Positions 1 to 64,000 of a stretch of DNA of 64,000 nucleotides are shown piece after piece. Every line of letters begins with the position of its first letter. Within the stretch, counting starts at the first letter, position 1. The notes under the pieces are model-generated. The model was not told the origin of the DNA. It saw only the letters and a list, made by a program, of their open reading frames with translations, and did not search any database. The position numbers and the translations under genes were made by a program. Source of the stretch: Spirochaetaceae bacterium (lineage in GTDB: Bacteria; Spirochaetota; Spirochaetia; Treponematales; Rectinemataceae); assembly GCA_025356015.1 (NCBI GenBank), contig JANXYO010000091.1, forward strand, positions 1-64,000, written 5' to 3'.

Positions 1-1
1 C

Positions 2-2626
2 CTCGGCCTGGACCTGCCCTACTTCTGCTGGCACCCCGCCATGCACTCGGTCGGCGCCTGCCGGCAGTGCGCGGTCAAGGTCTTCAAGGACGAGAAGGAT
101 GCCCGCGGCAGGATCGTCATGTCCTGCATGACGCCAGTGGAGGAGGGCATGAGGGTCTCGGTCGAGGATCCCCAGGCGAAGTCCTTCCGCAAGGGCATCG
201 TCGAGTTCCTCATGGTAAACCATCCCCACGACTGCCCGGTCTGCGACGAGGGGGGCGAATGCCACCTCCAGGACATGACCGTGATGACGGGGCACAATTA
301 CCGCCGCTACCGCTTTACCAAGCGGACCCACCGCAACCAGGACCTCGGGCCCTTCGTCAACCACGAGATGAACCGCTGCATCCAGTGCTACCGCTGCGCC
401 CGCTTCTACCGCGACTACGCGGGGGGCCGCGACTTCGCTGTGCTTGGCTGCCACGACCACGTCTATTTCGGCCGCCACGAGAGCGGGACCCTCGAGAACC
501 AGTTCTCGGGCAACCTCTGCGAGGTCTGTCCCACGGGTGTCTTCACCGACAAGACCCTCAAATCGCACTACGTGCGCAAGTGGGACCTGCACACGGCCCC
601 GGCGGTCTGCCCCCACTGCGCCGTGGGCTGCGGCATCACCCCCGGAGAGCGCTACGGCTCGCTCAAACGCATCAAGCCCCGCTACAACGGCGAGGTGAAT
701 TCCTACTTCATCTGCGACCGCGGACGCTACGGCTACGAGTACGCGAATGCCGAAACGCGCATCCGGGGCGCCCTCATGAAGGGCTCTGGCGGCCTCGAGC
801 CCGCCCAGGACCTTCTCGCCCTTGGCGAGGCTGCCCGGGCTCTTGGCGCGGGCAGGCCAATGGGCATAGGCTCGGCCAGGGCCTCGGTCGAGACGAACTA
901 CGCCCTGCGCGCCCTGGTGGGGCCCGGCGACTTCTACCTTAGCGAGAGCGACTCCACGGTCGAGCTCTACGGCCTTATGGCCCTCACACTGGCCGAGGGC
1001 GGCACCGCCTCGGCCTCGCCCCGCGAGGCCTCGCGTGCCGACGCCGTCCTTGTCCTCGGCGAGGACGTCTGGAACACGGCCCCCATCCTGGCCCTCAACC
1101 TCAGGCAGGCATCGCGCAACGCGCCAAATAGGGCTGCGACCGCGAAGATGCGGATCTCCCCCTGGGACGATGCGGCCCTCCGCGAGGCCGCCCAGGACAG
1201 GCCGGGGCCCTTCTACCTCGCCTTGAGCGAGGCGAGCGAGCTCGACGGCGTGGCCCGCGAGACCTACAGGGCTGGCCCCGACGATATCGCCAGGCTCGGC
1301 TTCGCAGTGGCGAAGGCAATTGACCCGGCGGCCCCAGGGCCCCAGGACCTCGCGCCGGCCGTGCAGGAGCTCGCCGCGAGGATCGCGGCCGAGCTCAAGG
1401 CCGCCGAGCGGCCCCTCGTGGTCGCGGGCTCCGCCCTGGGCAGTGCGGCCCTCATACAGGCCGCGGCCTGCGTCGCCAAAGCCCTGAAAGCCGCCGGCCG
1501 CTCGCCCCTCATCAGCCTCGTCTTCCCCGAGGCGAACTCCCTCGGCGCCGCCATGCTCGGGCCCCGCGGCCTCGGCTCGGCGGCAAGGGCGATGGGGGAG
1601 GGCAGGCCCCTGGTGATCGCCGAGGCCGAGCTCTTGCGCTCCATGGGGCCGGATGCGGCGGCCCTTCTCGAGCGCGCAACGCGTGTCGTCGCCATCGACC
1701 ACACGGCGAACCGGACTACCGCCTTCTCCCACATCGTGCTGCCCGCGGCCGCCCTCGGTGAGGGCACCGGGACCTTCGTCTCGAGCGAAGGGAGGGCCCA
1801 GCGCTTCTTCCCCGCATTCAAGCCAGAATCGCCCATCGCCGATAGCTGGCGCTGGATCGGCAGGCTCGCAGGGGCCTCAGGGAAACCCGCCCAGGCCTGG
1901 TCCAGCCTCGAGGAGATACAGAAGGCGATCGCCGCCGAGTTCCCCGCCCTCGCCGGCATCCAGAAGGCCGCCCCCGGAGCCGACTGGCGTTTCGAGGGCC
2001 AGAGGATAGGCCGGGGCTCGCACAGGGAATCGGGCCGCACCTCGGTGAACGCCCACCGCGATGTGCACGAGGCGATGCCGCCCGCGGATCAGGACTCCGG
2101 CCTCGCCTACACGATGGAGGGCTCGCCCAGGGACCAGCCCTCGGCCCTCGTCCCGAGGTTCTGGTCGCCGGGCTGGAACTCAGACCAGGCTGTGAACAAG
2201 TTCCAGAGCGAGGTCAACGGCGAGCTTTACGGTGGAGACCCGGGCGAGAGGCTCTTTGAGCCCAGTGAGGTCCAAGGGGGCTATGAGGCGGGCGCCATAC
2301 CCGCGGCCTTCGCGGCCAGGAAGGATGCCCTCCTCGCCCTGCCCCGCTTCCTCAGCTTCGGCTCAGACGAGCTCTCCTCCCTCGCACCTGCGGTGAAGCA
2401 GCGCATCCCCGCGCCCCATGTCGGGGTATCGAAGGCCGACGCCGGGCGCCTGGGCCTGTTTGATGGAGAGAGGGCCAGGCTGAGCTTCCTGGATGGAAGG
2501 CCCCCCGTGGTCCTGCCCGTCAAGATCAGGGACCTGGCCCCGGGCACCGCGTCCCTTCCCGTCGGCCTGCCCGGCTCGCCCCTCCTTCGGGAGCCGGCCT
2601 GGGTGAAGCTCGAGGCCCTGCTATGA
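2..2626 (+). CDS. nuoG: NADH-quinone oxidoreductase subunit G (5' end outside window)
   Basis: Large Fe-S subunit of the peripheral arm of complex I, carrying electrons from the NADH/FMN module towards the quinone site. The reading frame is open to the left edge, so the true start lies upstream. Visible motifs in order: the [2Fe-2S] cysteines around FCWHP, GACRQC and MSC; the His-ligated cluster HPHDCPVCDEGGEC; the paired motif CIQCYRC with a later CEVCPTG; then CPHCAVGCG followed about 27 residues later by a lone Cys (FICDRG), the layout of the extra N7 cluster found in only part of the family. The rest resembles a molybdopterin-oxidoreductase fold without an obvious cofactor site, as is normal for NuoG. 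It overlaps nuoH by ATGA. Identity is secure; only the start is missing. Confidence 0.96.
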   Translation, partial: LGLDLPYFCWHPAMHSVGACRQCAVKVFKDEKDARGRIVMSCMTPVEEGMRVSVEDPQAKSFRKGIVEFLMVNHPHDCPVCDEGGECHLQDMTVMTGHNYRRYRFTKRTHRNQDLGPFVNHEMNRCIQCYRCARFYRDYAGGRDFAVLGCHDHVYFGRHESGTLENQFSGNLCEVCPTGVFTDKTLKSHYVRKWDLHTAPAVCPHCAVGCGITPGERYGSLKRIKPRYNGEVNSYFICDRGRYGYEYANAETRIRGALMKGSGGLEPAQDLLALGEAARALGAGRPMGIGSARASVETNYALRALVGPGDFYLSESDSTVELYGLMALTLAEGGTASASPREASRADAVLVLGEDVWNTAPILALNLRQASRNAPNRAATAKMRISPWDDAALREAAQDRPGPFYLALSEASELDGVARETYRAGPDDIARLGFAVAKAIDPAAPGPQDLAPAVQELAARIAAELKAAERPLVVAGSALGSAALIQAAACVAKALKAAGRSPLISLVFPEANSLGAAMLGPRGLGSAARAMGEGRPLVIAEAELLRSMGPDAAALLERATRVVAIDHTANRTTAFSHIVLPAAALGEGTGTFVSSEGRAQRFFPAFKPESPIADSWRWIGRLAGASGKPAQAWSSLEEIQKAIAAEFPALAGIQKAAPGADWRFEGQRIGRGSHRESGRTSVNAHRDVHEAMPPADQDSGLAYTMEGSPRDQPSALVPRFWSPGWNSDQAVNKFQSEVNGELYGGDPGERLFEPSEVQGGYEAGAIPAAFAARKDALLALPRFLSFGSDELSSLAPAVKQRIPAPHVGVSKADAGRLGLFDGERARLSFLDGRPPVVLPVKIRDLAPGTASLPVGLPGSPLLREPAWVKLEALL

Positions 2627-3567
2627 ACCCAGTCCTTTTCGCGATCGCCCTGGTCTTCGGCATCCTCTTCTTCGCGGCCTTCGTGATCTGGATCGAGCGC
2701 CGATTCCTCGCCCTGGTCCAGGAGCGCTACGGGCCCAACCGCGTGGGTCCCCTCGGCCTGGTCCAGGTCATCGCCGACATCATCAAGATCCTCACCAAGG
2801 AGAACTGGATACCTCCCTTCGCGGACAAGGGCGTCTTCGTCATAGCCCCGATGATCATCATGGTGACAGTCCTGGCCTCCTTTGCCGTCATTCCGCTCGG
2901 ACCCGGCATCGTCGCCTCCGACCTCGATGTCGGCCTCCTTTTCTTCCTCGCCATGTCCTCCCTCGCCGTGTACAGCGTCGCCCTCGCGGGCTGGGCCTCG
3001 AACTCGAAGTTCGCCCTCCTTGGCGGCATCAGGGCCGTCGGCCAGATGGTGAGCTACGAGGTCTTCATGGGCATCTCCCTACTTGGGGTCGTCCTCCAGA
3101 CCGGGTCCTTCAGCCTGGTCGCCATCATCGAGGCCCAGAGAAGGCTCTGGTTCTGCGTGCCCCAGTTCGTCGGCTTCGTCGTCTTCTTCATCGCCGGCCT
3201 CGCCGAGACGAGGCGCATCCCCTTCGACCTGCCCGAGGCCGAGAGCGAGCTCGTCGCGGGTTACCACACCGAGTACTCCGGTTTCAAGTTCGCGATGTTC
3301 TACCTTGGCGAGTACGTGGGCATCACCTTGATCTCGTCCATGATCGTCGTGCTCTTCTTCGGAGGATGGCTCGGTCCATGGCTCCCGCCCTTCCTCTGGT
3401 TCGTCGTGAAGACCCTGTTCTTTGTCGTCGTTTTCGTCCTCATCAGGGGCTCCCTGCCCCGGCCCCGATACGACCAACTGATAGGATTCGGCTGGAAGCT
3501 GATGTTCCCCCTCGCCCTGGCCAACCTCGTGGCCACGGGCGGCATCGTGCTCGCGCTCGCTCGATAA
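2623..3567 (+). CDS. nuoH: NADH-quinone oxidoreductase subunit H
   Basis: Membrane subunit of complex I that, with NuoB and NuoD, forms the quinone-binding chamber. The protein has 314 residues and about eight hydrophobic segments, with the family signature [20 protein letters not shown] near the N terminus, the acidic loop [20 protein letters not shown] around residues 200-220, and a C-terminal [14 protein letters not shown] motif. The start ATG overlaps the nuoG stop (ATGA), so translation is probably coupled. Length and motifs fit the family, with nothing missing. Confidence 0.97.
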
Positions 3568-3577
3568 GGAGAGACCC

Positions 3578-4093
3578 ATGATGAGCATACTGAGGGCGAT
3601 CTGGGTCGTGCTGAAGCACATCTTCGGACCCAAGGTGACGGTCCTGTACCCCGAGGTGAAGCGTCGCCTGCCCGCGAGGTGGAGGGGGAGGATCATCCTC
3701 TCCCGCGATCCCGACGGCGAGGAGCGCTGCGTCGGCTGCTATCTCTGCGCCGTCGCCTGCCCGCCTTCCTGCATCTCCCTCCAGGCCGCGACCGCCGAGG
3801 ACGGCAGGCGTTTCCCCTCATTCTTCCGCATCAATTTCTCGCGGTGCATCTTCTGCGGCTTCTGCGAGGAGGCCTGCCCCACCTACGCGATCCAGCTGAC
3901 TCCCGACTACGAGATGGGCGAATACTCGAGGAAGAACCTCGTCTACGAGAAGGAAGACCTCCTCATCTCGGGCACGGGCAAGTATCCCGGCTACAATTTC
4001 TACCGCCACGCGGGCCTCGCCATCAAGGGCAAGGACAAGGGCCAGGCCGAGGGCGAGCGTCCGCCCGTCGACGTGAAGGATCTCCTGCCATGA
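3578..4093 (+). CDS. nuoI: NADH-quinone oxidoreductase subunit I
   Basis: Ferredoxin-like subunit of complex I carrying two [4Fe-4S] clusters (N6a and N6b) between NuoG and NuoB. At 171 residues it has the two expected motifs, [12 protein letters not shown] near residue 49 and [12 protein letters not shown] near residue 88. The N-terminal stretch is hydrophobic and probably amphipathic, lying on the membrane. A GGAGA ribosome site lies just ahead of the first ATG; a second ATG follows immediately and could also serve. It sits 10 bases after nuoH in the nuo operon. Confidence 0.96.
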
Positions 4094-4109
4094 AAAAAAG
4101 GGTGAGCCC

Positions 4110-4619
4110 ATGAATGTCAGTTTCATCGTCGCCGGCGTGGTCGCGATCCTCGCCACCGTCATGGTCATCGTGCAGAGGAACGCCGTCCACGCCCTGCTCT
4201 ACCTCATCGTGTCCCTCTTCGCACTCGCGGTGACGATGTTCCTCCTGGGAGCCCCCTTCGTCGCGGCCCTCGAGGTGATCGTGTACGCTGGGGCCATCAT
4301 GGTCCTCTTCGTGTTCGTGGTCATGATGACAGGGGCCGAAAGCTCGAGGGTCGAGCCGCGCGCCTGGATCGGGCCCTCTATCCTTGGCATCGTCCTCCTG
4401 GCCGAACTCTCCTGGGTCCTCCTCTTCGCGCCCGCCGCGGCGGGAAGGGTGGTCGGCCAGGTCAAGGGTGTCAGTTCCAAGGAGCTGGGCATCGCCCTTC
4501 TGGGACCCTATCTGGTCGGCGTCGAGATCGCCGCCTTCCTCCTCCTCGCGGGCCTGGTCGGTGCCTACCATCTGGGGAGGCGGCACTCGCCGCCAAGCCT
4601 CCCCAAGGAAGGAGCCTAA
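4110..4619 (+). CDS. nuoJ: NADH-quinone oxidoreductase subunit J
   Basis: Small antiporter-associated membrane subunit of complex I. The 169-residue protein has five predicted membrane helices and the conserved third-helix segment EVIVYAGAIMVLFVFVVMM, which carries the pi-bulge involved in conformational coupling. The gene lies 16 bases after nuoI; the spacer contains the run AAAAAAAGGGTGAGCCC, giving an AAGGGTGAG-type ribosome site. The last part, after about residue 150, is a short polar tail. Confidence 0.95.
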   Translation: MNVSFIVAGVVAILATVMVIVQRNAVHALLYLIVSLFALAVTMFLLGAPFVAALEVIVYAGAIMVLFVFVVMMTGAESSRVEPRAWIGPSILGIVLLAELSWVLLFAPAAAGRVVGQVKGVSSKELGIALLGPYLVGVEIAAFLLLAGLVGAYHLGRRHSPPSLPKEGA

Positions 4620-4622
4620 AGC

Positions 4623-5006
4623 ATGGCAGCGGTTTCCTTCGAGTACGGTCTCGCCCTCGCGGCGATCCTCTTCATCCTGGGCCTCGTGGGCCTGCTCACG
4701 CGTCGCAGCCTCGTGTTCATGCTCCTGTGCGTCGAGATAATGCTCAACGCCGCAGGTTTCGCCTTCATCGTCGCCGGAGCCCGCTGGGGCGGGGCCGACG
4801 GCCAGGTGATGTTCATCTTCCTCCTCACGATGGCTGCCGCCGAGGTCGCCGTCGGCCTCGCCCTCATCCTTGTACTTTCTGGACGGGTCCCCGGTGCCGT
4901 CCCCGACGAGGCTGCGGCCGGCGGAGAGCCGGCCCCGGTTGACATGAGAAGCCTCCTCGACACCGACTATCAGAAGGACGCCCAGGCGGGGAGGACCAGG
5001 CCATGA
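4623..5006 (+). CDS. nuoK: NADH-quinone oxidoreductase subunit K
   Basis: Membrane subunit of complex I homologous to MrpC. It has three helices with the conserved acidic positions in the second and third ([13 protein letters not shown] and [15 protein letters not shown]), which belong to the proton path along the membrane arm. At 127 residues it is somewhat longer than the usual 100, because a polar tail of about 30 residues follows the last helix. A good ribosome site (AAGGAG) overlaps the end of nuoJ. It ends in an ATGA overlap with nuoL. Confidence 0.95.
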
Positions 5007-6925
5007 GCATCGTCGCCCTCATCCCCGCCTTCCCCTTCGCCGGAGCCCTCCTGATCTTCCTGGGCTGGAGGATGAAAGGAAGGACGGCCGCCATCATTGG
5101 CAGCGCGGCCGTGGGCCTTTCAATGGCCTCTGCCATCACCCTCGCGTCCATTTCCTCGCTCTCGCCCCAATCCGGATCGGCCTTTGGGCTGGTGCTCTGG
5201 AACTGGCTACAAGTGGGGTCCATCTCAGTGCCCATTGGCCTCGCCGTGGATGCCCTGTCCATCGTCATGTGCCTCGTCGTGACCGTCGTAGGCTTCCTCA
5301 TCCACCTCTACTCGGTCGACCACATGGCAGGGGAGGAGGGCTACGGCCGCTTCTTCGGCTACATGAACCTCTTCGTCGGTTCCATGCTCACCCTCGTCCT
5401 CGCCGACAACCTCCTCTTGCTCTACCTCGGCTGGGAGGGCGTGGGCCTGTGCTCCTACCTCCTCATCGGCTTCTGGTACCGCGAAAGCGCCAACGGAAGG
5501 GCGGCGAGGAAGGCCTTCATAGTCACCAGGATCGGCGACATATCCCTCCTCGTTGGCATCTTCCTCCTCGCCACCTCCCTCGGGAGCCTCGACATCCAGG
5601 AGATCGGCAGGAGGGCGGCCTCGGCCTGGCCCCTGGGTTCGCCCATCGCGAGCCTCGCAGCGGCCCTCGTCCTGGGCGGAGCCCTCGGCAAGTCGGCCCA
5701 GCTGCCCCTTCATACCTGGCTGCCCGACGCCATGGCCGGCCCCTCCCCGGTTAGTGCCCTGATCCACGCGGCCACGATGGTCACCGCCGGTGTCTACCTC
5801 GTCGCCCGGACCAACGCCCTCTTCGCCCTCGCCCCCGCGGTCCAGCTCGCCGTGGCGATAATCGGCGCAGCGACCCTCCTCGTCGCCGGCTGGAGCGCCC
5901 TTTTCCAGACCGACATAAAGCGCGTACTCGCCTACTCCACGATGAGCCAGATCGGCTACATGTTCCTCGCCCTGGGCCTCGGGGCCTGGACGGGCGCGAT
6001 CTTCCATCTCGCGATGCATGCCTTCTTCAAGGCCCTCCTCTTCCTCACCGCCGGCGTGATCATCAACGCCCTCCACCACGAGCACGACATCTTCAAGATG
6101 GGCGGCCTCGCCAGGAGGATGCCTTTCGCCTTCTGGGTCTTCCTGATCGGCAGCCTGGGCCTCACAGCCCTGCCACCGGTCACCTCGGGTTTCGCCAGCA
6201 AGGACGCCATAGTGGCAAGGGCCTGGACCTCGGGCGACCCGGGCCACCTGCTCTGGATCGCCGCGATGCTCGGCGTCCTCATCACCTCGGCCTACACCTT
6301 CCGCCTCCTCTTCGTGGTCTTCGCCGGGAGGGGCGCGAGCGCCGCGAACGCCGCGAACGCCGCCCATGGCAGCGCGCATGAGGGAGGCCAGGAGCTCGCG
6401 CGTCCCGGACCCCTCCTCACCATCCCCCTGGGCATCCTCGCGTTCTTCTGCCTCATTGGCGGGCTGGTCGACTTTCCGCGCATCCTGGGCGGTGTCCCCT
6501 GGTTCGGCACCTTCCTCGGCACGGCCCTTCCCCCCGCTAGGGAGGCCGAGGCAGGGGGCGGCAGCGAGCTCGCCCTTGCCCTCGCCTCGCTGGGGACTTC
6601 CCTCATGGGCATTCTGATCGGCGCTCTACTGTGGAGGCGCAGCCTGAAGCCCGGCTTTGTGAGCCCGAGTTCGGGCATCGCGTCATTCTTCAAGAAAGGC
6701 TGGGGCTTCGACAGGATCTACGCTGTCCTCTTCCAGACCCCCTTCGAGTGGCTCTGCCGCGTCAACAGAAGGGACGCCGTCAACCTGGCCTCGAACGGCA
6801 TCGGCACGGCCAACCTGGCCTTCTCACGCGTCCTCAGGAGCAGCCAGACGGGGATGATCCGCTGGTATGTCGCATTCCTTGCAGTGGGCGGCGCCCTCGT
6901 CATCGCCGCAGCGGTGATCCTATGA
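5003..6925 (+). CDS. nuoL: NADH-quinone oxidoreductase subunit L
   Basis: Largest proton-pumping subunit of complex I, related to Mrp antiporters. In 640 residues it shows the [18 protein letters not shown] motif with the conserved Glu, and the [30 protein letters not shown] block followed by the [20 protein letters not shown] block, which hold the conserved Lys and His residues. A C-terminal region with a long lateral helix and a last transmembrane segment (about residues 540-640) is present. Starts and stops overlap neighbours on both sides by ATGA. A short Ala-rich linker ([17 protein letters not shown]) near residue 440 is a lineage-specific loop. Confidence 0.97.
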
Positions 6926-8409
6926 TGCTTGCCCTCTTCATCGTCCTACCCCTGGTCTGCGGTTTCGCGGCCTGGATCCTGGGATCACGCGGCTCCACAG
7001 CGGGCCGCTGGATCAGCCTCGCTGGCAACGCCTTCAACCTGGTCCTCGCGGCATGGCTGTGGATTGCCCAGGCTTCAGGCTCCCTTGTCCCGGTTGAAGG
7101 GACCTGGCTGGCCCTGAGCTCCATGCCCTGGATCCCGGCCTACGGCATATCCTTCACCCTGGGCCTGGACGGGCTTTCCCTCCTCTTCGTGGCCCTCACT
7201 TCCCTCCTTGGGATCGCGGCCGTCCTGGCCTCCTGGAAGGGCATCCAGGAGAAGGTAGCCTTCTTCCATTTCTGCCTCTGTCTCGTCCTCGCAGGCATCA
7301 ACGGGGTCTTCCTCTCGATCGATCTCTTCCTCTTTGCCTTCATGTGGGAGCTCATGCTGATCCCCATGTACTTCCTGATCGACATCTGGGGCCACGAGGG
7401 AAGGCACCGCGCCGCCTTAAAGTTCTTTCTCTTCACCCAGATCGGCGGCCTCCTCATGTTTGTCGCCATCATCGGCCTCTACCTCGCCCACGCCGCAGCC
7501 ACAGGCCTTAGGACCTTTGACTACCGCCTCCTCCTTGGCACGGCCCTAGATCCCACCAGAGGCATGCTCCTCATGCTAGGCTTCTTCGCAGCCTTCGCCG
7601 TGAAGCTTCCCGCCTTCCCCCTCCACGCCTGGCTGCCAGACGCCCACACGGAGGCGCCCACCGCGGGCAGCGTGATCCTCGCGGGCCTCCTGCTCAAGAC
7701 CGGCGGCTACGGCCTCATCCGCTTCGTCCTGCCCCTTTTCCCCGAGGCCTCGCGCAGCTTCGCGCCCATCGCGATGTGGATAGGCGTCGCGGGCATCATC
7801 TACGGCGGCTTCATGGCCTTCAGCCAGACCGACATGAAGAGACTCGTCGCCTACACCTCGGTAAGCCACCTCGGCTTCGTCCTCCTGGGCGTCTTCGCCT
7901 TCAACGTCCAGGCATTGAACGGGGCGGTGATCCAGATGCTGAGCCATGGCCTCTCCACCGGCGCCCTCTTCATCCTCGTGGGTTCCCTGCAGGACAGGCT
8001 CCACACACGGGAGCTCTCCCGCATGGGCGGCCTGTGGTCAGCGGCTCCGAAGTTCGGGGCCTTCGGCCTGGTCCTCACCCTTGCCCTCCTGGGCCTGCCT
8101 GGCTTCGGCAACTTCATCGGGGAATTCCTCGTGCTGCTAGGGGCCTACCGCGCAAGCGTGAGCGTCGCCGTGGTGGCGGCCATCGGCCTCGTCTTCGCGA
8201 TGGTCTACTCGCTGCGGATGTACCAGCTCGCCTTCCACGGTGAAAGTTCGGACACGAAAGAAGTGCGCGATCTCGGGGCCATCGAGATCGCGGCCCTCGG
8301 CGCTATGATCATCGCCCTCTTCTGGCTCGGCATATTCCCCCAGGGGGCGATGGACGCCGCATCGCGCGCCCTTGGCGGAATCCTAGGCATTCTTGGAGGC
8401 ACCGCATGA
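6922..8409 (+). CDS. nuoM: NADH-quinone oxidoreductase subunit M
   Basis: Second antiporter-like proton-pumping subunit of complex I, 495 residues. Diagnostic blocks are FAFMWELMLIPMYFLIDIWG with the conserved Glu, KLPAFPLHAWLPDAHTEAPTAGSV, and FSQTDMKRLVAYTSVSHLGF. The same frame is open upstream into nuoL, but the ATG at 6922 overlaps the nuoL stop by ATGA and begins a normal hydrophobic N terminus, so this start is chosen. It ends in another ATGA overlap with nuoN. Confidence 0.96.
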   Translation: MMLALFIVLPLVCGFAAWILGSRGSTAGRWISLAGNAFNLVLAAWLWIAQASGSLVPVEGTWLALSSMPWIPAYGISFTLGLDGLSLLFVALTSLLGIAAVLASWKGIQEKVAFFHFCLCLVLAGINGVFLSIDLFLFAFMWELMLIPMYFLIDIWGHEGRHRAALKFFLFTQIGGLLMFVAIIGLYLAHAAATGLRTFDYRLLLGTALDPTRGMLLMLGFFAAFAVKLPAFPLHAWLPDAHTEAPTAGSVILAGLLLKTGGYGLIRFVLPLFPEASRSFAPIAMWIGVAGIIYGGFMAFSQTDMKRLVAYTSVSHLGFVLLGVFAFNVQALNGAVIQMLSHGLSTGALFILVGSLQDRLHTRELSRMGGLWSAAPKFGAFGLVLTLALLGLPGFGNFIGEFLVLLGAYRASVSVAVVAAIGLVFAMVYSLRMYQLAFHGESSDTKEVRDLGAIEIAALGAMIIALFWLGIFPQGAMDAASRALGGILGILGGTA

Positions 8410-9869
8410 GCGCGTCCGGCTACCTCGGCCTCCTGCCCCTCGCCATCCTGGCCGGAAGCGCCATCCTTGTCCTCTTCGGCCTCGCCTTTGCGAGGCAGCG
8501 CTACGAGACGGCCTTTGCCCTCTCGATGGCCGGCCTGGTCGCAGCCCTCGCGAGCCTCTTCTTCGCCTGGACCGGGGCCCCGCAGCGCTTCACCGCCCTC
8601 CTCGTCCTCGACCATTTCGCCTATCTCTCGATGGCCCTGAGCATCGGCGCGACCATCGTCGTCGAGTTCATGTCATTCGCCTATTTCCGCGCCCGGAGGG
8701 AGGAGAACGGGGAGTTCTATTTCCTCCTCCAGCTGGCCTGCCTCGGCTGCGCCGTCCTTGCCTCGAGCTCGAGCTTCGCCTCCTTCTTTCTCGGGCTCGA
8801 GCTCCTGAGCACGCCCCTGTTCACCCTCATAGGCTACCGCCGCGAGCGCGAGGCAGGGCTGCGCTCTGCCTTCATGTACCTCATCCTCGCCGGCGTTTCC
8901 TCGGCCTTCCTCCTCTTCGGCATGGCCCTGGTCTATCTCGAGACCGGCAGCCTCGACATCACGACGGCGGCCAGGGCGGCCTCAGGAAGCGCAAGCTTCA
9001 CGGTCCTCGCCGGCCTCGCCCTCATGACGGTGGGCATCGGCTTCAAGCTTGCCGTCGCCCCCTTCCATGTCTGGACCCCGGACATCTACGATGCCGCCCC
9101 CGCGCCGGCGACGGCCTTCATCGCGACAGCCTCCAAGGGAGCCATGGCCATCCTCCTCGTGCGCTTCTTCGCGCCAGCCGGCATCGCGGGAGCGGGGCCC
9201 TTTGCCTGGATCTTCGCAGCCATCGCGGGCATATCGATGTTCACCGGCAATATCCTCGCTCTGCGTGAGGGCAACCTGAAGCGCCTCCTGGCCTACAGCT
9301 CGATCGCCCACCTTGGCTACATACTCGTCGCCTTTGTCGCGAGCGGGAACCAGGGAAGCGCGGCCGTGTCCTTCTACCTTGTCGCCTATTTTGTCTCCAA
9401 CCTCGCAGCCTTCGCCGCCGTCGCTGGGCTCTCGACCAATGAGGCCGAGGCCGATTCCATCGAGCATTACCGCGGCCTCGCAAAGGGCCATCCCTGGGCC
9501 GCAGCCGCCCTCACCGCTTCCCTTCTGTCCCTGGCCGGCCTTCCGCTCACGGCTGGCTTCATGGGCAAGTTCGTGATCTTCGAGGCGGGCGCGGGCGCCT
9601 TCCTGTGGGTCCTCGTCGTGATCCTCGCGGTGAACAGCACCATCTCGATCTTCTACTACCTCAGGGTGGTCTCGGCCCTCTACCGCCCGGCAAGCGAGGC
9701 AGGCACGGGCTCCATGAGCCCGAGACCCGCCATGCCCGCCCTCGCTGCGATCGCACTCGCGGCCATGGCCATCGCGATCATCGTCATCGGTGCCATGCCC
9801 GGATCCCTCATGGCCTTCATAAGGGAGGTCGCCCGCGACATCGCCAGCAATGCCGCGGCCGCCCTCTAG
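8406..9869 (+). CDS. nuoN: NADH-quinone oxidoreductase subunit N
   Basis: Third antiporter-like subunit of complex I, and the last nuo gene here. The 487-residue protein has about 14 hydrophobic segments. Conserved blocks are FFLGLELLSTPLFTLIGYRR with the helix Glu, FKLAVAPFHVWTPDIYDAAP with the lysine position, and LKRLLAYSSIAHLGYILVAF. It overlaps nuoM by ATGA. The order G-H-I-J-K-L-M-N matches the standard nuo operon, so nuoA-F are expected to the left of the window. Confidence 0.96.
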   Translation: MSASGYLGLLPLAILAGSAILVLFGLAFARQRYETAFALSMAGLVAALASLFFAWTGAPQRFTALLVLDHFAYLSMALSIGATIVVEFMSFAYFRARREENGEFYFLLQLACLGCAVLASSSSFASFFLGLELLSTPLFTLIGYRREREAGLRSAFMYLILAGVSSAFLLFGMALVYLETGSLDITTAARAASGSASFTVLAGLALMTVGIGFKLAVAPFHVWTPDIYDAAPAPATAFIATASKGAMAILLVRFFAPAGIAGAGPFAWIFAAIAGISMFTGNILALREGNLKRLLAYSSIAHLGYILVAFVASGNQGSAAVSFYLVAYFVSNLAAFAAVAGLSTNEAEADSIEHYRGLAKGHPWAAAALTASLLSLAGLPLTAGFMGKFVIFEAGAGAFLWVLVVILAVNSTISIFYYLRVVSALYRPASEAGTGSMSPRPAMPALAAIALAAMAIAIIVIGAMPGSLMAFIREVARDIASNAAAAL

Positions 9870-9895
9870 AAATGGACCGGCAAAGGAGGACCGCA

Positions 9896-10882
9896 ATGCG
9901 CGATCGCATGCTCGGCAAGACCGGCTTCCAGGTCTCCGAGATCGGACTCGGGACCTGGCAGCTCGGAGGCAAGTGGGGGGAGAAATTCGACGACGCCCTA
10001 GCCGACAGGACCATCGCGGCGGCACTGGATGCTGGCGTCAGCTTCATCGACACAGCCGACGTCTATTCCGACGGCCGTAGCGAGACGGCCGTGGGCAGGG
10101 CCCTCCACGCGAGGCCTGGGGCCTTTCGCCTCGCCACCAAGTGCGGCCGCCGCATTAGTCCCCACGTGAACCAGGGCTACACGCCCCAGGCGCTCCGCGG
10201 CTTTGTCGAGGATAGCCTCAGGCGGCTGGGGACGGAGTGCATCGACCTGGTCCAGATCCACTGTCCACCCACCGAAGTCTACTACCGGAGCGAGATCTTC
10301 GGGACCTTCGAGCGCCTCAAGGAGGAGGGCAAGATCCGGAATCTCGGCGTCAGCGTCGAGAAGATCGAGGAAGCCCTGAAGGCGATCGAGTTCCCCAACG
10401 TCACGACGGTCCAGGTAATCTTCAACATCTTCAGGCAGAGGCCGGCCGAGCTGCTTTTCGAGCAGGCCTTGAAACGCAAGGTGGGGATCATTGTCAGGGT
10501 CCCCCTGGCCTCGGGCCTCCTTGGCGGACGCTTCACCCGCGACACGAAGTTCGAGGCAAGGGACCACCGGGCCTACAACCGCGATGGGGCGGCCTTCGAC
10601 AAGGGCGAGACCTTCTCGGGCGTCGACTACGAAAAGGGCCTCGCCGCCGTGGAGGCCCTGCGTTCCGTCCTTCCGCGCGAGGGCGCACTGGCGGCATGGG
10701 CACTGCGCTGGGTCCTCATGTTCGAGGCCGTGTCGGTGGTCATCCCGGGTGCCTCGAGGAGCGAGCAGGTGGGGGAGAACGTGGCGGCCTCAGGCCTGCG
10801 TCCTCTGTCGAGCGAGGAAATGGAAGGGGCGCGGAAGGTCTACGACAAGTACATCCGGGATCCCGTCCATTCGCTCTGGTAG
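9896..10882 (+). CDS. aldo/keto reductase
   Basis: NAD(P)H-dependent oxidoreductase of the aldo/keto reductase superfamily, 328 residues, cytosolic. All four catalytic residues are visible: Asp in FIDTAD, Tyr in the following VYSDG, Lys in LATKCG and His in LVQIHCP. The C-terminal IPGASRSEQV nucleotide-binding motif is also present. The AGGAGG site at 9884-9889 with ATG at 9896 fixes the start, although the frame is open upstream inside nuoN. It lies 26 bases after nuoN and is probably cotranscribed. The substrate is unknown; nothing ties it mechanistically to complex I. Confidence 0.93.
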   Translation: MRDRMLGKTGFQVSEIGLGTWQLGGKWGEKFDDALADRTIAAALDAGVSFIDTADVYSDGRSETAVGRALHARPGAFRLATKCGRRISPHVNQGYTPQALRGFVEDSLRRLGTECIDLVQIHCPPTEVYYRSEIFGTFERLKEEGKIRNLGVSVEKIEEALKAIEFPNVTTVQVIFNIFRQRPAELLFEQALKRKVGIIVRVPLASGLLGGRFTRDTKFEARDHRAYNRDGAAFDKGETFSGVDYEKGLAAVEALRSVLPREGALAAWALRWVLMFEAVSVVIPGASRSEQVGENVAASGLRPLSSEEMEGARKVYDKYIRDPVHSLW

Positions 10883-10906
10883 GCCGTGGAGCCTGAAAGG
10901 ATCAGC

Positions 10907-11404
10907 ATGATCAAGGACATGAGCTTTCAATGGGCCAATCTCTGGATACCAGCCATCCTCCTTCTGCCCAACCTTGCCTACCTCATCTGGAAGCCCCGTG
11001 GGCCCAGACCGATAATAGGCGGTCTGTACATCACGATCCTGACTGTCCTGGAGCGCCTGGGCCAGGCCGGCTCCTTTGTCCTGCCCCTATTCTTCCCCTT
11101 CGAGCTCTCGGGTGACGCGGGCATCGTTGTGTCCTTCGTGATGGCGATGACCATGGTGGTCTACTACTCAGGCTGGGTGCGCTATTTCGGCAATGGCAGG
11201 GAGTACCGCCTGCTTTTCGAGAGGGTCTTCTCGATGCCCATCCCCATGGCGATCTGCCCGGTGGTCTTCCTCGCCTGCTTGGCCCTGCTTGAGCGATCCC
11301 TCCTTGTGTCGGTCTTCGTCGTCCTGCTCGCGGCTGGCCACCTGCCCCTGAGCCTCCTTGAAAAAAGGCTCTACGAAGAGGATGCGGCCGATAGGCAGGC
11401 TTGA
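10907..11404 (+). CDS. small integral membrane protein, unknown function
   Basis: A predicted 165-residue inner-membrane protein. I see four hydrophobic blocks: about residues 8-25, 40-65, 75-95 and 112-140, the last one possibly two helices. The C terminus is charged. I do not recognise the family. I chose ATG at 10907 because AAAGG lies 6 bases ahead; an in-frame GTG at 10886 would add seven residues. It follows the aldo/keto reductase by 24 bases and may be the last gene of the same transcript. Confidence 0.7.
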   Translation: MIKDMSFQWANLWIPAILLLPNLAYLIWKPRGPRPIIGGLYITILTVLERLGQAGSFVLPLFFPFELSGDAGIVVSFVMAMTMVVYYSGWVRYFGNGREYRLLFERVFSMPIPMAICPVVFLACLALLERSLLVSVFVVLLAAGHLPLSLLEKRLYEEDAADRQA

Positions 11405-11487
11405 GGGAACCAGAGAGGACCAAGCAGAGCACCGAAACCTGTCGCCCCCCCCGAGGGCCACTTTAGTAGATTGGAACTACGCGGGAA

Positions 11488-11506
11488 TCCGGCCCCCATG
11501 GCCGGA
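11488..11506 (+). terminator. possible hairpin after the nuo-distal genes
   Basis: Perfect 7-base inverted repeat TCCGGCC/GGCCGGA around a 5-base loop, 84 bases past the stop of the small membrane protein and 33 bases before the next start. There is no T-run after it, so termination is only suggested by position. Confidence 0.35.
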
Positions 11507-11538
11507 CGCGTCCATCTCTACAGACGGGGGTACGCATC

Positions 11539-11832
11539 GTGGTTTACCTTATCCGAAATGTGCGGGTTGCGCGGGATTGGGAGAAGATGGAGGGCACGGC
11601 CAAGGCCCTGACCGAATACTGGGCAAAGCAGCCCCAGGTCAAGAGCGTGGAAGTCTGGAGCAACATCGCCGGCCGCCAGGATGAGTACAGGTTCGTCGTC
11701 AAATTCGAGTCCCTTGCCGACGAGGAGAAGTTCGCGCTCAAGCTCTGGGACGACAAGGGCTATGAGGCGGTGATGATGCGGTTCGTCTCGGTCTTCGACC
11801 TCGAGGACGACGAGCTGGTGAGGAGCTTCTAG
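11539..11832 (+). CDS. conserved small protein, unknown function
   Basis: A 97-residue soluble protein starting at GTG, with a GACGGGGG ribosome site just ahead. The pattern of alternating strands and two helices (a Trp-rich helix after a first strand, VEVWSNIAG, YRFVVKFES, a second helix, and MRFVSVFDLEDDE) looks like a ferredoxin-like alpha-beta dimer of the ABM/NIPSNAP kind. That is a fold impression only, and no catalytic residue can be named. It stands alone between two intergenic gaps of about 100 bases. Confidence 0.6.
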   Translation: MVYLIRNVRVARDWEKMEGTAKALTEYWAKQPQVKSVEVWSNIAGRQDEYRFVVKFESLADEEKFALKLWDDKGYEAVMMRFVSVFDLEDDELVRSF

Positions 11833-11930
11833 CCGCGATCCCACCAAGGCCTTGTGCGGAACATCTTGCGCGGCCTCCCAAGGTTGACTCAGGTCCCGGC
11901 GCGGTCCATACTGGCCCAACCGGAGGGATC

Positions 11931-12824
11931 GTGACGTCAGAGCGGCCGATGACTGGCAAGAGATACCTGTACACGCGGGAAGGAGGGGAGGGCCGGCTCG
12001 AGATCGAGACCATCATCGACGGCGACCTCCTCACCATCATCCCCACGCGCGAGGGCCTGGTGCTCAATGAGGGCATCAGGAAGGTCGCTCTTTCCCCGAG
12101 CATGGGGGTCGACGAGCTCATCCGCGAGAGCACGGGATCCCTGCTCCAAGGCTATGCCCTCGACGAGATCAGGGAGGACACTACCGAGATCGAGGCGACG
12201 GTCATCCACGAGATGAAGAAGACCCCGATCTCGCTCCGCGACGGGGTATACGAGAAGCGGTTCCTCGAGACCTTGATACTCTGCCTCGACCTCAGGAGTT
12301 TTTCGAGCTATGCGCGCGACCAGGGCAGGGACGAGGTGAAGGGCTTCCTCGAGCGCTACACCCAGGAGCTGCTCGCCGCGATCAACGCCTACGCGGTCTC
12401 CTACTACAAGCTCCTGGGCGACGGGGCCCTCATCCTCTGGGACAACCCGAGCCGGGGCGATGTCGACAACGCGGTGGAACTCTTCACACTCCTGCGCTGG
12501 GTCATCGGGGAGACGGGCCCTGCCTTCGGCTACCGCGACAGCCTGGCGGGGGCCCTGCTGGTGGACGAAGTCTACAAGTACGAGATCTACGCCGAGTCTT
12601 CGGGGCTGAAGTACCGCGACTACGTCGGCTACGGGATCAATTTCGCCTTCAGGCTCCAGGGGGCGGCGCGGTCCAAGGAGCTGCTCTCCACCAGGGACCT
12701 GGTCGAGCGCTTCGGACTCGCGGCGAGCCAGCTGCCCGAGGGTGCCAGGCCCACCAGCGAGTCCATGAAGGGCATCAGGGAAAGGGACTACGAGGACATC
12801 CAGATCCTCGTAGCCCCCGACTGA
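11931..12824 (+). CDS. soluble class III adenylate/guanylate cyclase homologue
   Basis: A 297-residue cytosolic protein. Residues from about 115 to 260 match the class III nucleotide cyclase fold: the first metal Asp in LCLDLRSFSSYA, the second in YYKLLGDGALILW, and the Asn and Arg of the transition-state helix in GINFAFRLQG. The N-terminal 100 residues have no recognisable domain and may be a small sensor. It starts at GTG with GGAGGG 3-4 bases upstream; an ATG 18 bases further in is an alternative. The gene converges with ygeW, only 17 bases separating the stops. It could make cAMP, or be a degenerate relative; the key acidic residues argue for activity. Confidence 0.72.
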   Translation: MTSERPMTGKRYLYTREGGEGRLEIETIIDGDLLTIIPTREGLVLNEGIRKVALSPSMGVDELIRESTGSLLQGYALDEIREDTTEIEATVIHEMKKTPISLRDGVYEKRFLETLILCLDLRSFSSYARDQGRDEVKGFLERYTQELLAAINAYAVSYYKLLGDGALILWDNPSRGDVDNAVELFTLLRWVIGETGPAFGYRDSLAGALLVDEVYKYEIYAESSGLKYRDYVGYGINFAFRLQGAARSKELLSTRDLVERFGLAASQLPEGARPTSESMKGIRERDYEDIQILVAPD

Positions 12825-12841
12825 AGCTGGCCCTGGAGTCC

Positions 12842-14038
12842 CTAAAGCTGGGACCTCGCGCTGCCCCTCTCCAGGACTCGCGCGAGGGTTGCGGCCGGAT
12901 CCTTCGACTTTCCGAGGAGGATCATCGCCGCGATGATGTAGGGCTTGTAGCTCGCCTCGCGGTAGGTGTCGTCGCGGTAGCGCTCGAAGACGCTCGCGGC
13001 GACCTCACCTGCTGTGCAGGAGACGTCGGTGATGTCGGCGGGCAGGCAGTGCATATAGAGCGCCTTTCCACCCTTGGTGAGCTTCATCTTCGCCTCGGTG
13101 CACTCCCAGTCCTTGAAGCGGGCGTTGTTAGCGAGGCACTGCTTCTCGAGATCCTTCAAGGCCGCCTGGTCCCCATTCTTGAGCAGGGGGACGCGCTTCT
13201 GCATCACATCAAAGGGGGCCCAGCTCTTCGGGTAGACGATATCCGCGTCGGCGAAGGCCTCGTCCATCGAGTTCACGTGCTTGAATGAGCCGCCCGATTC
13301 CTTGGCCTGCTTCGCCGAGAGGGCGACGACCTCGGGGATGAGGTCGTAGCCCTCGGGGTGGGCGAGGCTTATCTCCATGCCGAAGCGGCTGGCGAGGCCG
13401 ATGATGCCCTGGGGCACCGAGAGGGGCTTGCCGTAGGAGGGGGAGTAGGCCCAGCTCATGGCGATCTTCTTGCCCTTGAGCTTGTCGAGGCCGCCGAAGT
13501 GGTGGGAGAGGTGGAGGAGGTCGGCCATCGACTGGGTGGGGTGGTCGATGTCGGATTGGAGGTTGACCACGGTGGGGCGGTCGGGGAGGACGCCCGCGGC
13601 AAGGCCCTCGTCGAGGGCCTTGCCCACCTCCCTCTGGTACTTGTCGCCCTCGCCCAGGTACATGTCGTCGCGGATGCCGATGGCCTCGGAGAGGAAGCTG
13701 ATCATGTTCGCGGTCTCGCGCACGGTCTCGCCGTGGGCGATCTGGCTCTTGCCCTCGTCGAGGTCCTGGATGTAGAGGCCGAGGAGGTCGCAGGCGCTCG
13801 CAAAGGAGAAGCGGGTCCTGGTCGAGTTGTCGCGGAAATTGGACACGGCGATGCCGGAGTCCCAGATCCTGGGCGACAGACCGGCAGAGCGCATCGCGCG
13901 AAGGGTGTCGGCGACGATGAAGGTCGCCTCGAGCTCGTCGCGGCTCTTCTCCCAGGTCAGGAGGAAGTCCTTGTGGTACATGCCAAGCTTCTTGCCTCTT
14001 AGGCCCTCGATCATCTTGCCTATCTCGGTCTTTGTCAT
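12842..14038 (-). CDS. ygeW: knotted carbamoyltransferase YgeW
   Basis: Member of the aspartate/ornithine carbamoyltransferase superfamily, YgeW subgroup. The carbamoyl-phosphate loop NSTRTRFSFASA (about residue 70) and the HCLPADITDVSC segment are plain, and the 398-residue length exceeds the ~330 of ornithine carbamoyltransferase, as is typical for YgeW. In purine-fermenting bacteria ygeW travels with ygeY, ygfK, ssnA and xdhD. It is thought to transfer a carbamoyl group from a purine-ring breakdown product to phosphate, giving carbamoyl phosphate for ATP synthesis. I chose ATG at 14038, which has GGAGGAAGAGG just ahead; an ATG 24 bases upstream has a poorer site. No carbamate kinase gene is in the window to complete that step. 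Confidence 0.9.
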   Translation of the reverse strand: MTKTEIGKMIEGLRGKKLGMYHKDFLLTWEKSRDELEATFIVADTLRAMRSAGLSPRIWDSGIAVSNFRDNSTRTRFSFASACDLLGLYIQDLDEGKSQIAHGETVRETANMISFLSEAIGIRDDMYLGEGDKYQREVGKALDEGLAAGVLPDRPTVVNLQSDIDHPTQSMADLLHLSHHFGGLDKLKGKKIAMSWAYSPSYGKPLSVPQGIIGLASRFGMEISLAHPEGYDLIPEVVALSAKQAKESGGSFKHVNSMDEAFADADIVYPKSWAPFDVMQKRVPLLKNGDQAALKDLEKQCLANNARFKDWECTEAKMKLTKGGKALYMHCLPADITDVSCTAGEVAASVFERYRDDTYREASYKPYIIAAMILLGKSKDPAATLARVLERGSARSQL

Positions 14039-14084
14039 CTTCCTCTTCCTCCGGTCATGCATATCCCCAGGCGCCAGGCGCCGG

Positions 14085-14099
14085 TCTTGTACTACAAGA
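14085..14099. promoter_or_regulatory. perfect palindrome upstream of ygeW, possible operator
   Basis: TCTTGTA-C-TACAAGA is a perfect 7-1-7 inverted repeat, 47 bases upstream of the chosen ygeW start. Its half-site (TTGTA) resembles binding sites of GntR-family regulators, and a GntR/UTRA regulator is encoded in the same gene set. The link to that regulator is inference. Confidence 0.45.
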
Positions 14100-14106
14100 T
14101 GATTTC

Positions 14107-14243
14107 ACCGTGGAAGGCGCGGAGATGAGGAGGATGAGGTGGAGAGATCCGGCACCCTGGTGGCGGCGCCCACTCCTTCCCCATGATCCCTTCCATCTCT
14201 ACTTCCGCCTCCATCGCAACAATTTCTCCGTGCCTCCGTGGCG
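14107..14243. repeat. degenerate inverted repeat between ygeW and xdhD
   Basis: The 228-base gap between ygeW and xdhD holds no gene. It has a purine-rich arm ending GGCGCGGAGA (to 14125) and a pyrimidine-rich arm TCTCCGTGCCTCCGTGGCG (14225-14243). These are imperfect inverted copies of a GAGGC(A/G)CGGAGA-like motif. The wording resembles the better preserved element at 39326-39416. Confidence 0.35.
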
Positions 14244-14266
14244 TGCCTTTCTCAATTCCCTATCTT

Positions 14267-17134
14267 CTACAGTTTTCCCATGGCCCTGAGCACGCGCTCG
14301 CTCGTGAAGGGCCACTCGCGCAGCCAGGCGCCCACGGCATCGTGGATGGCGATTGAGATGGCTGGCGCGGCTCCGTTCAGCGCGATCTCCGAGACGCTCT
14401 TGCCTCCAAAGGGCCCCACCTCGTCGGCCACCGGCACGAGTTCCACGTGGAAGTCCTTCGGGATCTCGTTGATGGTCGGGATCTTGTAGTCGAGGAAGTT
14501 GGCGTTGATGCAGCGACCATTGTCGTCGTAGAGCATCTCCTCGTAGAGGGAGTGGCCGATGGCCTTCAGGACCCCGCCGTAGATCTGGCCGATGGCGAGG
14601 GCGGGGTTGATCGGTGTGCCGCAGTCCTGGTAGGCGTGATAGCGGTCGAGCCTCACTTCGCCCGTGCGCGTGTTCACCGCCACCTGGACGAAATGCGCCC
14701 CGTAGGGGAAGGCCGCGTGCTCGGTCTTGAAGTTGCCAAAGCCCACAAGCTCGCCGTGGCCCTCGCCCTGGGTGGACATGTGGGCGAGCCTCGCGAGGCT
14801 GATCTCGCCCTTCTTGCCCTTCACCATGCCGCGATGCGCGATCTTCAGGTCGGCAGGGTCCTCGCCGAGGATGAGGGCCGCCGTGGCGATGATCTTGTCC
14901 CGCAGGTCCTCGGCCGCGCGCACTGCGGCGTTGCCCGAGAAGAAGGTGCCCGATGAGGCGTAGGCCCCCTTGTCGAAGGGTGTGATGTCGGTGTCGCCCG
15001 AGATGACGGCGACATCACCCATCTCGAGGCCCAGGATCTCGGCGGCTGCCTTGGAGGTGAGGGTGTCGAGCCCCGTGCCGAGGTCAGCCCCACCCGAGAG
15101 CATCAGGACGGTGCCGTCGCGCAGGAGCCTGAGCTCGGCGTTCGCCGAGTCGAGGCCCGGCAGGCCAGAGCCCTGCTGTATGATGACGGCGCCTCGCCCT
15201 AGCCTCCAGTCCCTGTCGCTAGACTCAGGCCGTGGTCCCCTCCAGGCGAAGGCCTTCATGCCCCGGTCCAGCATCTCCCCTAGCCCGCACTCCCCGAGGG
15301 TGACGGCCGCGCCCGGCCTGCCTTCCCCGAGGCTCTTGAGGATCTCGATGCGGGCGCCCGATCGCACGCGGTTCTTCTCGATCATGTCGATCTGGTCAAG
15401 TCCGAGCTCGGCCGCCAGCTCGGCGAGGGCGGTCTGGAGGGCGAAGGAGCCCTTGGGGGCCCCATAGCCCTGGTAGGCCCCGGCGGGCGAGAGGTTTGTG
15501 TAGTAGGACTTCACCTCGAAGCGCGCGTTGTCGCACAGAAGTAGGGGAAGGCTCTTCGAGATCGCGTTCATGGGGACGGTGAGGCAGTGCTGGCCGTAAG
15601 GCCCCGTGTCGGCGTCGAGCCGCATGAGGATGGCGGTGAGAGTGCCGTCGCGCTTCGCGCCGAGCTTCACTGTCACTTCCATGACGTGCCTCGTGCGGCT
15701 CGCTACGAACTCCTCCTCGCGGCTGTAGCGCCAGAAGACGCTCCTGCCGGTCTTCCACGCGAGATAGCCCACGACGTCCTCGAGGACGATGTCCTGCTTG
15801 GCGCCGAAGCCACCCCCGACCCTTTCCTTGATGACCCTGACCTTGTTCTCACTGATCCCGACCGCCGTGGCCACGATGCGCCGCAGATGCCAGGGGACCT
15901 GGGTCGAGGCGTGGATCACGAGACGGCCCGAGTCGATCTTGGCGTAGACGACATGGGGCTCCATGGGTGTGCACTGGACGCGGTTGCCCTTGTACTTCCT
16001 CTCGATGACGACATCGGCCTCGGCAAAGCCCTTCTCGATGTCGCCTATCCCGTCTGCGACGGAGGCCGCGAGGTTGTGGTGGGGGTCGGCGTGGAGGGGG
16101 AACTGGTAGATTATGGGGTCGTCGCGTCCGTCGCCCTCGACCGAGGTCCCCGCGGGTGCCTCGCCGACGACATAGCTCACGGCGCCAGAGTGGACGACGG
16201 GAGCCCCGGCGGCCTTGGCCTGGGCTATCGAGAGGACGGGTTTTAGGACCTCGTACTCGACCTTGATGGCCTTGAGGGCCGCTGCGGCCTCCTCGGGGCT
16301 CTCGGCGAGGACGGCGGCCACCCTGTCGCCGACATGGCGCAGCTTCTTCGAGAACATCCTCTGGTCGTAGGGCGAGGGCTCGGGGAAGCCCTGGCCGGCG
16401 GTCGTGTAGACGGCGCCGGGGCAGTTAAGGTAGGTGAGGACCTCGACGACGCCGCTCATGGCCTCGGCTTCGGCTGTGTCTATGGACTTTATCCAGGCGT
16501 GGGCGTGGGGGCTGCGGAGCATGGCGAGGTGGCAGGCGCCGGCTTCGACCCTGTCCTCCACGAAGGCTTTCTCGCCAAGGGCGAGGGCCGCGGCGTCGAC
16601 CTTCTCCCTGTCCTTGCCCACGTGCCGCAGGTCCTTCCTGAACTCTGGTCCCGCAGGATCGGCGTATCCAGGATCGGTGAGGCGTTTCGAGGCGATGCGT
16701 ACCGCCGCGTAGAACTGCTCGTAGCCCGTGCAGCGGCAGAGGGTGCCCGAGAGGGCGTCGCGGATCTCTTCCTCGCTCGGATCCTTCGACCTCTCGAGGA
16801 GGTCCTGGACGGCGAGGGCGACGGCAGGGGTGCAGTAGCCGCACTGGACGCAGGACGCGTCGACGAGGGCGCGTTGCACGATCGAGAGCTTGCGCTCCCT
16901 GGACTGTTGCTCGACAGTCGCGAGCTCGCAGCCTTCGGCCTGGAGGGCCAGGATCTGGCAGGAGTTCACGGGCCTTCCGTCGAGGATCACGGCGCAGAGC
17001 CCGCAGGAGCCTTCGCCGTCGCAGCCGTTGCGCACCGAGGTGATGCCCTTGCGGCGCAGGGCGTCGCGCAGGCTCTCATTCGCCTCGCAGTCCCACTTGA
17101 CGGAGCGGCCGTTGAGCTTGAAGGATACTTTCAC
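14267..17134 (-). CDS. xdhD: molybdenum hydroxylase XdhD (fused 2Fe-2S and Mo-binding subunits)
   Basis: Molybdopterin hydroxylase of 955 residues, the length of E. coli XdhD, historically called 'probable selenate reductase Mo subunit' and now linked to oxopurine metabolism. The first 170 residues carry two [2Fe-2S] sites (NGCDGEGSCGLC; CVQCGYC with LCRCTGY); the remainder is the xanthine-dehydrogenase-type Mo domain. At the glycine loop near residue 438 it has GGGFGAKQ, not GGKE, and near residue 555 AYQGYGAPKG rather than FRGFG. The Glu and Arg that orient xanthine are therefore replaced, arguing for a different substrate. A late Glu (GGKSVSEIA) could be the catalytic base. It starts at GTG with AGGAG upstream and overlaps ygfM by GTGA. 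FAD must come from YgfM. Confidence 0.92.
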   Translation of the reverse strand: MKVSFKLNGRSVKWDCEANESLRDALRRKGITSVRNGCDGEGSCGLCAVILDGRPVNSCQILALQAEGCELATVEQQSRERKLSIVQRALVDASCVQCGYCTPAVALAVQDLLERSKDPSEEEIRDALSGTLCRCTGYEQFYAAVRIASKRLTDPGYADPAGPEFRKDLRHVGKDREKVDAAALALGEKAFVEDRVEAGACHLAMLRSPHAHAWIKSIDTAEAEAMSGVVEVLTYLNCPGAVYTTAGQGFPEPSPYDQRMFSKKLRHVGDRVAAVLAESPEEAAAALKAIKVEYEVLKPVLSIAQAKAAGAPVVHSGAVSYVVGEAPAGTSVEGDGRDDPIIYQFPLHADPHHNLAASVADGIGDIEKGFAEADVVIERKYKGNRVQCTPMEPHVVYAKIDSGRLVIHASTQVPWHLRRIVATAVGISENKVRVIKERVGGGFGAKQDIVLEDVVGYLAWKTGRSVFWRYSREEEFVASRTRHVMEVTVKLGAKRDGTLTAILMRLDADTGPYGQHCLTVPMNAISKSLPLLLCDNARFEVKSYYTNLSPAGAYQGYGAPKGSFALQTALAELAAELGLDQIDMIEKNRVRSGARIEILKSLGEGRPGAAVTLGECGLGEMLDRGMKAFAWRGPRPESSDRDWRLGRGAVIIQQGSGLPGLDSANAELRLLRDGTVLMLSGGADLGTGLDTLTSKAAAEILGLEMGDVAVISGDTDITPFDKGAYASSGTFFSGNAAVRAAEDLRDKIIATAALILGEDPADLKIAHRGMVKGKKGEISLARLAHMSTQGEGHGELVGFGNFKTEHAAFPYGAHFVQVAVNTRTGEVRLDRYHAYQDCGTPINPALAIGQIYGGVLKAIGHSLYEEMLYDDNGRCINANFLDYKIPTINEIPKDFHVELVPVADEVGPFGGKSVSEIALNGAAPAISIAIHDAVGAWLREWPFTSERVLRAMGKL

Positions 17135-17976
17135 TGTCGGACTCCTGGGGTCGCGGCTGGACTGGAAGCTGCCAGGGCGGAGCCGGCCGCGGCGTGCATG
17201 GCGTCGGCGAGGAGGGTGGCTGCCCGCAGGCGCTTGAAGGCCGCGCTCGCCCTGAGGTCATCGATGGGGTTGAACAGTGGCGCCGAGGCGGCTTCGATCG
17301 CCTCACGCGGGGGGAGGGCCATGCCTTCGAAGAGGGCCTCGAGCTCGCCGAAGCGCCGGGCATGGGAGGCAAGGCCTCCCATGGCGATGCGCAGGGAGGA
17401 GAGCCCTGCGGATGTCACGATGCACGATACAGCCACGGTCAGGACCGAGAGGTCGCAGGAGGACCTGGCCCAGCGCAGGTAGGAGGAGCGGCGTCCGGGA
17501 TCGCTGGCTATGGCCGCCTCGAGGACGAGGCCCGATCTGTCGGCTAGCCACTCCGCCGCGCCGAGGCGGGTCTTCTTCCCTCCCTCGACGATGAGCTTCG
17601 CGTCCAGCACCAGAAGCAAGGGTATGAGGCTCGCGCAGGACTTGTTCGCCCCGAGGTTGCCTCCGATGGTTGCCCTGTTGCGCGTGTTGCGGTTGACCAT
17701 GGTAAGCGCCGCCTCGCGCAGGGAGGCGGGGACGAGGTCACAGTCCGCTATGTCCTGGAAGCTGGCCCCGGCCCCCATGAGCAGCTCTCCGTCGGCCATC
17801 CTGATCGCGCGGGGCAGGAGCCTGCCCACATCGATCAGAGCCGCGGGCCTTGGCCTCGAATCGCCGGCAAGGATCCCCGTGCCGCCCGCGAGCCAGGCTG
17901 CTCCGGGATTGGCCGCCTTCTGTTCCAGGGCCTCGGCCAGCGAGGAGGGCCTCGTGTAATCTACTATTCCGTTCAT
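17131..17976 (-). CDS. ygfM: FAD-binding subunit YgfM of the XdhD hydroxylase
   Basis: Flavin subunit of the molybdenum hydroxylase family, 281 residues. The FAD-binding loops AWLAGGTGILAGD (residues 27-39) and NTRNRATIGGNLGANKSCAS (about 95-114) are clear, followed by the CO-dehydrogenase-flavin-type C-terminal domain. It should take electrons from the [2Fe-2S] clusters of XdhD, whose gene overlaps it by GTGA. The last 30 residues are an Ala/Pro-rich tail. Its own ATG overlaps the preceding gene by ATGA, so all three genes are translationally coupled. Confidence 0.9.
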   Translation of the reverse strand: MNGIVDYTRPSSLAEALEQKAANPGAAWLAGGTGILAGDSRPRPAALIDVGRLLPRAIRMADGELLMGAGASFQDIADCDLVPASLREAALTMVNRNTRNRATIGGNLGANKSCASLIPLLLVLDAKLIVEGGKKTRLGAAEWLADRSGLVLEAAIASDPGRRSSYLRWARSSCDLSVLTVAVSCIVTSAGLSSLRIAMGGLASHARRFGELEALFEGMALPPREAIEAASAPLFNPIDDLRASAAFKRLRAATLLADAMHAAAGSALAASSPAATPGVRQ

Positions 17977-19328
17977 CGCGCTATTCCCGCCTTTTCGAGG
18001 AGCCTGCGAGAGGTCCTGTCGGCATTGCTGCGTATCTGTTCTTCCTGGCCGCCGGCGAGGCGGCCTTTGTCCACGGCGAGCTTGCCGTCGACGATGACGT
18101 AGTCGGCTCCGTGGTCGTAGCCGCAGAAAAGGAGGGCCGCCGCGGGATCGGAGAGCGAGCCCGCGTACTCGAGCTTCATCACGTCGAAGAGGGCAATGTC
18201 GGCGAGATAGCCCTCCTCGAGGCGGCCGAGCTGCTCGTAGCCGAGGATCCTCGCCCCGCCCTCGCTCGCTATGCCCATGACCTCATCGGCCGTGATACCT
18301 CCCGCCCCGTACCTGACGCGCTGCAGGAGGAGGGCCTGCCTCGCTTCGCCGAGCATGTCGGAGGAGTCGTTGGAGGCCGAGCCGTCGACAGCGAGGCCGA
18401 CGGGGATGCCGCGGTTGAGCATCTCCCTGACCCTCGCTATCCCCGAGCCCAGGCGCATGTTGGAGGAGGGGCAGTGGGCCACCCCCGTCTTTGTCCTGGC
18501 GAGGAGCTCGAGCTCCTCGTCGTTGAAGTGGATGCCGTGGGCGAACCAGACGTCCGGACCCAGGAAGCCGCAATCCTCCATGAGCTCGAGGGGGCGGCGG
18601 CAGTAGCTCTTGACGCAGTACTCGTCCTCGTCGGCCGTCTCGGCGAGGTGGGTGTGGAGGCGCACCCCGTGCTTCCTTGCGAGCATCGCAGAGCGCTTCA
18701 TGAGGTCCTCGGAGACCGAGAAGGGGGAGCAGGGGGCGAGGGCGACCTTCCTCATGGCGTCGGGAGCGCTGTCGTGGTAGCGGCCTATCGTCGCCTCGCA
18801 CTCGGCGAGGATGGTGTCCTCGTCCTGCACGACCGAGTCGGGGGGCAGTCCCCCGTCCTTCTTCGAACGCGACATCGAGCCCCGGGTGGGGGAGAAGCGC
18901 ATGCCGAGCTCGGAGGCAGCCTCGAACTGGATGCCAGGAAGGTCGGCGCCGAAGCCCTTCGGGTAGAGATAGTGGTGGTCCGTGCTCAAGGTGCAGCCGG
19001 TCTTGAGGAGCTCGGCCATCGCGAGGCGGGAGGACCAGTAGACGGCCTCTTCGTCGACGCCCTTCCAGACCTCGTAGAGGTAGACGAGCCAGTCGAAGAG
19101 CTTCGCGTTCTGAACCGCCTTGAGATTGCGGGTGAGGGTCTGGTAGAAGTGGTGGTGGGTGTTCACCAGACCGGGCATGACGACGTGGCGCGATGCGTCG
19201 ATCACCCTCGCGCCCGCGGGCGGCACGATGCCCGGGGCGATGCTCTTTATGCGGTTTCCCTCCACGAGGACGTCCACTCCGGAACGCTCGTGAGTCGTCA
19301 CGTAGTAGCAGTCCTTGAGGAGTATCAA
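17973..19328 (-). CDS. amidohydrolase, probable 8-oxoguanine deaminase
   Basis: Zinc amidohydrolase of the AtzC/TrzN/8-oxoguanine-deaminase branch, 451 residues. Metal and active-site motifs: VNTHHHFYQTLTR (residues 56-67), HTHLAET, FAHGIHF and VGLAVDGSASND. The NTHHHFYQTLTR block is the signature I associate with characterised 8-oxoguanine deaminases, which convert 8-oxoguanine to urate and ammonia. That reaction would feed urate straight into the surrounding pathway. Translation starts at TTG, supported by GGAGG 7 bases upstream and a TTGA overlap with the PLP-enzyme gene. The exact substrate is inferred; another amino-oxopurine is possible. It is distinct from SsnA, encoded further upstream in the same operon. 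Confidence 0.8.
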   Translation of the reverse strand: MILLKDCYYVTTHERSGVDVLVEGNRIKSIAPGIVPPAGARVIDASRHVVMPGLVNTHHHFYQTLTRNLKAVQNAKLFDWLVYLYEVWKGVDEEAVYWSSRLAMAELLKTGCTLSTDHHYLYPKGFGADLPGIQFEAASELGMRFSPTRGSMSRSKKDGGLPPDSVVQDEDTILAECEATIGRYHDSAPDAMRKVALAPCSPFSVSEDLMKRSAMLARKHGVRLHTHLAETADEDEYCVKSYCRRPLELMEDCGFLGPDVWFAHGIHFNDEELELLARTKTGVAHCPSSNMRLGSGIARVREMLNRGIPVGLAVDGSASNDSSDMLGEARQALLLQRVRYGAGGITADEVMGIASEGGARILGYEQLGRLEEGYLADIALFDVMKLEYAGSLSDPAAALLFCGYDHGADYVIVDGKLAVDKGRLAGGQEEQIRSNADRTSRRLLEKAGIAR

Positions 19329-20782
19329 GCAAGGACCTCCGCGTTGAACTCCTCAATCATCACGTCGAGGTCCGTGGCCTGGGCGCGCAGGCCCCCCCAG
19401 TAGTTGCGGTGGTCCTCCCACTGGGCGCGGAGCTCGGCTATGTCCTTGCCGAGCTGCTCGATCCAGGTGAAGTACTTGAGGTTGTGGACGCGGCGCTTGT
19501 CGACCTGGGAAAGCTCGAGGACGTGGTCGACGCCCTGGCCGTGGAGACGCTCGAGGTCGCGGTCGGCCTGGCGCTGGTCGTACTTCCCGCGCTCGGCGCT
19601 GAGCTCGGTGAGGCGGCTGCCATAGAGGGCCATCGAGTCTGTGAAGACCGTGAACACCACGTCGTGCTCGTCCATCTCGTAGTACTTGGCCAGCTTGATG
19701 GCGCCGACGAGGTTGCCGATGCCCGAGATGCCGAGGAGCTCGAGCTTGGCTATCGTGTCGGCGCTCACAGCGTTCTCGGCGAGGACCTTGCGTCCCTCGC
19801 TCTCGTTGAAGAGGCGCAGGAAGCGCATCGGCAGCTCGTCGTCAACGCCGACAGCGGCGTCGGTGTCGCGGAGGTTGTGGATCCAGGGGATGTGCTTGTC
19901 GCCGATGCCCTCGATGCGGTGCTCGCCAAAGCCGTTCTCGAGGATGGTGGGGCACTGGAGGGCCTCGGCGACGGCGACCTTGGCGCCGGGGAAGGTGTCG
20001 CGGAGATAGGAGCCCGAGCCCAGGGTGCCGGCAGAGCCAGAGGAGAGGATGGCGCCAGCGACCCTATCGCCTGGCTTGGCGAGGGCGCGGAAGGCCTCCT
20101 CCATCGCGGGGCCGGTGACCGAGTAGTGCCACAGGTGGTTGGGCAGCTGGTCGAACTGGTTGAAGATGACGCACTCGGGGCGCGTCCTCTCGATCTCGAT
20201 GCACTTGTCGAAGATCTCCTTGACGTTGCTCTCGCTGCCGGGGGTGGAGATGACCTCCTCGGCCATGGTGCGCAGCCACTCGAAGCGCTCCTTGGACATG
20301 CCGGCCGGGAGGATCGCGACGCTGGGGCAGGCGAGGAGGCGGGATATGTAGGCCCCGCCGCGGCAGTAGTTTCCGGTGCTCGGCCAGACGGCCTTCTTGG
20401 TCGTGGGATCGAAGCGGCCGGTGACAAGCTCGGGCAGGAGGCAGGAGAGGGCGGCTCCGACCTTGTGGGCGCCGGTGGGAAACCACTTGCCGACGAGGCC
20501 CACGATGCGCGCCTTTGTCCCGGTGATTGAGCGAGGGATCTCGAGGTAGTTGACGCCGCCAAAGGAACCGCCCCTCTCCTTGGGCTCGTTGTGCCAAGTC
20601 ACGCGGAAGAGGTTGCGGCTGTGGACGTCCCAGAGCCCTACGCCCGAGAGCTCCTTCTTGACGGATTCGGGAACCTTCGAGGGATCGCGCATCTGATCGT
20701 AGGTCGGGAGGATGATCCCCTTCTCCTTGCAGCGCTGTATGTTCTTCTTCCTCTGGTCCTTGTTCACGTGAAGGTCGATCAT
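19325..20782 (-). CDS. PLP-dependent fold-type-II enzyme, substrate unknown
   Basis: A 485-residue pyridoxal-phosphate enzyme of the cysteine-synthase/tryptophan-synthase-beta fold. The likely Schiff-base lysine is Lys107 in PTGAHKVGAA; PSTGNY follows (134-139), and a glycine-rich phosphate loop SSGSAGTLGSGS lies near residue 250. It has long N- and C-terminal extensions relative to cysteine synthase (about 320). I do not see the diaminopropionate ammonia-lyase (YgeX) pattern, yet the gene lies where a YgeX-type step is needed, coupled to the deaminase gene by TTGA. An ammonia-eliminating role on an amino acid left from purine breakdown is a guess. Start ATG with AGGGGA ahead. Confidence 0.8.
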   Translation of the reverse strand: MIDLHVNKDQRKKNIQRCKEKGIILPTYDQMRDPSKVPESVKKELSGVGLWDVHSRNLFRVTWHNEPKERGGSFGGVNYLEIPRSITGTKARIVGLVGKWFPTGAHKVGAALSCLLPELVTGRFDPTTKKAVWPSTGNYCRGGAYISRLLACPSVAILPAGMSKERFEWLRTMAEEVISTPGSESNVKEIFDKCIEIERTRPECVIFNQFDQLPNHLWHYSVTGPAMEEAFRALAKPGDRVAGAILSSGSAGTLGSGSYLRDTFPGAKVAVAEALQCPTILENGFGEHRIEGIGDKHIPWIHNLRDTDAAVGVDDELPMRFLRLFNESEGRKVLAENAVSADTIAKLELLGISGIGNLVGAIKLAKYYEMDEHDVVFTVFTDSMALYGSRLTELSAERGKYDQRQADRDLERLHGQGVDHVLELSQVDKRRVHNLKYFTWIEQLGKDIAELRAQWEDHRNYWGGLRAQATDLDVMIEEFNAEVLA

Positions 20783-20818
20783 GCTTTTCCCCTTGTGTGG
20801 TCTTTAGGATGCCGCGGC

Positions 20819-21988
20819 CTAGAGCTCGACGCCGACCGCGAGGGCGGCCGACTTGAGGTCCTTGAGGCCAGAACCGGTGACGAGGAGGACGACCGTCGAC
20901 GACGGATCGATCTCCCCCCTTGTCTTGAGGAAGCCCGCGAGACTGGCGCTCGAGGAGGGCTCGGCGAAGAGCCCGGCGCGGGATGAGAGCATTCTCTGGG
21001 CCTCGAGGATCTCGTCGTCGCTCACGACGACCGCGCGGCCTCCGTACTTCTTGAGCTTTGAGAGGGCATAGGCCCCGTTGCGCGGCACATCAACCGCTAT
21101 CGAATCGGCCAGGGTCGAGCTCGCCACAGGCGCCCCGAAGGAGCCCGAGGCGAGGGCCCGGGCCAGGGCGCTCGAGCCCTCGGCCTGGCAGGCCCAGAAC
21201 CTCGGCATGCGCGTTATGCGGCCGAGCCTTATGAGGTCCTCGAAGCCCCGCACGAGGCCGGTCAGGATCACCCCGTCGCCCGATGGCACGAAGACCTCGA
21301 GGGGACGGTCGTCCAGGGCCTCGCCCGAGCGGCGGAGATCCTTGACGATCTCGAAGGCCGCCGTCTTCTTGCCCTCGATGGTGAGGGGGTTGTAGGCGGT
21401 GTTGCGCGAGAGCACGCCCGTGGCCTTTGTGTAGGCTAGGGACTCCTCGAAGGCCTGGTCGTAGTTGCCGTCGACCTGGCGTAGCTCGGCCCCGTACTGG
21501 AGGACCTGGAGACGCTTGGCAGCAGGGGCGGCCTTGGGCAGGAAGACCGTGATCTTCAGGCCTGCCGCCGCGCCGATGCCGGCCATCGAGGAGGCGGCGT
21601 TGCCTGTCGAGGCGAGGGCTATCTCCTTTATGCCGAACTTGAGCGCGAAGGCCGCGACGAGGATGCTCGCCCTGTCCTTGTAGGAGCCCGTGGGCTGGCA
21701 GGTGTCGTCCTTGACGAAGAGCCGGGGGAAGCCTAGCTCGGAGCGCAGCCGCTCTGGCGCCCACAGGGGGGTGTCGCCCACGGGCATCCTGGGGAACCAC
21801 TCCCTCTCCACCGGCAGGGGCGTGCCCTGGGGGAAGGCCTCGGCCCCCTCGAGCTCCCAGGCGCACTCGAGGACGCCCTCGAGAGGCTGGTCCTTCTCGC
21901 GCTTGGGTGCGCAATGGTCGCAGAGATAGCGGCCCGGCTCTATGGCGTACTCGGCGCCGCAGGCCGGGCAGCGGTAGCTCCATCTCAT
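20819..21988 (-). CDS. threonine-synthase-like PLP enzyme with zinc ribbon
   Basis: A 389-residue PLP enzyme of the threonine-synthase type. An N-terminal zinc ribbon (CPAC at 7-10, CDHC at 23-26) precedes the catalytic domain, where Lys104 in QPTGSYKDRAS is the Schiff-base lysine; STGNAASSMAG and PSGDGVILTG bind cofactor. Threonine synthases make threonine from phosphohomoserine, but the gene overlaps ygeY (ATGA) and sits inside a purine-degradation operon without hom or thrB. A degradative lyase function on a related amino acid therefore seems likelier. The in-frame sequence upstream of ATG 21988 lies inside ygeY and was excluded. Confidence 0.85.
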   Translation of the reverse strand: MRWSYRCPACGAEYAIEPGRYLCDHCAPKREKDQPLEGVLECAWELEGAEAFPQGTPLPVEREWFPRMPVGDTPLWAPERLRSELGFPRLFVKDDTCQPTGSYKDRASILVAAFALKFGIKEIALASTGNAASSMAGIGAAAGLKITVFLPKAAPAAKRLQVLQYGAELRQVDGNYDQAFEESLAYTKATGVLSRNTAYNPLTIEGKKTAAFEIVKDLRRSGEALDDRPLEVFVPSGDGVILTGLVRGFEDLIRLGRITRMPRFWACQAEGSSALARALASGSFGAPVASSTLADSIAVDVPRNGAYALSKLKKYGGRAVVVSDDEILEAQRMLSSRAGLFAEPSSSASLAGFLKTRGEIDPSSTVVLLVTGSGLKDLKSAALAVGVEL

Positions 21989-23199
21989 GCCTGGGACTCC
22001 AGGGCGTAGGGCAGACCCGCATAGAAGGCGGCGCACTTCTCGAGGTCGTCGATCCGGTTGATCTCGTTGGGTGCGTGGGCCTGGGACTCGTCGCCGGGGC
22101 CAAAGCCGATCGAGGGGATCTTGTGGCGGCCGCAGACGGCGACGCCGTTCGTGGAGAAGGTCCACTTGTCGACCACGGCCTTCGAGCCGAAGAGGGCCTG
22201 GTGGGCGTCCTCGCCGGCGCGCACGAGGGGATGGTCGGCGCTTATCTTCCAGGTCGGGAAGTAAAGCTCCTGGGCGTGGATAGTGCCTTTCCAGCTCGGT
22301 TTGTCATAGTTGGGAACACTCACCTCGACGCTCTCGACGCCGGCGGCGAGGATGGCCTTTCGCACCTGCTCGACGGCGAGCTCAAGGGTCTCGCCCCAGG
22401 TGAGGCGCCTGTCCATGTAGATCATGCCCTGGTCGGGCACTGCGCAGAGGCTGGGGCCGCGGACGTCAATCTTCGAGACGGTGATCGTGCCCTTGCCAAG
22501 GAAGCCGTCGTCGTCGCTCTTTAGCTCGGTGTTGAGCTTCTCGATGGCGAGGGCGGCCTTGGCGGCCATGTAGGCCGCGCTCTTCCCGCGCTCGGGGGCG
22601 GAGCCGTGGCAGGAAACGCCCTTGAAGCGGGCCTCGATCTCCATGCGGCCCCGGTGGCCGCGGTAGATCCTGCAGCTTGTGGGCTCGGTGGACACAAAGA
22701 AGTCGGGCCTGAAGCCCTCCTTCTCGATGAGGTACTTCCAGCACAGGCCGTCGCAGTCCTCCTCCATGACGGTGAAGGCGAACCAGACCGAGTAGTCCCC
22801 GGCGTAGCCGAGGTCGGTGAGGATGCGGCCGGCGGTGATCATGCTCGCCGCCCCGCCCAGCTGGTCCGAGGCGCCGCGGCCGTGCACGAGGCCGTCCTTG
22901 ACGAGGCCCGAGAAGGGATCGAGCTTCCACTGGCTCCTGTCACCGGTCTCGACAGTGTCGATGTGGGCGTCGAACACAAGCTTCTTGGGACCATTGCCGA
23001 CGCGGGCAAGGAGGTTGCCAAGGCCGTCGACCCTGACCTCGGCGAAGCCGGCCTTCTGGCAGAGCTCCTGGAGGAGGGCTATGCGCTCCTTCTCGGTGCC
23101 GGAATAGGCAGGCACCTTGATGATCTTCGACAGCATCTCGGCGGTGCTGTCCCTGTAGGCCTTGGCCTTCTCGTTTACCTTCTGCGCGTTCAGGTGCAT
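21985..23199 (-). CDS. ygeY: YgeY-type M20 family metallohydrolase
   Basis: Member of the M20 peptidase/deacylase family, 404 residues, YgeY type ('selenium metabolism-linked hydrolase'). Dinuclear-metal ligands are in DAHIDT (His79, Asp81), GRGASDQLGG, VMEEDCDG and the late HAPNE; the dimerisation domain lies roughly at residues 185-300. M20 enzymes remove N-acyl or N-carbamoyl groups from amino acids. Here the substrate is probably a ureido or acylamino acid produced after the purine ring opens. It is coupled by ATGA to the downstream PLP gene and follows ssnA by only two bases. Confidence 0.9.
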   Translation of the reverse strand: MHLNAQKVNEKAKAYRDSTAEMLSKIIKVPAYSGTEKERIALLQELCQKAGFAEVRVDGLGNLLARVGNGPKKLVFDAHIDTVETGDRSQWKLDPFSGLVKDGLVHGRGASDQLGGAASMITAGRILTDLGYAGDYSVWFAFTVMEEDCDGLCWKYLIEKEGFRPDFFVSTEPTSCRIYRGHRGRMEIEARFKGVSCHGSAPERGKSAAYMAAKAALAIEKLNTELKSDDDGFLGKGTITVSKIDVRGPSLCAVPDQGMIYMDRRLTWGETLELAVEQVRKAILAAGVESVEVSVPNYDKPSWKGTIHAQELYFPTWKISADHPLVRAGEDAHQALFGSKAVVDKWTFSTNGVAVCGRHKIPSIGFGPGDESQAHAPNEINRIDDLEKCAAFYAGLPYALESQA

Positions 23200-23201
23200 G
23201 A

Positions 23202-24602
23202 TTACCTCGCTTCCATTCTCTTCCAGAGTCTTCTTGCCTGCTCGCGCGCGCTCTCTGATATCCGCACGAGGTCGAAGGCTGGTTTCCTGTCTTCGATCAC
23301 AAAGCTGCCGTCGACCATCACGGAGCGCACCGATCGGGCGCCGAGTCCGAAGGCGAGGTGGCCGGCGAGGTTCTCGCCGACCAGGGGTGTGGGGGGCTCG
23401 TAGTCCCAGAGCACGAGGTCGGCCGCCGCCCCCGCGACGATCTTGCCAAAGGCCGCAGGGCCTCCGGCGGCCGCCTGAGCGCCGGTGGCTGCGCCCATGT
23501 AGCGCTCCATGAGGCGGTTGCCGCGGTCAAGGCAGGCGAGGAAGTCGCCCGGCCACCAGGGTCCCAGGCTCTCGCGGTGGCGGAAACAGGCGAATTTGAA
23601 CTCCTCGAGCATGTCGGCGCTCATGCCATCGGTCCCGAGGACGACGTTCTTGAAGGTGTGCAGCAGGGCGTTGTAGCCTACCGCGTTGTTCATGTTGCTG
23701 CGCGCGTTGTGCGCGAGGAAGGAGTCGCGCTCGTTGATGAGCTCGGCCTCGGCAGGGGAAAGCCACACGCCGTGGCCGATGATGGACTTTGGACCCAGGC
23801 AGCCCGCCTTGTCGAGGCGGCTGGCGAGGTCGGCGCCGAAGCGGTAGCGCGAGTCAACGGCATCGTACTTGTCCTCGCCGGCGTGGATGTGGATGCCCCG
23901 TCCCGTGGTCTTGACAGCCTCGGCGAGGGCCTCAAGGGTCTCCTCGCCGACGGTAAAGCCGGCGTGGCCGCCGATGGAAGCGTCGGTCAGGGGGGGCCTG
24001 GCTCCCTTGCCTCCGGCCCGGGCCGCGGCCCGGGCCGCGTCGACTTCCTTGGCGAAGCGCACATTCTCGCGGACTCCCGCTTTCGCTCCCTCCATGCCGT
24101 TGCGGTCCGTCGTCTCGTAGCACAGGAGGCCGCGGATGCCGATCTCCTCGTAGGCCTTGGCGATGACGCTTAAGGAACCGTCGATGGCCTCGGGACTCGC
24201 GTGGTGGTCCACGAGGCTCGTGACGCCCGAAGCCGCCGCGTCGGCGCAGCCGGCGAGGGCGCTCGCCTCGAGGATGGGCAGGTCGATGGCCCTGTCGAGC
24301 CGCCACCAGAGGTTCTTGAGCTGCTGGGCGAAGTCCTTCGAGGGGCTGATGTCGACCATGAGGCCGCGGGCGAGGGCCGAGTACAGATGGGTGTGGGAAC
24401 ACACAAGACCTGGGCTCAGGTAGGCGCCCTTGATCCGTCTGGCATTCGGATATTTGGCAGCGAGGGCGCTGCCCGCCTCGACGATCCTGCCCTCGCGGCC
24501 GCCGGCATCGGCGTCGCCACGCTGTGCGACGGCGACATCCATGGGTTCTGACACCGAGGCAGGTGAGAAGGAGATCACGCGGACGTTTTCGAAGAGTATC
24601 AC
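23202..24602 (-). CDS. ssnA: aminohydrolase SsnA
   Basis: Zinc-dependent amidohydrolase of 466 residues, close to E. coli SsnA (about 442). Motifs: LVCSHTHLYSALARG, HIHAGEDKYDA, IGHGVWLSP and LGTDGMSAD, which hold the metal-binding His and Asp residues. SsnA genes occur with ygfK and xdhD. A deaminase or ring-opening role on an oxopurine has been proposed for the family but I cannot settle it from sequence. Translation begins at GTG 24602: GGAGG lies 7 bases upstream and GTGA overlaps the ygfK stop. Upstream in-frame sequence is within ygfK. An Asp/Gly-rich insertion near residues 28-40 is unusual. Confidence 0.88.
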   Translation of the reverse strand: MILFENVRVISFSPASVSEPMDVAVAQRGDADAGGREGRIVEAGSALAAKYPNARRIKGAYLSPGLVCSHTHLYSALARGLMVDISPSKDFAQQLKNLWWRLDRAIDLPILEASALAGCADAAASGVTSLVDHHASPEAIDGSLSVIAKAYEEIGIRGLLCYETTDRNGMEGAKAGVRENVRFAKEVDAARAAARAGGKGARPPLTDASIGGHAGFTVGEETLEALAEAVKTTGRGIHIHAGEDKYDAVDSRYRFGADLASRLDKAGCLGPKSIIGHGVWLSPAEAELINERDSFLAHNARSNMNNAVGYNALLHTFKNVVLGTDGMSADMLEEFKFACFRHRESLGPWWPGDFLACLDRGNRLMERYMGAATGAQAAAGGPAAFGKIVAGAAADLVLWDYEPPTPLVGENLAGHLAFGLGARSVRSVMVDGSFVIEDRKPAFDLVRISESAREQARRLWKRMEAR

Positions 24603-27600
24603 TTTGAGCCTCCGTTCAGGTAAGCGTGGTCCTTGTGGATGCTCCGGGCGAGGACGACCATGGGCTCCCTTGAGGCGGCCATGGCTGAGGCCTCGATCTC
24701 GGCCACGGGGCCCTCGTAGGCCGTCCGGTAGGCGAGGCGGCCCGTTCCGGCAAATGCGAAGCCCGAGTTCTTCGAGGCCTCGAGCGCCTTTCGGCCCGAG
24801 AAGAGGGTGGCCTTGTGCCGGTAGGGCTCGCCCCCCTCGAAGGGGCAGAAGACCCCGCAGTTCCCGCACTCGTTGCACAGGGCGTCCACGTGGAGGATCT
24901 GGAAGGCATCGCGCCACGGCTCGGCGATGCTGGTGTCGCTCCATGGCGCGGCGACGCCGGGGATCGCCATGTTCGCCCTGTTCGGGCAGACCTCGACGCA
25001 GCGCAGGCAGGCCGAGTCGCAGGAGAGGCAGCGGTCCGCCTCGCGTTGGGCGAAACCGGCAGCCACGGGGGCCAGTGGGCCCTGGAGGCGGCCGCGGGCG
25101 GCGAGCCTGGCCGCCTCGGGGGCGATCGCGCGGTAGCCCTGCTTCGGGGGTTCGATGCCCGCCTCGCGCATGATCGCGTAGGCTGCCCTCCTGCCGTCGG
25201 CTGCCGCCGAGATGATCGAGGAGGGGCCGCGGGCGGCGTCTCCGCCCAGGTAGAGGCCCTTGCGAGCCGTGGCCTGGCTCTCCTTGTCGTAGACGGGTTT
25301 GCCGTCCTTGCCATAGGTGGCGCCGAGCTTCTCGAGGAGGGAGCGGTCGGCGCTCTCCCCGATGGCGGCCACAAGAAGGTCGCAGTGGACGCTCTCGGTC
25401 CTGTCGGAAGGCCGTGGCGAGCGGCGGCCCGAGGCGTCCTTCTCGCCGAGCTCCATGAGCCTCAGGACGAGGCTGCTGGGCGCGGCGCCCGAGGCCGGGA
25501 TGGCGCGCTCGGGCAGGCTCAAGGCCATGAGCTTTCCGCCCTCGGCGAGGGCGTTGCCGAGCTCTTCCTTGTCGGCTGGCATCTCCTCGAGGCTGCGGCG
25601 GTAGGAAAGACGCACCTCATTGATCCCGGGGATGCGGGTGGCGACGCGGACAGCGTCCATGGCGGTGTTGCCTCCGCCGGCGACGACGACATGCTTGATG
25701 CCGGCGAAGTCCCCAGCCCCGCCACCCGTGGCGACGCCGCGGGCGGACTCGAGGAAGGCGAGGGCGTCGACGACGCGCACACCCGAGCCTTCGATGGCGA
25801 GGGGCTTGGGCACAGGTGCGCCCGAGCAGGCGAAGAAGGAGGTGAAGCCCTCGGCCTCGAGCTTGCCAAGGGAGTCGACATCGGCGCCGAAGCGGAACTC
25901 GACCCCGAGGGACTCGATGCGCTCGATGTCCTTCTTGAGGGCCGAGGCCTCGATGCGGAAGGCAGGCAGGGTGTTGGCGGGTACGCCGCCGGCGCCAGAG
26001 GCCCTGTCGAAGACCGTGACGGGGACACCAGCGAGGGCGAGGTGGTGGGCGCAGGCCAGGCCCGCGGGGCCAGCCCCGATGACGGCCACCCTGCCCTTGA
26101 AGGCCGCGGGTTTGGCCCTGACGACGGGCAATGAGGCGGCCTTCGCGCAGCCAAGCTTTGAGGCCCTGATCTCGACCGAGCCCTCGTAATCGTTGCGGTT
26201 GCAGGCCTCCTGGCAGACGTGGTCGCACAAAGTACCAGTTATGAAGGGCAGGGGATTGTCGGCGAGGATGGTCTCGATGGCGGCGCGGGAGTCACCGGCC
26301 GCGGCGAGGCGGATGTAGGCCGGGGCCTTCTGCTTGACGGGGCAGGCCTCGATGCAGGGGGCCGCGAAGCAGTCGAAGAGGGGGAGCTTGCGCTCGATCC
26401 TGCCCCTGCCCTGTTTCCAGGCCTTGCGGTACTCGGGGCGCTCGAGGGCTGCCGCGGCGAGGGCAGCGAGCTTTTTCGCGTCGGGCCTCTCCGGCGATCC
26501 GGGAAGGGCGCGGACCGCCTCCTCGGCCATCTGGCCGAAGCGGAGATAGCCGCCCGGCTTGAGGACGTCGGTCGCGACGGTGACCGGCCCCATGCCCGCG
26601 GCGATGAGCTCTGCGACGTTGAGGGCCGAGGCGCCCCCGCAGTAGGAGAAGCGCTGGTCGAACTCCGGCAGTGCGGCCGCCAGGTCCGCGGCGAGCCTTG
26701 TGGTGACCGCGAAGAGGGCGCGGCCCGACATGTAGCGCTCGGCCCCTGGGAGGAAGCCACCCGTGTTCTCGTTCGCGAGGGTGTTCGAGAGCTTGATCCC
26801 GAAGCGGAGGCCTGAGTCCTCGGCTTTTTTCGATAGGGATCTGATGAGTCCGAGGGCATCCTTGAACTGGAGGTCGTGCTCGAAGGTATCGCGTTTCAGG
26901 CCGATGTCCTTCCAGCCCGTGTGATCGAGGATGCCGCGCACCGTGTAGTAGCCGAGGAGGGTGGGGTTGAGCTTTACGAAGGTGTCGAAGCCCTTTTCCT
27001 CGATGAGGTAGGCTCCGATGCCCTCGATCTCGGCGGGAGGGCAGCCGTGCATCGTGGAGATCGTGACCGAATGCACCGGCTTCGCGGGGAAGGCCGCGAC
27101 CAGGGCCCTCGCCTTCGCGAGGGCATCGCTTCCGAAGGCCGCTAGGAAGCCGGGGGATTCTACGAAGGCAGAGACCTCGTGCATGTCATTGGCCCACTGG
27201 GGCAGGCGGGAAGGCGAGCGCATGGCCTCGATGTAGGCGTTGACCCTCGCGCCCTTGATTCCCGCGAGGGTGTAACCCACCGAGATGTTGAAGAGGAAGG
27301 ACTTCGGTTTCGAGGAGAAGACAGCCGCGAGGAGGTTCACGGCGATCCAGGCGTTGAGGTACTCGTCTCTTGCCTGGTCGAGGGAGAGCTCGGTGGACCA
27401 CTCGGTGTTGTGCCCCTCGTCGAAGGCCTCGATGCAGGGCTTTTCGATGTCGAGGCTGTCGTTCTCCTGGACGGTCTTGAGCTCGAAGGTCCTGGCGCCC
27501 GCGAGATAGGCTGCCACGATATTGGGCGCTATCTGGCTGTGGGGGCCGGCTGCCGGGCCCACGGGAAGGCTCGCCACGCCCGACATCACCTTCAGGTCGG

Positions 27601-27724
27601 GACTGCGGGCCTCGAGGGCGAAGGTCTCGCGGAATCCCGCCTCGGGAATCTCGAAGATCGTGCGCTTGGCTGCGTATTCGCCTGCCATGCGCCCCAGCAG
27701 CTGCTTAAGCGCGGTCGTGTCCAT
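24599..27724 (-). CDS. ygfK: YgfK, flavin/Fe-S oxidoreductase ('putative selenate reductase' subunit)
   Basis: A protein of about 1041 residues with the YgfK layout. First comes a dihydroorotate-dehydrogenase-like barrel (SLPVGPAAGPHSQIA, STMHGCPPAEIEGIG, VKLNPTLLGYYTVRGILD). Next is a GltD-type Fe-S segment (CIEACPVKQ, CDHVCQEACNR), then a two-dinucleotide flavoprotein domain (VAVIGAGPAGLACAHHLA, VVVAGGGNTAMDAVR, IGESAD). Last are two ferredoxin-like motifs (CLSCDSACLRCVEVCP and CNECGNCGVFCPF). It probably passes electrons between NAD(P)H or ferredoxin and XdhD-YgfM. I chose ATG 27724, with AGGTGA 8 bases ahead; ATG 27748, overlapping hyuA, is an alternative. The name 'selenate reductase' is historical. 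Confidence 0.92.
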   Translation of the reverse strand: MDTTALKQLLGRMAGEYAAKRTIFEIPEAGFRETFALEARSPDLKVMSGVASLPVGPAAGPHSQIAPNIVAAYLAGARTFELKTVQENDSLDIEKPCIEAFDEGHNTEWSTELSLDQARDEYLNAWIAVNLLAAVFSSKPKSFLFNISVGYTLAGIKGARVNAYIEAMRSPSRLPQWANDMHEVSAFVESPGFLAAFGSDALAKARALVAAFPAKPVHSVTISTMHGCPPAEIEGIGAYLIEEKGFDTFVKLNPTLLGYYTVRGILDHTGWKDIGLKRDTFEHDLQFKDALGLIRSLSKKAEDSGLRFGIKLSNTLANENTGGFLPGAERYMSGRALFAVTTRLAADLAAALPEFDQRFSYCGGASALNVAELIAAGMGPVTVATDVLKPGGYLRFGQMAEEAVRALPGSPERPDAKKLAALAAAALERPEYRKAWKQGRGRIERKLPLFDCFAAPCIEACPVKQKAPAYIRLAAAGDSRAAIETILADNPLPFITGTLCDHVCQEACNRNDYEGSVEIRASKLGCAKAASLPVVRAKPAAFKGRVAVIGAGPAGLACAHHLALAGVPVTVFDRASGAGGVPANTLPAFRIEASALKKDIERIESLGVEFRFGADVDSLGKLEAEGFTSFFACSGAPVPKPLAIEGSGVRVVDALAFLESARGVATGGGAGDFAGIKHVVVAGGGNTAMDAVRVATRIPGINEVRLSYRRSLEEMPADKEELGNALAEGGKLMALSLPERAIPASGAAPSSLVLRLMELGEKDASGRRSPRPSDRTESVHCDLLVAAIGESADRSLLEKLGATYGKDGKPVYDKESQATARKGLYLGGDAARGPSSIISAAADGRRAAYAIMREAGIEPPKQGYRAIAPEAARLAARGRLQGPLAPVAAGFAQREADRCLSCDSACLRCVEVCPNRANMAIPGVAAPWSDTSIAEPWRDAFQILHVDALCNECGNCGVFCPFEGGEPYRHKATLFSGRKALEASKNSGFAFAGTGRLAYRTAYEGPVAEIEASAMAASREPMVVLARSIHKDHAYLNGGSK

Positions 27725-27732
27725 TACCTTGC

Positions 27733-29127
27733 TCACCTGTACCCCCATGTCAGATATGCTCCGAAGCCAGGCTCCACGAGGATGCCCGATCGGTCCGATG
27801 AATCCATGTTCTTGTCGAAATTGTGAACATCAAAGACGCAGGTGCCGCGGACCCAGGTCGATTCGATCCGACCCTTGAGCTCCATCCCCTCGAAGGGAGT
27901 GATCCTGCCCTTTGAGAGGAGGCGCCTGCCCTCGATTCGCGTCGTGCCATCGGGGTCGACCAGGACGAAGTCGGCGTCCTTGCCTGCGGCGACCGAGCCC
28001 TTGCGCGCGTCGAGGCCATAGCGTGCCGCCGCGGCCCCCGAGCTCGCCTCGAGGAAGCGCCGCAGGCCGAGGCGGCCCGAGAGCCAGGCCTCGGAGATGA
28101 GGTAGGGGAACATCGTGCCAGTCCCCGGTATTCCGCCGTAGGCCGTCCAGATGTCCCCGGTGTTCTTCTCGGCCTCAGGCGCAGGGGCGTGGTCGCTCGC
28201 CACAAAGCCGATCTTCCCCTCGGCGAGGAGGGCCCATAGCCCCTCACGCTCATGCGTGGACTTCACCACGGGAGCTGTCTTCAGCGAGGCGCCGAGGCGG
28301 GGGAAATCATCACGCGTGAAGGCCAGATAGTGGGCGCAGGTCTCACAGGTGGCGCCCGCGGCGGTCGCTGAGCGGGCGGCCTCGGCCGTGCCGACGTGCA
28401 CAATGTGAAGGGAGGCCTCGTGGCCACGCGCCAGCGCGAGGGCCGTGGCGACGGCGGCGAGCTCGGCCGGCTCGGCCCTGCTCTCGGCGTAGTCCGACCA
28501 CTCGGCCTTGGAAGAGCCCCGCCTCGTCTTGACCCTGGCCGTGGCGGCGGTCACGTAGTCGAGGTCCTCGGCGTGCAGGAGGATGGGGCGGCCAAGGGCG
28601 GCCCCTTCGGCGACGATGCGGGGGAAGTCGGCGTGGCTGACCCTCTTGAAGGTCTCCATGCCCGAGATGAAGTAGGACTTGAAGCCTACGACGCCTCCGG
28701 CGAGTTCGGCCATCGCGCCCGCGAGGCTGGACTCGACGCTGCCGCCCTCGACCCCGCCGAAGAGGGCGTAGTCGACGACGGCCCGGCCGCGTATGGCGGC
28801 GAGCTTGCCCTCGAGGGCAAGCCTGTTTGTCACCGGTGGCAGGGAGGTGCAGGGCATGTCGATGACCGTCGTCACTCCGCCCTTCGCGGCCTCCATCGTG
28901 CCGTGGTGGAAGTCCTCCCGGTGGGTGAAGCCCGGCTCGTCGAAGTGGACATGGGGATCGATCGCCCCCGGCAGGAGGACCAGGCCCCTGGCCTCGACCA
29001 CGGCCTCCCCGGGCTCCGATGCGATGAGCGGGGCTATCCTCTCGAAGCGGCCCTCGCGCACGCGGATCGAAACCTGTCGGGGCTCGTCCTCCCCGGGAAG
29101 GGCGGCGAGGCAATCCCTTATGATCAT
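27733..29127 (-). CDS. hyuA: cyclic amidohydrolase (HyuA/allantoinase-like)
   Basis: Hydantoinase/dihydropyrimidinase/allantoinase family enzyme, 464 residues. Dinuclear zinc site: DPHVHFDEPG, the carboxylated lysine in VVGFKSYF, LLHAEDLD, LHIVHVGT and ASDHAPAP. The DEPGFTHREDF stretch looks more allantoinase-like than D-hydantoinase-like. It should open the cyclic ureide made from the oxidised purine, giving a carbamoylated acid for YgeY and YgeW. The ATG at 29127 overlaps the upstream xdh gene by ATGA; an earlier in-frame start is less likely. The exact cyclic substrate is unknown. Confidence 0.87.
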   Translation of the reverse strand: MIIRDCLAALPGEDEPRQVSIRVREGRFERIAPLIASEPGEAVVEARGLVLLPGAIDPHVHFDEPGFTHREDFHHGTMEAAKGGVTTVIDMPCTSLPPVTNRLALEGKLAAIRGRAVVDYALFGGVEGGSVESSLAGAMAELAGGVVGFKSYFISGMETFKRVSHADFPRIVAEGAALGRPILLHAEDLDYVTAATARVKTRRGSSKAEWSDYAESRAEPAELAAVATALALARGHEASLHIVHVGTAEAARSATAAGATCETCAHYLAFTRDDFPRLGASLKTAPVVKSTHEREGLWALLAEGKIGFVASDHAPAPEAEKNTGDIWTAYGGIPGTGTMFPYLISEAWLSGRLGLRRFLEASSGAAAARYGLDARKGSVAAGKDADFVLVDPDGTTRIEGRRLLSKGRITPFEGMELKGRIESTWVRGTCVFDVHNFDKNMDSSDRSGILVEPGFGAYLTWGYR

Positions 29128-31454
29128 GACAGGGCCCCTTCGGCGCACTCGGGCTTTGGCGGCGCCAAGGCGCTGGCATCCTGGGCCCCCTTGGCCGGGG
29201 CCCCTGCCCCGGTGAGTATCGCGAGGGCCTTCTCGGGCGTCATGGGAAGGTCGTAGGAAGGCGCGAGGTCGGGCCTCGCCGATCGCAGCGCGTCGAGGAC
29301 GGCGAAGTAGCCCGCGATCCCGTACATGAAGGGAGGCTCGCCGATCGCCTTCGAGCGCATGACAGCCTTGGGGTTGCCCGCGTCGGCAAGGAACTCGACC
29401 TCCATCTCGGGCATGAAGTGGATGTCCGGAAGCTTGTAGGTCGAGAGTGTGTCGGTGAGGAGGCTGCCCTTGGAGTCGAAGCGGAGGTCCTCGAGGGCTG
29501 CCCAGCCGAGGCCCTGGGCGAAGGCTCCCTCGGTCTGGCCGAGGTCGACCGAGAGGTCAAGGCTCTCGCCTGAGTCGTGGACGATGGTGGCGGTGTCAAA
29601 GCGGTAGGTGCCGCGCAGGACGTCGAGCGTGGCAGTGACGGCGGCGCAGCCGTAGACGTGGTAGGCGAAGGGGCTGCCGCGCTCGGCCTTCATGTCGTAG
29701 AAGAGGCCGGGGGTCGCGTAGAAGCCGTGGGCCGAGAGGTCGACGCGCTCGAGGTGGGCCTCGTCGACGAGCTTGTTCCAGCCGAGGTCTGTGGGCTCGC
29801 AGCCGTTCACGACGAACTCGCCCTCGAGCCTCAAATTGCCGAGCTCCGCACCGAGCCTCTTCGCGGCGAAGGAAAGCAGGCGGGCCCTGATCTCCTCGCA
29901 GGCCGCGAGGGCGGCCATGCCGTTGATGTCGGCTCCCGTGCTCGCTGCCGTGGGGAAGGTGTTCGCCACCGTGCCGGTCTTCGTCGACTCGACCCGAATA
30001 CGAGCTTCCGAGATGCCGAGTGCACGGGCGGCGATGACCTGAATCTTCCGCGAGACCTGCTGGCCCATCTCGACAGCCCCCGTGGACACCGAGACCGAGC
30101 CGTCGTGGAAGACGTGCACCAAGGCCCCGCCCTGGTTCATGACGAGCTTGGTGAAGGATACGCCGAAGGCCAGGGGGAGGATGGCCGCCCCGCGCTTCTC
30201 GAGGGCGTGGGAAGCGTTGAAGCTATCCATCTCGGCCCGCAGCGATTTCCATCCCGACTTCTCGAGGAGCCGGTCCACGGAGCGCCCGGTGTGGCAGTTC
30301 GCGAGGGGCTGGCCAAAGTGGAAGACATCACCCTCCTTTAGGAGGTTCTTCCTGCGAAGCTCGATGGGGTCCCAGCCGCCGGCGCGCGCGGCCGCGTCAA
30401 GGGCGCACTCCATGACAAAGATGCCCTGGGGAGCACCGAAGCCGCGGAAGGCGGTGAAGGGTATGAGGTTGGTGCGGCACATCCTGCCGGTCACCCTGAG
30501 GTTGGGGACGCGGTAGGCGCTCGCGGCGTGGAAGAGGGTGCGCGAGAGGATGGCGGGGGAGAGGTCGCAGGCCGCGCCCGAGTTCTGGTAGTAGTCTGCC
30601 TCGAAGGCGAGGATGCGCCCCTCGGCGTCGAGGCCGAGGCGGAAGTCGGCCGAGTAGGGGTGGCGCTTTCCAGTCCAGGCCATGTCCTCGCGGCGGCTCA
30701 GGTAGACCTTGACCTGCCTTTTAGTGGCAAGGGCGCCCAGGGCGGCGAGGGCGGCCCAGCCCGCTGCCTGGTCCTCCTTGCCGCCGAAGCCCCCGCCGAG
30801 GCGGCGGGTCTCGATCTCGACAGCGTTCATGCTCAGGCCGAGGACACGGGCCACGGCGTGCTGCACTCCGGAAGGGGCCTGGGTGCCCGAGAGCACGAAG
30901 ACCCGGCCGCCTTCCCTGGGTTCGGCTATCGCGCCCTGGGTCTCGAGATAGACGTGCTCTTGACCGCCCGACTCTGTCCTGCCCGAGACCACGATGGCCG
31001 AGCGGGCGAAGGCTGAAGACGTGTCGCCCGAGGCCATGGTCCTCGAGGGAAGTATGTAGGAGCCCCGGCTTGAGGCCTCGCGCGCGTCGAGGACGGGCTC
31101 AAGCTCCTCGTAGTCGATGGCGACGAGGGTCGCGGCCTTGCGGGCCATCGCCTGGGTCGCGGCGAGGACGAGGGCTATGCCCTGGCCCTTGAAGCCCCAC
31201 TCGCCCTCGACAAGGAGGGGCTCGTCGGGCACCGAGGCACCGAGCTGGTTCTCCCCGGGGACACAGGCGGCGCTGAGGACACGGACAGAGGGGTCGAGGG
31301 CGAGGGCGGGCCTTGGGTCGATGCCAAGGAGCCTGCCTCGGGCGCAGGGAGTGACGGCGAGGGTCCCGTGGAGCATGCCCCGCGGCTCGTCGGAATCGTC
31401 GATGTAGGCGGTGAGGCCTTGGACGTTCAGCTCGGATTCGAGGATGCGGCTCAC
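29124..31454 (-). CDS. xanthine dehydrogenase, molybdenum-binding subunit
   Basis: Mo-binding subunit of a classical xanthine dehydrogenase, 776 residues, matching the ~777 of Rhodobacter-type XdhB. Substrate and catalytic residues are all present: QEHVYLET (165-172), the Glu of GGGFGGKE (220-227), the Arg of AFRGFGAPQ near residue 335, and the late Glu of IGEPPFMYG. It should oxidise hypoxanthine to xanthine and xanthine to urate, or run in reverse at low potential. The partner Fe-S/FAD subunit gene is just upstream, overlapping by ATGA. It keeps the residues that XdhD, in the same operon, has lost. Confidence 0.92.
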   Translation of the reverse strand: MSRILESELNVQGLTAYIDDSDEPRGMLHGTLAVTPCARGRLLGIDPRPALALDPSVRVLSAACVPGENQLGASVPDEPLLVEGEWGFKGQGIALVLAATQAMARKAATLVAIDYEELEPVLDAREASSRGSYILPSRTMASGDTSSAFARSAIVVSGRTESGGQEHVYLETQGAIAEPREGGRVFVLSGTQAPSGVQHAVARVLGLSMNAVEIETRRLGGGFGGKEDQAAGWAALAALGALATKRQVKVYLSRREDMAWTGKRHPYSADFRLGLDAEGRILAFEADYYQNSGAACDLSPAILSRTLFHAASAYRVPNLRVTGRMCRTNLIPFTAFRGFGAPQGIFVMECALDAAARAGGWDPIELRRKNLLKEGDVFHFGQPLANCHTGRSVDRLLEKSGWKSLRAEMDSFNASHALEKRGAAILPLAFGVSFTKLVMNQGGALVHVFHDGSVSVSTGAVEMGQQVSRKIQVIAARALGISEARIRVESTKTGTVANTFPTAASTGADINGMAALAACEEIRARLLSFAAKRLGAELGNLRLEGEFVVNGCEPTDLGWNKLVDEAHLERVDLSAHGFYATPGLFYDMKAERGSPFAYHVYGCAAVTATLDVLRGTYRFDTATIVHDSGESLDLSVDLGQTEGAFAQGLGWAALEDLRFDSKGSLLTDTLSTYKLPDIHFMPEMEVEFLADAGNPKAVMRSKAIGEPPFMYGIAGYFAVLDALRSARPDLAPSYDLPMTPEKALAILTGAGAPAKGAQDASALAPPKPECAEGALS

Positions 31455-32962
31455 GCGAGGACCTCCCTGGCCAGCTCGGCCTCGAGCTCGGGGAAGAGGG
31501 CGATGAAATGGGCGAGCACGAGACGGCCGAGGATCTTCTTGCGGTACTCGGCGCTCCCCCTCGCGTCGTCGATGGGGGAGACCTCGGCCATGGCCTGGCG
31601 CATCGCGGCCAGGGCTGTGGAAGCCTCGGCCTCCCGGCCCACGAGGAGGCGGGAGGTCTTCTCGAGGAGGAGTGGCACGGCCGCCACCCCGCCTGCCGAG
31701 ATCCGCGCCCGGGCGATGCGCGGGCGGCCGGGCTGGGCCTCGAGCTCGATGCAGGCGGCGCTGTTGACAGCGGCTATGTCGAGGTTCGCCCTCTTGGCGA
31801 TCTTCTCAAAATTGAAGACTCGGCCCGGGGCCCTCCCGATAAGGAAGGAGGCGATGATCTCGCCGGGAAGGAGGTCGAGCTTCTTGTAGCCAAGGAAGAG
31901 GCGCTCGAGGGGGAGCTCTCGCTCTCCGTGGGGACCACGCAGCCTGGCCACTGCAGCCAGGGCGAGGAGGATCGACGTGAGATCGCCGACCGGAGAGGCG
32001 TTGGCGACATTGCCGCCGACCGTCGCGCGGTTTCTCACGAGGATGCTCGCAAGGGCGCCCTCGAAGGCCCCGATCCCGCTCACGCAGGAGCGCACCAGGG
32101 GCGAGGAGAAGAAGTCCCTCCAGGCTACCGCGGCGCCCACTTCTATCCCTCCCGGGAACTCCACGATCCCGCGCAGATCCTCGTCGCGGGCCAGGAGTGC
32201 CAGGGGCTCGCGTCTGTCGGGCTTGGGATTGCGGACAAAGAAGTCGCTTCCTCCCGCGATGACGAGGGCCGGACCCGCGCCAGGGGCAGGCTGGGCCGTC
32301 TGCGAGCCGGGGGGCTGCGTCTGAGCGGCGGCCACGTTGGCTGGGAGGAGCTCGCCCCGGGCGAAGGCCCCGACCGAGGCCGGTATGACGGCGGCCTTCT
32401 CGAGCTCCGCGACGCGAGCGAGGAAATCGGTTGGCAGAGACGAGAACTCGGCCACCAGACGGGCAGCCGCCCGCTTGATCGCCCCATAGCCCGTGCAGCG
32501 GCAGAGGTTGCCCTCGACAGCCACGATGGCCGATTCTATGGAGTAGGGAGGTCCCTCGAGGAGGAAGGCGGTGAGGGAGACCACGATGCCCGGCGAGCAG
32601 AAGCCGCACTGACTCCCGTTCTCATCGAGCATGGCCCTCATGACCGGAGTGATGCCCGAGGCGGCCGCCTCGCGCAAACCTTCGATCGTGAGGAGATGGG
32701 CCTCCTCGAGATCGCCAAGGGCGAGGAGGCAGGAGGGCATGGCGCGGTAGCGGACCCATGGCGCCTGGCCCGGCCCAGAGGCGAGCCTCTCCCCGACCAG
32801 CACGGCGCAAGCTCCGCAGTCCCCCTCGCGGCAGCCCTCCTTCGTCCCGGTAAGGGCGAGGTCCCGCCTTATGAAATCGAGGGCGGGCGAGCCCCTCCAG
32901 GCCTCGGTCTCGACGGGAAGGCTGTTGGCGAGGAAGCGGAGCTTGCTGTCTTTCTTCGTCAC
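31451..32962 (-). CDS. xanthine dehydrogenase, fused 2Fe-2S/FAD subunit
   Basis: Small subunit of a bipartite xanthine dehydrogenase, 503 residues, with the XdhA domain order: two [2Fe-2S] sites first (GCREGDCGAC; CGFCSPG with NLCRCTGYG), then an FAD domain (VIAGGSDFFVRN near 235, RNRATVGGNVANASPVGD near 320). A Gln/Pro/Ala-rich linker of about 40 residues separates them. The start is GTG 32962 with AAGGA 7 bases upstream. The domain fusion (Fe-S with FAD, Mo separate) is the reverse of the XdhD/YgfM unit, so the two hydroxylases are different types, not copies. It is the first gene after the GntR regulator. Confidence 0.92.
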   Translation of the reverse strand: MTKKDSKLRFLANSLPVETEAWRGSPALDFIRRDLALTGTKEGCREGDCGACAVLVGERLASGPGQAPWVRYRAMPSCLLALGDLEEAHLLTIEGLREAAASGITPVMRAMLDENGSQCGFCSPGIVVSLTAFLLEGPPYSIESAIVAVEGNLCRCTGYGAIKRAAARLVAEFSSLPTDFLARVAELEKAAVIPASVGAFARGELLPANVAAAQTQPPGSQTAQPAPGAGPALVIAGGSDFFVRNPKPDRREPLALLARDEDLRGIVEFPGGIEVGAAVAWRDFFSSPLVRSCVSGIGAFEGALASILVRNRATVGGNVANASPVGDLTSILLALAAVARLRGPHGERELPLERLFLGYKKLDLLPGEIIASFLIGRAPGRVFNFEKIAKRANLDIAAVNSAACIELEAQPGRPRIARARISAGGVAAVPLLLEKTSRLLVGREAEASTALAAMRQAMAEVSPIDDARGSAEYRKKILGRLVLAHFIALFPELEAELAREVLA

Positions 32963-32980
32963 TTGAAGGTCCTTCCTTTT

Positions 32981-33727
32981 TCAGGAGCCGAATAGTCCGG
33001 TTTCCATCTCGAAGCCCTCATCGCCCCGGTATACCTCGTGGGCGATCATCAGGGGCCGTCTCGAGGCGTCGAAATAGACGGCCTCGATGGACAGGAGGGG
33101 GGAGCCCTGTGGCAGCTCGAGCAGGCCAGCGAGCTCGGCGTCGGCGGCGATGGCCCTGAAGTGCATCTCTCCGTCCCTGGCCCTGCGTTCGTGGTAGAGC
33201 TCGAGGAAGCGGTGGGGAGGGAAGGCCGCCTCCCCTGCGGGGATCACGGCCGCGAGCCCTTCGGCGACGATGCTGCTCGAGATGAGGCCCACGGGCAGCC
33301 TGTCGGCCTTGAAGAGACGGCGGATTGAGTAGATCTCCTGGCCCTGGTCGAGACCAAGCCTCGTGGCGTCCTCGCCGCTGGGCCTCACGAGGCCCTGGGC
33401 GAGGACCTTCATCGTGGCCACGCGGCCCGACTGCTCGATCTGGCGCTCGATGTCCCAGTCGCTGCCAGAGCGCAGGGTCACGCGGAAGGTTGGCGGGCAT
33501 GGATAGGTGCCGTCGCCGTGGCGCCTCCTGATGTGGCCCTCGGCCGCGAGGCTCGCGAGGGCGGTGCGGAGGGAGGACCTCGATACGCGGAACTCCTCGG
33601 CGAGCTGGGCTTCGGAGGGCATGCGCTGGTCGGCCTGGTAGAGACCGGCCAGGATGCGTTCCCTGAGGATGTCCGTCACCTGGTCTGCCAGGTTCCGCGA
33701 TCTGATTACGGGCGGTAGGTCGGCCAT
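32981..33727 (-). CDS. GntR-family regulator (UTRA domain)
   Basis: Transcription factor of 248 residues. A winged helix-turn-helix of GntR type lies at about residues 10-75 (MPSEAQLAEEFRVSRSSLRTALASL, with wing GHIRRRHGDGTY). A UTRA ligand domain follows, with IYSIRRLFKADRLPVGLISSSI and the C-terminal YRGDEGFEMET. UTRA regulators bind small metabolites; being first in the xdh-ygf operon, this one probably senses a purine or ureide and controls the pathway. The gene is 18 bases ahead of xdh, so it would be autoregulated. Confidence 0.9.
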   Translation of the reverse strand: MADLPPVIRSRNLADQVTDILRERILAGLYQADQRMPSEAQLAEEFRVSRSSLRTALASLAAEGHIRRRHGDGTYPCPPTFRVTLRSGSDWDIERQIEQSGRVATMKVLAQGLVRPSGEDATRLGLDQGQEIYSIRRLFKADRLPVGLISSSIVAEGLAAVIPAGEAAFPPHRFLELYHERRARDGEMHFRAIAADAELAGLLELPQGSPLLSIEAVYFDASRRPLMIAHEVYRGDEGFEMETGLFGS

Positions 33728-33845
33728 GTTCGGTATGAATATCCCCCTGCAAAGATGGAACCGCGGAGGCGCATCTCATTATTCGGCAGTCGTCATACAT
33801 CTATACCACTGAAAGGCCGAATGCGCCAGTGGCCTTCTGATCAAA

Positions 33846-35564
33846 TCAGTCGACGAAGAGGTCGACGGGACTGAAGCTCACGACATCGATGAGGCCGCGG
33901 TCGGTGATCTTGAGGCTCGGGATGACGGGCAGGGCCATGAAGGAGAGGGTCATGAGGGGGGAACCCAGTGCCAGTCCCTCGCGCTCGAAGAGCTCCTCGA
34001 AGGCCCGGAGCCGCTCCACCACGAAGGCCGCGCCGCGGTCGCTCATGAGGCCGGCGACGGGCAGGGGGAGATCGAGGATGACCTCATCCTCCACGGCGAA
34101 GACAAAGCCGCCCTTCATCTTGTTGAGATGGCGGGCCGCCTTGAAGATCGAGGCGTCGTCGACACCGGCCACGATCATGTTGTGCGAGTCGTGGCTCACC
34201 GTTCCGCCAAGGGCTCCGCGCTTGAGGCCAAGGCCCGTGATGAAGCCCTTGCCAATGTTCCCCGAGCCAGTGTGCCGCTCGATGACGAAGATCCTCACGA
34301 GGTCACGCTCGAGGTCGCTGACGCACAGGCCAGCCTCGACCCTGGGCTCCACGATCCTCTCGCCTGTGATGATCGAGCCCGGGGATGCCTCGATGACCCT
34401 GATCCTCCTGCCCTGGGCCGGGATGCGGAAATCGTCCTCGGTGAGCCACTTGATGTTGACCGAGTCGCGGACCGGCGGCCTCGCCGAGGGCGTCTCTGTG
34501 ATCATGCGCCCTTCCTCGGCGACCAGGAGGCCGTCCTTGTAGACGAACTTGGCCCTAAAGTCCTCGAGACTCTCGAAGGCGACGAGGTCGGCCTTGAAGC
34601 CGGGGGCGATCGCCCCCGCGTCGGGAATGCCGAACCAGTGGGCTGGGTTCAGGCAGGCGATGGTGAAGGCGTCGATCACCGAGACGCCCCCCGCGAGGAG
34701 GAGGCGCAGGGCATGGTCCATGTGGCCCTCATCGACCAGGTCGTTGGCATGGCGGTCGTCTGAGCAGATGAGGAAGCGCGAGGCCGTGCGCGCGTTCACC
34801 GCTGGCAGGAGGGATTTCAGGTCCTTGGCCGTCGATCCCTCCCTGAGCATGACATACATTCCCTTGGAGACCTTCTCCTCGGCCTCCCGGGGGTTCGTGC
34901 ACTCGTGGTCTGAGCCGATGCCAGCGGCTATGTAGGCAGAGAGGGGCCCGCCTGAGAGCCCTGGCGCGTGACCGTCCACTGGCTTCCCCGCGTCGCGGAA
35001 GAGGGCGATCTTGTCGAGGAGCTTCTGGTCCTTGTACAGGACGCCCGGGTAGTTCATCACCTCGCCAAGGCCGAGGACCCTGGCCTCGCGGAGGAAGGGG
35101 TGCATGTCCGAGGCGTAGAGGGCGGCTCCGGCGGTGTCGAAGTCCGTGGCGGGGACGCAGGAGGGGACCATGAGGTAGACGTCGATCGGGAGGCCCTCGC
35201 TCGCGGCGAGCATGTAGCGCATGCCCTCATAGCCCATGACATTGGCGATCTCGTGGGGGTCGGCGACCACCGTCGTCGTGCCGTGGGGGGCGACGACCCT
35301 GGCGTACTCGGGCGGGGAGAGGAGTGATGACTCGATGTGGACGTGGGCGTCGATGAGGCCGGGGGCGAGATAGAGGCCCTTGAGGTCGATGGTGCGCTCG
35401 GCCCTAAGCCCGTCGTTCACCCCGGCTATCCTTCCCTTCCTGATCGAGACCGTCGAGCCCTTTCGCAGCTCCCCGCGGAAGAGGTCGACTATCGTGCAGT
35501 TGGCGAGGTTGAGGTCGCAGGGCGCCGCGCCCTGGGCTGCGTCGATCAGGTCCTTTCCGGTCAC
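33846..35564 (-). CDS. ade: adenine deaminase
   Basis: Amidohydrolase-family adenine deaminase (adenine to hypoxanthine and ammonia), 572 residues, the normal size. Signatures: LIDAHVHIESSLLSPPEYA, GTTTVVADPHEIANVMG, VDGHAPGLSGGPLSAYIAAG, SDHECT, ICSDDRHANDL and the C-terminal SHDSHNMIVAG block. The GTG at 35564 has AAGGGGGA just upstream and was chosen over an upstream in-frame start that would add 16 atypical residues. It lies between the importer and the regulator/xanthine dehydrogenase genes, so it supplies hypoxanthine to the hydroxylase. Confidence 0.94.
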   Translation of the reverse strand: MTGKDLIDAAQGAAPCDLNLANCTIVDLFRGELRKGSTVSIRKGRIAGVNDGLRAERTIDLKGLYLAPGLIDAHVHIESSLLSPPEYARVVAPHGTTTVVADPHEIANVMGYEGMRYMLAASEGLPIDVYLMVPSCVPATDFDTAGAALYASDMHPFLREARVLGLGEVMNYPGVLYKDQKLLDKIALFRDAGKPVDGHAPGLSGGPLSAYIAAGIGSDHECTNPREAEEKVSKGMYVMLREGSTAKDLKSLLPAVNARTASRFLICSDDRHANDLVDEGHMDHALRLLLAGGVSVIDAFTIACLNPAHWFGIPDAGAIAPGFKADLVAFESLEDFRAKFVYKDGLLVAEEGRMITETPSARPPVRDSVNIKWLTEDDFRIPAQGRRIRVIEASPGSIITGERIVEPRVEAGLCVSDLERDLVRIFVIERHTGSGNIGKGFITGLGLKRGALGGTVSHDSHNMIVAGVDDASIFKAARHLNKMKGGFVFAVEDEVILDLPLPVAGLMSDRGAAFVVERLRAFEELFEREGLALGSPLMTLSFMALPVIPSLKITDRGLIDVVSFSPVDLFVD

Positions 35565-35600
35565 GTGTTCCCCCTTAGAAAGGCGTGCGCCGCCAGAACT

Positions 35601-35657
35601 AGTTTCGCGCACGCGGGCGAAACTGCAAGGACCCTAGCCCGGTCCCGCGCGAAACTG
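35601..35657. promoter_or_regulatory. repeated GTTTCGC half-sites upstream of adenine deaminase
   Basis: AGTTTCGC (35601-35608) and GCGAAACT (35617-35624) form a perfect 8-base inverted repeat around 8 bases. A third copy, GCGAAACTG, ends at 35657, 32 bases from the second. All lie between the importer gene and the adenine deaminase start. Candidate operator; the binding protein is unknown. Confidence 0.45.
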
Positions 35658-35659
35658 CC

Positions 35660-36610
35660 CTATTTTTCCTCCCTCATGTAGGCGTTTCCAAGGGAGGCCG
35701 GGGCGCCCACCCGCTTGGAAAGGGCCTCCCACCAGGTTATCAGGACGAGGACGACGATCGTGGCGACATAGGGGAGCATGTTGAGGATGCCGGCGGGGAT
35801 GGTCGTGCCCGCGGCCTGGAGCCTGAACTGCACGGCGTTGATCCCGCCAAAGAGGAGGGCGCCCCAGATGGCGCGGGCCGGGTTCCAGGTCGAGAAGATC
35901 ACGAGGGCGATGACTATCCAGCCGCGGCCGCCCGTGATGTTCTCGGACCAGCCGGGGGTGTAGGCCAGGGAGAGGTGTGCCCCTCCAAGACCCACGAAGG
36001 CCCCGCCCAGCATGGTATAGAGGTACTTCGTGCGGAAGACGTTGATACCCATGGCGTCGGCGGTCTGGGGATCCTCGCCCACGGCGCGCAGCCACAGGCC
36101 TGAGCGGGTGCGGTAGAGGTAGAACCAGGCCAGGGGTATGAGGAGGTACATGCCGTATGTGAGGAGGTCCTGGTTGAAGAAGGCGCGCAGGAAGGGGATG
36201 TCGCCCAGGCCCGGGACAGCGATGGGCGAGAAGCGATCGGCGGTGAGGCCCACAAGGCGGTGGCTGTTGGACTCCGGTCCCAGCCTCTGGCCCAGGAAAC
36301 TCGCGAAGCCCGTGCCAAAGAGGGTGATCGAGAGCCCCGAGACGACCTGGTTGGCCCGCATCGTCGTCGTCAGGAAGGCGTGGACAGCCGCGAGGGCAGC
36401 GCCCACGGCCGCGCCCACGAGGAGGGCGAGGGCGAGGCTGCCCGTGTAGTAGACCGTCGCGAAGGAGGAGACGGCGGCCATCAGCATCATGCCCTCGAGG
36501 CCGAGGTTGAGGATGCCCGAGCGCTCGGTGAAGGTCTCGCCCACGGTCGCGTACACGAGGCTCGTGCCCGCCCGCAGGGTGATGGTCAATATCGAGGCTA
36601 TGAGGTCCAT
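35660..36610 (-). CDS. ABC importer permease (nucleoside/purine type)
   Basis: Membrane permease of the branched-chain/ribose superfamily as used by BMP-type nucleoside importers, 316 residues, about eight to nine helices. Recognisable blocks: ERSGILNLGLEGMMLM near the N terminus, MRANQVVSGLSITLFGTGF, and the coupling-helix region AVGEDPQTADAMGINVFRTKY. It pairs with the permease encoded directly upstream (stop and start abut). In nucleoside importers this is the NupQ-like partner. Adjacent adenine deaminase and xanthine dehydrogenase suggest purine bases or nucleosides as cargo. Confidence 0.9.
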   Translation of the reverse strand: MDLIASILTITLRAGTSLVYATVGETFTERSGILNLGLEGMMLMAAVSSFATVYYTGSLALALLVGAAVGAALAAVHAFLTTTMRANQVVSGLSITLFGTGFASFLGQRLGPESNSHRLVGLTADRFSPIAVPGLGDIPFLRAFFNQDLLTYGMYLLIPLAWFYLYRTRSGLWLRAVGEDPQTADAMGINVFRTKYLYTMLGGAFVGLGGAHLSLAYTPGWSENITGGRGWIVIALVIFSTWNPARAIWGALLFGGINAVQFRLQAAGTTIPAGILNMLPYVATIVVLVLITWWEALSKRVGAPASLGNAYMREEK

Positions 36611-37711
36611 CTAGGCTGCCCCTCCCGGGGCCATCGTCTGGGCGTCCTTCGCGGCCTTGCCCGCGCGCCGTATCCTGAACTCCGTGAACAGGGAGCCCGC
36701 GAGCATGGGGAAGAGGATCATGCCCTGCATCACGAGGCTCATCGCGGCGGGCAGGCCCATCTTCATCTGCACCTGGTCCCCGCCAACGAGGAGGCCGGCC
36801 ATCAGGATGGAGACGGGCACCACGGCCAGGGGATTGAGCTGGGACATCCAGGCCACGATGATCGCAGTGTAGCCGTAGCCGACCGAGAGGCCCTGCTGGA
36901 GACGGTGGGAGATGCCGGTCACCTCGGTGGCGCCCGCGAGCCCGCAGAGGGCACCCGACAGGAGTATGGCGGCGAGGATCTTGCGCTCGACACTGATGCC
37001 CTGGTAGCGGGCCGCCTTGTGGCTCGAGCCGATGATCTTGAGCTCGAAGCCCCAGCGCGTGCGGTTTATGAGGAACCAGAGGATGAGGGCCAGGGCGATC
37101 GCGAAATACAGGCCAATGTGGGCCCTGCCTGCGATGTGGGGAAGGAGGACCGAGTCGGGGAAGGGGGCAGAGCCGGGGAAGCCGAAACCCTTGGGGTCGC
37201 GCCAGGGCCCATAGTAGAGGCTCTCGGCGAAGAGAATGGCCACGTAATTGAGCATCAGGGTGACGAGGGTCTCGTCGACCTTGAGCGAGGTCTTGAGGAG
37301 GGCGGGGATGCCAGCCCAGAGGGCACCGGCCATGCAGCCCACGAGGAGGGCGGCGGGCAGGAGGAGGAAGGGGGGCATCCAGGAGTTCCAGAACAGGGCG
37401 ACCCAGGAGGCGGCGACGCCGGCGACCACGAGCTGGCCCTCGGCGCCGATGTTCCAGAACCGCAGCTTGAAGGCCAGGCCCACGCCGAGGCCCGTGAGCA
37501 TGAGGGGCACAGCCTTGACCAGGGTCTCGGTGAAGGCGCGGCCCGAACCGAAGGCACCTTTTAGCATCGCCGCGTAGGTCGCCATCGGGTCGGCCCCGAA
37601 GGCCACCAGGAGGAGGCCGGTGAGCAGGAGGGAGGCGAGGAAGGATATGGCCGGCACGAGAAAGAGGGCGCCGATCGACAGGGACTTGCGCTTCTCGAAG
37701 TGTAGTCTCAT
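36611..37711 (-). CDS. ABC importer permease (nucleoside/purine type)
   Basis: Second permease of the importer, 366 residues, with an N-terminal cytoplasmic RKSLSIGA segment and eight or more helices. Blocks: LTGLGVGLAFKLRFWNIGAEGQLVVAG and the coupling helix GFELKIIGSSHKAARYQGISVERK. It corresponds to NupP-like subunits. A good AAGGAG site lies 9 bases before ATG 37711. The stop abuts the next permease start with no spacer, suggesting coupled synthesis of the heterodimer. Confidence 0.9.
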   Translation of the reverse strand: MRLHFEKRKSLSIGALFLVPAISFLASLLLTGLLLVAFGADPMATYAAMLKGAFGSGRAFTETLVKAVPLMLTGLGVGLAFKLRFWNIGAEGQLVVAGVAASWVALFWNSWMPPFLLLPAALLVGCMAGALWAGIPALLKTSLKVDETLVTLMLNYVAILFAESLYYGPWRDPKGFGFPGSAPFPDSVLLPHIAGRAHIGLYFAIALALILWFLINRTRWGFELKIIGSSHKAARYQGISVERKILAAILLSGALCGLAGATEVTGISHRLQQGLSVGYGYTAIIVAWMSQLNPLAVVPVSILMAGLLVGGDQVQMKMGLPAAMSLVMQGMILFPMLAGSLFTEFRIRRAGKAAKDAQTMAPGGAA

Positions 37712-37726
37712 CGCGGGACGCTCCTT

Positions 37727-39265
37727 CTAGACTTCGGCGGGGATGGCCCCGCTCATGAGCAGGCCGAGGCGCTCGGCCTCGGCGTCGCAGGCCGGCATGA
37801 CGGCCATGATCCTGCCCTCGAACATGACGGCGATCGTGTCGGCGACCTGGGCGAGCTCCTCGAGGTCCTCGGAGACCAGGAGGACCCCCAGGCCGGCGTC
37901 GCGCTGGGCCACAAGCTCCTTGCGCACCGCCTCGGTGGCGCCGATGTCGAGGCCACGGGAGGGATAGACCGCGATGAGGAGGGAGGAGCAGGCCTCGATC
38001 TCTCGGGCGAGGATGGTCTTCTGGATGTTGCCGCCCGAGAGGAACTTGGTCCGGGTTGAAGGCGAGGGGGTGGCGATCTTGAAGGCCTCGATCATCCGTT
38101 TCGCGAGCTCGAGGAAGCGCTTCGGACGCAGGACCCCGCCCGAGGCCAGGGGAGCCGAGCGGTAGGCCTTCATGGCTAGGTTGTCGGAGACGCTCATGTC
38201 ACCCACGACACCCACCGCGACCCTGTCCTGGGGGACATGTCCGACCCCTCGGCGTATGACCGACATGGGGCTCGCGTTCGTGGAGTCGACGCAGTTGATC
38301 GAGATCGCCCCGGCCGTCGTCGGCCGCAGACCCGTTATCGTCTCGGCCAGCTCCCTCTGCCCGTTGCCCGCGACCCCGGCGATGCCCAAGATCTCGCCCG
38401 AGCGCAGCCTGAGGTCCACCCCGCGCAGTGCCGGAAGGCCGCGCTCGTTCAGGGCCTCGACGCCGGAGAGCTCGAGGACGAGGCCCTTGGGCTCGAAGGG
38501 CCGCTTGTCGATGCAGAAGAGGATCTCGCGGCCCACCATGAGGCGGGCCAGGTCGCGGGGATCGGTGTCGCGGGTGAGCTTCTCGGCGACGACCTTGCCC
38601 TTGCGAAGGACCATGACCCTGTCGGAGAAGCTCATGACCTCGTCCATCTTGTGGGTTATGAAGACCGCCGACTTGCCCTCGGCCTGCATGAGCTTGACGA
38701 CGGCGTTGAGCTCCTTGGACTCCTGGGGGGTGAGGACGGCCGTCGGCTCGTCGAGGATGAGGATCTCGGCCTTGCGGTACAGGAGCTTGAGGATCTCGAC
38801 CCTCTGCTGCTCGCCGACCGAGAGCTGCCAGACGAAGGCCTCGGGCTCGACCTTGAGGTTGTAGCGCTCCGAGAGCTCGAGGATCTCTCGGCGTATGCGG
38901 GCCGCGTTGGGGACGAAGGGCAGCTTGGGGATCCCCAGGACGACATTCTCCGCGACCGTCATGGAATCGACCAGCATGAAGTTCTGGTGGACCATGCCCA
39001 CGCCCAGGGCCGATGCGTCCCGGGGGGAGGCGATGCGAGCGAGCTTGCCGCGTATGCGTATCTCGCCCGAGTCGGGGCGGTAGAGCCCCGCGAGGATGTT
39101 CATGAGGGTGGACTTGCCTGCCCCGTTCTCGCCGAGGAGGGCGAGGACCTCGCCCTTTCGCAGGACCAGGGCGACATCGTCGGAGGCCTGGACGCCGGGG
39201 AAGCTCTTCCTGATGCCCTTCATCTCCACGAGGAGCTCGGCATTCTCGCGCGTCGATTCTGTCAT
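37727..39265 (-). CDS. ABC importer ATPase, duplicated (nucleoside/sugar type)
   Basis: Cytosolic ATPase of 512 residues with two fused nucleotide-binding domains. The first has Walker A GENGAGKST, the Q loop VHQNF, signature LSVGEQQRV and Walker B ILILDEPTAVLT. The second has a degenerate Walker A GVAGNGQRE, signature LSGGNIQK and an altered Walker B (SLLIAVYPSRGLD), as is usual in this family. One consensus and one degenerate site is the RbsA/NupO-type pattern. It drives the two downstream permeases. Its ribosome site is weak, and a 91-base hairpin element separates it from the receptor gene. Confidence 0.93.
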   Translation of the reverse strand: MTESTRENAELLVEMKGIRKSFPGVQASDDVALVLRKGEVLALLGENGAGKSTLMNILAGLYRPDSGEIRIRGKLARIASPRDASALGVGMVHQNFMLVDSMTVAENVVLGIPKLPFVPNAARIRREILELSERYNLKVEPEAFVWQLSVGEQQRVEILKLLYRKAEILILDEPTAVLTPQESKELNAVVKLMQAEGKSAVFITHKMDEVMSFSDRVMVLRKGKVVAEKLTRDTDPRDLARLMVGREILFCIDKRPFEPKGLVLELSGVEALNERGLPALRGVDLRLRSGEILGIAGVAGNGQRELAETITGLRPTTAGAISINCVDSTNASPMSVIRRGVGHVPQDRVAVGVVGDMSVSDNLAMKAYRSAPLASGGVLRPKRFLELAKRMIEAFKIATPSPSTRTKFLSGGNIQKTILAREIEACSSLLIAVYPSRGLDIGATEAVRKELVAQRDAGLGVLLVSEDLEELAQVADTIAVMFEGRIMAVMPACDAEAERLGLLMSGAIPAEV

Positions 39266-39325
39266 GCTGGTGGACTGCCTCTACTGTGGATTTGGAAAGC
39301 TAAAGAGCCAATTCGGTGGAAGAAA

Positions 39326-39416
39326 CCGCAGAGACGCGGAGCCGAGAGAGGAAATGGGAGATCATCCCCATTCGAAGACCGCTCTGCGGATGCTCTGCGC
39401 CTCAGCGCCTCTGCGG
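39326..39416. repeat. hairpin-forming GCAGAG/CTCTGC intergenic repeat
   Basis: Left arm 39326-39348 (starts CCGCAGAGACGCGGAG) and right arm 39393-39416 (ends GCGCCTCTGCGG) are near-perfect inverted copies around about 44 bases. The element lies within the transcript between the importer receptor and its ATPase, starting 6 bases past the receptor stop. Elements with a CGCAGAG..CTCTGCG wording are scattered in many environmental genomes. It may stabilise the receptor mRNA or attenuate downstream expression. Confidence 0.6.
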
Positions 39417-39421
39417 CATGA

Positions 39422-40498
39422 TTACTTCACCTTGCCCACGACGCCTTCGACGAACCAGTCCATGCCGGCGCGGTCGTCGACGGAGATCGTCGTGCCAGCG
39501 GGAACCTTGACGGCTCCGCTCTGGTCCTTGATGGGACCCGCGAAGACATTGAGGGTTCCCGCGAGGATCTTCTTGGAGGCTGCGTCCACGAGGCCCGCGA
39601 CATCCTTGGGGACCTTGGGGCTGATCGTGCCGAGCTGGACTACGCCGGCCTTCATGCCTTCCCAGTAGCCGTGGCTCTTCCAGGTTCCGGCCATCGCGGC
39701 CTGGATGGTCTGCTTGTAGTAGACCGACCAGTTCCACACGGGGCTCGTGAGGACGGTGTCGCCGACGATCTTGCCCATGTCGGAGTCATAGCCGATGGAG
39801 AGCTTGCCGCGCTCCTTGGCCGCCTTCTGGGGCTCGGTGGTGTCCTGGTGCTGGGCGATGATGTCGACGCCAGAGTCGAGGAGGGCCACGGCGGCCTCGC
39901 GCTCCTTGACGGGGTCATACCAGGTGTTCGTCCAGACGACGTTGACCGTGGCCTTGGGGTTGACCGAGCGCACACCCAGGGTGAACCAGTTGATGCCGCG
40001 CACGACCTCGGGGATGGGGAATGCGGCGACATAGCCGATCTTGTTGGCCTTGGACATCTTGCCCGCGATGATGCCGGAGAGGTAGCGGGGCTCCTCTATC
40101 CAGCCAAAGTAGGTCGCCATGTTCGGCGCGGTCTTGTATCCCGAGCAGTGCTCGAAATAGACCTTCGGAAATTCCTTGGCCACGTTGAACATGGGATCCA
40201 TGTAGCCGAAGGAAGTGGCGAAGATCATGTTGTAGCCATCCTGGGCGTACTGGCGGATGATGCGCTCGGCATCGGGGCCTTCGGGGACGTTCTCGATGAA
40301 GTCGAGCTTGACCTTGTCGCCCAGATCGGCGGCGACGGCCTTGCGGGCGCGGTCGTGCTCGTAGGTCCAGCCCAGGTCACCGGGGGGACCGATGTAGATG
40401 AAGGCGACCTTGAACGGGGCGGCCTTCTGGGCGGCGACCGGCAGGGCCACAGCGAGGGCCAGCAGGACGATCATGACGGCGAAAAGCGTTTTCTTCAT
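39422..40498 (-). CDS. BMP/PnrA-family purine nucleoside-binding protein
   Basis: Periplasmic receptor of the importer, 358 residues, Bmp/PnrA fold. A cleavable signal peptide (hydrophobic 5-22, VAAQ cleavage region) is followed directly by the mature domain; there is no lipobox cysteine, which fits a diderm envelope. FIYIGPPGDLGWTYEHDRARKA and the ATSFGYMDPMFNVAKEFP segment are typical of the family. ATG 40498 was chosen, with AAGGAG 6 bases ahead, over an upstream in-frame start. It is the first gene of the importer operon. Ligand is inferred as purine or nucleoside from the neighbours. Confidence 0.9.
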   Translation of the reverse strand: MKKTLFAVMIVLLALAVALPVAAQKAAPFKVAFIYIGPPGDLGWTYEHDRARKAVAADLGDKVKLDFIENVPEGPDAERIIRQYAQDGYNMIFATSFGYMDPMFNVAKEFPKVYFEHCSGYKTAPNMATYFGWIEEPRYLSGIIAGKMSKANKIGYVAAFPIPEVVRGINWFTLGVRSVNPKATVNVVWTNTWYDPVKEREAAVALLDSGVDIIAQHQDTTEPQKAAKERGKLSIGYDSDMGKIVGDTVLTSPVWNWSVYYKQTIQAAMAGTWKSHGYWEGMKAGVVQLGTISPKVPKDVAGLVDAASKKILAGTLNVFAGPIKDQSGAVKVPAGTTISVDDRAGMDWFVEGVVGKVK

Positions 40499-40599
40499 CG
40501 GCGACTCCTTCTCGTGGTTGATGACATCGGGGAAGGACCCATTCGGGGCCCCTGCCCGCATGCCGGACCGATGGGAGCCTAGAGGGCCGAACCCGCTGG

Positions 40600-40631
40600 A
40601 TAATAAATGCCCGACTTTGGCCGGATGTCAA
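40600..40631 (-). promoter_or_regulatory. promoter of the purine importer operon
   Basis: On the minus strand a perfect TTGACA (40631-40626) is followed by TATTAT (40605-40600) after 20 bases, or by TTTATT after 18. The start site would be about 95 bases upstream of the receptor ATG. Confidence 0.5.
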
Positions 40632-40696
40632 CGCGTATTCCGAGAAAAAGGTAGGACGACTTTGGTAGGAGCTCTTGGGAGGGGAGGAGATGGGCG

Positions 40697-40722
40697 CCCG
40701 GCCCCCTTGGGCGGGGGCCGGG
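40697..40722 (-). terminator. hairpin downstream of the SPOR-domain gene
   Basis: Perfect 10-base stem CCCGGCCCCC/GGGGGCCGGG with a 6-base loop, 41 bases past the SPOR gene stop on the minus strand. No T-tract follows, so it is a candidate terminator only. The rest of the 264-base gap (40499-40762) holds the importer promoter and no gene. Confidence 0.5.
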
Positions 40723-40762
40723 GAGCGGGGAACCGGACGCTGCTGGGCCTGGGTGCGGCCTG

Positions 40763-41440
40763 CTAGAGGCTGCGTTCGACCAGGTTCTTGGCCACGTAGG
40801 CCTCTGAGCAGTTCGGGAGGCCCTTCAGGCGCCCAAGCCAGCCCTCGGCCTCGGTCTTGGCGGTGTAGGGACCCACCCTGACCCGGTACCAGCTCTTGCC
40901 GTCGATGTCCTTGACGCTGATGAGGGTGGCGATGCCCTTGGCTGCCAGAAGATCGCGGAGCTCGTCGGCCCTGCCCCTCGAGGAGAAGCTGGCCGCCTGG
41001 ATCCAGTATTCGCTAACCTTGACCTTTTTCGTGGTCTTGGGCGGCAAGGCGGCCTTGGCAGGTACAGGGGCAGGAGCCTTGGTGATGGCCTTGGCAGCGG
41101 CAGGATTGGCCGGGGCGGCGGCAGCGGGCACGGCGCCGGCGAGGGCAGCCGGGTTTGCCGGGGCGGCCGGCAGGGGAGGGGGGGCCGGTTTGTCGCCGTA
41201 GATGACCACTACCCCACCGTCGGGACCCTTGGTCTGGTCTGCTGCAGGCAGGGGTGGGGGAGCCTGGAGGAAGTCCTGGGGATCGGCTGCCTTGGGCGCC
41301 GCCGTGTTGCCGATCGTGGCCGGAGCCGTGGCACCGCCCTTACGGGGCGCAAAGAGGAAGAAACCCGTTCCGGCGAGGACAAGGACAAAGACACAGGCCG
41401 AAATCGAGATCCAGAGCAGCTTCTTGTTCTCCGCGGACAT
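40763..41440 (-). CDS. SPOR-domain membrane protein
   Basis: A 225-residue inner-membrane protein: short cytoplasmic N terminus, one helix (about residues 8-30), a long Pro/Ala-rich linker to residue 145, then a C-terminal SPOR domain (SEYWIQAASFSSRGRADELRDLL... YRVRVGPYTAKTEAEGWLGRL). SPOR domains bind denuded septal peptidoglycan, so a role in division or cell-wall remodelling is likely, as in FtsN/DedD-type proteins. ATG 41440 has GGAGG 8 bases upstream. It is not obviously connected to the purine genes beside it. Confidence 0.85.
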   Translation of the reverse strand: MSAENKKLLWISISACVFVLVLAGTGFFLFAPRKGGATAPATIGNTAAPKAADPQDFLQAPPPLPAADQTKGPDGGVVVIYGDKPAPPPLPAAPANPAALAGAVPAAAAPANPAAAKAITKAPAPVPAKAALPPKTTKKVKVSEYWIQAASFSSRGRADELRDLLAAKGIATLISVKDIDGKSWYRVRVGPYTAKTEAEGWLGRLKGLPNCSEAYVAKNLVERSL

Positions 41441-41514
41441 ATCCAGGCCCTCCACACTTAACCTATCGGAAGGCAAGGCCTAGGGGTCAAGGGAGAATGG
41501 GGCAAAAGGGGGCT

Positions 41515-41904
41515 CTAGGATGGCTCCTTGACTACCGAGATGAAATTGCCTGCCGGGTCCTTGAACCAGGCGATGTCGGGGCCACGCCCCGCGGCTATCC
41601 CCCGGGCTATGCCCTTGACATCGGTGCCGAACTCGCCCTCGTAGCGCTCGAAACGGACGCCCTTCCGGCCGAGCTCGTCCACGGCCTCGTCAATGTCACT
41701 GACCACGAGGTTTAGGATGGTGAAGCTGGCCGCCTTGTGGTCGCCCTTCTGGTAGATGAAGACCGCCGCGCCTCCCGGCAGCTTAAGGCGCAGGTCCATC
41801 TGGCCATCCTCGACCTCGAGGCCAAGAATTCCCGAGTAGAACGCCTTCGCCTTTCCCAGGTCGTCGACGGAGAAGCCGCTGTACGCGGCCCGTAGCTTGA
41901 ACAT
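41515..41904 (-). CDS. VOC/glyoxalase-family protein
   Basis: A 129-residue protein with the vicinal-oxygen-chelate fold: [25 protein letters not shown] at the N terminus, a second half beginning [18 protein letters not shown], and the final strand [16 protein letters not shown]. Such proteins include lyases, dioxygenases and antibiotic-binding proteins; the metal site is not fully conserved here, so function is open. ATG 41904 has GGGAGG 7 bases upstream. It stands alone between the SPOR gene and a terminator hairpin. Confidence 0.82.
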
Positions 41905-41923
41905 CGCCCAGCCTCCCAATAGT

Positions 41924-41949
41924 AGATCCGTCGCGGGAATTACGGATCT
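41924..41949. promoter_or_regulatory. inverted repeat in the VOC gene leader
   Basis: AGATCCGT and ACGGATCT form a perfect 8-base inverted repeat around 10 bases, 20 bases upstream of the VOC start codon. It could be an operator or a leader hairpin. Confidence 0.35.
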
Positions 41950-41975
41950 TCTGTTGAATATACTCCGGAGACGGG

Positions 41976-42004
41976 TCGCCAGGCCGGTCGTCCCGGCCTG
42001 GCGA
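41976..42004 (-). terminator. strong hairpin ending the lipoprotein/FecR operon
   Basis: Perfect 12-base stem TCGCCAGGCCGG/CCGGCCTGGCGA with a 5-base loop, 26 bases past the lipoprotein stop on the minus strand. No T-run follows. Placement after the last gene of a four-gene operon supports termination. Confidence 0.6.
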
Positions 42005-42029
42005 TGGCCGGGACGGGAAGCATCGATGG

Positions 42030-43532
42030 TTAGGGCAGCGCGGTCACCATCCTGAAGTCCGTTGACACCGCCGAGAGCTTTTCCGCGCCGGGGGCGACAA
42101 AGTCGGCCTGGCTGATCAGGAGCTCCCCGTTCTGCACGAGGCCAGCGAATCTGTTCGGCATCGTCAGGCTGCCTGCGCCGAGGGCGAGGCTGCCCGAGTA
42201 CTGCTGGGCCACGGGGCTGGGATTGGAGGACAGCTGGTCCATGTAGTAGTCGAAGGTGTAGATGTCGGCCGTCCCCCGGTTCGTGATCCCACCGATCGCG
42301 GTGGGCCCGATCGGGCTTGCCAGGGCGTAGAGCAGCCCGCCGGAGTACATGAGGTCGGTGAAGACCGAATCGGAGGAGCTCCAGCCGCCGCTCGTGTCGG
42401 GGACGTAGGCTGCATAGAGGTAGCCGAAATTGTACTCGAGGACCCCCGATACCACAGGCCCCGTGGATGGCACGGCGTTGTAGAAACTCACAAAGACGTC
42501 CCCATAGCTGTCGGCTGCGAGCCCGGTCACCGCTTTGCCGCCTCCGGGATTATAGGAGTCCAGGTCGGGCCCGAGGTCTACATAGGGGTAGGAGTACACG
42601 CTCCCCGGGCCGGCCGTCGCATCGATCTCGATCAGCCCAATGCTTGAACCGTCTAGTGCCAGGGCGAAGAACCAGCCGGGATAGTCCTGCTCGGGGCAGA
42701 CTGCATAGAGCTGGGTGATGGTGGGGATATCGGTGGAGATGGCCGCCAAGTCGAACAGGGGTGTCGCGGTGGAGAGCGGGGCTCCGACATTCGTCCACTC
42801 GTAGAGGGCGCTGGCCGTCCTGTTGAAGTAATACAGCAGGCCCTGGGCGGTGTAGAAGAACTTGTCGCCCGGGAGGGCCGTCACGCTGGATACGCTGCCT
42901 GTCTGGTAAGTAGACGGGGCCGCGGGGTTCCAGTATCGGATGCTCGTGCCTGTGATTGCCTGGTTGTAGAAGGCCAGGCCAACCGGGTGGACGAAGAGGT
43001 CGACGTAGGCATCTTCTCCGTTGTCCGGTACCGTGAAGCTGGCGGAATCGCCGAACTTGCCAATGCCCACGGGCGCGAGGCTCGCCGCCAGGCTGTCGCT
43101 CAGGGTGACGTCGACGGTGACTGTGTAGCTCTGGCCGGGGCTGAGGAAGATGTCGATGTAGGGGTAGTTCGGGTCGACGACGTCGACTATCGGCGATTCT
43201 CCGGAATTGGGATCGAGGTTCACGATCTGGAAGTCGATCGAGTTGATGTCGTAATAGGCCGAGAGGTCCCTGGGCTTCGCCTGGCCCAGGTTCCTCGAAG
43301 CCGCCAGCGGGGCCCTGAGCCGGCTCTTGGAGAGGGTCTTCGGCTGCTTGGGCAGGCTCGACAGGAGGTGGCGGCCCGGCGCAAGGCCCTTGGACACGTT
43401 GTGCGCCGCACTTCGGGCGGTGATGATGGTCCTCACCTTGCCCTTTGTCCTCGGCCCGGCGACCTGGAGGGTGCAGCTGGCCAGGAGGGCGGCTATTCCC
43501 AGGGCTGCCAGGATCTTGGTCGCTGTCTTCAC
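42030..43532 (-). CDS. exported lipoprotein, unknown function
   Basis: A 500-residue predicted lipoprotein. Signal peptide with lipobox LLASC (Cys about residue 20), then a basic linker and a large beta-rich, Tyr/Ser/Gly-rich region with repeated short motifs around [27 protein letters not shown] and [12 protein letters not shown], suggesting a beta-propeller-like fold. No catalytic motif is apparent. Translation starts at GTG 43532 with GGAGGG ahead, and overlaps the FecR gene by GTGA, so the two are made together. A surface or periplasmic sensor or adhesin role is a guess. Confidence 0.7.
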
Positions 43533-44284
43533 GGCCCTATCCCTCCGATGTAGATATGGGTGTTGGGAAGCTCGGCCGACCAATCATAGCCGTCCAGGCT
43601 CGAGAGGAGGGATGAGTAGTCCCATCCGTCGATGGAGTAGTAGTCCCATTCGTCATAGGTCGCGTCGGTCTGGCCGAAGTCCGAGGCCGTATTGGCCTGG
43701 ACCGTGGACTCCTGGGTCGCCACCGCGCGCGGGGTGACGATGCCCTGGTAGGTCCCCGGGGCCGAGGCCCTGGCCGATTCCCCGACGGGGACCCTGACCA
43801 CGTTGCCCCGAAGGTCGCCGAAGTCCACTACGCCGCGCTGCACCGAGAGCCTCACCCCGTCGAAGGTGAAGGAGGTGCCCCGCACCGAGGCCGTGGAGAC
43901 GGGGCTGCCGACCGTGAAGCTCTGGGACGTGACAGCCTCGGACTTGTTCACCTCGGCGTCGATCTTGCCCACCTTGAGATAGAGGTCGGTCTTCGCGGCG
44001 CTGCCCGTCTGGACAAGGTCCTTGATGGTGAGCCTGCTAAGGGCCTTCACGGTTACGATCGAAGGCCCGATCTTGAGCTGGAGCTCAGACCGGAAACCCG
44101 TGGAGATCGTGGCGCCGATGGGCAGGATCTCGCCAACCGTGAGGGGGGCCCAGGCCTCGCCCTTCTGGATCTCGGCCTTGCCGCTGATCTTGGCCACGGT
44201 GGCGCTGAGGTCGGCTGCCCCGAGGGATCCGGCGGCGAATATCAGGAGGGCCAGCAGGCTGGCCAGGATCGCTGATCGTCTCAT
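43529..44284 (-). CDS. exported FecR-domain protein
   Basis: A 251-residue protein with a cleavable signal peptide (residues 1-23) and a FecR domain (about 28-160: VGEILPIGATISTGFRSELQLKIG, VKALSRLTIKDL, STASVRGTSFTFDG, VQRGVVDFGD). Classical FecR proteins are anti-sigma sensors with a transmembrane helix. This one has no such helix and no sigma-factor gene nearby, so it must act differently, probably by binding a periplasmic ligand or partner. The tail, rich in Asp, Trp and Tyr (DEWDYYSIDGWDYSSLL), is unusual. The lipoprotein gene downstream is coupled by GTGA. Confidence 0.82.
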   Translation of the reverse strand: MRRSAILASLLALLIFAAGSLGAADLSATVAKISGKAEIQKGEAWAPLTVGEILPIGATISTGFRSELQLKIGPSIVTVKALSRLTIKDLVQTGSAAKTDLYLKVGKIDAEVNKSEAVTSQSFTVGSPVSTASVRGTSFTFDGVRLSVQRGVVDFGDLRGNVVRVPVGESARASAPGTYQGIVTPRAVATQESTVQANTASDFGQTDATYDEWDYYSIDGWDYSSLLSSLDGYDWSAELPNTHIYIGGIGP

Positions 44285-44300
44285 GGAATCCTCCTTTAAG

Positions 44301-45704
44301 TCAGAAGCTCAGGTTGAGGCTCGCCTGGAACCTCAACTCGTTGCCCCGGGTCATGGCCTTGCTGGGGGCCAGGAAGCCGAAGCCGAATGAGGCGCCCCAG
44401 TCCGAGGCGGGGCGCCAGAGGAAACTCACGTCGAGCTCGGTTCCCAGGTAGAGCCCCGAGCTGCTGGGGTCGAGCCCGGCCTCGGCGATGGGGCCCGTGG
44501 TCGGGCGGACAAAGATAAAGCAGTTTGTCGCCATCTGGAGGTTGGCCCAATCGCTCTTCGACCTGCCCAGGGGCTTGAACGAATAGAGGAGCTGGGTGAT
44601 CACCAGATTGGTCGGCTGGGGATTGAAGATGAGGGCCGAGCCGGTGCGGCTGATCCCGAAATATCCCGTGTAGAGGCTTGGCTTGTCGCCCTGGGGTTTT
44701 GTCGGGAGGTTCTGGTCTGGCGATATCCCGTCGGGGTCCCAGCTGCCCACCATGATGCCGAGGTTCACGATCGTGTCGTTCAGGCTGGGCAATAGGAGGG
44801 TGAGGTCCATGTTGCCTATCCCGTTGACTATGTAGCTGGTCTTCCAGACCTGCATGAGCTCGGGGATCGGCTGTTTTGTCACCGGGTCGAAGCCCTTCTG
44901 GGCATAGGGACCGGTCGGGGTGAGGGAGGTCCCGAGGCCGAGATAGGACCAGAGGTCCCAGTAGAATGGACCGCTTAGCCGGCCCGAGACCCCGAGGCCC
45001 GTATAGCTCATGTGGACGGGTGCTGTCGGCCCGCCCGGCGTGAAGTGGCTGTGCGTCCCCCCGTTCTTGGCGATGTTGTCCGTCCTCAAGTCGAACTGGG
45101 CAGCCTCGGCCACCTGGAAGGTCTGGCCGGGGAGGAGGGTGGTGAAGGAGGCCTCCAGATAGGCCATCGCCCGCTTCGGCGCGAAGAGGGTCGAGGCCTT
45201 CCTCCAGTCCTCGGCCACCGTCCTCTCGTTCAGGTCGGCCTCGCTGATGACCACGGTGCTTCCCGACTTGAAGATGAGGGCCGAGCTGCCGGCGGCCAGG
45301 TTGAAGTCGACTCCATGGGCGCCGAAGGAATACTGGATCCCGTCAAGGGTGGTGTTGAGCACGGTGGAGCCGAAATCCCTGAAGGTGGTCCTGCCGACGG
45401 CGAGGCCCCCGCTCGACCAGACGAAGGCATCCAGGTCCGCCGTCACCGCGTTGGAGACGGAGCGGGGGAAGGTGAAGCTCAGGGCGTCGCTCACATTGGC
45501 CTTGGCCAGCAGGCTTGCCGAGGATCCGAACTTCTGGATTGCCCAGAGCCTGAAGGTCTCGGTCTGGACAGCCGATCCTGCGGAGAGCTTTGACAGGGGC
45601 AGGTTGGTCGAGCTGTCATCCTCGAGACTCCCGCCCCAGTCAAGGGAAAAGGCCGGGAAGCCCAGGGCGAGGACGGCCAGGAAGGGAAGGATCCTGCGGG
45701 TCAA
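44301..45704 (-). CDS. putative outer-membrane beta-barrel protein
   Basis: A 467-residue exported protein: signal peptide (residues 1-20, cleavage near AFS), then alternating amphipathic strands throughout and a C terminus ending in Phe (ASLNLSF), the usual barrel-assembly signal. I do not recognise a named family. Translation starts at TTG 45704, supported by AGGAGG 7 bases upstream and a TTGA overlap with the preceding gene; the long in-frame extension upstream is not coding in this frame. Coexpressed with the FecR protein and the lipoprotein, it could anchor or feed that system. Confidence 0.72.
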   Translation of the reverse strand: MTRRILPFLAVLALGFPAFSLDWGGSLEDDSSTNLPLSKLSAGSAVQTETFRLWAIQKFGSSASLLAKANVSDALSFTFPRSVSNAVTADLDAFVWSSGGLAVGRTTFRDFGSTVLNTTLDGIQYSFGAHGVDFNLAAGSSALIFKSGSTVVISEADLNERTVAEDWRKASTLFAPKRAMAYLEASFTTLLPGQTFQVAEAAQFDLRTDNIAKNGGTHSHFTPGGPTAPVHMSYTGLGVSGRLSGPFYWDLWSYLGLGTSLTPTGPYAQKGFDPVTKQPIPELMQVWKTSYIVNGIGNMDLTLLLPSLNDTIVNLGIMVGSWDPDGISPDQNLPTKPQGDKPSLYTGYFGISRTGSALIFNPQPTNLVITQLLYSFKPLGRSKSDWANLQMATNCFIFVRPTTGPIAEAGLDPSSSGLYLGTELDVSFLWRPASDWGASFGFGFLAPSKAMTRGNELRFQASLNLSF

Positions 45705-46165
45705 GTGTGTGCCTCCTTCCAGTCCTGGGCCGCCTGGAGGTAGCGCATGGCGTCCTCCCCCTTCACAGCTTCGTCCGGGCCGAGGGTCGCTGGCACGATT
45801 TTGCGGTAGATCAGCTCGCGCAGGGCGTAGCGGGGACCGGGGAAGAGGCCGTACATGAGGCCTGTGGGGATGGCAAGGGCCTTCACCACGATGAGGCTGA
45901 AGGACTTCAGGTCGACGGGCGCATCGGGCGGGATGCCCGGAGGACCCCAGCCGGCCTTGGCAGCCTTGTCGGCGGCTGCCGTAGGGCTGGTGGCCTCGTC
46001 GAAGATCCCGCTCGCCCGGCCGACAAGCCAGGTGGCGTTGGCCCAGGAGATCGCGTTCTGGCCCAAGATCGAGTCTATCACCTCGTCGTCCCCGGTCTTG
46101 GCCTGGCCCAGGGCCGGAGTCAGGAAGAGGACCGCCCCAAGGGCGGCAAGGAATAATAACCGCAC
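45701..46165 (-). CDS. small exported protein, unknown function
   Basis: A 154-residue secreted protein. A signal peptide (about residues 1-21) is followed by a mostly helical domain with two short motifs, NAISWANATWLVGRASG and FPGPRYALRELIYRKI, whose spacing recalls SLH/S-layer-like repeats but too weakly to call. GTG 46165 has GGAGGG just ahead and is preferred to an ATG four codons earlier. It is the first gene of the operon that ends with the lipoprotein, and is divergent from the CHASE2 cyclase gene. Confidence 0.65.
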   Translation of the reverse strand: MRLLFLAALGAVLFLTPALGQAKTGDDEVIDSILGQNAISWANATWLVGRASGIFDEATSPTAAADKAAKAGWGPPGIPPDAPVDLKSFSLIVVKALAIPTGLMYGLFPGPRYALRELIYRKIVPATLGPDEAVKGEDAMRYLQAAQDWKEAHT

Positions 46166-46226
46166 GGGTCCCTCCATTTTTTCCAGTGTTCCTCACTATT
46201 CTAGTCCACTTTGCCGGCCATTGCCC

Positions 46227-46239
46227 TATAATTTCGAAT
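46227..46239 (+). promoter_or_regulatory. TATAAT box giving a probably leaderless cyclase mRNA
   Basis: A perfect TATAAT (46227-46232) ends 7 bases before the ATG at 46240, so transcription should begin at or next to the start codon. No ribosome site is visible before this ATG and no convincing -35 box. On the other strand a TAGAAT (46203-46198) could serve the divergent operon. Confidence 0.5.
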
Positions 46240-48885
46240 ATGAAAATGTCACGGCGCCTTTCCGAACTTTCGCTCACCCTCGGGGTCATCGCCTTGGTGG
46301 CTGTCCTGGTTCTCTCGGGCTCGGCCCGTCCTCTTGAGCTGAAGCTCATGGACCTCTACACCCACCTGATTTCCGCCCCCGCGGAACGTCCCGAGATCAC
46401 CCTTGTCGATGTCGACGACCTGGCCATGCAAAAGGTTGGCCAGTGGCCCTGGAGCAGGGACATCCATGCAGGCTTCCTGGCCGATCTCAGGGCCCTTGGC
46501 ACCGACTCCCTATCCTTCGATGTGGAGTTCGCCGACCGCGGCCCTGTGGGTGTGACCAGCCGCGAAAGGGAAGCGACCCTGTCCGCGAAGACAGCCGAGC
46601 TCGACGATGTCTTCCAGGCACTTCAGGCCAGGCAGATCAAGCTTCCCGAGGCCTCTGATTACGCGAGGACAATCCTCCACGACGGGATCTTCCTCACCGC
46701 GAGGGACAACGACACCTATCTGGGCCAGGCGATGGCCGTCTTTGGCAGGGCCTACACCACTCTCAACTACTTCCTCGAGAACGACAGCGAGGACGCCAAG
46801 GCCGCACTTGCCTATCTGCGGGACCATTCGGCCATCGGTCCCGTAACCGGAAGACTCGATCTCGTGAAGGAAGTCCCCGACCTAAGAGGGGCCATCGTAC
46901 CCATCGCGAGCAGGGCCACTGGGGCCGCCGTCACCAACGTCCAGAAGGACGAGGACGGGGTCCTCCGGCGGATCCACCTTTTGTACCGGATCAAGGGAAG
47001 CGACAGGATCTACGGCCAGATGGCCTTCGTCCCCCTCTGGGTCCGCCTGGGAAAGCCAGCCATCGATGTGGAGGAGGGAAGGATCACCTTGAGGACCTCG
47101 GAGCTCAAGGAAAACCCGAGGCCCGACCTCGTCATTCCCCTGGATTCCAAGGGGATGATGGTCATCAACTGGCCCCACAAGAGCTACGGTCCGAGCTTCA
47201 GGCATGTCGGGATCAGCGAGCTGCAGCGTCTCAGGGAAGCCTGGGAAAGCCTCAAGGCCCAGGTTGTCGCCATGCGGAGGGCAGGCTATCTCGAAACCGA
47301 TCTTGAGGCCCCCGTCCTCCAGTATGAGGCCGATAGGGCCACAGCCCTCGCCGCCGGCGACCAGACGGGCTTCGACCAGGCCGAGAAGGCCGCCGTGGCA
47401 TGGCGGGCCGCGGTCGCCGAGCTCGGCAGGGGAAGCCGCGAGGCCGCCATCAAGGCGAGCCTCCAGACCCAGGCCGCCGACCAAAAGATTCCCCAGGCCT
47501 CCCGCGACAAGATCCCCGGTCTGATCGACGAGGTGGGGACCACCTTCACCAAGCTGCGCGAGAAGGATTCGGCCTACGAATCCATGAGGCAGGGCCTCGA
47601 GACCAAGCTGAAAGGGGCCATGGCCTTCTACGGCTGGACGGCCGTCGCCACCACGGACATCGGGGTCAATCCCTTCGACTCGGTCTACTACAACGTGGGC
47701 ACCCACGCCTCTGTCGCCAACACGATACTCACCGGCTCCTATCTCAACGAGCTGCCGGCCTGGGTCTCCTTCCTGATCGGCGCCCTCCTCGCCATCCTCA
47801 TCTACCTGGTCATAGCCAGGATGGGGACCCTTGTCGGGGTGAGCGTGGGCTTCGCCTCCTTCGTCCTTCTCATGGCGGGCATTGGCTTTTTCTACTCGGC
47901 CACAGGAGTGTACCCGGGGGCCCTGGTTCCGGGCCTGACAGTCTTCCTCACTGTCCTCGGCCTCACCTTGGTGAAGTTCTGGGGCACCGAGGCCGAGAAG
48001 CGCTACATACGCGGGGCCTTCAGCACCTACCTGAGCCCCGAGGTCATCAAGGAGCTCGAGTCCAATCCCGACAAGCTAAAGCTGGGTGGCGAGAAGAAGA
48101 ACCTCACCGCCATGTTCACCGACGTGAGGGGCTTCTCGACGATCAGCGAGACCATGGACCCCAACGAGCTGGTCACCCTCCTCAACCACTACCTCACCGG
48201 GATGAGCGACCTCGTCCTCGACACCCGCGGCACCATCGACAAGTTCGAGGGAGACGCGATCATCGCCTTCTGGGGCGCCCCCCTCTCCTTCGACGACCAT
48301 GCCCAGGCCGCCGTCCAGGCCGCCCTGCGCATGAAGAAGGCCGAGGCCGAGATGAACGAGCGCTTCATCAGGGAAAAGCTGACTCCAGGCCCCCTCCTCA
48401 CCCGCATCGGCATCAACACCGGGGAGATGACGGTCGGCAACATGGGCACCGCGCGGCGCATGGACTACACGATGATGGGCAACGCCGTGAACCTCGCCGC
48501 CCGGCTCGAGGGGGTGAACAAGCAGTACGGCACCTGGATCCTCACCAGCGAGACGACCCGGGTCCTCCTCGACGACCGCGTGGTCGTACGCAAGCTGGAC
48601 CGCGTGAGGGTGGTCGGCATCCGTACCCCGGTGCGGCTCTTCGAGGTCTGCGCCTTCCGCGCCGACATCGGCGAGCGCGGCCTCGAGAAGATCGCCCTCT
48701 TCGAGAAGGGGATCGACGCCTACGAGGGGCGGGACTGGGAGGGGGCGGAGCGGCTCTTCAATGCCGTGCTCGCCCTCGATGGCGCCGACGGCCCGGCCAG
48801 TACCTTCCTCGAGCGCACAGCCAAGAGCCGCGCGGCCGGTTTCGGGCCAGACTGGGACGGGGTCTTCAGCCTGACGAGCAAGTAG
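46240..48885 (+). CDS. CHASE2-domain adenylate/guanylate cyclase
   Basis: Membrane-bound class III cyclase of 881 residues. One N-terminal helix (about 10-27) leads into a periplasmic CHASE2 sensor (35-500; LVDVDDLAMQKVGQWPWSRDIH, FDVEFADRG), interrupted by a helical, Ala/Glu/Lys-rich insertion at about 325-456. Three helices (about 503-585) precede the cytoplasmic cyclase domain. Metal Asps lie in MFTDVRGFS and FEGDAIIAFWG; Lys of DKFEGD, Asp of RMDYTMMG and NAVNLAARLEG complete an adenylate-type site. The C terminus (810-860) looks like one TPR-type helix pair. It should make cAMP in response to a periplasmic signal, plausibly from the divergent FecR/lipoprotein/barrel operon. ATG 46240 is preferred; ATG 46246 is also possible. 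Confidence 0.9.
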   Translation: MKMSRRLSELSLTLGVIALVAVLVLSGSARPLELKLMDLYTHLISAPAERPEITLVDVDDLAMQKVGQWPWSRDIHAGFLADLRALGTDSLSFDVEFADRGPVGVTSREREATLSAKTAELDDVFQALQARQIKLPEASDYARTILHDGIFLTARDNDTYLGQAMAVFGRAYTTLNYFLENDSEDAKAALAYLRDHSAIGPVTGRLDLVKEVPDLRGAIVPIASRATGAAVTNVQKDEDGVLRRIHLLYRIKGSDRIYGQMAFVPLWVRLGKPAIDVEEGRITLRTSELKENPRPDLVIPLDSKGMMVINWPHKSYGPSFRHVGISELQRLREAWESLKAQVVAMRRAGYLETDLEAPVLQYEADRATALAAGDQTGFDQAEKAAVAWRAAVAELGRGSREAAIKASLQTQAADQKIPQASRDKIPGLIDEVGTTFTKLREKDSAYESMRQGLETKLKGAMAFYGWTAVATTDIGVNPFDSVYYNVGTHASVANTILTGSYLNELPAWVSFLIGALLAILIYLVIARMGTLVGVSVGFASFVLLMAGIGFFYSATGVYPGALVPGLTVFLTVLGLTLVKFWGTEAEKRYIRGAFSTYLSPEVIKELESNPDKLKLGGEKKNLTAMFTDVRGFSTISETMDPNELVTLLNHYLTGMSDLVLDTRGTIDKFEGDAIIAFWGAPLSFDDHAQAAVQAALRMKKAEAEMNERFIREKLTPGPLLTRIGINTGEMTVGNMGTARRMDYTMMGNAVNLAARLEGVNKQYGTWILTSETTRVLLDDRVVVRKLDRVRVVGIRTPVRLFEVCAFRADIGERGLEKIALFEKGIDAYEGRDWEGAERLFNAVLALDGADGPASTFLERTAKSRAAGFGPDWDGVFSLTSK

Positions 48886-48970
48886 GGCTGCCCAGCACGC
48901 CGCGCCTCCTGGCACCTGGCCACGGCCAAAGCCTCGGCGGCCCCTTTGCAGGGACGCCGAAACCTGCCGC

Positions 48971-49915
48971 CTAGCCTATGGCCGCGATCGGGTCGCCCTC
49001 GTTGATGGCGAGGGAACTCGCTACATAGAGGACTGTCCCGTCCTGGGAGGCCAGATACTCCCCAAGCCTGTTCGCGAAGAAGTCACGCATCTCGCCGAGC
49101 TTCTGGCCCTTGGCCACCCTGTCCCCGGCCCTGACCGCAGGGTACCAGCAGGCTGTCTGCTCGGAGGTGGAGACGATCATCTTCGGCAGCTTCACGACGC
49201 TTCCGAGATCCTCGGGCCCGCCGGGAAGGAGGCCCAGGTACTTGAGGACATTCCTGACACCCTTCAGATAGGCCAGGACCTCCTCCTCGGACCACAGGCC
49301 GCACTGGCCGATTTCCGCGAGGAAGCCGGGGACGCCTGCGACAGCGGCCGAGCCGAAAGTGCCGTTGGTGGAAACCGAGCCCACGACGTACTTCAGCCCC
49401 AGGAGGGAAGAGGCTTCCTCCGAGATCCTGTTCACTTCCGGCCTGCCCGCGAGGGAGTAGAGCACAAATGGCACCAGTGCCTCGTGGATGTCCCCTCCAT
49501 GGAGGTCCATGAAGAAATCGGCCTGGGAGATGAGCTCTGAGCTGATGGTCCAGGCTATCCTCTCGCTGACCGTCCCGGTCGCCTTGCCGGGGAACATCCG
49601 GTTCAGGTTTTTTCCGTCGTCGGGGCCGAAATACTGCATTTTGGCGAAATAAGCCTTTGTGTTGACCGGGTGGACTATGACGAGGCGGCCGCTCACGTCC
49701 TCGGGCTTGAGCTGGACTGCGAGACGGATCGATGCCTCGATCCCTGGATATTCTCCGCCGTGGATCCCTCCGGTGATGACGACGGTCTTGCCGGGTCTCG
49801 TGCCATGTATCAGGGTAGCGGGCATCTTCATGTCGCTCCCATGGACGTTTAGATAGCCCTGTACCTTTGTACCGGGCTCGGCCCTCAGGTTTCCTGCCTT
49901 GAATTCTTCGCTCAT
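48971..49915 (-). CDS. succinylglutamate desuccinylase/aspartoacylase-family hydrolase
   Basis: Zinc carboxypeptidase-like deacylase (M14 superfamily, AstE/AspA branch), 314 residues. Zinc ligands: GGIHGGEYPG (His and Glu) and FFMDLHGGD (His); the catalytic Glu is probably in LAEIGQ. The substrate-binding NLNRMFPGK motif (Asn-Arg) is intact. The C-terminal beta domain (TACWYPAVRAGDRVAKGQKLGEMRD) is the lipoyl-like cap seen in the family. It cleaves an N-acyl group from an amino acid or diamine; which one is unknown. It is the last gene of the operon and differs from the two paralogues just upstream. Confidence 0.85.
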   Translation of the reverse strand: MSEEFKAGNLRAEPGTKVQGYLNVHGSDMKMPATLIHGTRPGKTVVITGGIHGGEYPGIEASIRLAVQLKPEDVSGRLVIVHPVNTKAYFAKMQYFGPDDGKNLNRMFPGKATGTVSERIAWTISSELISQADFFMDLHGGDIHEALVPFVLYSLAGRPEVNRISEEASSLLGLKYVVGSVSTNGTFGSAAVAGVPGFLAEIGQCGLWSEEEVLAYLKGVRNVLKYLGLLPGGPEDLGSVVKLPKMIVSTSEQTACWYPAVRAGDRVAKGQKLGEMRDFFANRLGEYLASQDGTVLYVASSLAINEGDPIAAIG

Positions 49916-49963
49916 GTTTGTGTCACTCCCTTCTGTTCCTGCCCTGTGCGCGGGCCATTGTAG

Positions 49964-50932
49964 TCAGTTGTCCTTCGCGATCCTGTGAAGCTCGATCAGC
50001 GCATTGCCCAGGGAAGCCGAGGGGCTGGTCCTGATGACATTGACAAGACCGTCTATTGGCGAGCGGACTTCCTCGATGAGCTCACCAAAGTAGCCCCTGA
50101 TCTCCCCGACGACCTCGTCCTTGGCTACGACCTGGTTGAGCCTCACGAAGGGGTACCACATGCCCAGCCTGTCGCAGCGCACAGCGCCGTGGGATTCGAG
50201 CCTGATCCGCTTCACGGTGTCAACTATCTTCCCGTCCATCATGCCCAGTTCGAAAAGGATGTTCCTGAGGCCGGTCAGATGGACCTTGGTTCCCTCTGCG
50301 CTCAGGATGCCCTGCTGACCGGACTCGGCGAGGATCGAGGGGACGCCCCGTAGCGCGGCCTTCCTGTAGGCCGCCCCGAGCTTGTCGTCCGCTCTGATCT
50401 TCCTGTCGATCACGAGCTCGACATTGTAGGCCCTGGCCATCCTCTCCATCTTCCCGTCGAGCTCGGCATTGCCGGTCTTCAGCGCCACAGCGAATGGAGA
50501 GAGGGCCTCGGGGATGTCTCCTCCGTGGAGTTCCACGAAGTAGTCGGCACGGCTGAGCACCTGCCTCTCGAAATGCCAGGCCATGACTTCACCAAAGGAG
50601 CCGTCCTGCCTGCCCGGGAAGTCGGACATCGGGCTCTTGTTGTCCTGGGGTACCACGAAGCCCGTGTGGTTCGTGAAGGCGCCCATGTTGTAGATGGTAG
50701 CGACTATGAGGGTGCCCCGCAGCTTACCCGGCTCGACCGAGTTGAAGAGCTCGATCGCCGCCTGGATGCCGCAGAACTCGCTACCGTGCATGCCGCCGAG
50801 GACCACGAGGGTGGGGCCGTCCTGCCCGCCGACGACAGTACCGATCGGGAAGCGCATGGGCTCACCGCTCCTGAGATACCTGAACTCGAGGGTCTCGGTC
50901 TTCCTGTACCCGCCCGGATTCTTGTGGTCCAT
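49964..50932 (-). CDS. aspartoacylase-family hydrolase, paralogue 2
   Basis: M14-superfamily deacylase-like protein of 322 residues. Zinc motifs LGGMHGSEFCGI and FVELHGGDIPEA are present, and the catalytic Glu in ILAESGQQGIL. In place of the Asn-Arg substrate motif it has KSPMSDFPGR, so it probably accepts a different acid or amide from its downstream neighbour. It is closely related to the gene 5 bases upstream (both share HGSEFCGIQAAI and ESGQQGIL), indicating tandem duplication. The C-terminal cap domain is complete. Confidence 0.82.
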   Translation of the reverse strand: MDHKNPGGYRKTETLEFRYLRSGEPMRFPIGTVVGGQDGPTLVVLGGMHGSEFCGIQAAIELFNSVEPGKLRGTLIVATIYNMGAFTNHTGFVVPQDNKSPMSDFPGRQDGSFGEVMAWHFERQVLSRADYFVELHGGDIPEALSPFAVALKTGNAELDGKMERMARAYNVELVIDRKIRADDKLGAAYRKAALRGVPSILAESGQQGILSAEGTKVHLTGLRNILFELGMMDGKIVDTVKRIRLESHGAVRCDRLGMWYPFVRLNQVVAKDEVVGEIRGYFGELIEEVRSPIDGLVNVIRTSPSASLGNALIELHRIAKDN

Positions 50933-50936
50933 CGCC

Positions 50937-51893
50937 CTATTCCACGACTTTGTGCATCTCGATCAGGACATTGCCGATGCCGACCGAGGGACTGGTCCTT
51001 ATCACGGTGATCTGGCCATCGATAGGCGCCTTGATGTCGAGGATGGGATTGCCGAAGTAGTCCCGGATCCAGCCCACGACATCGCCCTTGGCCACCCTCT
51101 GGTTCAGGCCGACGTTGGGGTACCACATGCCGACAAGCTCGCTCCTGATCGCCCCGTTGAACTCCATCATGACGCGCTTGGCGGTGTCGACGATCTTGCC
51201 CTCGAGCATGCCAAGCTTCTTCATGACATTGAGGAGGCCTGTGAGGTGGACCTTGGCGTCGTCCATGTCAAGGATGCCCTGCTGACCGGATTCCGTGAGG
51301 ATGGCGGGGATGCCGCGCAGGACAGCCTTGCCGAAGGCGCTTCCGGGATTTGTGGAGGGCTGCCTGGGCGGGGTCTTGATGATGAGGGGGATGTTGTAGG
51401 CCACGCACATGTCCATGATCTTCGCATCCAGGGCCGTGTCGCCGGTGACGGTCGCGATCGAGAAGGGGGTCAGAGCCTCGGGGATGTCGCCGCCATGGAG
51501 CTCGACGTAATAGTCGGCCATGCTCAGGATGTTCTCGTTGAAGTGGTGGGCCATGACCTCGCCGTAGGTGCCGTCGAGCTTGCCGGGGAATGTGGCCATC
51601 GGGTTCTTGCCGTCCTGGGGAACGAGGAAACCGGTGTGGTTCAGGAAGGCCGGCATGTTGTAGATGGTACCGACTATGAGGGTCCCCTTGAGCTCCTCGG
51701 GGTTGACCTCGTTGAAGAGGTCGATCGCCGCCTGGATTCCGCAGAACTCGCTGCCGTGCATTCCGCCCACGACCACAAGTGTTGGGCCCTCGCCCTTGCC
51801 GTGGATTGTCCCCACCGGGAACTGTATGAGCTCGCCGGAGTTCCTGTACTTGAATTTCAGCATCTCGGTCTTCTTTACGTTGCGCATCTCCAT
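50937..51893 (-). CDS. aspartoacylase-family hydrolase, paralogue 3
   Basis: Third deacylase-like protein of the M14 superfamily in tandem, 318 residues. Zinc motifs VGGMHGSEFCGI and YVELHGGDIPEA and Glu in ILTESGQQGIL are kept; KNPMATFPGK replaces the Asn-Arg substrate motif, as in its downstream paralogue. A GGAGG site lies 7 bases ahead of ATG. With the aspartokinase gene 60 bases upstream it forms part of one operon. Two diverged, similar copies suggest a heteromer or two related substrates. Confidence 0.82.
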   Translation of the reverse strand: MEMRNVKKTEMLKFKYRNSGELIQFPVGTIHGKGEGPTLVVVGGMHGSEFCGIQAAIDLFNEVNPEELKGTLIVGTIYNMPAFLNHTGFLVPQDGKNPMATFPGKLDGTYGEVMAHHFNENILSMADYYVELHGGDIPEALTPFSIATVTGDTALDAKIMDMCVAYNIPLIIKTPPRQPSTNPGSAFGKAVLRGIPAILTESGQQGILDMDDAKVHLTGLLNVMKKLGMLEGKIVDTAKRVMMEFNGAIRSELVGMWYPNVGLNQRVAKGDVVGWIRDYFGNPILDIKAPIDGQITVIRTSPSVGIGNVLIEMHKVVE

Positions 51894-51953
51894 GGCTGTT
51901 CCTCCCCTTTGTTCTTGTCTGTCTCTTCCTTGAGCGCTATCGCATCGCGGCCT

Positions 51954-52955
51954 CTAGATAAGGTCGTGGACCGCCTTGACCGCGGCGCCGGGATCGCCCT
52001 CGATCCATGAGCTGATCACCTTGTCCTGCATGACCGAGGCCTTGACCGCTGTTCCCGTGGCCTCGATGGCCTCGCAGAAGGCTTGCTGCATGGCCTTGGT
52101 GGATCCCTTTCCCGAAAGGATCATGCTTATCTTGCTCAGCCCGCCCTCCTTGAGCAGGGCGATGCCGACAGGACGGCCATCCTCCATCGGGCCTGCGCCC
52201 GGGGCTGGGCCGCCCCCGATCAGGGTCCCGGGATGGTCGCTGAACACCGAACGCACGCGCAGCTCGATTTCCGGCTTCTGCGAGGCGACCTCGACCGACC
52301 TGGGGTGCATCACCTTCGCTCCCTGGTAGGCCATGAGGCAGCAATCCTCGTAGCTTATCCGTCGAATGAGCCTGGCCTCGGCCACGAGCCTTGGGTCGGT
52401 GGTGAAGATCCCTTCCACGTCCGTGTAGATATCGATCCTCTCGGCATCGAGGGCGACACCCAGGGCGCAGGCTGTCGTGTCGCTTCCGCCCCTTCCCAGG
52501 CTTGTGAGCTCTCCGTTCCCGGTAGCGCCCTGTCCGCCGGCCACGACCACGATCTTCCCCTCGCCGAGGAGGGCCCTGATCCTGGCCGTGTCCACCCTTA
52601 GTATCCTTGCATCGCCGAAATCGCCCGAGCTGACGATGCCGGCCTGCTGGCCCGTGAGGTAGGCCGCGCCCTGCTTCCTCTGCTGGAGGGCTGCGGTGAC
52701 GATGGTCCCTGCTATGACTTCCCCGCAGGTGAAGATGAGGTCCAGTTCCCTTCTCTCGGCCTCGGGGCTTTCCAGCCTTATGAGATCGAGCAGGGTGTCG
52801 GTGGCGTAGGGAGCACCGATCCTGCCCATGGCCGATATGACGACCACCAGGCCCAGGCCTGCCTCCCTGGCAGCGAGGATCTTGCGGTAGACCAGCTCCC
52901 TCGATTCGCCCGTGGCGACCGAGGTGCCTCCGTACTTCTGGACCAGGATCCTCAT
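51954..52955 (-). CDS. lysC: aspartokinase (compact form)
   Basis: Aspartate kinase: aspartate plus ATP to beta-aspartyl phosphate. The 333-residue protein has the nucleotide and substrate motifs VQKYGGTSV (residues 5-13), LGRGGSDTTA, IDIYTDVEGIFTTDPR and AYQGAKVMHP. After about residue 255 only one ACT-like region is evident, whereas common monofunctional enzymes (about 400 residues) have two, so feedback control may be reduced. The ATG at 52955 overlaps the asd stop by ATGA. The pair makes aspartate semialdehyde in a locus otherwise built of an importer and hydrolases, which is unusual for a housekeeping lysC. Confidence 0.88.
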   Translation of the reverse strand: MRILVQKYGGTSVATGESRELVYRKILAAREAGLGLVVVISAMGRIGAPYATDTLLDLIRLESPEAERRELDLIFTCGEVIAGTIVTAALQQRKQGAAYLTGQQAGIVSSGDFGDARILRVDTARIRALLGEGKIVVVAGGQGATGNGELTSLGRGGSDTTACALGVALDAERIDIYTDVEGIFTTDPRLVAEARLIRRISYEDCCLMAYQGAKVMHPRSVEVASQKPEIELRVRSVFSDHPGTLIGGGPAPGAGPMEDGRPVGIALLKEGGLSKISMILSGKGSTKAMQQAFCEAIEATGTAVKASVMQDKVISSWIEGDPGAAVKAVHDLI

Positions 52956-53986
52956 GGAGCCTTCATCCTGCCAACCATGCCCCCCTCGAGGAGGAGTTCG
53001 GCGATCTGCACCGCGTTGGTCGCCGCACCCTTCCTGACCTGGTCGCCGCAGACCCACAGAGCGAGGGAATTGCCGGCGCTGATGTCCTCCCTGATCCTTC
53101 CGGCGAAGATGAGGTCCTGGTCAGAGCTGTCGAGGGGCATGGGGTAGGCAAAGCTGGCCGGGTCGTCGACGACCCGCAGTCCCGGCGCCTTCCCCAGGAG
53201 TTCCCTGGCTTTCCCAGGGCCGAGCTTCCGCTTGGTCTCGATGATGATGGATTCCGAGTGGCTCCTGAAGACCGGGACGCGGACGCAGGTGGCGCTGACC
53301 AGAAGCTCGGGAGCGTGCAGGATCTTCCTGCTCTCGTGCAGCATCTTCATCTCTTCCTTCGTGTAGGCGTTTTCCTGGAATTCGTCGATGTGGGGGATGA
53401 CGTTGTACGCTATCTGGTACCTGAAGACCCCTGGCCTCACCACCTTGCCGTCCAGGTAGTCCCTCGCCTGGGTCTCGAGCTCGGCCGTGCCCAGCCTCCC
53501 CGCGCCGGAGACGGCCTGGTAGGTAGAGACGACCATCCTCTGGATCACGGCGAAGTCATGCAGGGGTTTCAGGGCCACGAGGGCAATGATCGTGGAGCAG
53601 TTCGGGTTCGCGATGATGCCCTTGTGCCAGCCGATGTCCTCGGGATTGACCTCGGGTATCACGAGGGGCACGCCAGGGTCGAGGCGGTAGGCGCTCGAGT
53701 TGTCGATCACGACAGAGCCGCGCTTCACCGCCTCGGGGCTGAACAGGAGGCTGACGGGGTTGCCCACCGCGACCAGGGTAATGTCGATGTCGCGAAAGGA
53801 GTCGGGTCTCGCCTCCTCGACGACATGGTCCCTGCCCTCGTAGCGGATCGTCTGTCCCGCGTCGTTGGCGTCGGCCAGGAGCCTCAGGCCGGACAGGGGG
53901 AACTTCCTCTCGGCGAGGATCTTGAGCATCTCGCTGCCCACCGCTCCCGTGGCTCCGAGTATGGCGAGGCGCACTGGTTTCACCAT
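52952..53986 (-). CDS. asd: aspartate-semialdehyde dehydrogenase
   Basis: NADPH-dependent reduction of beta-aspartyl phosphate to aspartate semialdehyde, 344 residues. NADP site GATGAVGSEML (residues 11-21), substrate segment VIDNSSAYRLDP, catalytic Cys in NPNCSTI (near residue 129), STYQAVSGAG, and His/Arg residues in RVPVFRSHSES. AAGGA lies 4 bases before ATG. It is coupled to the aspartokinase downstream. Whether this is the cell's only asd cannot be told from the window; the product could serve lysine/threonine synthesis or a special pathway of this locus. Confidence 0.93.
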   Translation of the reverse strand: MVKPVRLAILGATGAVGSEMLKILAERKFPLSGLRLLADANDAGQTIRYEGRDHVVEEARPDSFRDIDITLVAVGNPVSLLFSPEAVKRGSVVIDNSSAYRLDPGVPLVIPEVNPEDIGWHKGIIANPNCSTIIALVALKPLHDFAVIQRMVVSTYQAVSGAGRLGTAELETQARDYLDGKVVRPGVFRYQIAYNVIPHIDEFQENAYTKEEMKMLHESRKILHAPELLVSATCVRVPVFRSHSESIIIETKRKLGPGKARELLGKAPGLRVVDDPASFAYPMPLDSSDQDLIFAGRIREDISAGNSLALWVCGDQVRKGAATNAVQIAELLLEGGMVGRMKAP

Positions 53987-54004
53987 TCTTTCCTTTTCCA
54001 GATC

Positions 54005-54784
54005 CTAGACCAGGCTCTTCTCGAAGAGCTCGGCTATCTTCAGCTCGCTCGCCAAGGCCACGTTGAACTCGACATAGGCCTCGATCATCTGCCTGCCCAG
54101 CTCGGCATTGGCCCCGAAGGGAGGATTGCCGACATTCCCGTACTTGTGGACCTTGTAGACATCGACGGGGAGGGGGATCGGGGCGCCTCCATACTGCCAG
54201 CCATGCTTGTACTCGATACCGGCGCTGAGCGGGTTCACAGGGGTGGCCCTGGCCCTCTCCATGTGGACGAGCTCGGGATTGACGCCCATCATCATCGAGG
54301 TCTCGAAATGGCCGCCGTGGTCGGCGCAGTCCCAGTCCTTCCTGAGCGAGGGCAGGACCTCCCACCACTGGTTGAAGAGGCAGATGCAGCCGTACTTGTC
54401 GAAGAGGTCGCCGCAGACCAGGCCCAGGGTGTTGGTATTGCCACCGTGGCCGTTGATGAAGAGGAAGCGCCTGGCCCCGTGCCTGACATAGCTCTCCGCA
54501 TAGGAGAACAGGACCCTGCGGTAGAGCTCGGGATCCAGGGAGTTGGTGCCGGGGAAGCTCACCAGGTTGGCCGAGTATCCGAAAGGCATCGCGGGAGCCA
54601 CCGGCACCTTGGCCCTTTCCCCCACGAGGCGGGCGCAGGCCTCGGCGATGAGGGTATCGGTCCCGAGTGGATTGTGGCAGCCATGCTCCTCGATGACCCC
54701 CACCGGTATGATGATCAGGTCGGTTTCCTTCATCGCGTCCCTGAACTCTGTCCAGGACATTTCCTCGATCAGTGTTTTCTCCAC
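54005..54784 (-). CDS. creatininase-family amidohydrolase, copy 1
   Basis: Metal-dependent amidohydrolase of the creatininase family, 259 residues. Metal ligands: IEEHGCHNPLGTD (Glu, His, Asp; about residues 31-43), INGHGGN and DHGGHFETS. Classical creatininase has NGHYEN; the NGHGGN form here is that of other members such as ArfB and MftE, so a creatinine substrate is unlikely. GTG 54784 has AGGAGG 8 bases ahead. It and the next gene are paralogues with aligned N termini (EEMSWTEFRD), suggesting duplication. Confidence 0.85.
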   Translation of the reverse strand: MEKTLIEEMSWTEFRDAMKETDLIIIPVGVIEEHGCHNPLGTDTLIAEACARLVGERAKVPVAPAMPFGYSANLVSFPGTNSLDPELYRRVLFSYAESYVRHGARRFLFINGHGGNTNTLGLVCGDLFDKYGCICLFNQWWEVLPSLRKDWDCADHGGHFETSMMMGVNPELVHMERARATPVNPLSAGIEYKHGWQYGGAPIPLPVDVYKVHKYGNVGNPPFGANAELGRQMIEAYVEFNVALASELKIAELFEKSLV

Positions 54785-54828
54785 CGCGTGTGCCTCCTGT
54801 TACGCTGTGCTAGTGAGCGAGCGATCGC

Positions 54829-55587
54829 CTAGAGGACGATCTTCCTGAGTTCCTCTGCCAGGCCGACGCAGTAGTCGACATAGGTATCGAACATCTTCCT
54901 TCCCATCTTCGCGTCGGCCTCCTCGGCCGGGGCTCCGTAGTTGCCCAGGGGACTGATCCTGTCCAGGGGCACGTTCATGGCCAGCTTGACTCCGCGGAAT
55001 TCCAGGCCGTTCGCGAAGGCCACCGCCGGGCTGAGGTTCTTGCGCGGCACGGTCCTGGCCTTGCTCATGTCGACCAGGCCCTCGTCGATCGCCATCACCA
55101 TCGAGGTCTCGTATTTCCCGCCGTGGTCGTTGCAGGGGAACTCCGATATCTTGGGGAGGGTGAGCCACCACTCGGTCTGGGTGGAGATCGCGCCGTGCCT
55201 GGCGTAGAGGTCGGCCGCGACGTTCTTCAGGGTGGAGGCATTGCCCCCGTGTCCGTTGATGAAGAGGAAGCGCTTCGCCCCGTGGCGTATGTAGGCCTCG
55301 CAGAGCTGGACCATCACCTGGCGCAGGAGCTCGGGGTCGAGGGTGGCCGTCCCGGGAAAGCCAATGAGGTTGCGCGCGTTGCCTATCGGCATGACGGGGG
55401 CCACCGGGGCCTGGGCCTTCTGGCCGATCGCCTTGGCCGTCTCCAGGGCGATCAGCATGTCAGTGCCCAGGGGATTGTGCGGGCCATGCTGCTCGATGCT
55501 GCCAGCGGGGATGACGACCAGGTCGTTCGTGGCCATGAGGTCGCGGAATTCCGTCCAGGACATTTCGGAGATCATTACAGTCTTCAC
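54829..55587 (-). CDS. creatininase-family amidohydrolase, copy 2
   Basis: Second creatininase-family protein, 252 residues. IEQHGPHNPLGTD, INGHGGN and DHGGKYETS give the metal site. The NGHGGN subtype again argues against true creatininase. GTG 55587, with AGGAGA 7 bases ahead, aligns with the start of copy 1 and is preferred to ATG four codons later. It lies directly after the importer ATPase gene, so its substrate is probably imported by that system; the reaction (opening a cyclic amide or formamide) is inferred from the family. Confidence 0.85.
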   Translation of the reverse strand: MKTVMISEMSWTEFRDLMATNDLVVIPAGSIEQHGPHNPLGTDMLIALETAKAIGQKAQAPVAPVMPIGNARNLIGFPGTATLDPELLRQVMVQLCEAYIRHGAKRFLFINGHGGNASTLKNVAADLYARHGAISTQTEWWLTLPKISEFPCNDHGGKYETSMVMAIDEGLVDMSKARTVPRKNLSPAVAFANGLEFRGVKLAMNVPLDRISPLGNYGAPAEEADAKMGRKMFDTYVDYCVGLAEELRKIVL

Positions 55588-55607
55588 GAAGCACTCTCCT
55601 TGGTTTT

Positions 55608-56609
55608 TCAGGCGATCAAGGGAAAATGGCAGGCCGCCAGCCTTCCCGGCTTCACTTCCTCCAGGCGCGGTTCCTCTCTCCTGCAGATATCCTTCGCGTA
55701 GCTGCAGCGCGGATTGAAGCGGCATCCGGCAGGCAGGTTGATGGGGCTCGGGGGCTCTCCCTCGATCGCGTACTCCCTTGTGCGGTTCCTTGGATCCAGG
55801 ACGGGCGCGGCCTTGATGAGGACCTTGGTGTAGGGATGGGCCGCCTCCTTGAAGAGGGCCTCGGTCTCGGCCATCTCCACGATCTTGCCCAGGTACATGA
55901 CAGCGACGCGATGCGTGACATGGCGGACGACCCGCAGGTCGTGGGAGATGAAGAGGAGGGTCAGGTTTAGGGCCTCTTGGATGTCGGCCAGGAGGTTGAT
56001 CACCTGGGCCTGGATGGACACGTCCAGGGCCGAGACGGGCTCGTCGGCGATGATGAAGCTCGGATTCAGGGCGAGGGCGCGGGCAATGCCGAGGCGCTGC
56101 CTCTGGCCGCCCGAGAACTCCCCGGGGAATCTCTCCGCCGTCGCTTCGCTCATGCCCACCGTCCTGAGGAGCTCGGCGATGTGGTGGTCCACCTCGCTGC
56201 GCGTGCAGATCCGGTGGAAGAGCATGACCTCCGTGAGCATGTCGCGGACCGACATCCTGGGATTGAGGGAGGAGTAGGGGTCCTGGAAGATCATCTGGAA
56301 CTTCTTGCGTTCCTCCCTGAGTGCCTTGCCCTCGAGGGCCGCGATGTCCAGGCCATCGAAGAAGATCTTCCCCTGGTCGGGCTCGTAGAGGCGGACGATG
56401 GTCCTGGCGAGGGTGCTCTTTCCGCAGCCCGACTCTCCCACGAGCCCCAGGGTCTCGCCCTTCTCAATGGTGAAGCTGACGTCATCGACGGCCTTCAGGA
56501 GCTTCCTCGGCTTCTTCATGAGGATGTCGATGATGGGGTGCTTGAGCTTGAAGGTCTTCGAGAGTCCCTCGACCTGGATGTACTGCTTTTCTGCCACGTG
56601 GGTGTCCAC
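55608..56609 (-). CDS. oligopeptide-type ABC importer ATPase (DppF/OppF-like)
   Basis: ATP-binding subunit, 333 residues. Walker A GLVGESGCGKST, Q loop QMIFQDPYSSLNP, signature EFSGGQRQRLGIARAL, Walker B FIIADEPVSALD, and the C-terminal peptide-importer extension ending with a Cys-containing segment (GCRFNPRCSYAKDIC) that in family members can bind an Fe-S cluster. Starts at GTG 56609, two bases after the previous gene's stop. One of two ATPases of the same importer. Confidence 0.92.
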   Translation of the reverse strand: MDTHVAEKQYIQVEGLSKTFKLKHPIIDILMKKPRKLLKAVDDVSFTIEKGETLGLVGESGCGKSTLARTIVRLYEPDQGKIFFDGLDIAALEGKALREERKKFQMIFQDPYSSLNPRMSVRDMLTEVMLFHRICTRSEVDHHIAELLRTVGMSEATAERFPGEFSGGQRQRLGIARALALNPSFIIADEPVSALDVSIQAQVINLLADIQEALNLTLLFISHDLRVVRHVTHRVAVMYLGKIVEMAETEALFKEAAHPYTKVLIKAAPVLDPRNRTREYAIEGEPPSPINLPAGCRFNPRCSYAKDICRREEPRLEEVKPGRLAACHFPLIA

Positions 56610-56610
56610 C

Positions 56611-57618
56611 TTAGGAAGCCCTCCCTTCGGGCTCTATCAGGCCCTTGATGCCTGCCATCTTCTCGATGTAGTGGCACCGGGACATGTGGCCGGGGGAGAC
56701 CTCCCTCATTTCGGGCATGGTCCTGGTGCAGAGCTCCCCGACGAACCTGCATCGCGGGGCGAAGGGGCAGCCGGGGCCTAGGCTCCCCAGGTCTGGCGGA
56801 GCGCCCTGGATGGGCTCCAGCCTGGCTCCCCTCTCCTTGCCCGACGGCAGGGAGCTTATCAGCCCGTAGGTGTATGGGTGCCTGGGCTCGGAGAAGAGGG
56901 TGATGGTGTCCGCGAGTTCCATGATGAAGCCTGCGTACATGACGGCAACCCTGTCGCACATCTGGGAGACGACGCCAAGGTCGTGGGTCACCAGGAGGAC
57001 GCTCATGCCCAGGCGGGTCTTCAGGCTGTTGATGAGCTTGATGATCTGGTCCTGGATGGTCACGTCGAGGGCCGTCGTCGGCTCGTCGGCCAGCAGGAGC
57101 TTGGGCTGGGCAGCGAGGGCAATGGCGATCATCGCCCTCTGCCTCATCCCCCCCGAGAACTGGTGGGCGTACTCCTCGATCCTCACCTCGGGCGTCGGTA
57201 TCCCGATAATCCTCAAGAGCTCGATGGCCCTTTCGTATTTCTGGGCCGTGCTCATCCTCATGCCCTCGAAGGACTCGAAGATCTGCTCCTTGATCTTCAG
57301 CACGGGATTGAGGGCTGTCATCGGCTCCTGGAAGATCATGCCGATCTCCTTGCCGCGGATCTTCCTCATCCCTTCCTCGGAAAGCTTCACGAGGTCCTGG
57401 CCCTTGTACGTGATGCTGCCCGAGACGATGCGGCCCGGCTCGTGCACGAGCCGGAGGATCGAGCGGCAGGTCGCGCTCTTGCCGCAGCCGCTCTCGCCCA
57501 CCAGTCCGAAGGTCTCTCCCTGCATGATGCTGAAGCTCACGCCGTCCACGGCCTTGACGGTGCTGTCCTTGGCAAAGAACCAGGTCTTCAGCTCGGCGAC
57601 TTCCAAAATTGGATCCAT
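56611..57618 (-). CDS. oligopeptide-type ABC importer ATPase (DppD/OppD-like)
   Basis: ATP-binding subunit, 335 residues, partner of the downstream ATPase. Walker A GLVGESGCGKS, Q loop GMIFQEPMTALNP, signature QFSGGMRQRAMIAIAL, Walker B LLLADEPTTALD. The C-terminal extension carries GCPFAPRCRFVGELC, again the Cys-rich peptide-importer tail. The operon order (receptor, permease, permease, ATPase, ATPase) is the standard Dpp/Opp arrangement. Confidence 0.93.
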   Translation of the reverse strand: MDPILEVAELKTWFFAKDSTVKAVDGVSFSIMQGETFGLVGESGCGKSATCRSILRLVHEPGRIVSGSITYKGQDLVKLSEEGMRKIRGKEIGMIFQEPMTALNPVLKIKEQIFESFEGMRMSTAQKYERAIELLRIIGIPTPEVRIEEYAHQFSGGMRQRAMIAIALAAQPKLLLADEPTTALDVTIQDQIIKLINSLKTRLGMSVLLVTHDLGVVSQMCDRVAVMYAGFIMELADTITLFSEPRHPYTYGLISSLPSGKERGARLEPIQGAPPDLGSLGPGCPFAPRCRFVGELCTRTMPEMREVSPGHMSRCHYIEKMAGIKGLIEPEGRAS

Positions 57619-57646
57619 CTTTTTTCCCGTTCCCTTCGCCAGTAGG

Positions 57647-58519
57647 CTATCGGCCCTTCGTTCTCAGCAGGTCGGACAATCCGTCTCCCAGGAGGCTGAA
57701 GCCCGTTCCCGCGAACACGAGGGCCAGGCCGGGGAAGGCGCAGATCCACCATGCCTGGGACAGGTAGGCCCGGCCTTCGGATATGATCGCTCCCCACTCC
57801 GGGGTCGGCGGCTGGACTCCGAGACCGAGGAAGCTCAGGGACGCGCCAGAGAGCATGCACATCACGACGTCGGCCGCCGCGAACACGATGCTCACGCTCA
57901 GGACGTTCGGGAGGATGTGACGCAGGAGGATCCGCAGATCGCCGAAGCCGAGGATCTTGGCTGCCTGGACGTATTCCGCGTTCTTGGCGACCATGACCTC
58001 GCTCCTCACCAGCCGGGCATAGTCCTTCCAGCCCACGAGCCAGATGGCGATGTACAGGTTGTTCAGGCCCGGCCCGAGTATCGCCACGATGGCGATGACG
58101 AGGACGATGAAGGGGAAGGCCATGAAGATGTCCAGGATCCGCATGAGGACACTGTCGACCCATTTGCCGTAGTAGCCCGCGATCAGGCCGATGAGGCTGC
58201 CGGTGATGAAGGGCACGAGGGTCGCGAGAAGGCCGATCGTCAGGTCGATGCGCGTGCCATGGACGACCCGGGCGAAGACGTCCCTCCCGAAGTTGTCCGT
58301 CCCGAAGGGATGGGCGAGGGAGGGCGCCTCGAGGATATGGTCCGCGTCCTGGGACGTGGGGCTGAAGGCCGCGATGAGGCCTGGCAGACCAGCGAAGATG
58401 AGGACCAGGCCCACCATCACCACCCCCGCGTTCAGGGAGGGGCTCTTCTTCCAGATGGATATCTTCTTCTTGCGGTTCAAGGCTGCCGGTGGCAGGGCGG
58501 TGATATCAAGGGTATCCAT
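57647..58519 (-). CDS. oligopeptide-type ABC importer permease (DppC-like)
   Basis: Inner-membrane permease, 290 residues, six helices. An N-terminal cytoplasmic segment precedes the first helix (about 30-50), the typical HPFGTDNFGRDVFARVVHGTR block follows, and the EAA coupling loop is EYVQAAKILGFGDLRILLRHILPN. ATG 58519 begins the typical N terminus; the same frame is open for 149 codons upstream inside the dppB-like gene, which I ignore. It forms the channel with the upstream permease. Confidence 0.92.
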   Translation of the reverse strand: MDTLDITALPPAALNRKKKISIWKKSPSLNAGVVMVGLVLIFAGLPGLIAAFSPTSQDADHILEAPSLAHPFGTDNFGRDVFARVVHGTRIDLTIGLLATLVPFITGSLIGLIAGYYGKWVDSVLMRILDIFMAFPFIVLVIAIVAILGPGLNNLYIAIWLVGWKDYARLVRSEVMVAKNAEYVQAAKILGFGDLRILLRHILPNVLSVSIVFAAADVVMCMLSGASLSFLGLGVQPPTPEWGAIISEGRAYLSQAWWICAFPGLALVFAGTGFSLLGDGLSDLLRTKGR

Positions 58520-58527
58520 ATGACCTT

Positions 58528-59469
58528 CTATTCCAGTTTGACTCGTGGATCGAGGAAGGAGTAGGAGACGTCGGTGATCAGGTTCACGACAAGCACGAGG
58601 GAGGCGAACATGAAGACGACGGCCTGCACGACGGAATAGTCCCGGCTGAAGACCGACTGCACCATGAGGGATCCGACACCCGGGAGGGCGAACACGGTCT
58701 CGATGATGACCGCTCCTCCGAGCATGCCGCCTATGCGCAGTGCCAGGAGGGTTACCGTGGATATCAGGGCGTTCCTGACAATGTGCCTGGAGCGGACGAC
58801 GCTCTCCTTGAGGCCCTTGCTGCGGGCGAAGTCCACGTAGTCGCTGCGCGCGACGTCGACGACGTTGTTGCGGAGGTTGCGAATCATCAGGGCGCTGGTC
58901 GCGAGGGCCTCGGTGAAGGCAGGCAGCACGAGGGAGCGCAGGTGCTCGCCCCAGTCGCTTCCCCATCCTCCCACCGGGAACCAGCGCAGCTTGAGGCCGA
59001 AGAGGAGGAGGCAGAGGATGCCCAGCCAGAACTGCGGCATGGAAAGGGCGACGAGGGCGCTTGTGCGGATAATCTGGTCTGGAAGCCTGTCCTTTTTCCT
59101 GCCGGCGAGATAGCCCAGGGGGAAACTGATGACTATGACGAAGATCGCAGCCATGATGGTGAGGGTCAGGGTCACCACGATCCGCTTCGCGAGGAGCTGG
59201 CTCACGGGTACGACATACAGAAGCGAGTTGCCGAAATCAAAGGACAGGAGGTTGCGGAGGAAGATCAGGTACTGGACAAGGTAGGGCTTGTCCAGACCCA
59301 TGCGTGCCTGGACCTGCTTGAGCAGCTCGGGCGTGGCCTTGTCCCCGAGCATGACCGAGGCCGGATCCCCCGGTATGAGGCGCATCATGACGAAGATCAG
59401 GATCGTGACGAAAAAAAGGACGGGGATGATCTGCAGTGTGCGCTTGAGGATATAGTTAAGCTGCTCCAT
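58528..59469 (-). CDS. oligopeptide-type ABC importer permease (DppB-like)
   Basis: Inner-membrane permease, 313 residues, six helices: the first at about 10-30, then the MRLIPGDPASVMLGDKATPE periplasmic motif of the family, and the EAA loop SDYVDFARSKGLKESVVRSRHIVRN. Partner of the next permease, eight bases downstream. The ribosome site is weak. The 103-base gap before it carries a short CCCGC/GCGGG hairpin near 59545-59561 that may set receptor-to-permease stoichiometry. Confidence 0.92.
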   Translation of the reverse strand: MEQLNYILKRTLQIIPVLFFVTILIFVMMRLIPGDPASVMLGDKATPELLKQVQARMGLDKPYLVQYLIFLRNLLSFDFGNSLLYVVPVSQLLAKRIVVTLTLTIMAAIFVIVISFPLGYLAGRKKDRLPDQIIRTSALVALSMPQFWLGILCLLLFGLKLRWFPVGGWGSDWGEHLRSLVLPAFTEALATSALMIRNLRNNVVDVARSDYVDFARSKGLKESVVRSRHIVRNALISTVTLLALRIGGMLGGAVIIETVFALPGVGSLMVQSVFSRDYSVVQAVVFMFASLVLVVNLITDVSYSFLDPRVKLE

Positions 59470-59572
59470 TCACTCACCAACCTTGCCTAGAGCGACTAAT
59501 GCCAATTCGGAAAAGGAGGCGGCAGAGGGACCAGGAAGGCTCCCCCCGCCACTTGTGCGGGTCAGATCTCTC

Positions 59573-61099
59573 TTACTTCTCGAGCACCAGGTTCTCGAAG
59601 CGGTAGTTGCCAAGGGGGGTCTGGACGAAACCCTTCAGCTTCTTGTTCATGGCGACGGGGTAGGGTACGTGGAAGAGCGTGACCATGGGCATGGCCTGCT
59701 GGTACAGCTCCTGGATCTGGTAGTACATCGCCTTCCGCTTGTTGTTGTCCAGTTCGGACTTGGCGTCGGCGGCCAGCTTCTCGACCTTGGCATCCTGCCA
59801 GCCGGTGGAGAAATTCTTGATGTTGGCGTAGACGCAGGCGTAGTCGACCTGCTGTGAGGCGTCGACCATGTCGTTTGTCCAGGCGCGGAGCGTGATGTCG
59901 AGCTCGAGCCTCTTGTAGGCGGGTGTGAGGGTCGCGGCCTCGAGGGTCTGGATGGTCACCTTGACCCCGACCTTGCTCCACTGCTCCTTGAGGACAGTGG
60001 CGATCGAAGCGTTGACCGTGTTGCCCGAGGGGACGGTGATTGTCACGTCGAAGCCATCCGGATATCCGGCGTCGGCCAGGAGCTTCTTCGCCTTCGCGGG
60101 GTCATAGGGGTTGGTCTTGAGGCCGGCGTTCCAGAAGGGGCCGGACTTCGCCATGAAGCCCTTGGCCGGCTCGCCGTAGCCGAAGAGGATGAGCTTGGAC
60201 ATGGAGGCCTTGTCGGTCGCCATGTCGAGGGCCTGGCGCACGCGGACGTCGCTCAGGACCTTCTTGGTCGAGTTCATCTGGATGTAGCGGGTCTCGGTCG
60301 AGGGGAGGGCGACGCCGTTCAGCTCTGCCATCCTGTTCCAGGGCACGAAGGTCGTCGCGTCGACGTCTCCGGCCTGGAGCTGCAGCATGCGCGTGTTGTC
60401 GTCGGCCACGACGGTGACCTTGATCTGGGGGGTCTTGGGGAGGCCCGGCCGCCAGTAGTACTGGTTCTTGTCGAAGAGTATGTATTCGCCCTTCTTCCAT
60501 TCGGTGATCGCGTAGGGGCCGGTGCCGATGGGCTTCTGGCTGAAGCCTTCCGCCCCCACCTTCTCGAAATAGGCTTTGGAGGTGACGGAGGCGTTGAACA
60601 TCGCCAGGTCGGCGAGGATCGGGGCCCAGGGCTTTATGAGGGTGATGACGACCGTGGTGTCATTCGGCGCCTTGATTTCCTTGATCCCCTCGAGCGAGAA
60701 GGCCCAGGCACTGCCCTTGGCGTCTCGGGCGCGGGTCAGGGAGAAGACCCAGTCCGCTCCGGTTACCGGCGTTCCGTCCGAGAACTTGAGACCCTTCTTG
60801 AGGTGGAAGGTGTAGGTGAGCATGTCCTTGCTGATGTCCCAGCTGTCGGCGAGCATCGGCTCGATCTTGGTGCCATCGTCGCTGCTCTTGACCAGGCCCT
60901 CAAGGGTGAGGTTGAACATCCAGATGTTGACGTTTCCGTCCTGCATCACGTAATCGAGGTTGTCAGAGTCCGCGGGGCGGGAAATGACGATGGGCGACTT
61001 GATCTTTCCCTGGGCCATCGCGGCGGCCATGGACGTCACGAGCATCACGGCTGCCAGAAGCACGGCGCCCGTCCTTAGAGATTTCCTAGACTTGAGCAT
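59573..61099 (-). CDS. periplasmic substrate-binding protein, peptide/SBP-5 family
   Basis: Receptor of the importer, 508 residues. Signal peptide (about residues 9-28, AMAQ region) without lipobox Cys, then a family-5 solute-binding fold: SDNLDYVMQDGNVNIWMFNLTLEGLVK, LKKGLKFSDGTPVTGADWVFSLTR, and the C-terminal LYQQAMPMVTLFHVPYPVAMN. Family 5 proteins bind di/oligopeptides but also nickel, opines and other small amides. ATG 61099 with GGAGG 4 bases ahead. The ligand is probably the amide processed by the creatininase- and aspartoacylase-type enzymes of this operon. Confidence 0.92.
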   Translation of the reverse strand: MLKSRKSLRTGAVLLAAVMLVTSMAAAMAQGKIKSPIVISRPADSDNLDYVMQDGNVNIWMFNLTLEGLVKSSDDGTKIEPMLADSWDISKDMLTYTFHLKKGLKFSDGTPVTGADWVFSLTRARDAKGSAWAFSLEGIKEIKAPNDTTVVITLIKPWAPILADLAMFNASVTSKAYFEKVGAEGFSQKPIGTGPYAITEWKKGEYILFDKNQYYWRPGLPKTPQIKVTVVADDNTRMLQLQAGDVDATTFVPWNRMAELNGVALPSTETRYIQMNSTKKVLSDVRVRQALDMATDKASMSKLILFGYGEPAKGFMAKSGPFWNAGLKTNPYDPAKAKKLLADAGYPDGFDVTITVPSGNTVNASIATVLKEQWSKVGVKVTIQTLEAATLTPAYKRLELDITLRAWTNDMVDASQQVDYACVYANIKNFSTGWQDAKVEKLAADAKSELDNNKRKAMYYQIQELYQQAMPMVTLFHVPYPVAMNKKLKGFVQTPLGNYRFENLVLEK

Positions 61100-61225
61100 C
61101 TTCCCTCCTGCTTTTCCTTTGTGTGTGATGAGTTCCAACGTGATCCGATCCTCCTTGTCATATGGATGCTGACCGCGCGATGCGGTGCCTAAGAGCCATT
61201 CATGCCGGATGGCCGGCCCACGCTG

Positions 61226-61948
61226 TCATTTCCCGCGGCCGCGGGATGCGGCGGGCTTCGCCGGCTGTGCCACGGCGGGGTTCATGGAGAGCAGCTCCCT
61301 TCCTGTCCCCAGGTAGTGCTCCCTGATGCACTGGCAGGCTGTCTTCTTCGTGCAGGAGCGCAGGACCTCGAGGACCTTCCTGTGTTTCGTGGCCATCTCG
61401 GACATGGACCGGATCTTGGCCGAGCTGACGGTGAGGAAGATCGCATAGCTCGTGTTGTTGAGGCTCGACCAGAGTTTGAACAGCCGCTTCCTTCTGGGGG
61501 CATTGCAGATGAGACCGTGGAAGTTGTTGTCCTCTTCGACAATCGCGCCCAGGTCGTCGTTTCTGGCGGCCAGCTCCATCCTCTTTACGCAGAGCTCCAT
61601 TTCATCGAGGGCTTCCGCCCCTATGTCGCCGTTGCAGAGCTCAAGCGCGAGGCTCTCGAGGTCGGCCCGCAGGAGATAGATCTCCCATGCGTCCTCCGGG
61701 TCGAGGGTTGTCACCGAGCAGCCCTTGTTGTTCGAGTAGGTGACGAGGCCCTCTTCCTCCAGCTGCCTGATGGCCTCCCGTACGGGACCCCGGCTGATCT
61801 TTAGGTCGGCGGCGATCTCGGCCTCGACGATCCTGTCGCCCGGGAGGTACTTCCCGTGGAGGATATCCCTGCGCAGGATCAGACCCACTTGCTGCCTCAG
61901 GGTGAAATGCTGGACACGGCTTTTCTTGGCCTCTGGCTCTTTCGCCAT
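61226..61948 (-). CDS. GntR-family regulator (FCD domain)
   Basis: Transcription factor of 240 residues: winged helix-turn-helix (about 15-80; GDRIVEAEIAADLKISRGPVREAIRQLEEEGLV) and an FCD ligand domain (88-215) with the metal-binding pattern around DNNFHGLIC and KHRKVLEVL. FCD regulators bind carboxylic acids. The gene is first in the orientation of the importer operon, with 126 bases to the receptor gene, so it probably controls that operon and itself through the palindromic sites in its promoter. Confidence 0.9.
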   Translation of the reverse strand: MAKEPEAKKSRVQHFTLRQQVGLILRRDILHGKYLPGDRIVEAEIAADLKISRGPVREAIRQLEEEGLVTYSNNKGCSVTTLDPEDAWEIYLLRADLESLALELCNGDIGAEALDEMELCVKRMELAARNDDLGAIVEEDNNFHGLICNAPRRKRLFKLWSSLNNTSYAIFLTVSSAKIRSMSEMATKHRKVLEVLRSCTKKTACQCIREHYLGTGRELLSMNPAVAQPAKPAASRGRGK

Positions 61949-61990
61949 AGCTGATCACACCCCTTGACCGGACCACGGGCGGCCGGAAGG

Positions 61991-62045
61991 ACACATAATG
62001 TGTTCACTGTTGACAGTTGTCAAACTAATTTTTCTTTTTTTCCTT
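61991..62045 (-). promoter_or_regulatory. strong promoter with two palindromic operators ahead of the FCD regulator
   Basis: On the minus strand an A-rich UP-like tract (62045-62024), TTGACA (62023-62018), a 17-base spacer and CATTAT (62000-61995) form a good promoter, placing the start about 40 bases before the regulator ATG. Two perfect palindromes overlie it: TTGACA-GT-TGTCAA (62010-62023) on the -35 and ACACAT-A-ATGTGT (61991-62003) on the -10. Confidence 0.68.
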
Positions 62046-62079
62046 GTGTGCAATTTAATAGCTAGGAAAATATCCATTC

Positions 62080-62108
62080 CGGGCCCCTGGCCTCGGGCCA
62101 GGGGCCCG
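62080..62108 (-). terminator. 13-base-pair GC hairpin between operons
   Basis: Perfect stem CGGGCCCCTGGCC/GGCCAGGGGCCCG with loop TCG. It lies between the right-hand permease operon (stop at 62328) and the regulator promoter and may terminate that operon. There is no close T-tract. Confidence 0.55.
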
Positions 62109-62327
62109 TTTGTGTCATGGCGTGGATGGTGGTTCGCGGGCTGCAGATAGAAACCCAGCTCGAGCCAAGGCCCGCAGTGAGGCCCTTGCGGGGTCAGTCA
62201 GCGCTTTGCGTGGCTCGGGACGGGAAAGGCCGCCACGCCTGGCCAGCGGGGACCATTGGGGGGCAGGGACAGGTCGAAGCGATTGGGCTGGACCCCCGGG
62301 GCTCGGCCCCCGAGGGTGCGCCCAGTC
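62109..62327. other. gene-free stretch after the right-hand permease operon
   Basis: The 379-base gap 61949-62327 holds the regulator promoter and the hairpin described separately. This right part shows only small GC hairpins (for example CTCGG-CCC-CCGAG at 62302-62314). Short open frames on the plus strand have no ribosome site and look like chance; I see no gene or RNA. Confidence 0.5.
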
Positions 62328-63326
62328 CTAGTCCTTTGCGAAAGGCGTCCCCAGCGCAGCCGGCGGGGTCGCGTTCATCGCGCGCAGCAGGCGGGAGATG
62401 GAACGCCGCGCCCGTGGCGGCAGGTGGGCCAGGCTCAGCTCCACCCATTCCGCGTTGCCGATGTTGACCAACAGGAGGCTCAGGATCATGAGGGGGAAGG
62501 GAGCGACCTGGAGGACCTGGGAGGGCAGGCCGGGCAGGGCCGGCTGGAGGACCAGGCCCAGCCACTGGAGGAAGGCGAAGAGGTAGGCGCCAAAGGCAGC
62601 CTTGAAGGGGTTCCAGCCGCCAAAGATGGTGATGGCGAGGACTATCCAGCCTATTCCGTCGAGGCCCGAGATCGTGCCCTTCCAGCCAGCCTTCACCGAC
62701 AGGGAGAAGATGGGGCCGGCGAGGCCGGCTATCGCCCCGCCCAGGACGGTGTAGAGGTAGCGCAGGCGGTTGACGTTGGCCCCTCGCACATAGGCGGCCG
62801 CCGGCTTCTCGCCGATGCCCCGAAGGACCAGACCCGGCCTGGTGCGGAAGATGAAGAACCAGGCGGCAAGGATCAGGATGAAGCTTAGCCAGGTCATCAA
62901 GTCCTGTCTGAAGAAGAGGGCGCCGATGACGGGGAGGTCCTTCAGCATTGGTATGGAGGCCGAGGGCAGGCGCGGGCCGGCCTCGCCCATGATGGGGTTG
63001 CCAAGGAAATAGGAGAGGTCGCGGCACAGCAGGGCGAGGACAAAGCCCACGGCCACCTGGGAGGCCTTGATGGTGATGCTCGCGAAGGCCACGATGAGGG
63101 CCACGAGGGCCCCGATCGCCGCCCCGGCGAGGAAGCCAAGAATGAGGCTCCCCGTCGCGAGGGAGACCGCGAAGCCCCCCATGGCCGTGAGGAGGATCAT
63201 GCCGTTCATCGAGAGGTTGATGACGCCGGCGCGCTCGCTGATAGTCTCGCCGACGACGCCGAAGATGATGGGCGCGGCGGAGCTCAAGACCCCGGCCAGG
63301 CCGATCAGTATGATGTCGCCGCTCAT
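62328..63326 (-). CDS. ABC importer permease, second nucleoside-type system
   Basis: Permease of the same superfamily as the proteins encoded at 35660-37711, 332 residues, eight or more helices. Motifs: ETISERAGVINLSMNGMILL near the N terminus, and the coupling region GIGEKPAAAYVRGANVNRLRYLY. The C-terminal cytoplasmic tail (about 30 residues, LRAMNATPPAA) is extra. It is the NupQ-like partner of the permease encoded directly upstream; stop and start abut. It belongs to a second BMP-type importer whose ATPase and receptor genes should lie to the right of the window. Confidence 0.88.
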   Translation of the reverse strand: MSGDIILIGLAGVLSSAAPIIFGVVGETISERAGVINLSMNGMILLTAMGGFAVSLATGSLILGFLAGAAIGALVALIVAFASITIKASQVAVGFVLALLCRDLSYFLGNPIMGEAGPRLPSASIPMLKDLPVIGALFFRQDLMTWLSFILILAAWFFIFRTRPGLVLRGIGEKPAAAYVRGANVNRLRYLYTVLGGAIAGLAGPIFSLSVKAGWKGTISGLDGIGWIVLAITIFGGWNPFKAAFGAYLFAFLQWLGLVLQPALPGLPSQVLQVAPFPLMILSLLLVNIGNAEWVELSLAHLPPRARRSISRLLRAMNATPPAALGTPFAKD

Positions 63327-64000
63327 CTAGAGGCCTTCCTTTTTGAGCATCCGCGTCCTGGCGCCCTGGGCCAGGAGGACCACCAGGACCAGGGTCCCCT
63401 GGAGGACGCCGGCGAGGCTCGAGTCGAGCTGGAGGACGATGGGCAGCTGGATCGAGCCGACGTTCAGGGCAGCGAAGAAGAGGGCGACGGGGGCGGCGAT
63501 GGCGGCCTTGTAGTTGACGAGCATCGCGACCATGAGGCCCATGTAGCCGTAGCCGCTCGATATCGAGGGGATCAGGCGGTGGTAGACCGAGGCGACCTGT
63601 ACGGCTCCCGCGAGGCCCGCGAAAAGGCCGCAGAGGGCGAAGGAGGCCATCATGTACTGCCAGGTGGGGATGCCCAGGAGGAAGGCGGCCCGGGGGTTCT
63701 TGCCCACCGCCTTGAGCCGCAGGCCAAAGTAGGTGCCGCGCAGCATCCCATAGACAACCAGGATGGCGGCCACGGCTATGCCCACGGCGATGGGGCTCAG
63801 GCGGGACTGGGGATTGAGGGTTGGCAGCCACAGCGAGGGATCGAAGGGGACTGTCCCCGACATCGAGGCAACGCCCGGGCGCTTCCATGGCCCGAAGATG
63901 AGCCAGAGGTTCAGGGCCGTGGCCACGAAGTTGAGGCCCAGGCCGCCGAAGATCTCGTTGACCCCGCCAAAGGTCTTGAGGGCCCCGGCGAGCATGGCCC
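63327..64000 (-). CDS. ABC importer permease, second nucleoside-type system (5' end outside window)
   Basis: The frame is open to the right edge, so only the C-terminal 224 residues or so are seen. NupP-like permease: GGVNEIFGGLGLNFVATAL, the coupling segment GLRLKAVGKNPRAAFLLGIPTWQY and late helices. Its partner gene follows without spacer. This importer differs in sequence from the one at 35660-40498, so it may take a different purine, pyrimidine or other nucleoside. Confidence 0.88.
   Translation of the reverse strand, partial: AMLAGALKTFGGVNEIFGGLGLNFVATALNLWLIFGPWKRPGVASMSGTVPFDPSLWLPTLNPQSRLSPIAVGIAVAAILVVYGMLRGTYFGLRLKAVGKNPRAAFLLGIPTWQYMMASFALCGLFAGLAGAVQVASVYHRLIPSISSGYGYMGLMVAMLVNYKAAIAAPVALFFAALNVGSIQLPIVLQLDSSLAGVLQGTLVLVVLLAQGARTRMLKKEGL

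Follow-up and report, generated by a model that had tools for sequence, protein, structure and literature searches.

PLP2 and PLP1, two adjacent PLP enzymes encoded in the reductive uric acid cluster of a Spirochaetaceae bacterium that has no YgeX, may finish the pathway in its place: from their genomic context, we lean towards an alternative terminal module that acts on diaminopropionate or on its mono-ureido precursor. The anaerobic route of uric acid breakdown, which matters for gout and for gut nitrogen balance, was not elucidated until 2025. E. coli and C. difficile convert urate, by way of yanthine, to 2,3-diaminopropionate, and YgeX then cleaves this compound into pyruvate and ammonia (PMC12507026; PMC12990295). 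The pathway is known, but none of the papers found reports a PLP2-PLP1 ending, and our literature searches returned no paper on the pair. The pathway probably has a second, unstudied ending.

Both genes are intact, start with ATG and are co-linear in the 64,000-nucleotide stretch of DNA that was analysed (the window; Table 1). PLP1 shares 4 bases with the 8-oxoguanine deaminase gene and PLP2 shares 4 with ygeY; the gap between PLP2 and PLP1 is 36 bases. The pair is part of a tight, operon-like run with YgeW, XdhD, YgeY, SsnA and YgfK of the reductive uric acid pathway, and these five, clustered within 12842-27748, mark the locus as a reductive uric acid cluster. YgeW, XdhD, GuaD, YgeY, SsnA, YgfK and adenine deaminase pass their curated cut-offs; the YgfM-like subunit, the HyuA-like enzyme and the second xanthine dehydrogenase (XDH) do not reach theirs. 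A GntR regulator and a BMP-type ABC transporter also belong to the cluster, and a GuaD-type gene adjoins PLP1 in many loci. A first-pass annotation of the DNA had described a 485-residue fold-type-II enzyme and a zinc-ribbon threonine-synthase-like enzyme next to each other and beside ygeY, and the gene calls and PF00291 matches confirm this.

Table 1. Features of the uric acid cluster in the window, with profile scores in bits.
Feature	Position	Strand	Profile match
YgeW knotted carbamoyltransferase	12842..14062	-	TIGR03316 652, cut-off 500
XdhD, urate-to-yanthine reductase Mo/Fe-S subunit	14267..17134	-	TIGR03313 1210.8, cut-off 1101.9
YgfM-like FAD subunit	17131..17976	-	TIGR03312 115.9, below cut-off 241.5
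8-oxoguanine deaminase-type amidohydrolase (GuaD)	17973..19328	-	NF006055 604.9, cut-off 532
PLP1, fold-type-II PLP enzyme, 485 aa	19325..20782	-	PF00291 58.8
PLP2, zinc-ribbon threonine-synthase-like PLP enzyme, 389 aa	20819..21988	-	PF00291 238.6
YgeY, ureido-group hydrolase of the reductive uric acid pathway	21985..23199	-	TIGR03526 486.5, cut-off 321.5
SsnA, aminohydrolase opening dihydro-yanthine	23202..24602	-	TIGR03314 470.3, cut-off 455.5; NF005540 473.8, cut-off 444
YgfK, yanthine reductase	24599..27748	-	TIGR03315 982.2, cut-off 835.3
HyuA/allantoinase-like hydantoinase	27733..29148	-	TIGR03178 340.4, slightly below cut-off 357.85; PF01979
Second xanthine dehydrogenase, whole	29124..32962	-	TIGR02965 740.5 and TIGR02963 305.4, both below cut-off
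Second xanthine dehydrogenase, subunits	large 29124-31454; small 31451-32962	-	
Adenine deaminase	33846..35612	-	TIGR01178 585.8, cut-off 472.5

The same annotation had seen no YgeX here, and this holds for the whole genome (99.37% complete, 3.62% contamination): the TIGR01747 profile finds no YgeX, its best match being PLP2 with 19.8 bits against a cut-off of 274, and PLP1 gives no match at all. The genome encodes six PALP proteins, namely PLP1, PLP2, its own CysK (C36, 449 bits, cut-off 351), its own ThrC (C106, 219 bits, cut-off 167), a D-cysteine desulfhydrase/sulfo-lyase-like protein (C55) and a protein that reads as TrpB (C65). Since the profile finds nothing and all six PALP proteins are identified, we rejected a hidden or diverged YgeX elsewhere in the genome. 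Neither these six proteins nor the window's cluster yielded another candidate lyase.

PLP2 is not a threonine synthase. Like PLP1, it exceeds the PF00291 (PALP) gathering score of 35, but it stays below the cut-offs of thrC (TIGR00260, 147.6 versus 167.1 bits) and of NF006050 (185.3 versus 303 bits). The AF2 model (pLDDT 93.7) has the ThrC fold, and C7, C10 and C23 of the N-terminal zinc ribbon are invariant in 31 homologues. All five residues of a subfamily signature, R195, K207, D238 and TxADSI (D295, S296), occur in each of 59 PLP2 subfamily members, and seven ThrC-like proteins lack the signature. The Arg of the motif 'NPxRxEGQKT', the phosphate-binding Arg160 of T. thermophilus ThrC, is present in the four solved bacterial ThrCs compared; PLP2 has Thr (T203) at this position, with R195 and K207 instead. 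The subfamily and the ThrC-like proteins fall on separate sides of a branch with support 97/98.9, in a tree that is cleaner than one mixing all PALP families, where long-branch warnings arose. With a ThrC of its own in the genome, the Arg missing and the score below cut-off, PLP2 was rejected as a threonine synthase. Two findings that the first-pass annotation had named as fatal to its reading, a functional ygeX elsewhere in the genome and a pair made up of a true threonine synthase and an unrelated biosynthetic enzyme, therefore do not hold.

PLP1 is matched by no specific NCBIfam model (the best, cysK, gives 74 bits against a cut-off of 350.95) and belongs to no curated family beyond the generic PALP. 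It carries a 'PTGAHK' lysine motif (K107) and a 'PSTGNYCRGGAY' loop. In Foldseek, its AF2 model (pLDDT 88.9) matches CysK, cystathionine beta-synthase (CBS) and beta-cyanoalanine synthase at a TMt of about 0.8; most CysK matches have TMt values of 0.70-0.82 across about 320-340 columns. The model thus predicts a CysK/CBS-like core with the OASS/CBS fold, to which additional N- and C-terminal regions are joined, and this core is of the beta-replacement type. PLP1 was rejected as a CysK: the genome has one of its own, the score is far below the cut-off and the size is different. Mean column identity is 71% in 38 homologues, each at least 58% identical to the window copy; the family is unusually conserved and the gene is therefore functional.

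Relatives of PLP1 with at least 58% identity occur in Spirochaetota, Betaproteobacteria, Chloroflexota, Halanaerobiales, Synergistota, Atribacterota, Bipolaricaulota, Acidobacteriota, Marinimicrobia, Ignavibacteria and others, and the PLP1-PLP2 pair recurs in at least 10 phyla. The first-pass annotation had proposed looking for the pair in other genomes, and the two do travel together across many phyla: a PLP2 subfamily member (at least 454 bits) is present in 47 of 50 PLP1-bearing genomes and YgeX in two, where, as in all co-occurrence counts and p values given here, kinship was ignored. PLP2 usually sits in purine clusters. Even in Anaerolineae that have PLP1 elsewhere, it adjoins XDH, a carbamoyltransferase or carbamate kinase in 8 of 11 regions examined, and all 20 PLP2 copies of the Anaerolineae set have TxADSI. 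PLP1 itself sits outside purine clusters in many Anaerolineales. A protein of about 200 aa without a Pfam match (protein cluster 5) adjoins PLP1 in Anaerolineae.

Among 47 YgfK-positive Spirochaetota genomes, 20 have only YgeX, 12 only PLP1, 12 both and three neither (Fisher p = 0.011, kinship ignored); all 20 with YgeX only belong to one family, f23, which reads as Brachyspira-like. We also surveyed 80 SsnA-positive genomes of Halanaerobium's phylum group (called Bacillota here), with the five top-scoring SsnA genomes left out. YgeX is found in 25 and the PLP1 family in 63 (28 close, the remainder in two more distant tiers), with 13 genomes having both and five neither. A PLP1-family member of any tier accompanies 50 of the 55 genomes without YgeX, versus 13 of the 25 with it (p = 2e-4, kinship ignored); when only close PLP1 orthologues are considered, YgeX and PLP1 do not exclude each other in Bacillota (p = 0.31, kinship ignored). 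Of the five genomes that have neither, three encode a CysK-type enzyme next to SsnA. In Accumulibacter, an E. coli-like YgeY and YgeW are divergent from PLP2-PLP1. Clusters without YgeX hold the pair nearly always, yet the pair is not merely YgeX renamed.

PLP2, PLP1 and YgeX share one cluster in five Bacillota, and the pair and YgeX occur in one genome in Spirochaetota families f12, f14, f22 and f29; in f12 and f14 the pair is oriented divergently from YgfK-SsnA-YgeY, and YgeX is found on a different contig. We therefore rejected a simple replacement of YgeX in every lineage, and the pair may do something that YgeX does not. The first-pass annotation had placed the pair where YgeX is expected. 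This stands in so far as lineages without YgeX carry the pair in their uricolytic cluster; it does not stand as a strict swap, given the 12 Spirochaetota genomes and the five Bacillota clusters that have both.

We read the pair as a terminal module because it shares an operon with uric acid genes where YgeX is absent, because the pairing crosses phyla, and because the E. coli pathway ends in diaminopropionate. The CysK-type core of PLP1 and the CysK-type enzyme adjoining SsnA in the three YgeX-less, PLP1-less genomes point the same way, as do the Spirochaetota distribution, the Bacillota distribution over all PLP1 tiers, the neighbours of PLP2 in Anaerolineae and the arrangement in Accumulibacter. 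Coexistence with YgeX, the position of PLP1 in many Anaerolineales, the Bacillota result for close PLP1 orthologues and the replacement by Thr, in both enzymes, of an Asp in a YgeX loop (see below) argue against it. The first two of these also suit a credible, if less probable, explanation, in which PLP1 and PLP2 act elsewhere in purine or amino acid catabolism, at another step or on another substrate, and diaminopropionate is left to an unrelated enzyme where YgeX is absent. Betaproteobacteria add to its appeal: there, genes for a TRAP transporter, a hydantoinase/carbamoylase amidase and a carbon-nitrogen hydrolase (CN_hydrolase) precede the pair, in a context without XDH, YgfK or SsnA. The near-constant presence of the pair or of PLP1 in YgeX-less Bacillota and Spirochaetota speaks against this explanation, as does the lack of another candidate lyase both in the cluster of the window and among the six PALP proteins of the genome. 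The betaproteobacterial CN_hydrolase reads as a D-carbamoylase, and the context fits uptake of a ureido or hydantoin compound, with a D 2-ureido group, that would lead to the same C3 amino acid.

If the pair is a terminal module, its substrate would be 2,3-diaminopropionate, probably in the D form: the C3 amino acid left once the ring has been opened and the ureido groups removed, and the one on which YgeX acts in E. coli. PLP1 may take off the beta-amino group via an enzyme-bound aminoacrylate, much as cysteine synthase and CBS act on other 3-substituted alanines, and PLP2 may act at the alpha-carbon, either by epimerizing D to L or by using the enantiomer that PLP1 cannot. The product would be pyruvate if elimination occurs, or L-serine if water replaces the amine. 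We offer this division of labour, with PLP2 at the alpha-carbon and PLP1 at the beta-amino group, quite tentatively. In many clusters elsewhere, OTC-like carbamoyltransferases and carbamate kinase are encoded, so ATP is probably made from the carbamoyl phosphate that the ureido groups provide.

The gene neighbourhoods bear on the product. Of 18 YgeX loci, 4 contain RidA, which clears 2-aminoacrylate, against none of 127 pair-only loci (p = 2e-4, kinship ignored); within Bacillota the counts are 4 of 10 versus 0 of 27 (p = 0.003, kinship ignored). PMC9127364 deals with the toxicity of 2-aminoacrylate. Enzymes that use serine are encoded repeatedly in pair-only loci. In three loci of Rhodocyclaceae type, SdaA comes immediately after PLP1; GlyA separates PLP2 from PLP1 in one locus and neighbours the pair in another. 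GlyA and/or SdaA occur in four further loci, and an SDH_alpha protein occurs in two. Six GlyA loci in 2.3 Mb compare with 0.7-1.4 expected by chance (P about 1e-4 to 3e-3, a simple estimate that assumes one or two copies per genome). These neighbours, together with a RidA that accompanies YgeX and is never next to the pair without YgeX, hint that serine, and not free 2-aminoacrylate, is formed. In Halanaerobiales, OsmC and an SDH_alpha protein near PLP1 could suggest sulfide or cysteine chemistry; OsmC is near PLP1 in Halanaerobiales only, and SDH_alpha in two loci only.

A special case of the terminal module would accordingly end in serine, with PLP2 turning D-diaminopropionate to L, PLP1 swapping the beta-amino group for water, and the L-serine then being used by SdaA or GlyA, so that free 2-aminoacrylate and RidA are bypassed. 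The beta-replacement core of PLP1 and the putative D-carbamoylase that accompanies the pair in Betaproteobacteria are in keeping with such chemistry, as are the serine-gene and RidA distributions. We nevertheless regard it as doubtful: serine genes are present in 11 of 127 pair loci versus 0 of 18 YgeX loci, a contrast that is not significant (p = 0.36, kinship ignored), none lies near the pair in the window, and we are aware of no case in which water takes the place of the diaminopropionate amine.

In a second special case, which we hold to be improbable, the two enzymes would be independent diaminopropionate ammonia-lyases, one per enantiomer, that jointly equal YgeX. Hydantoins can racemise, which speaks for it. 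So do the equal activity of E. coli YgeX on the L and D isomers (PMC12507026) and the ureido intermediates proposed to be R (PMC12990295). A stereospecific route would need only one lyase, yet the pair is kept together in 47 of 50 genomes, and RidA is absent near the pair alone. Finally, the idea that the pair is just a regular threonine synthase (PLP2) and a regular cysteine synthase (PLP1), here by chance, draws on fold and family resemblance and on some distant PLP2 homologues that score above the thrC cut-off, but is effectively excluded by the genome's own ThrC and CysK, by the sub-threshold scores of PLP2, its T203 and its separate branch, and by the 74 bits of PLP1 against a cysK cut-off of 351.

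If the pair is a terminal module, many uricolytic anaerobes among Spirochaetota, Chloroflexota, Synergistota, Halanaerobiales, Atribacterota and others have been missed or mislabelled, two PLP families of uncharacterised function gain a testable substrate, and the predicted product and energy yield of the pathway could change. Mislabelling may arise in two ways, as PLP2 relatives pass for threonine synthase and both enzymes count as YgeX under PF00291 alone. A published neighbourhood survey scored 'YgeX' as generic PF00291 within 15 genes (PMC12507026); because PLP1 and PLP2 both match PF00291, its YgeX counts may include them.

Compared with the reductive uric acid pathway of E. coli and C. 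difficile (PMC12507026), the window has the XdhD, YgfK, SsnA, YgeY and YgeW orthologues in common and differs in having the PLP2-PLP1 pair and no YgeX. YgeX/DpaL (E. coli; PDB 4d9g; TIGR01747) is a PLP enzyme of fold type II, as are both members of the pair, and acts last in the pathway that the pair is proposed to finish. It likewise sits beside YgeY in the cluster, but is one enzyme where here there are two. The Asp of the YgeX loop 'TTDGNHG', Asp120 of E. coli and the base for the D isomer, is Thr in PLP2 (T128) and in PLP1 (T136). Profile probability to YgeX is 98% for PLP2 and 21% for PLP1, and YgeX forms a single clade (support 100/100) without PLP1 or the close PLP2 group, the placement between families being unsure because of long branches. 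PLP2 shares its fold, its catalytic core and 32-36% identity with ThrC (PDB 2zsj, 6cgq, 2d1f, 1uim); it differs from the bacterial-type enzyme in the zinc ribbon, the TxADSI and GDG signatures, R195, the missing 'NPxRxEGQKT' Arg, and a catabolic placement in a genome that holds another ThrC. PLP1 has the core fold and the substrate and phosphate loop positions of cysteine synthase, CBS and beta-cyanoalanine synthase; it is distinguished from them by its 485 aa with additional N- and C-terminal parts, by a TrpB-like 'TGAHK' lysine motif, by an identity of only 22-25%, and by scores far below every curated cut-off.

The five Bacillota genomes G327, G465, G689, G536 and G577 each carry PLP2 (the zinc-ribbon threonine-synthase-like enzyme), PLP1 (the fold-type-II enzyme) and the diaminopropionate ammonia-lyase YgeX in a single uricolytic cluster (L209, L210, L211, L221 and L222, respectively); RidA, which clears 2-aminoacrylate, adjoins YgeX in two of them. 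In three Bacillota genomes with neither YgeX nor PLP1, a cysteine-synthase-type enzyme adjoins the aminohydrolase SsnA (L231, L232, L233). It scores above the cysK cut-off in L232, and is a possible third ending of purine breakdown.

OTC-like carbamoyltransferases, one or two per locus and distinct from YgeW, accompany carbamate kinase in purine clusters (L035, L022, L058, L195 and other loci) of Atribacterota, Bipolaricaulota, Chloroflexota and others. Together they may phosphorolyse both ureido groups, yielding ATP. Betaproteobacterial loci (L008, L010, L012, also L007) combine a TRAP transporter, a hydantoinase/carbamoylase amidase and a D-carbamoylase-like nitrilase with PLP2 and PLP1, joined in three loci by the serine-using SdaA; this module looks like one that imports and degrades a ureido or hydantoin compound.

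An uncharacterised protein of ∼ 200 aa, which matches no Pfam family, lies closely 3' of PLP1 in 20 loci (L041, L075, L076, L063, L031, L018 and more Anaerolineae loci). The Halanaerobiales PLP1 locus includes an OsmC-family gene (L028, L044, L051, L053).

Features in the window and at other loci
Feature	Location	Strand	Remarks
Three consecutive paralogues, 314-322 aa each	window 48971-51893	-	read as succinylglutamate desuccinylase/aspartoacylase-type zinc enzymes
Aspartate kinase-like gene	window 51954-53057		adjoins the three paralogues
BMP-type ABC transporter	window 35660-40561	-	
OsmC-family gene	L028:9324-9773		
Cysteine-synthase-type enzyme	L231:2016-3107		
Cysteine-synthase-type enzyme	L232:2591-3649		
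Cysteine-synthase-type enzyme	L233:11799		

The BMP-type ABC transporter of the window scores under the cut-offs of the NCBIfam 'putative B6 ABC transporter' models that it matches; with purine genes next to it, import of nucleosides or nucleobases is its likelier function.
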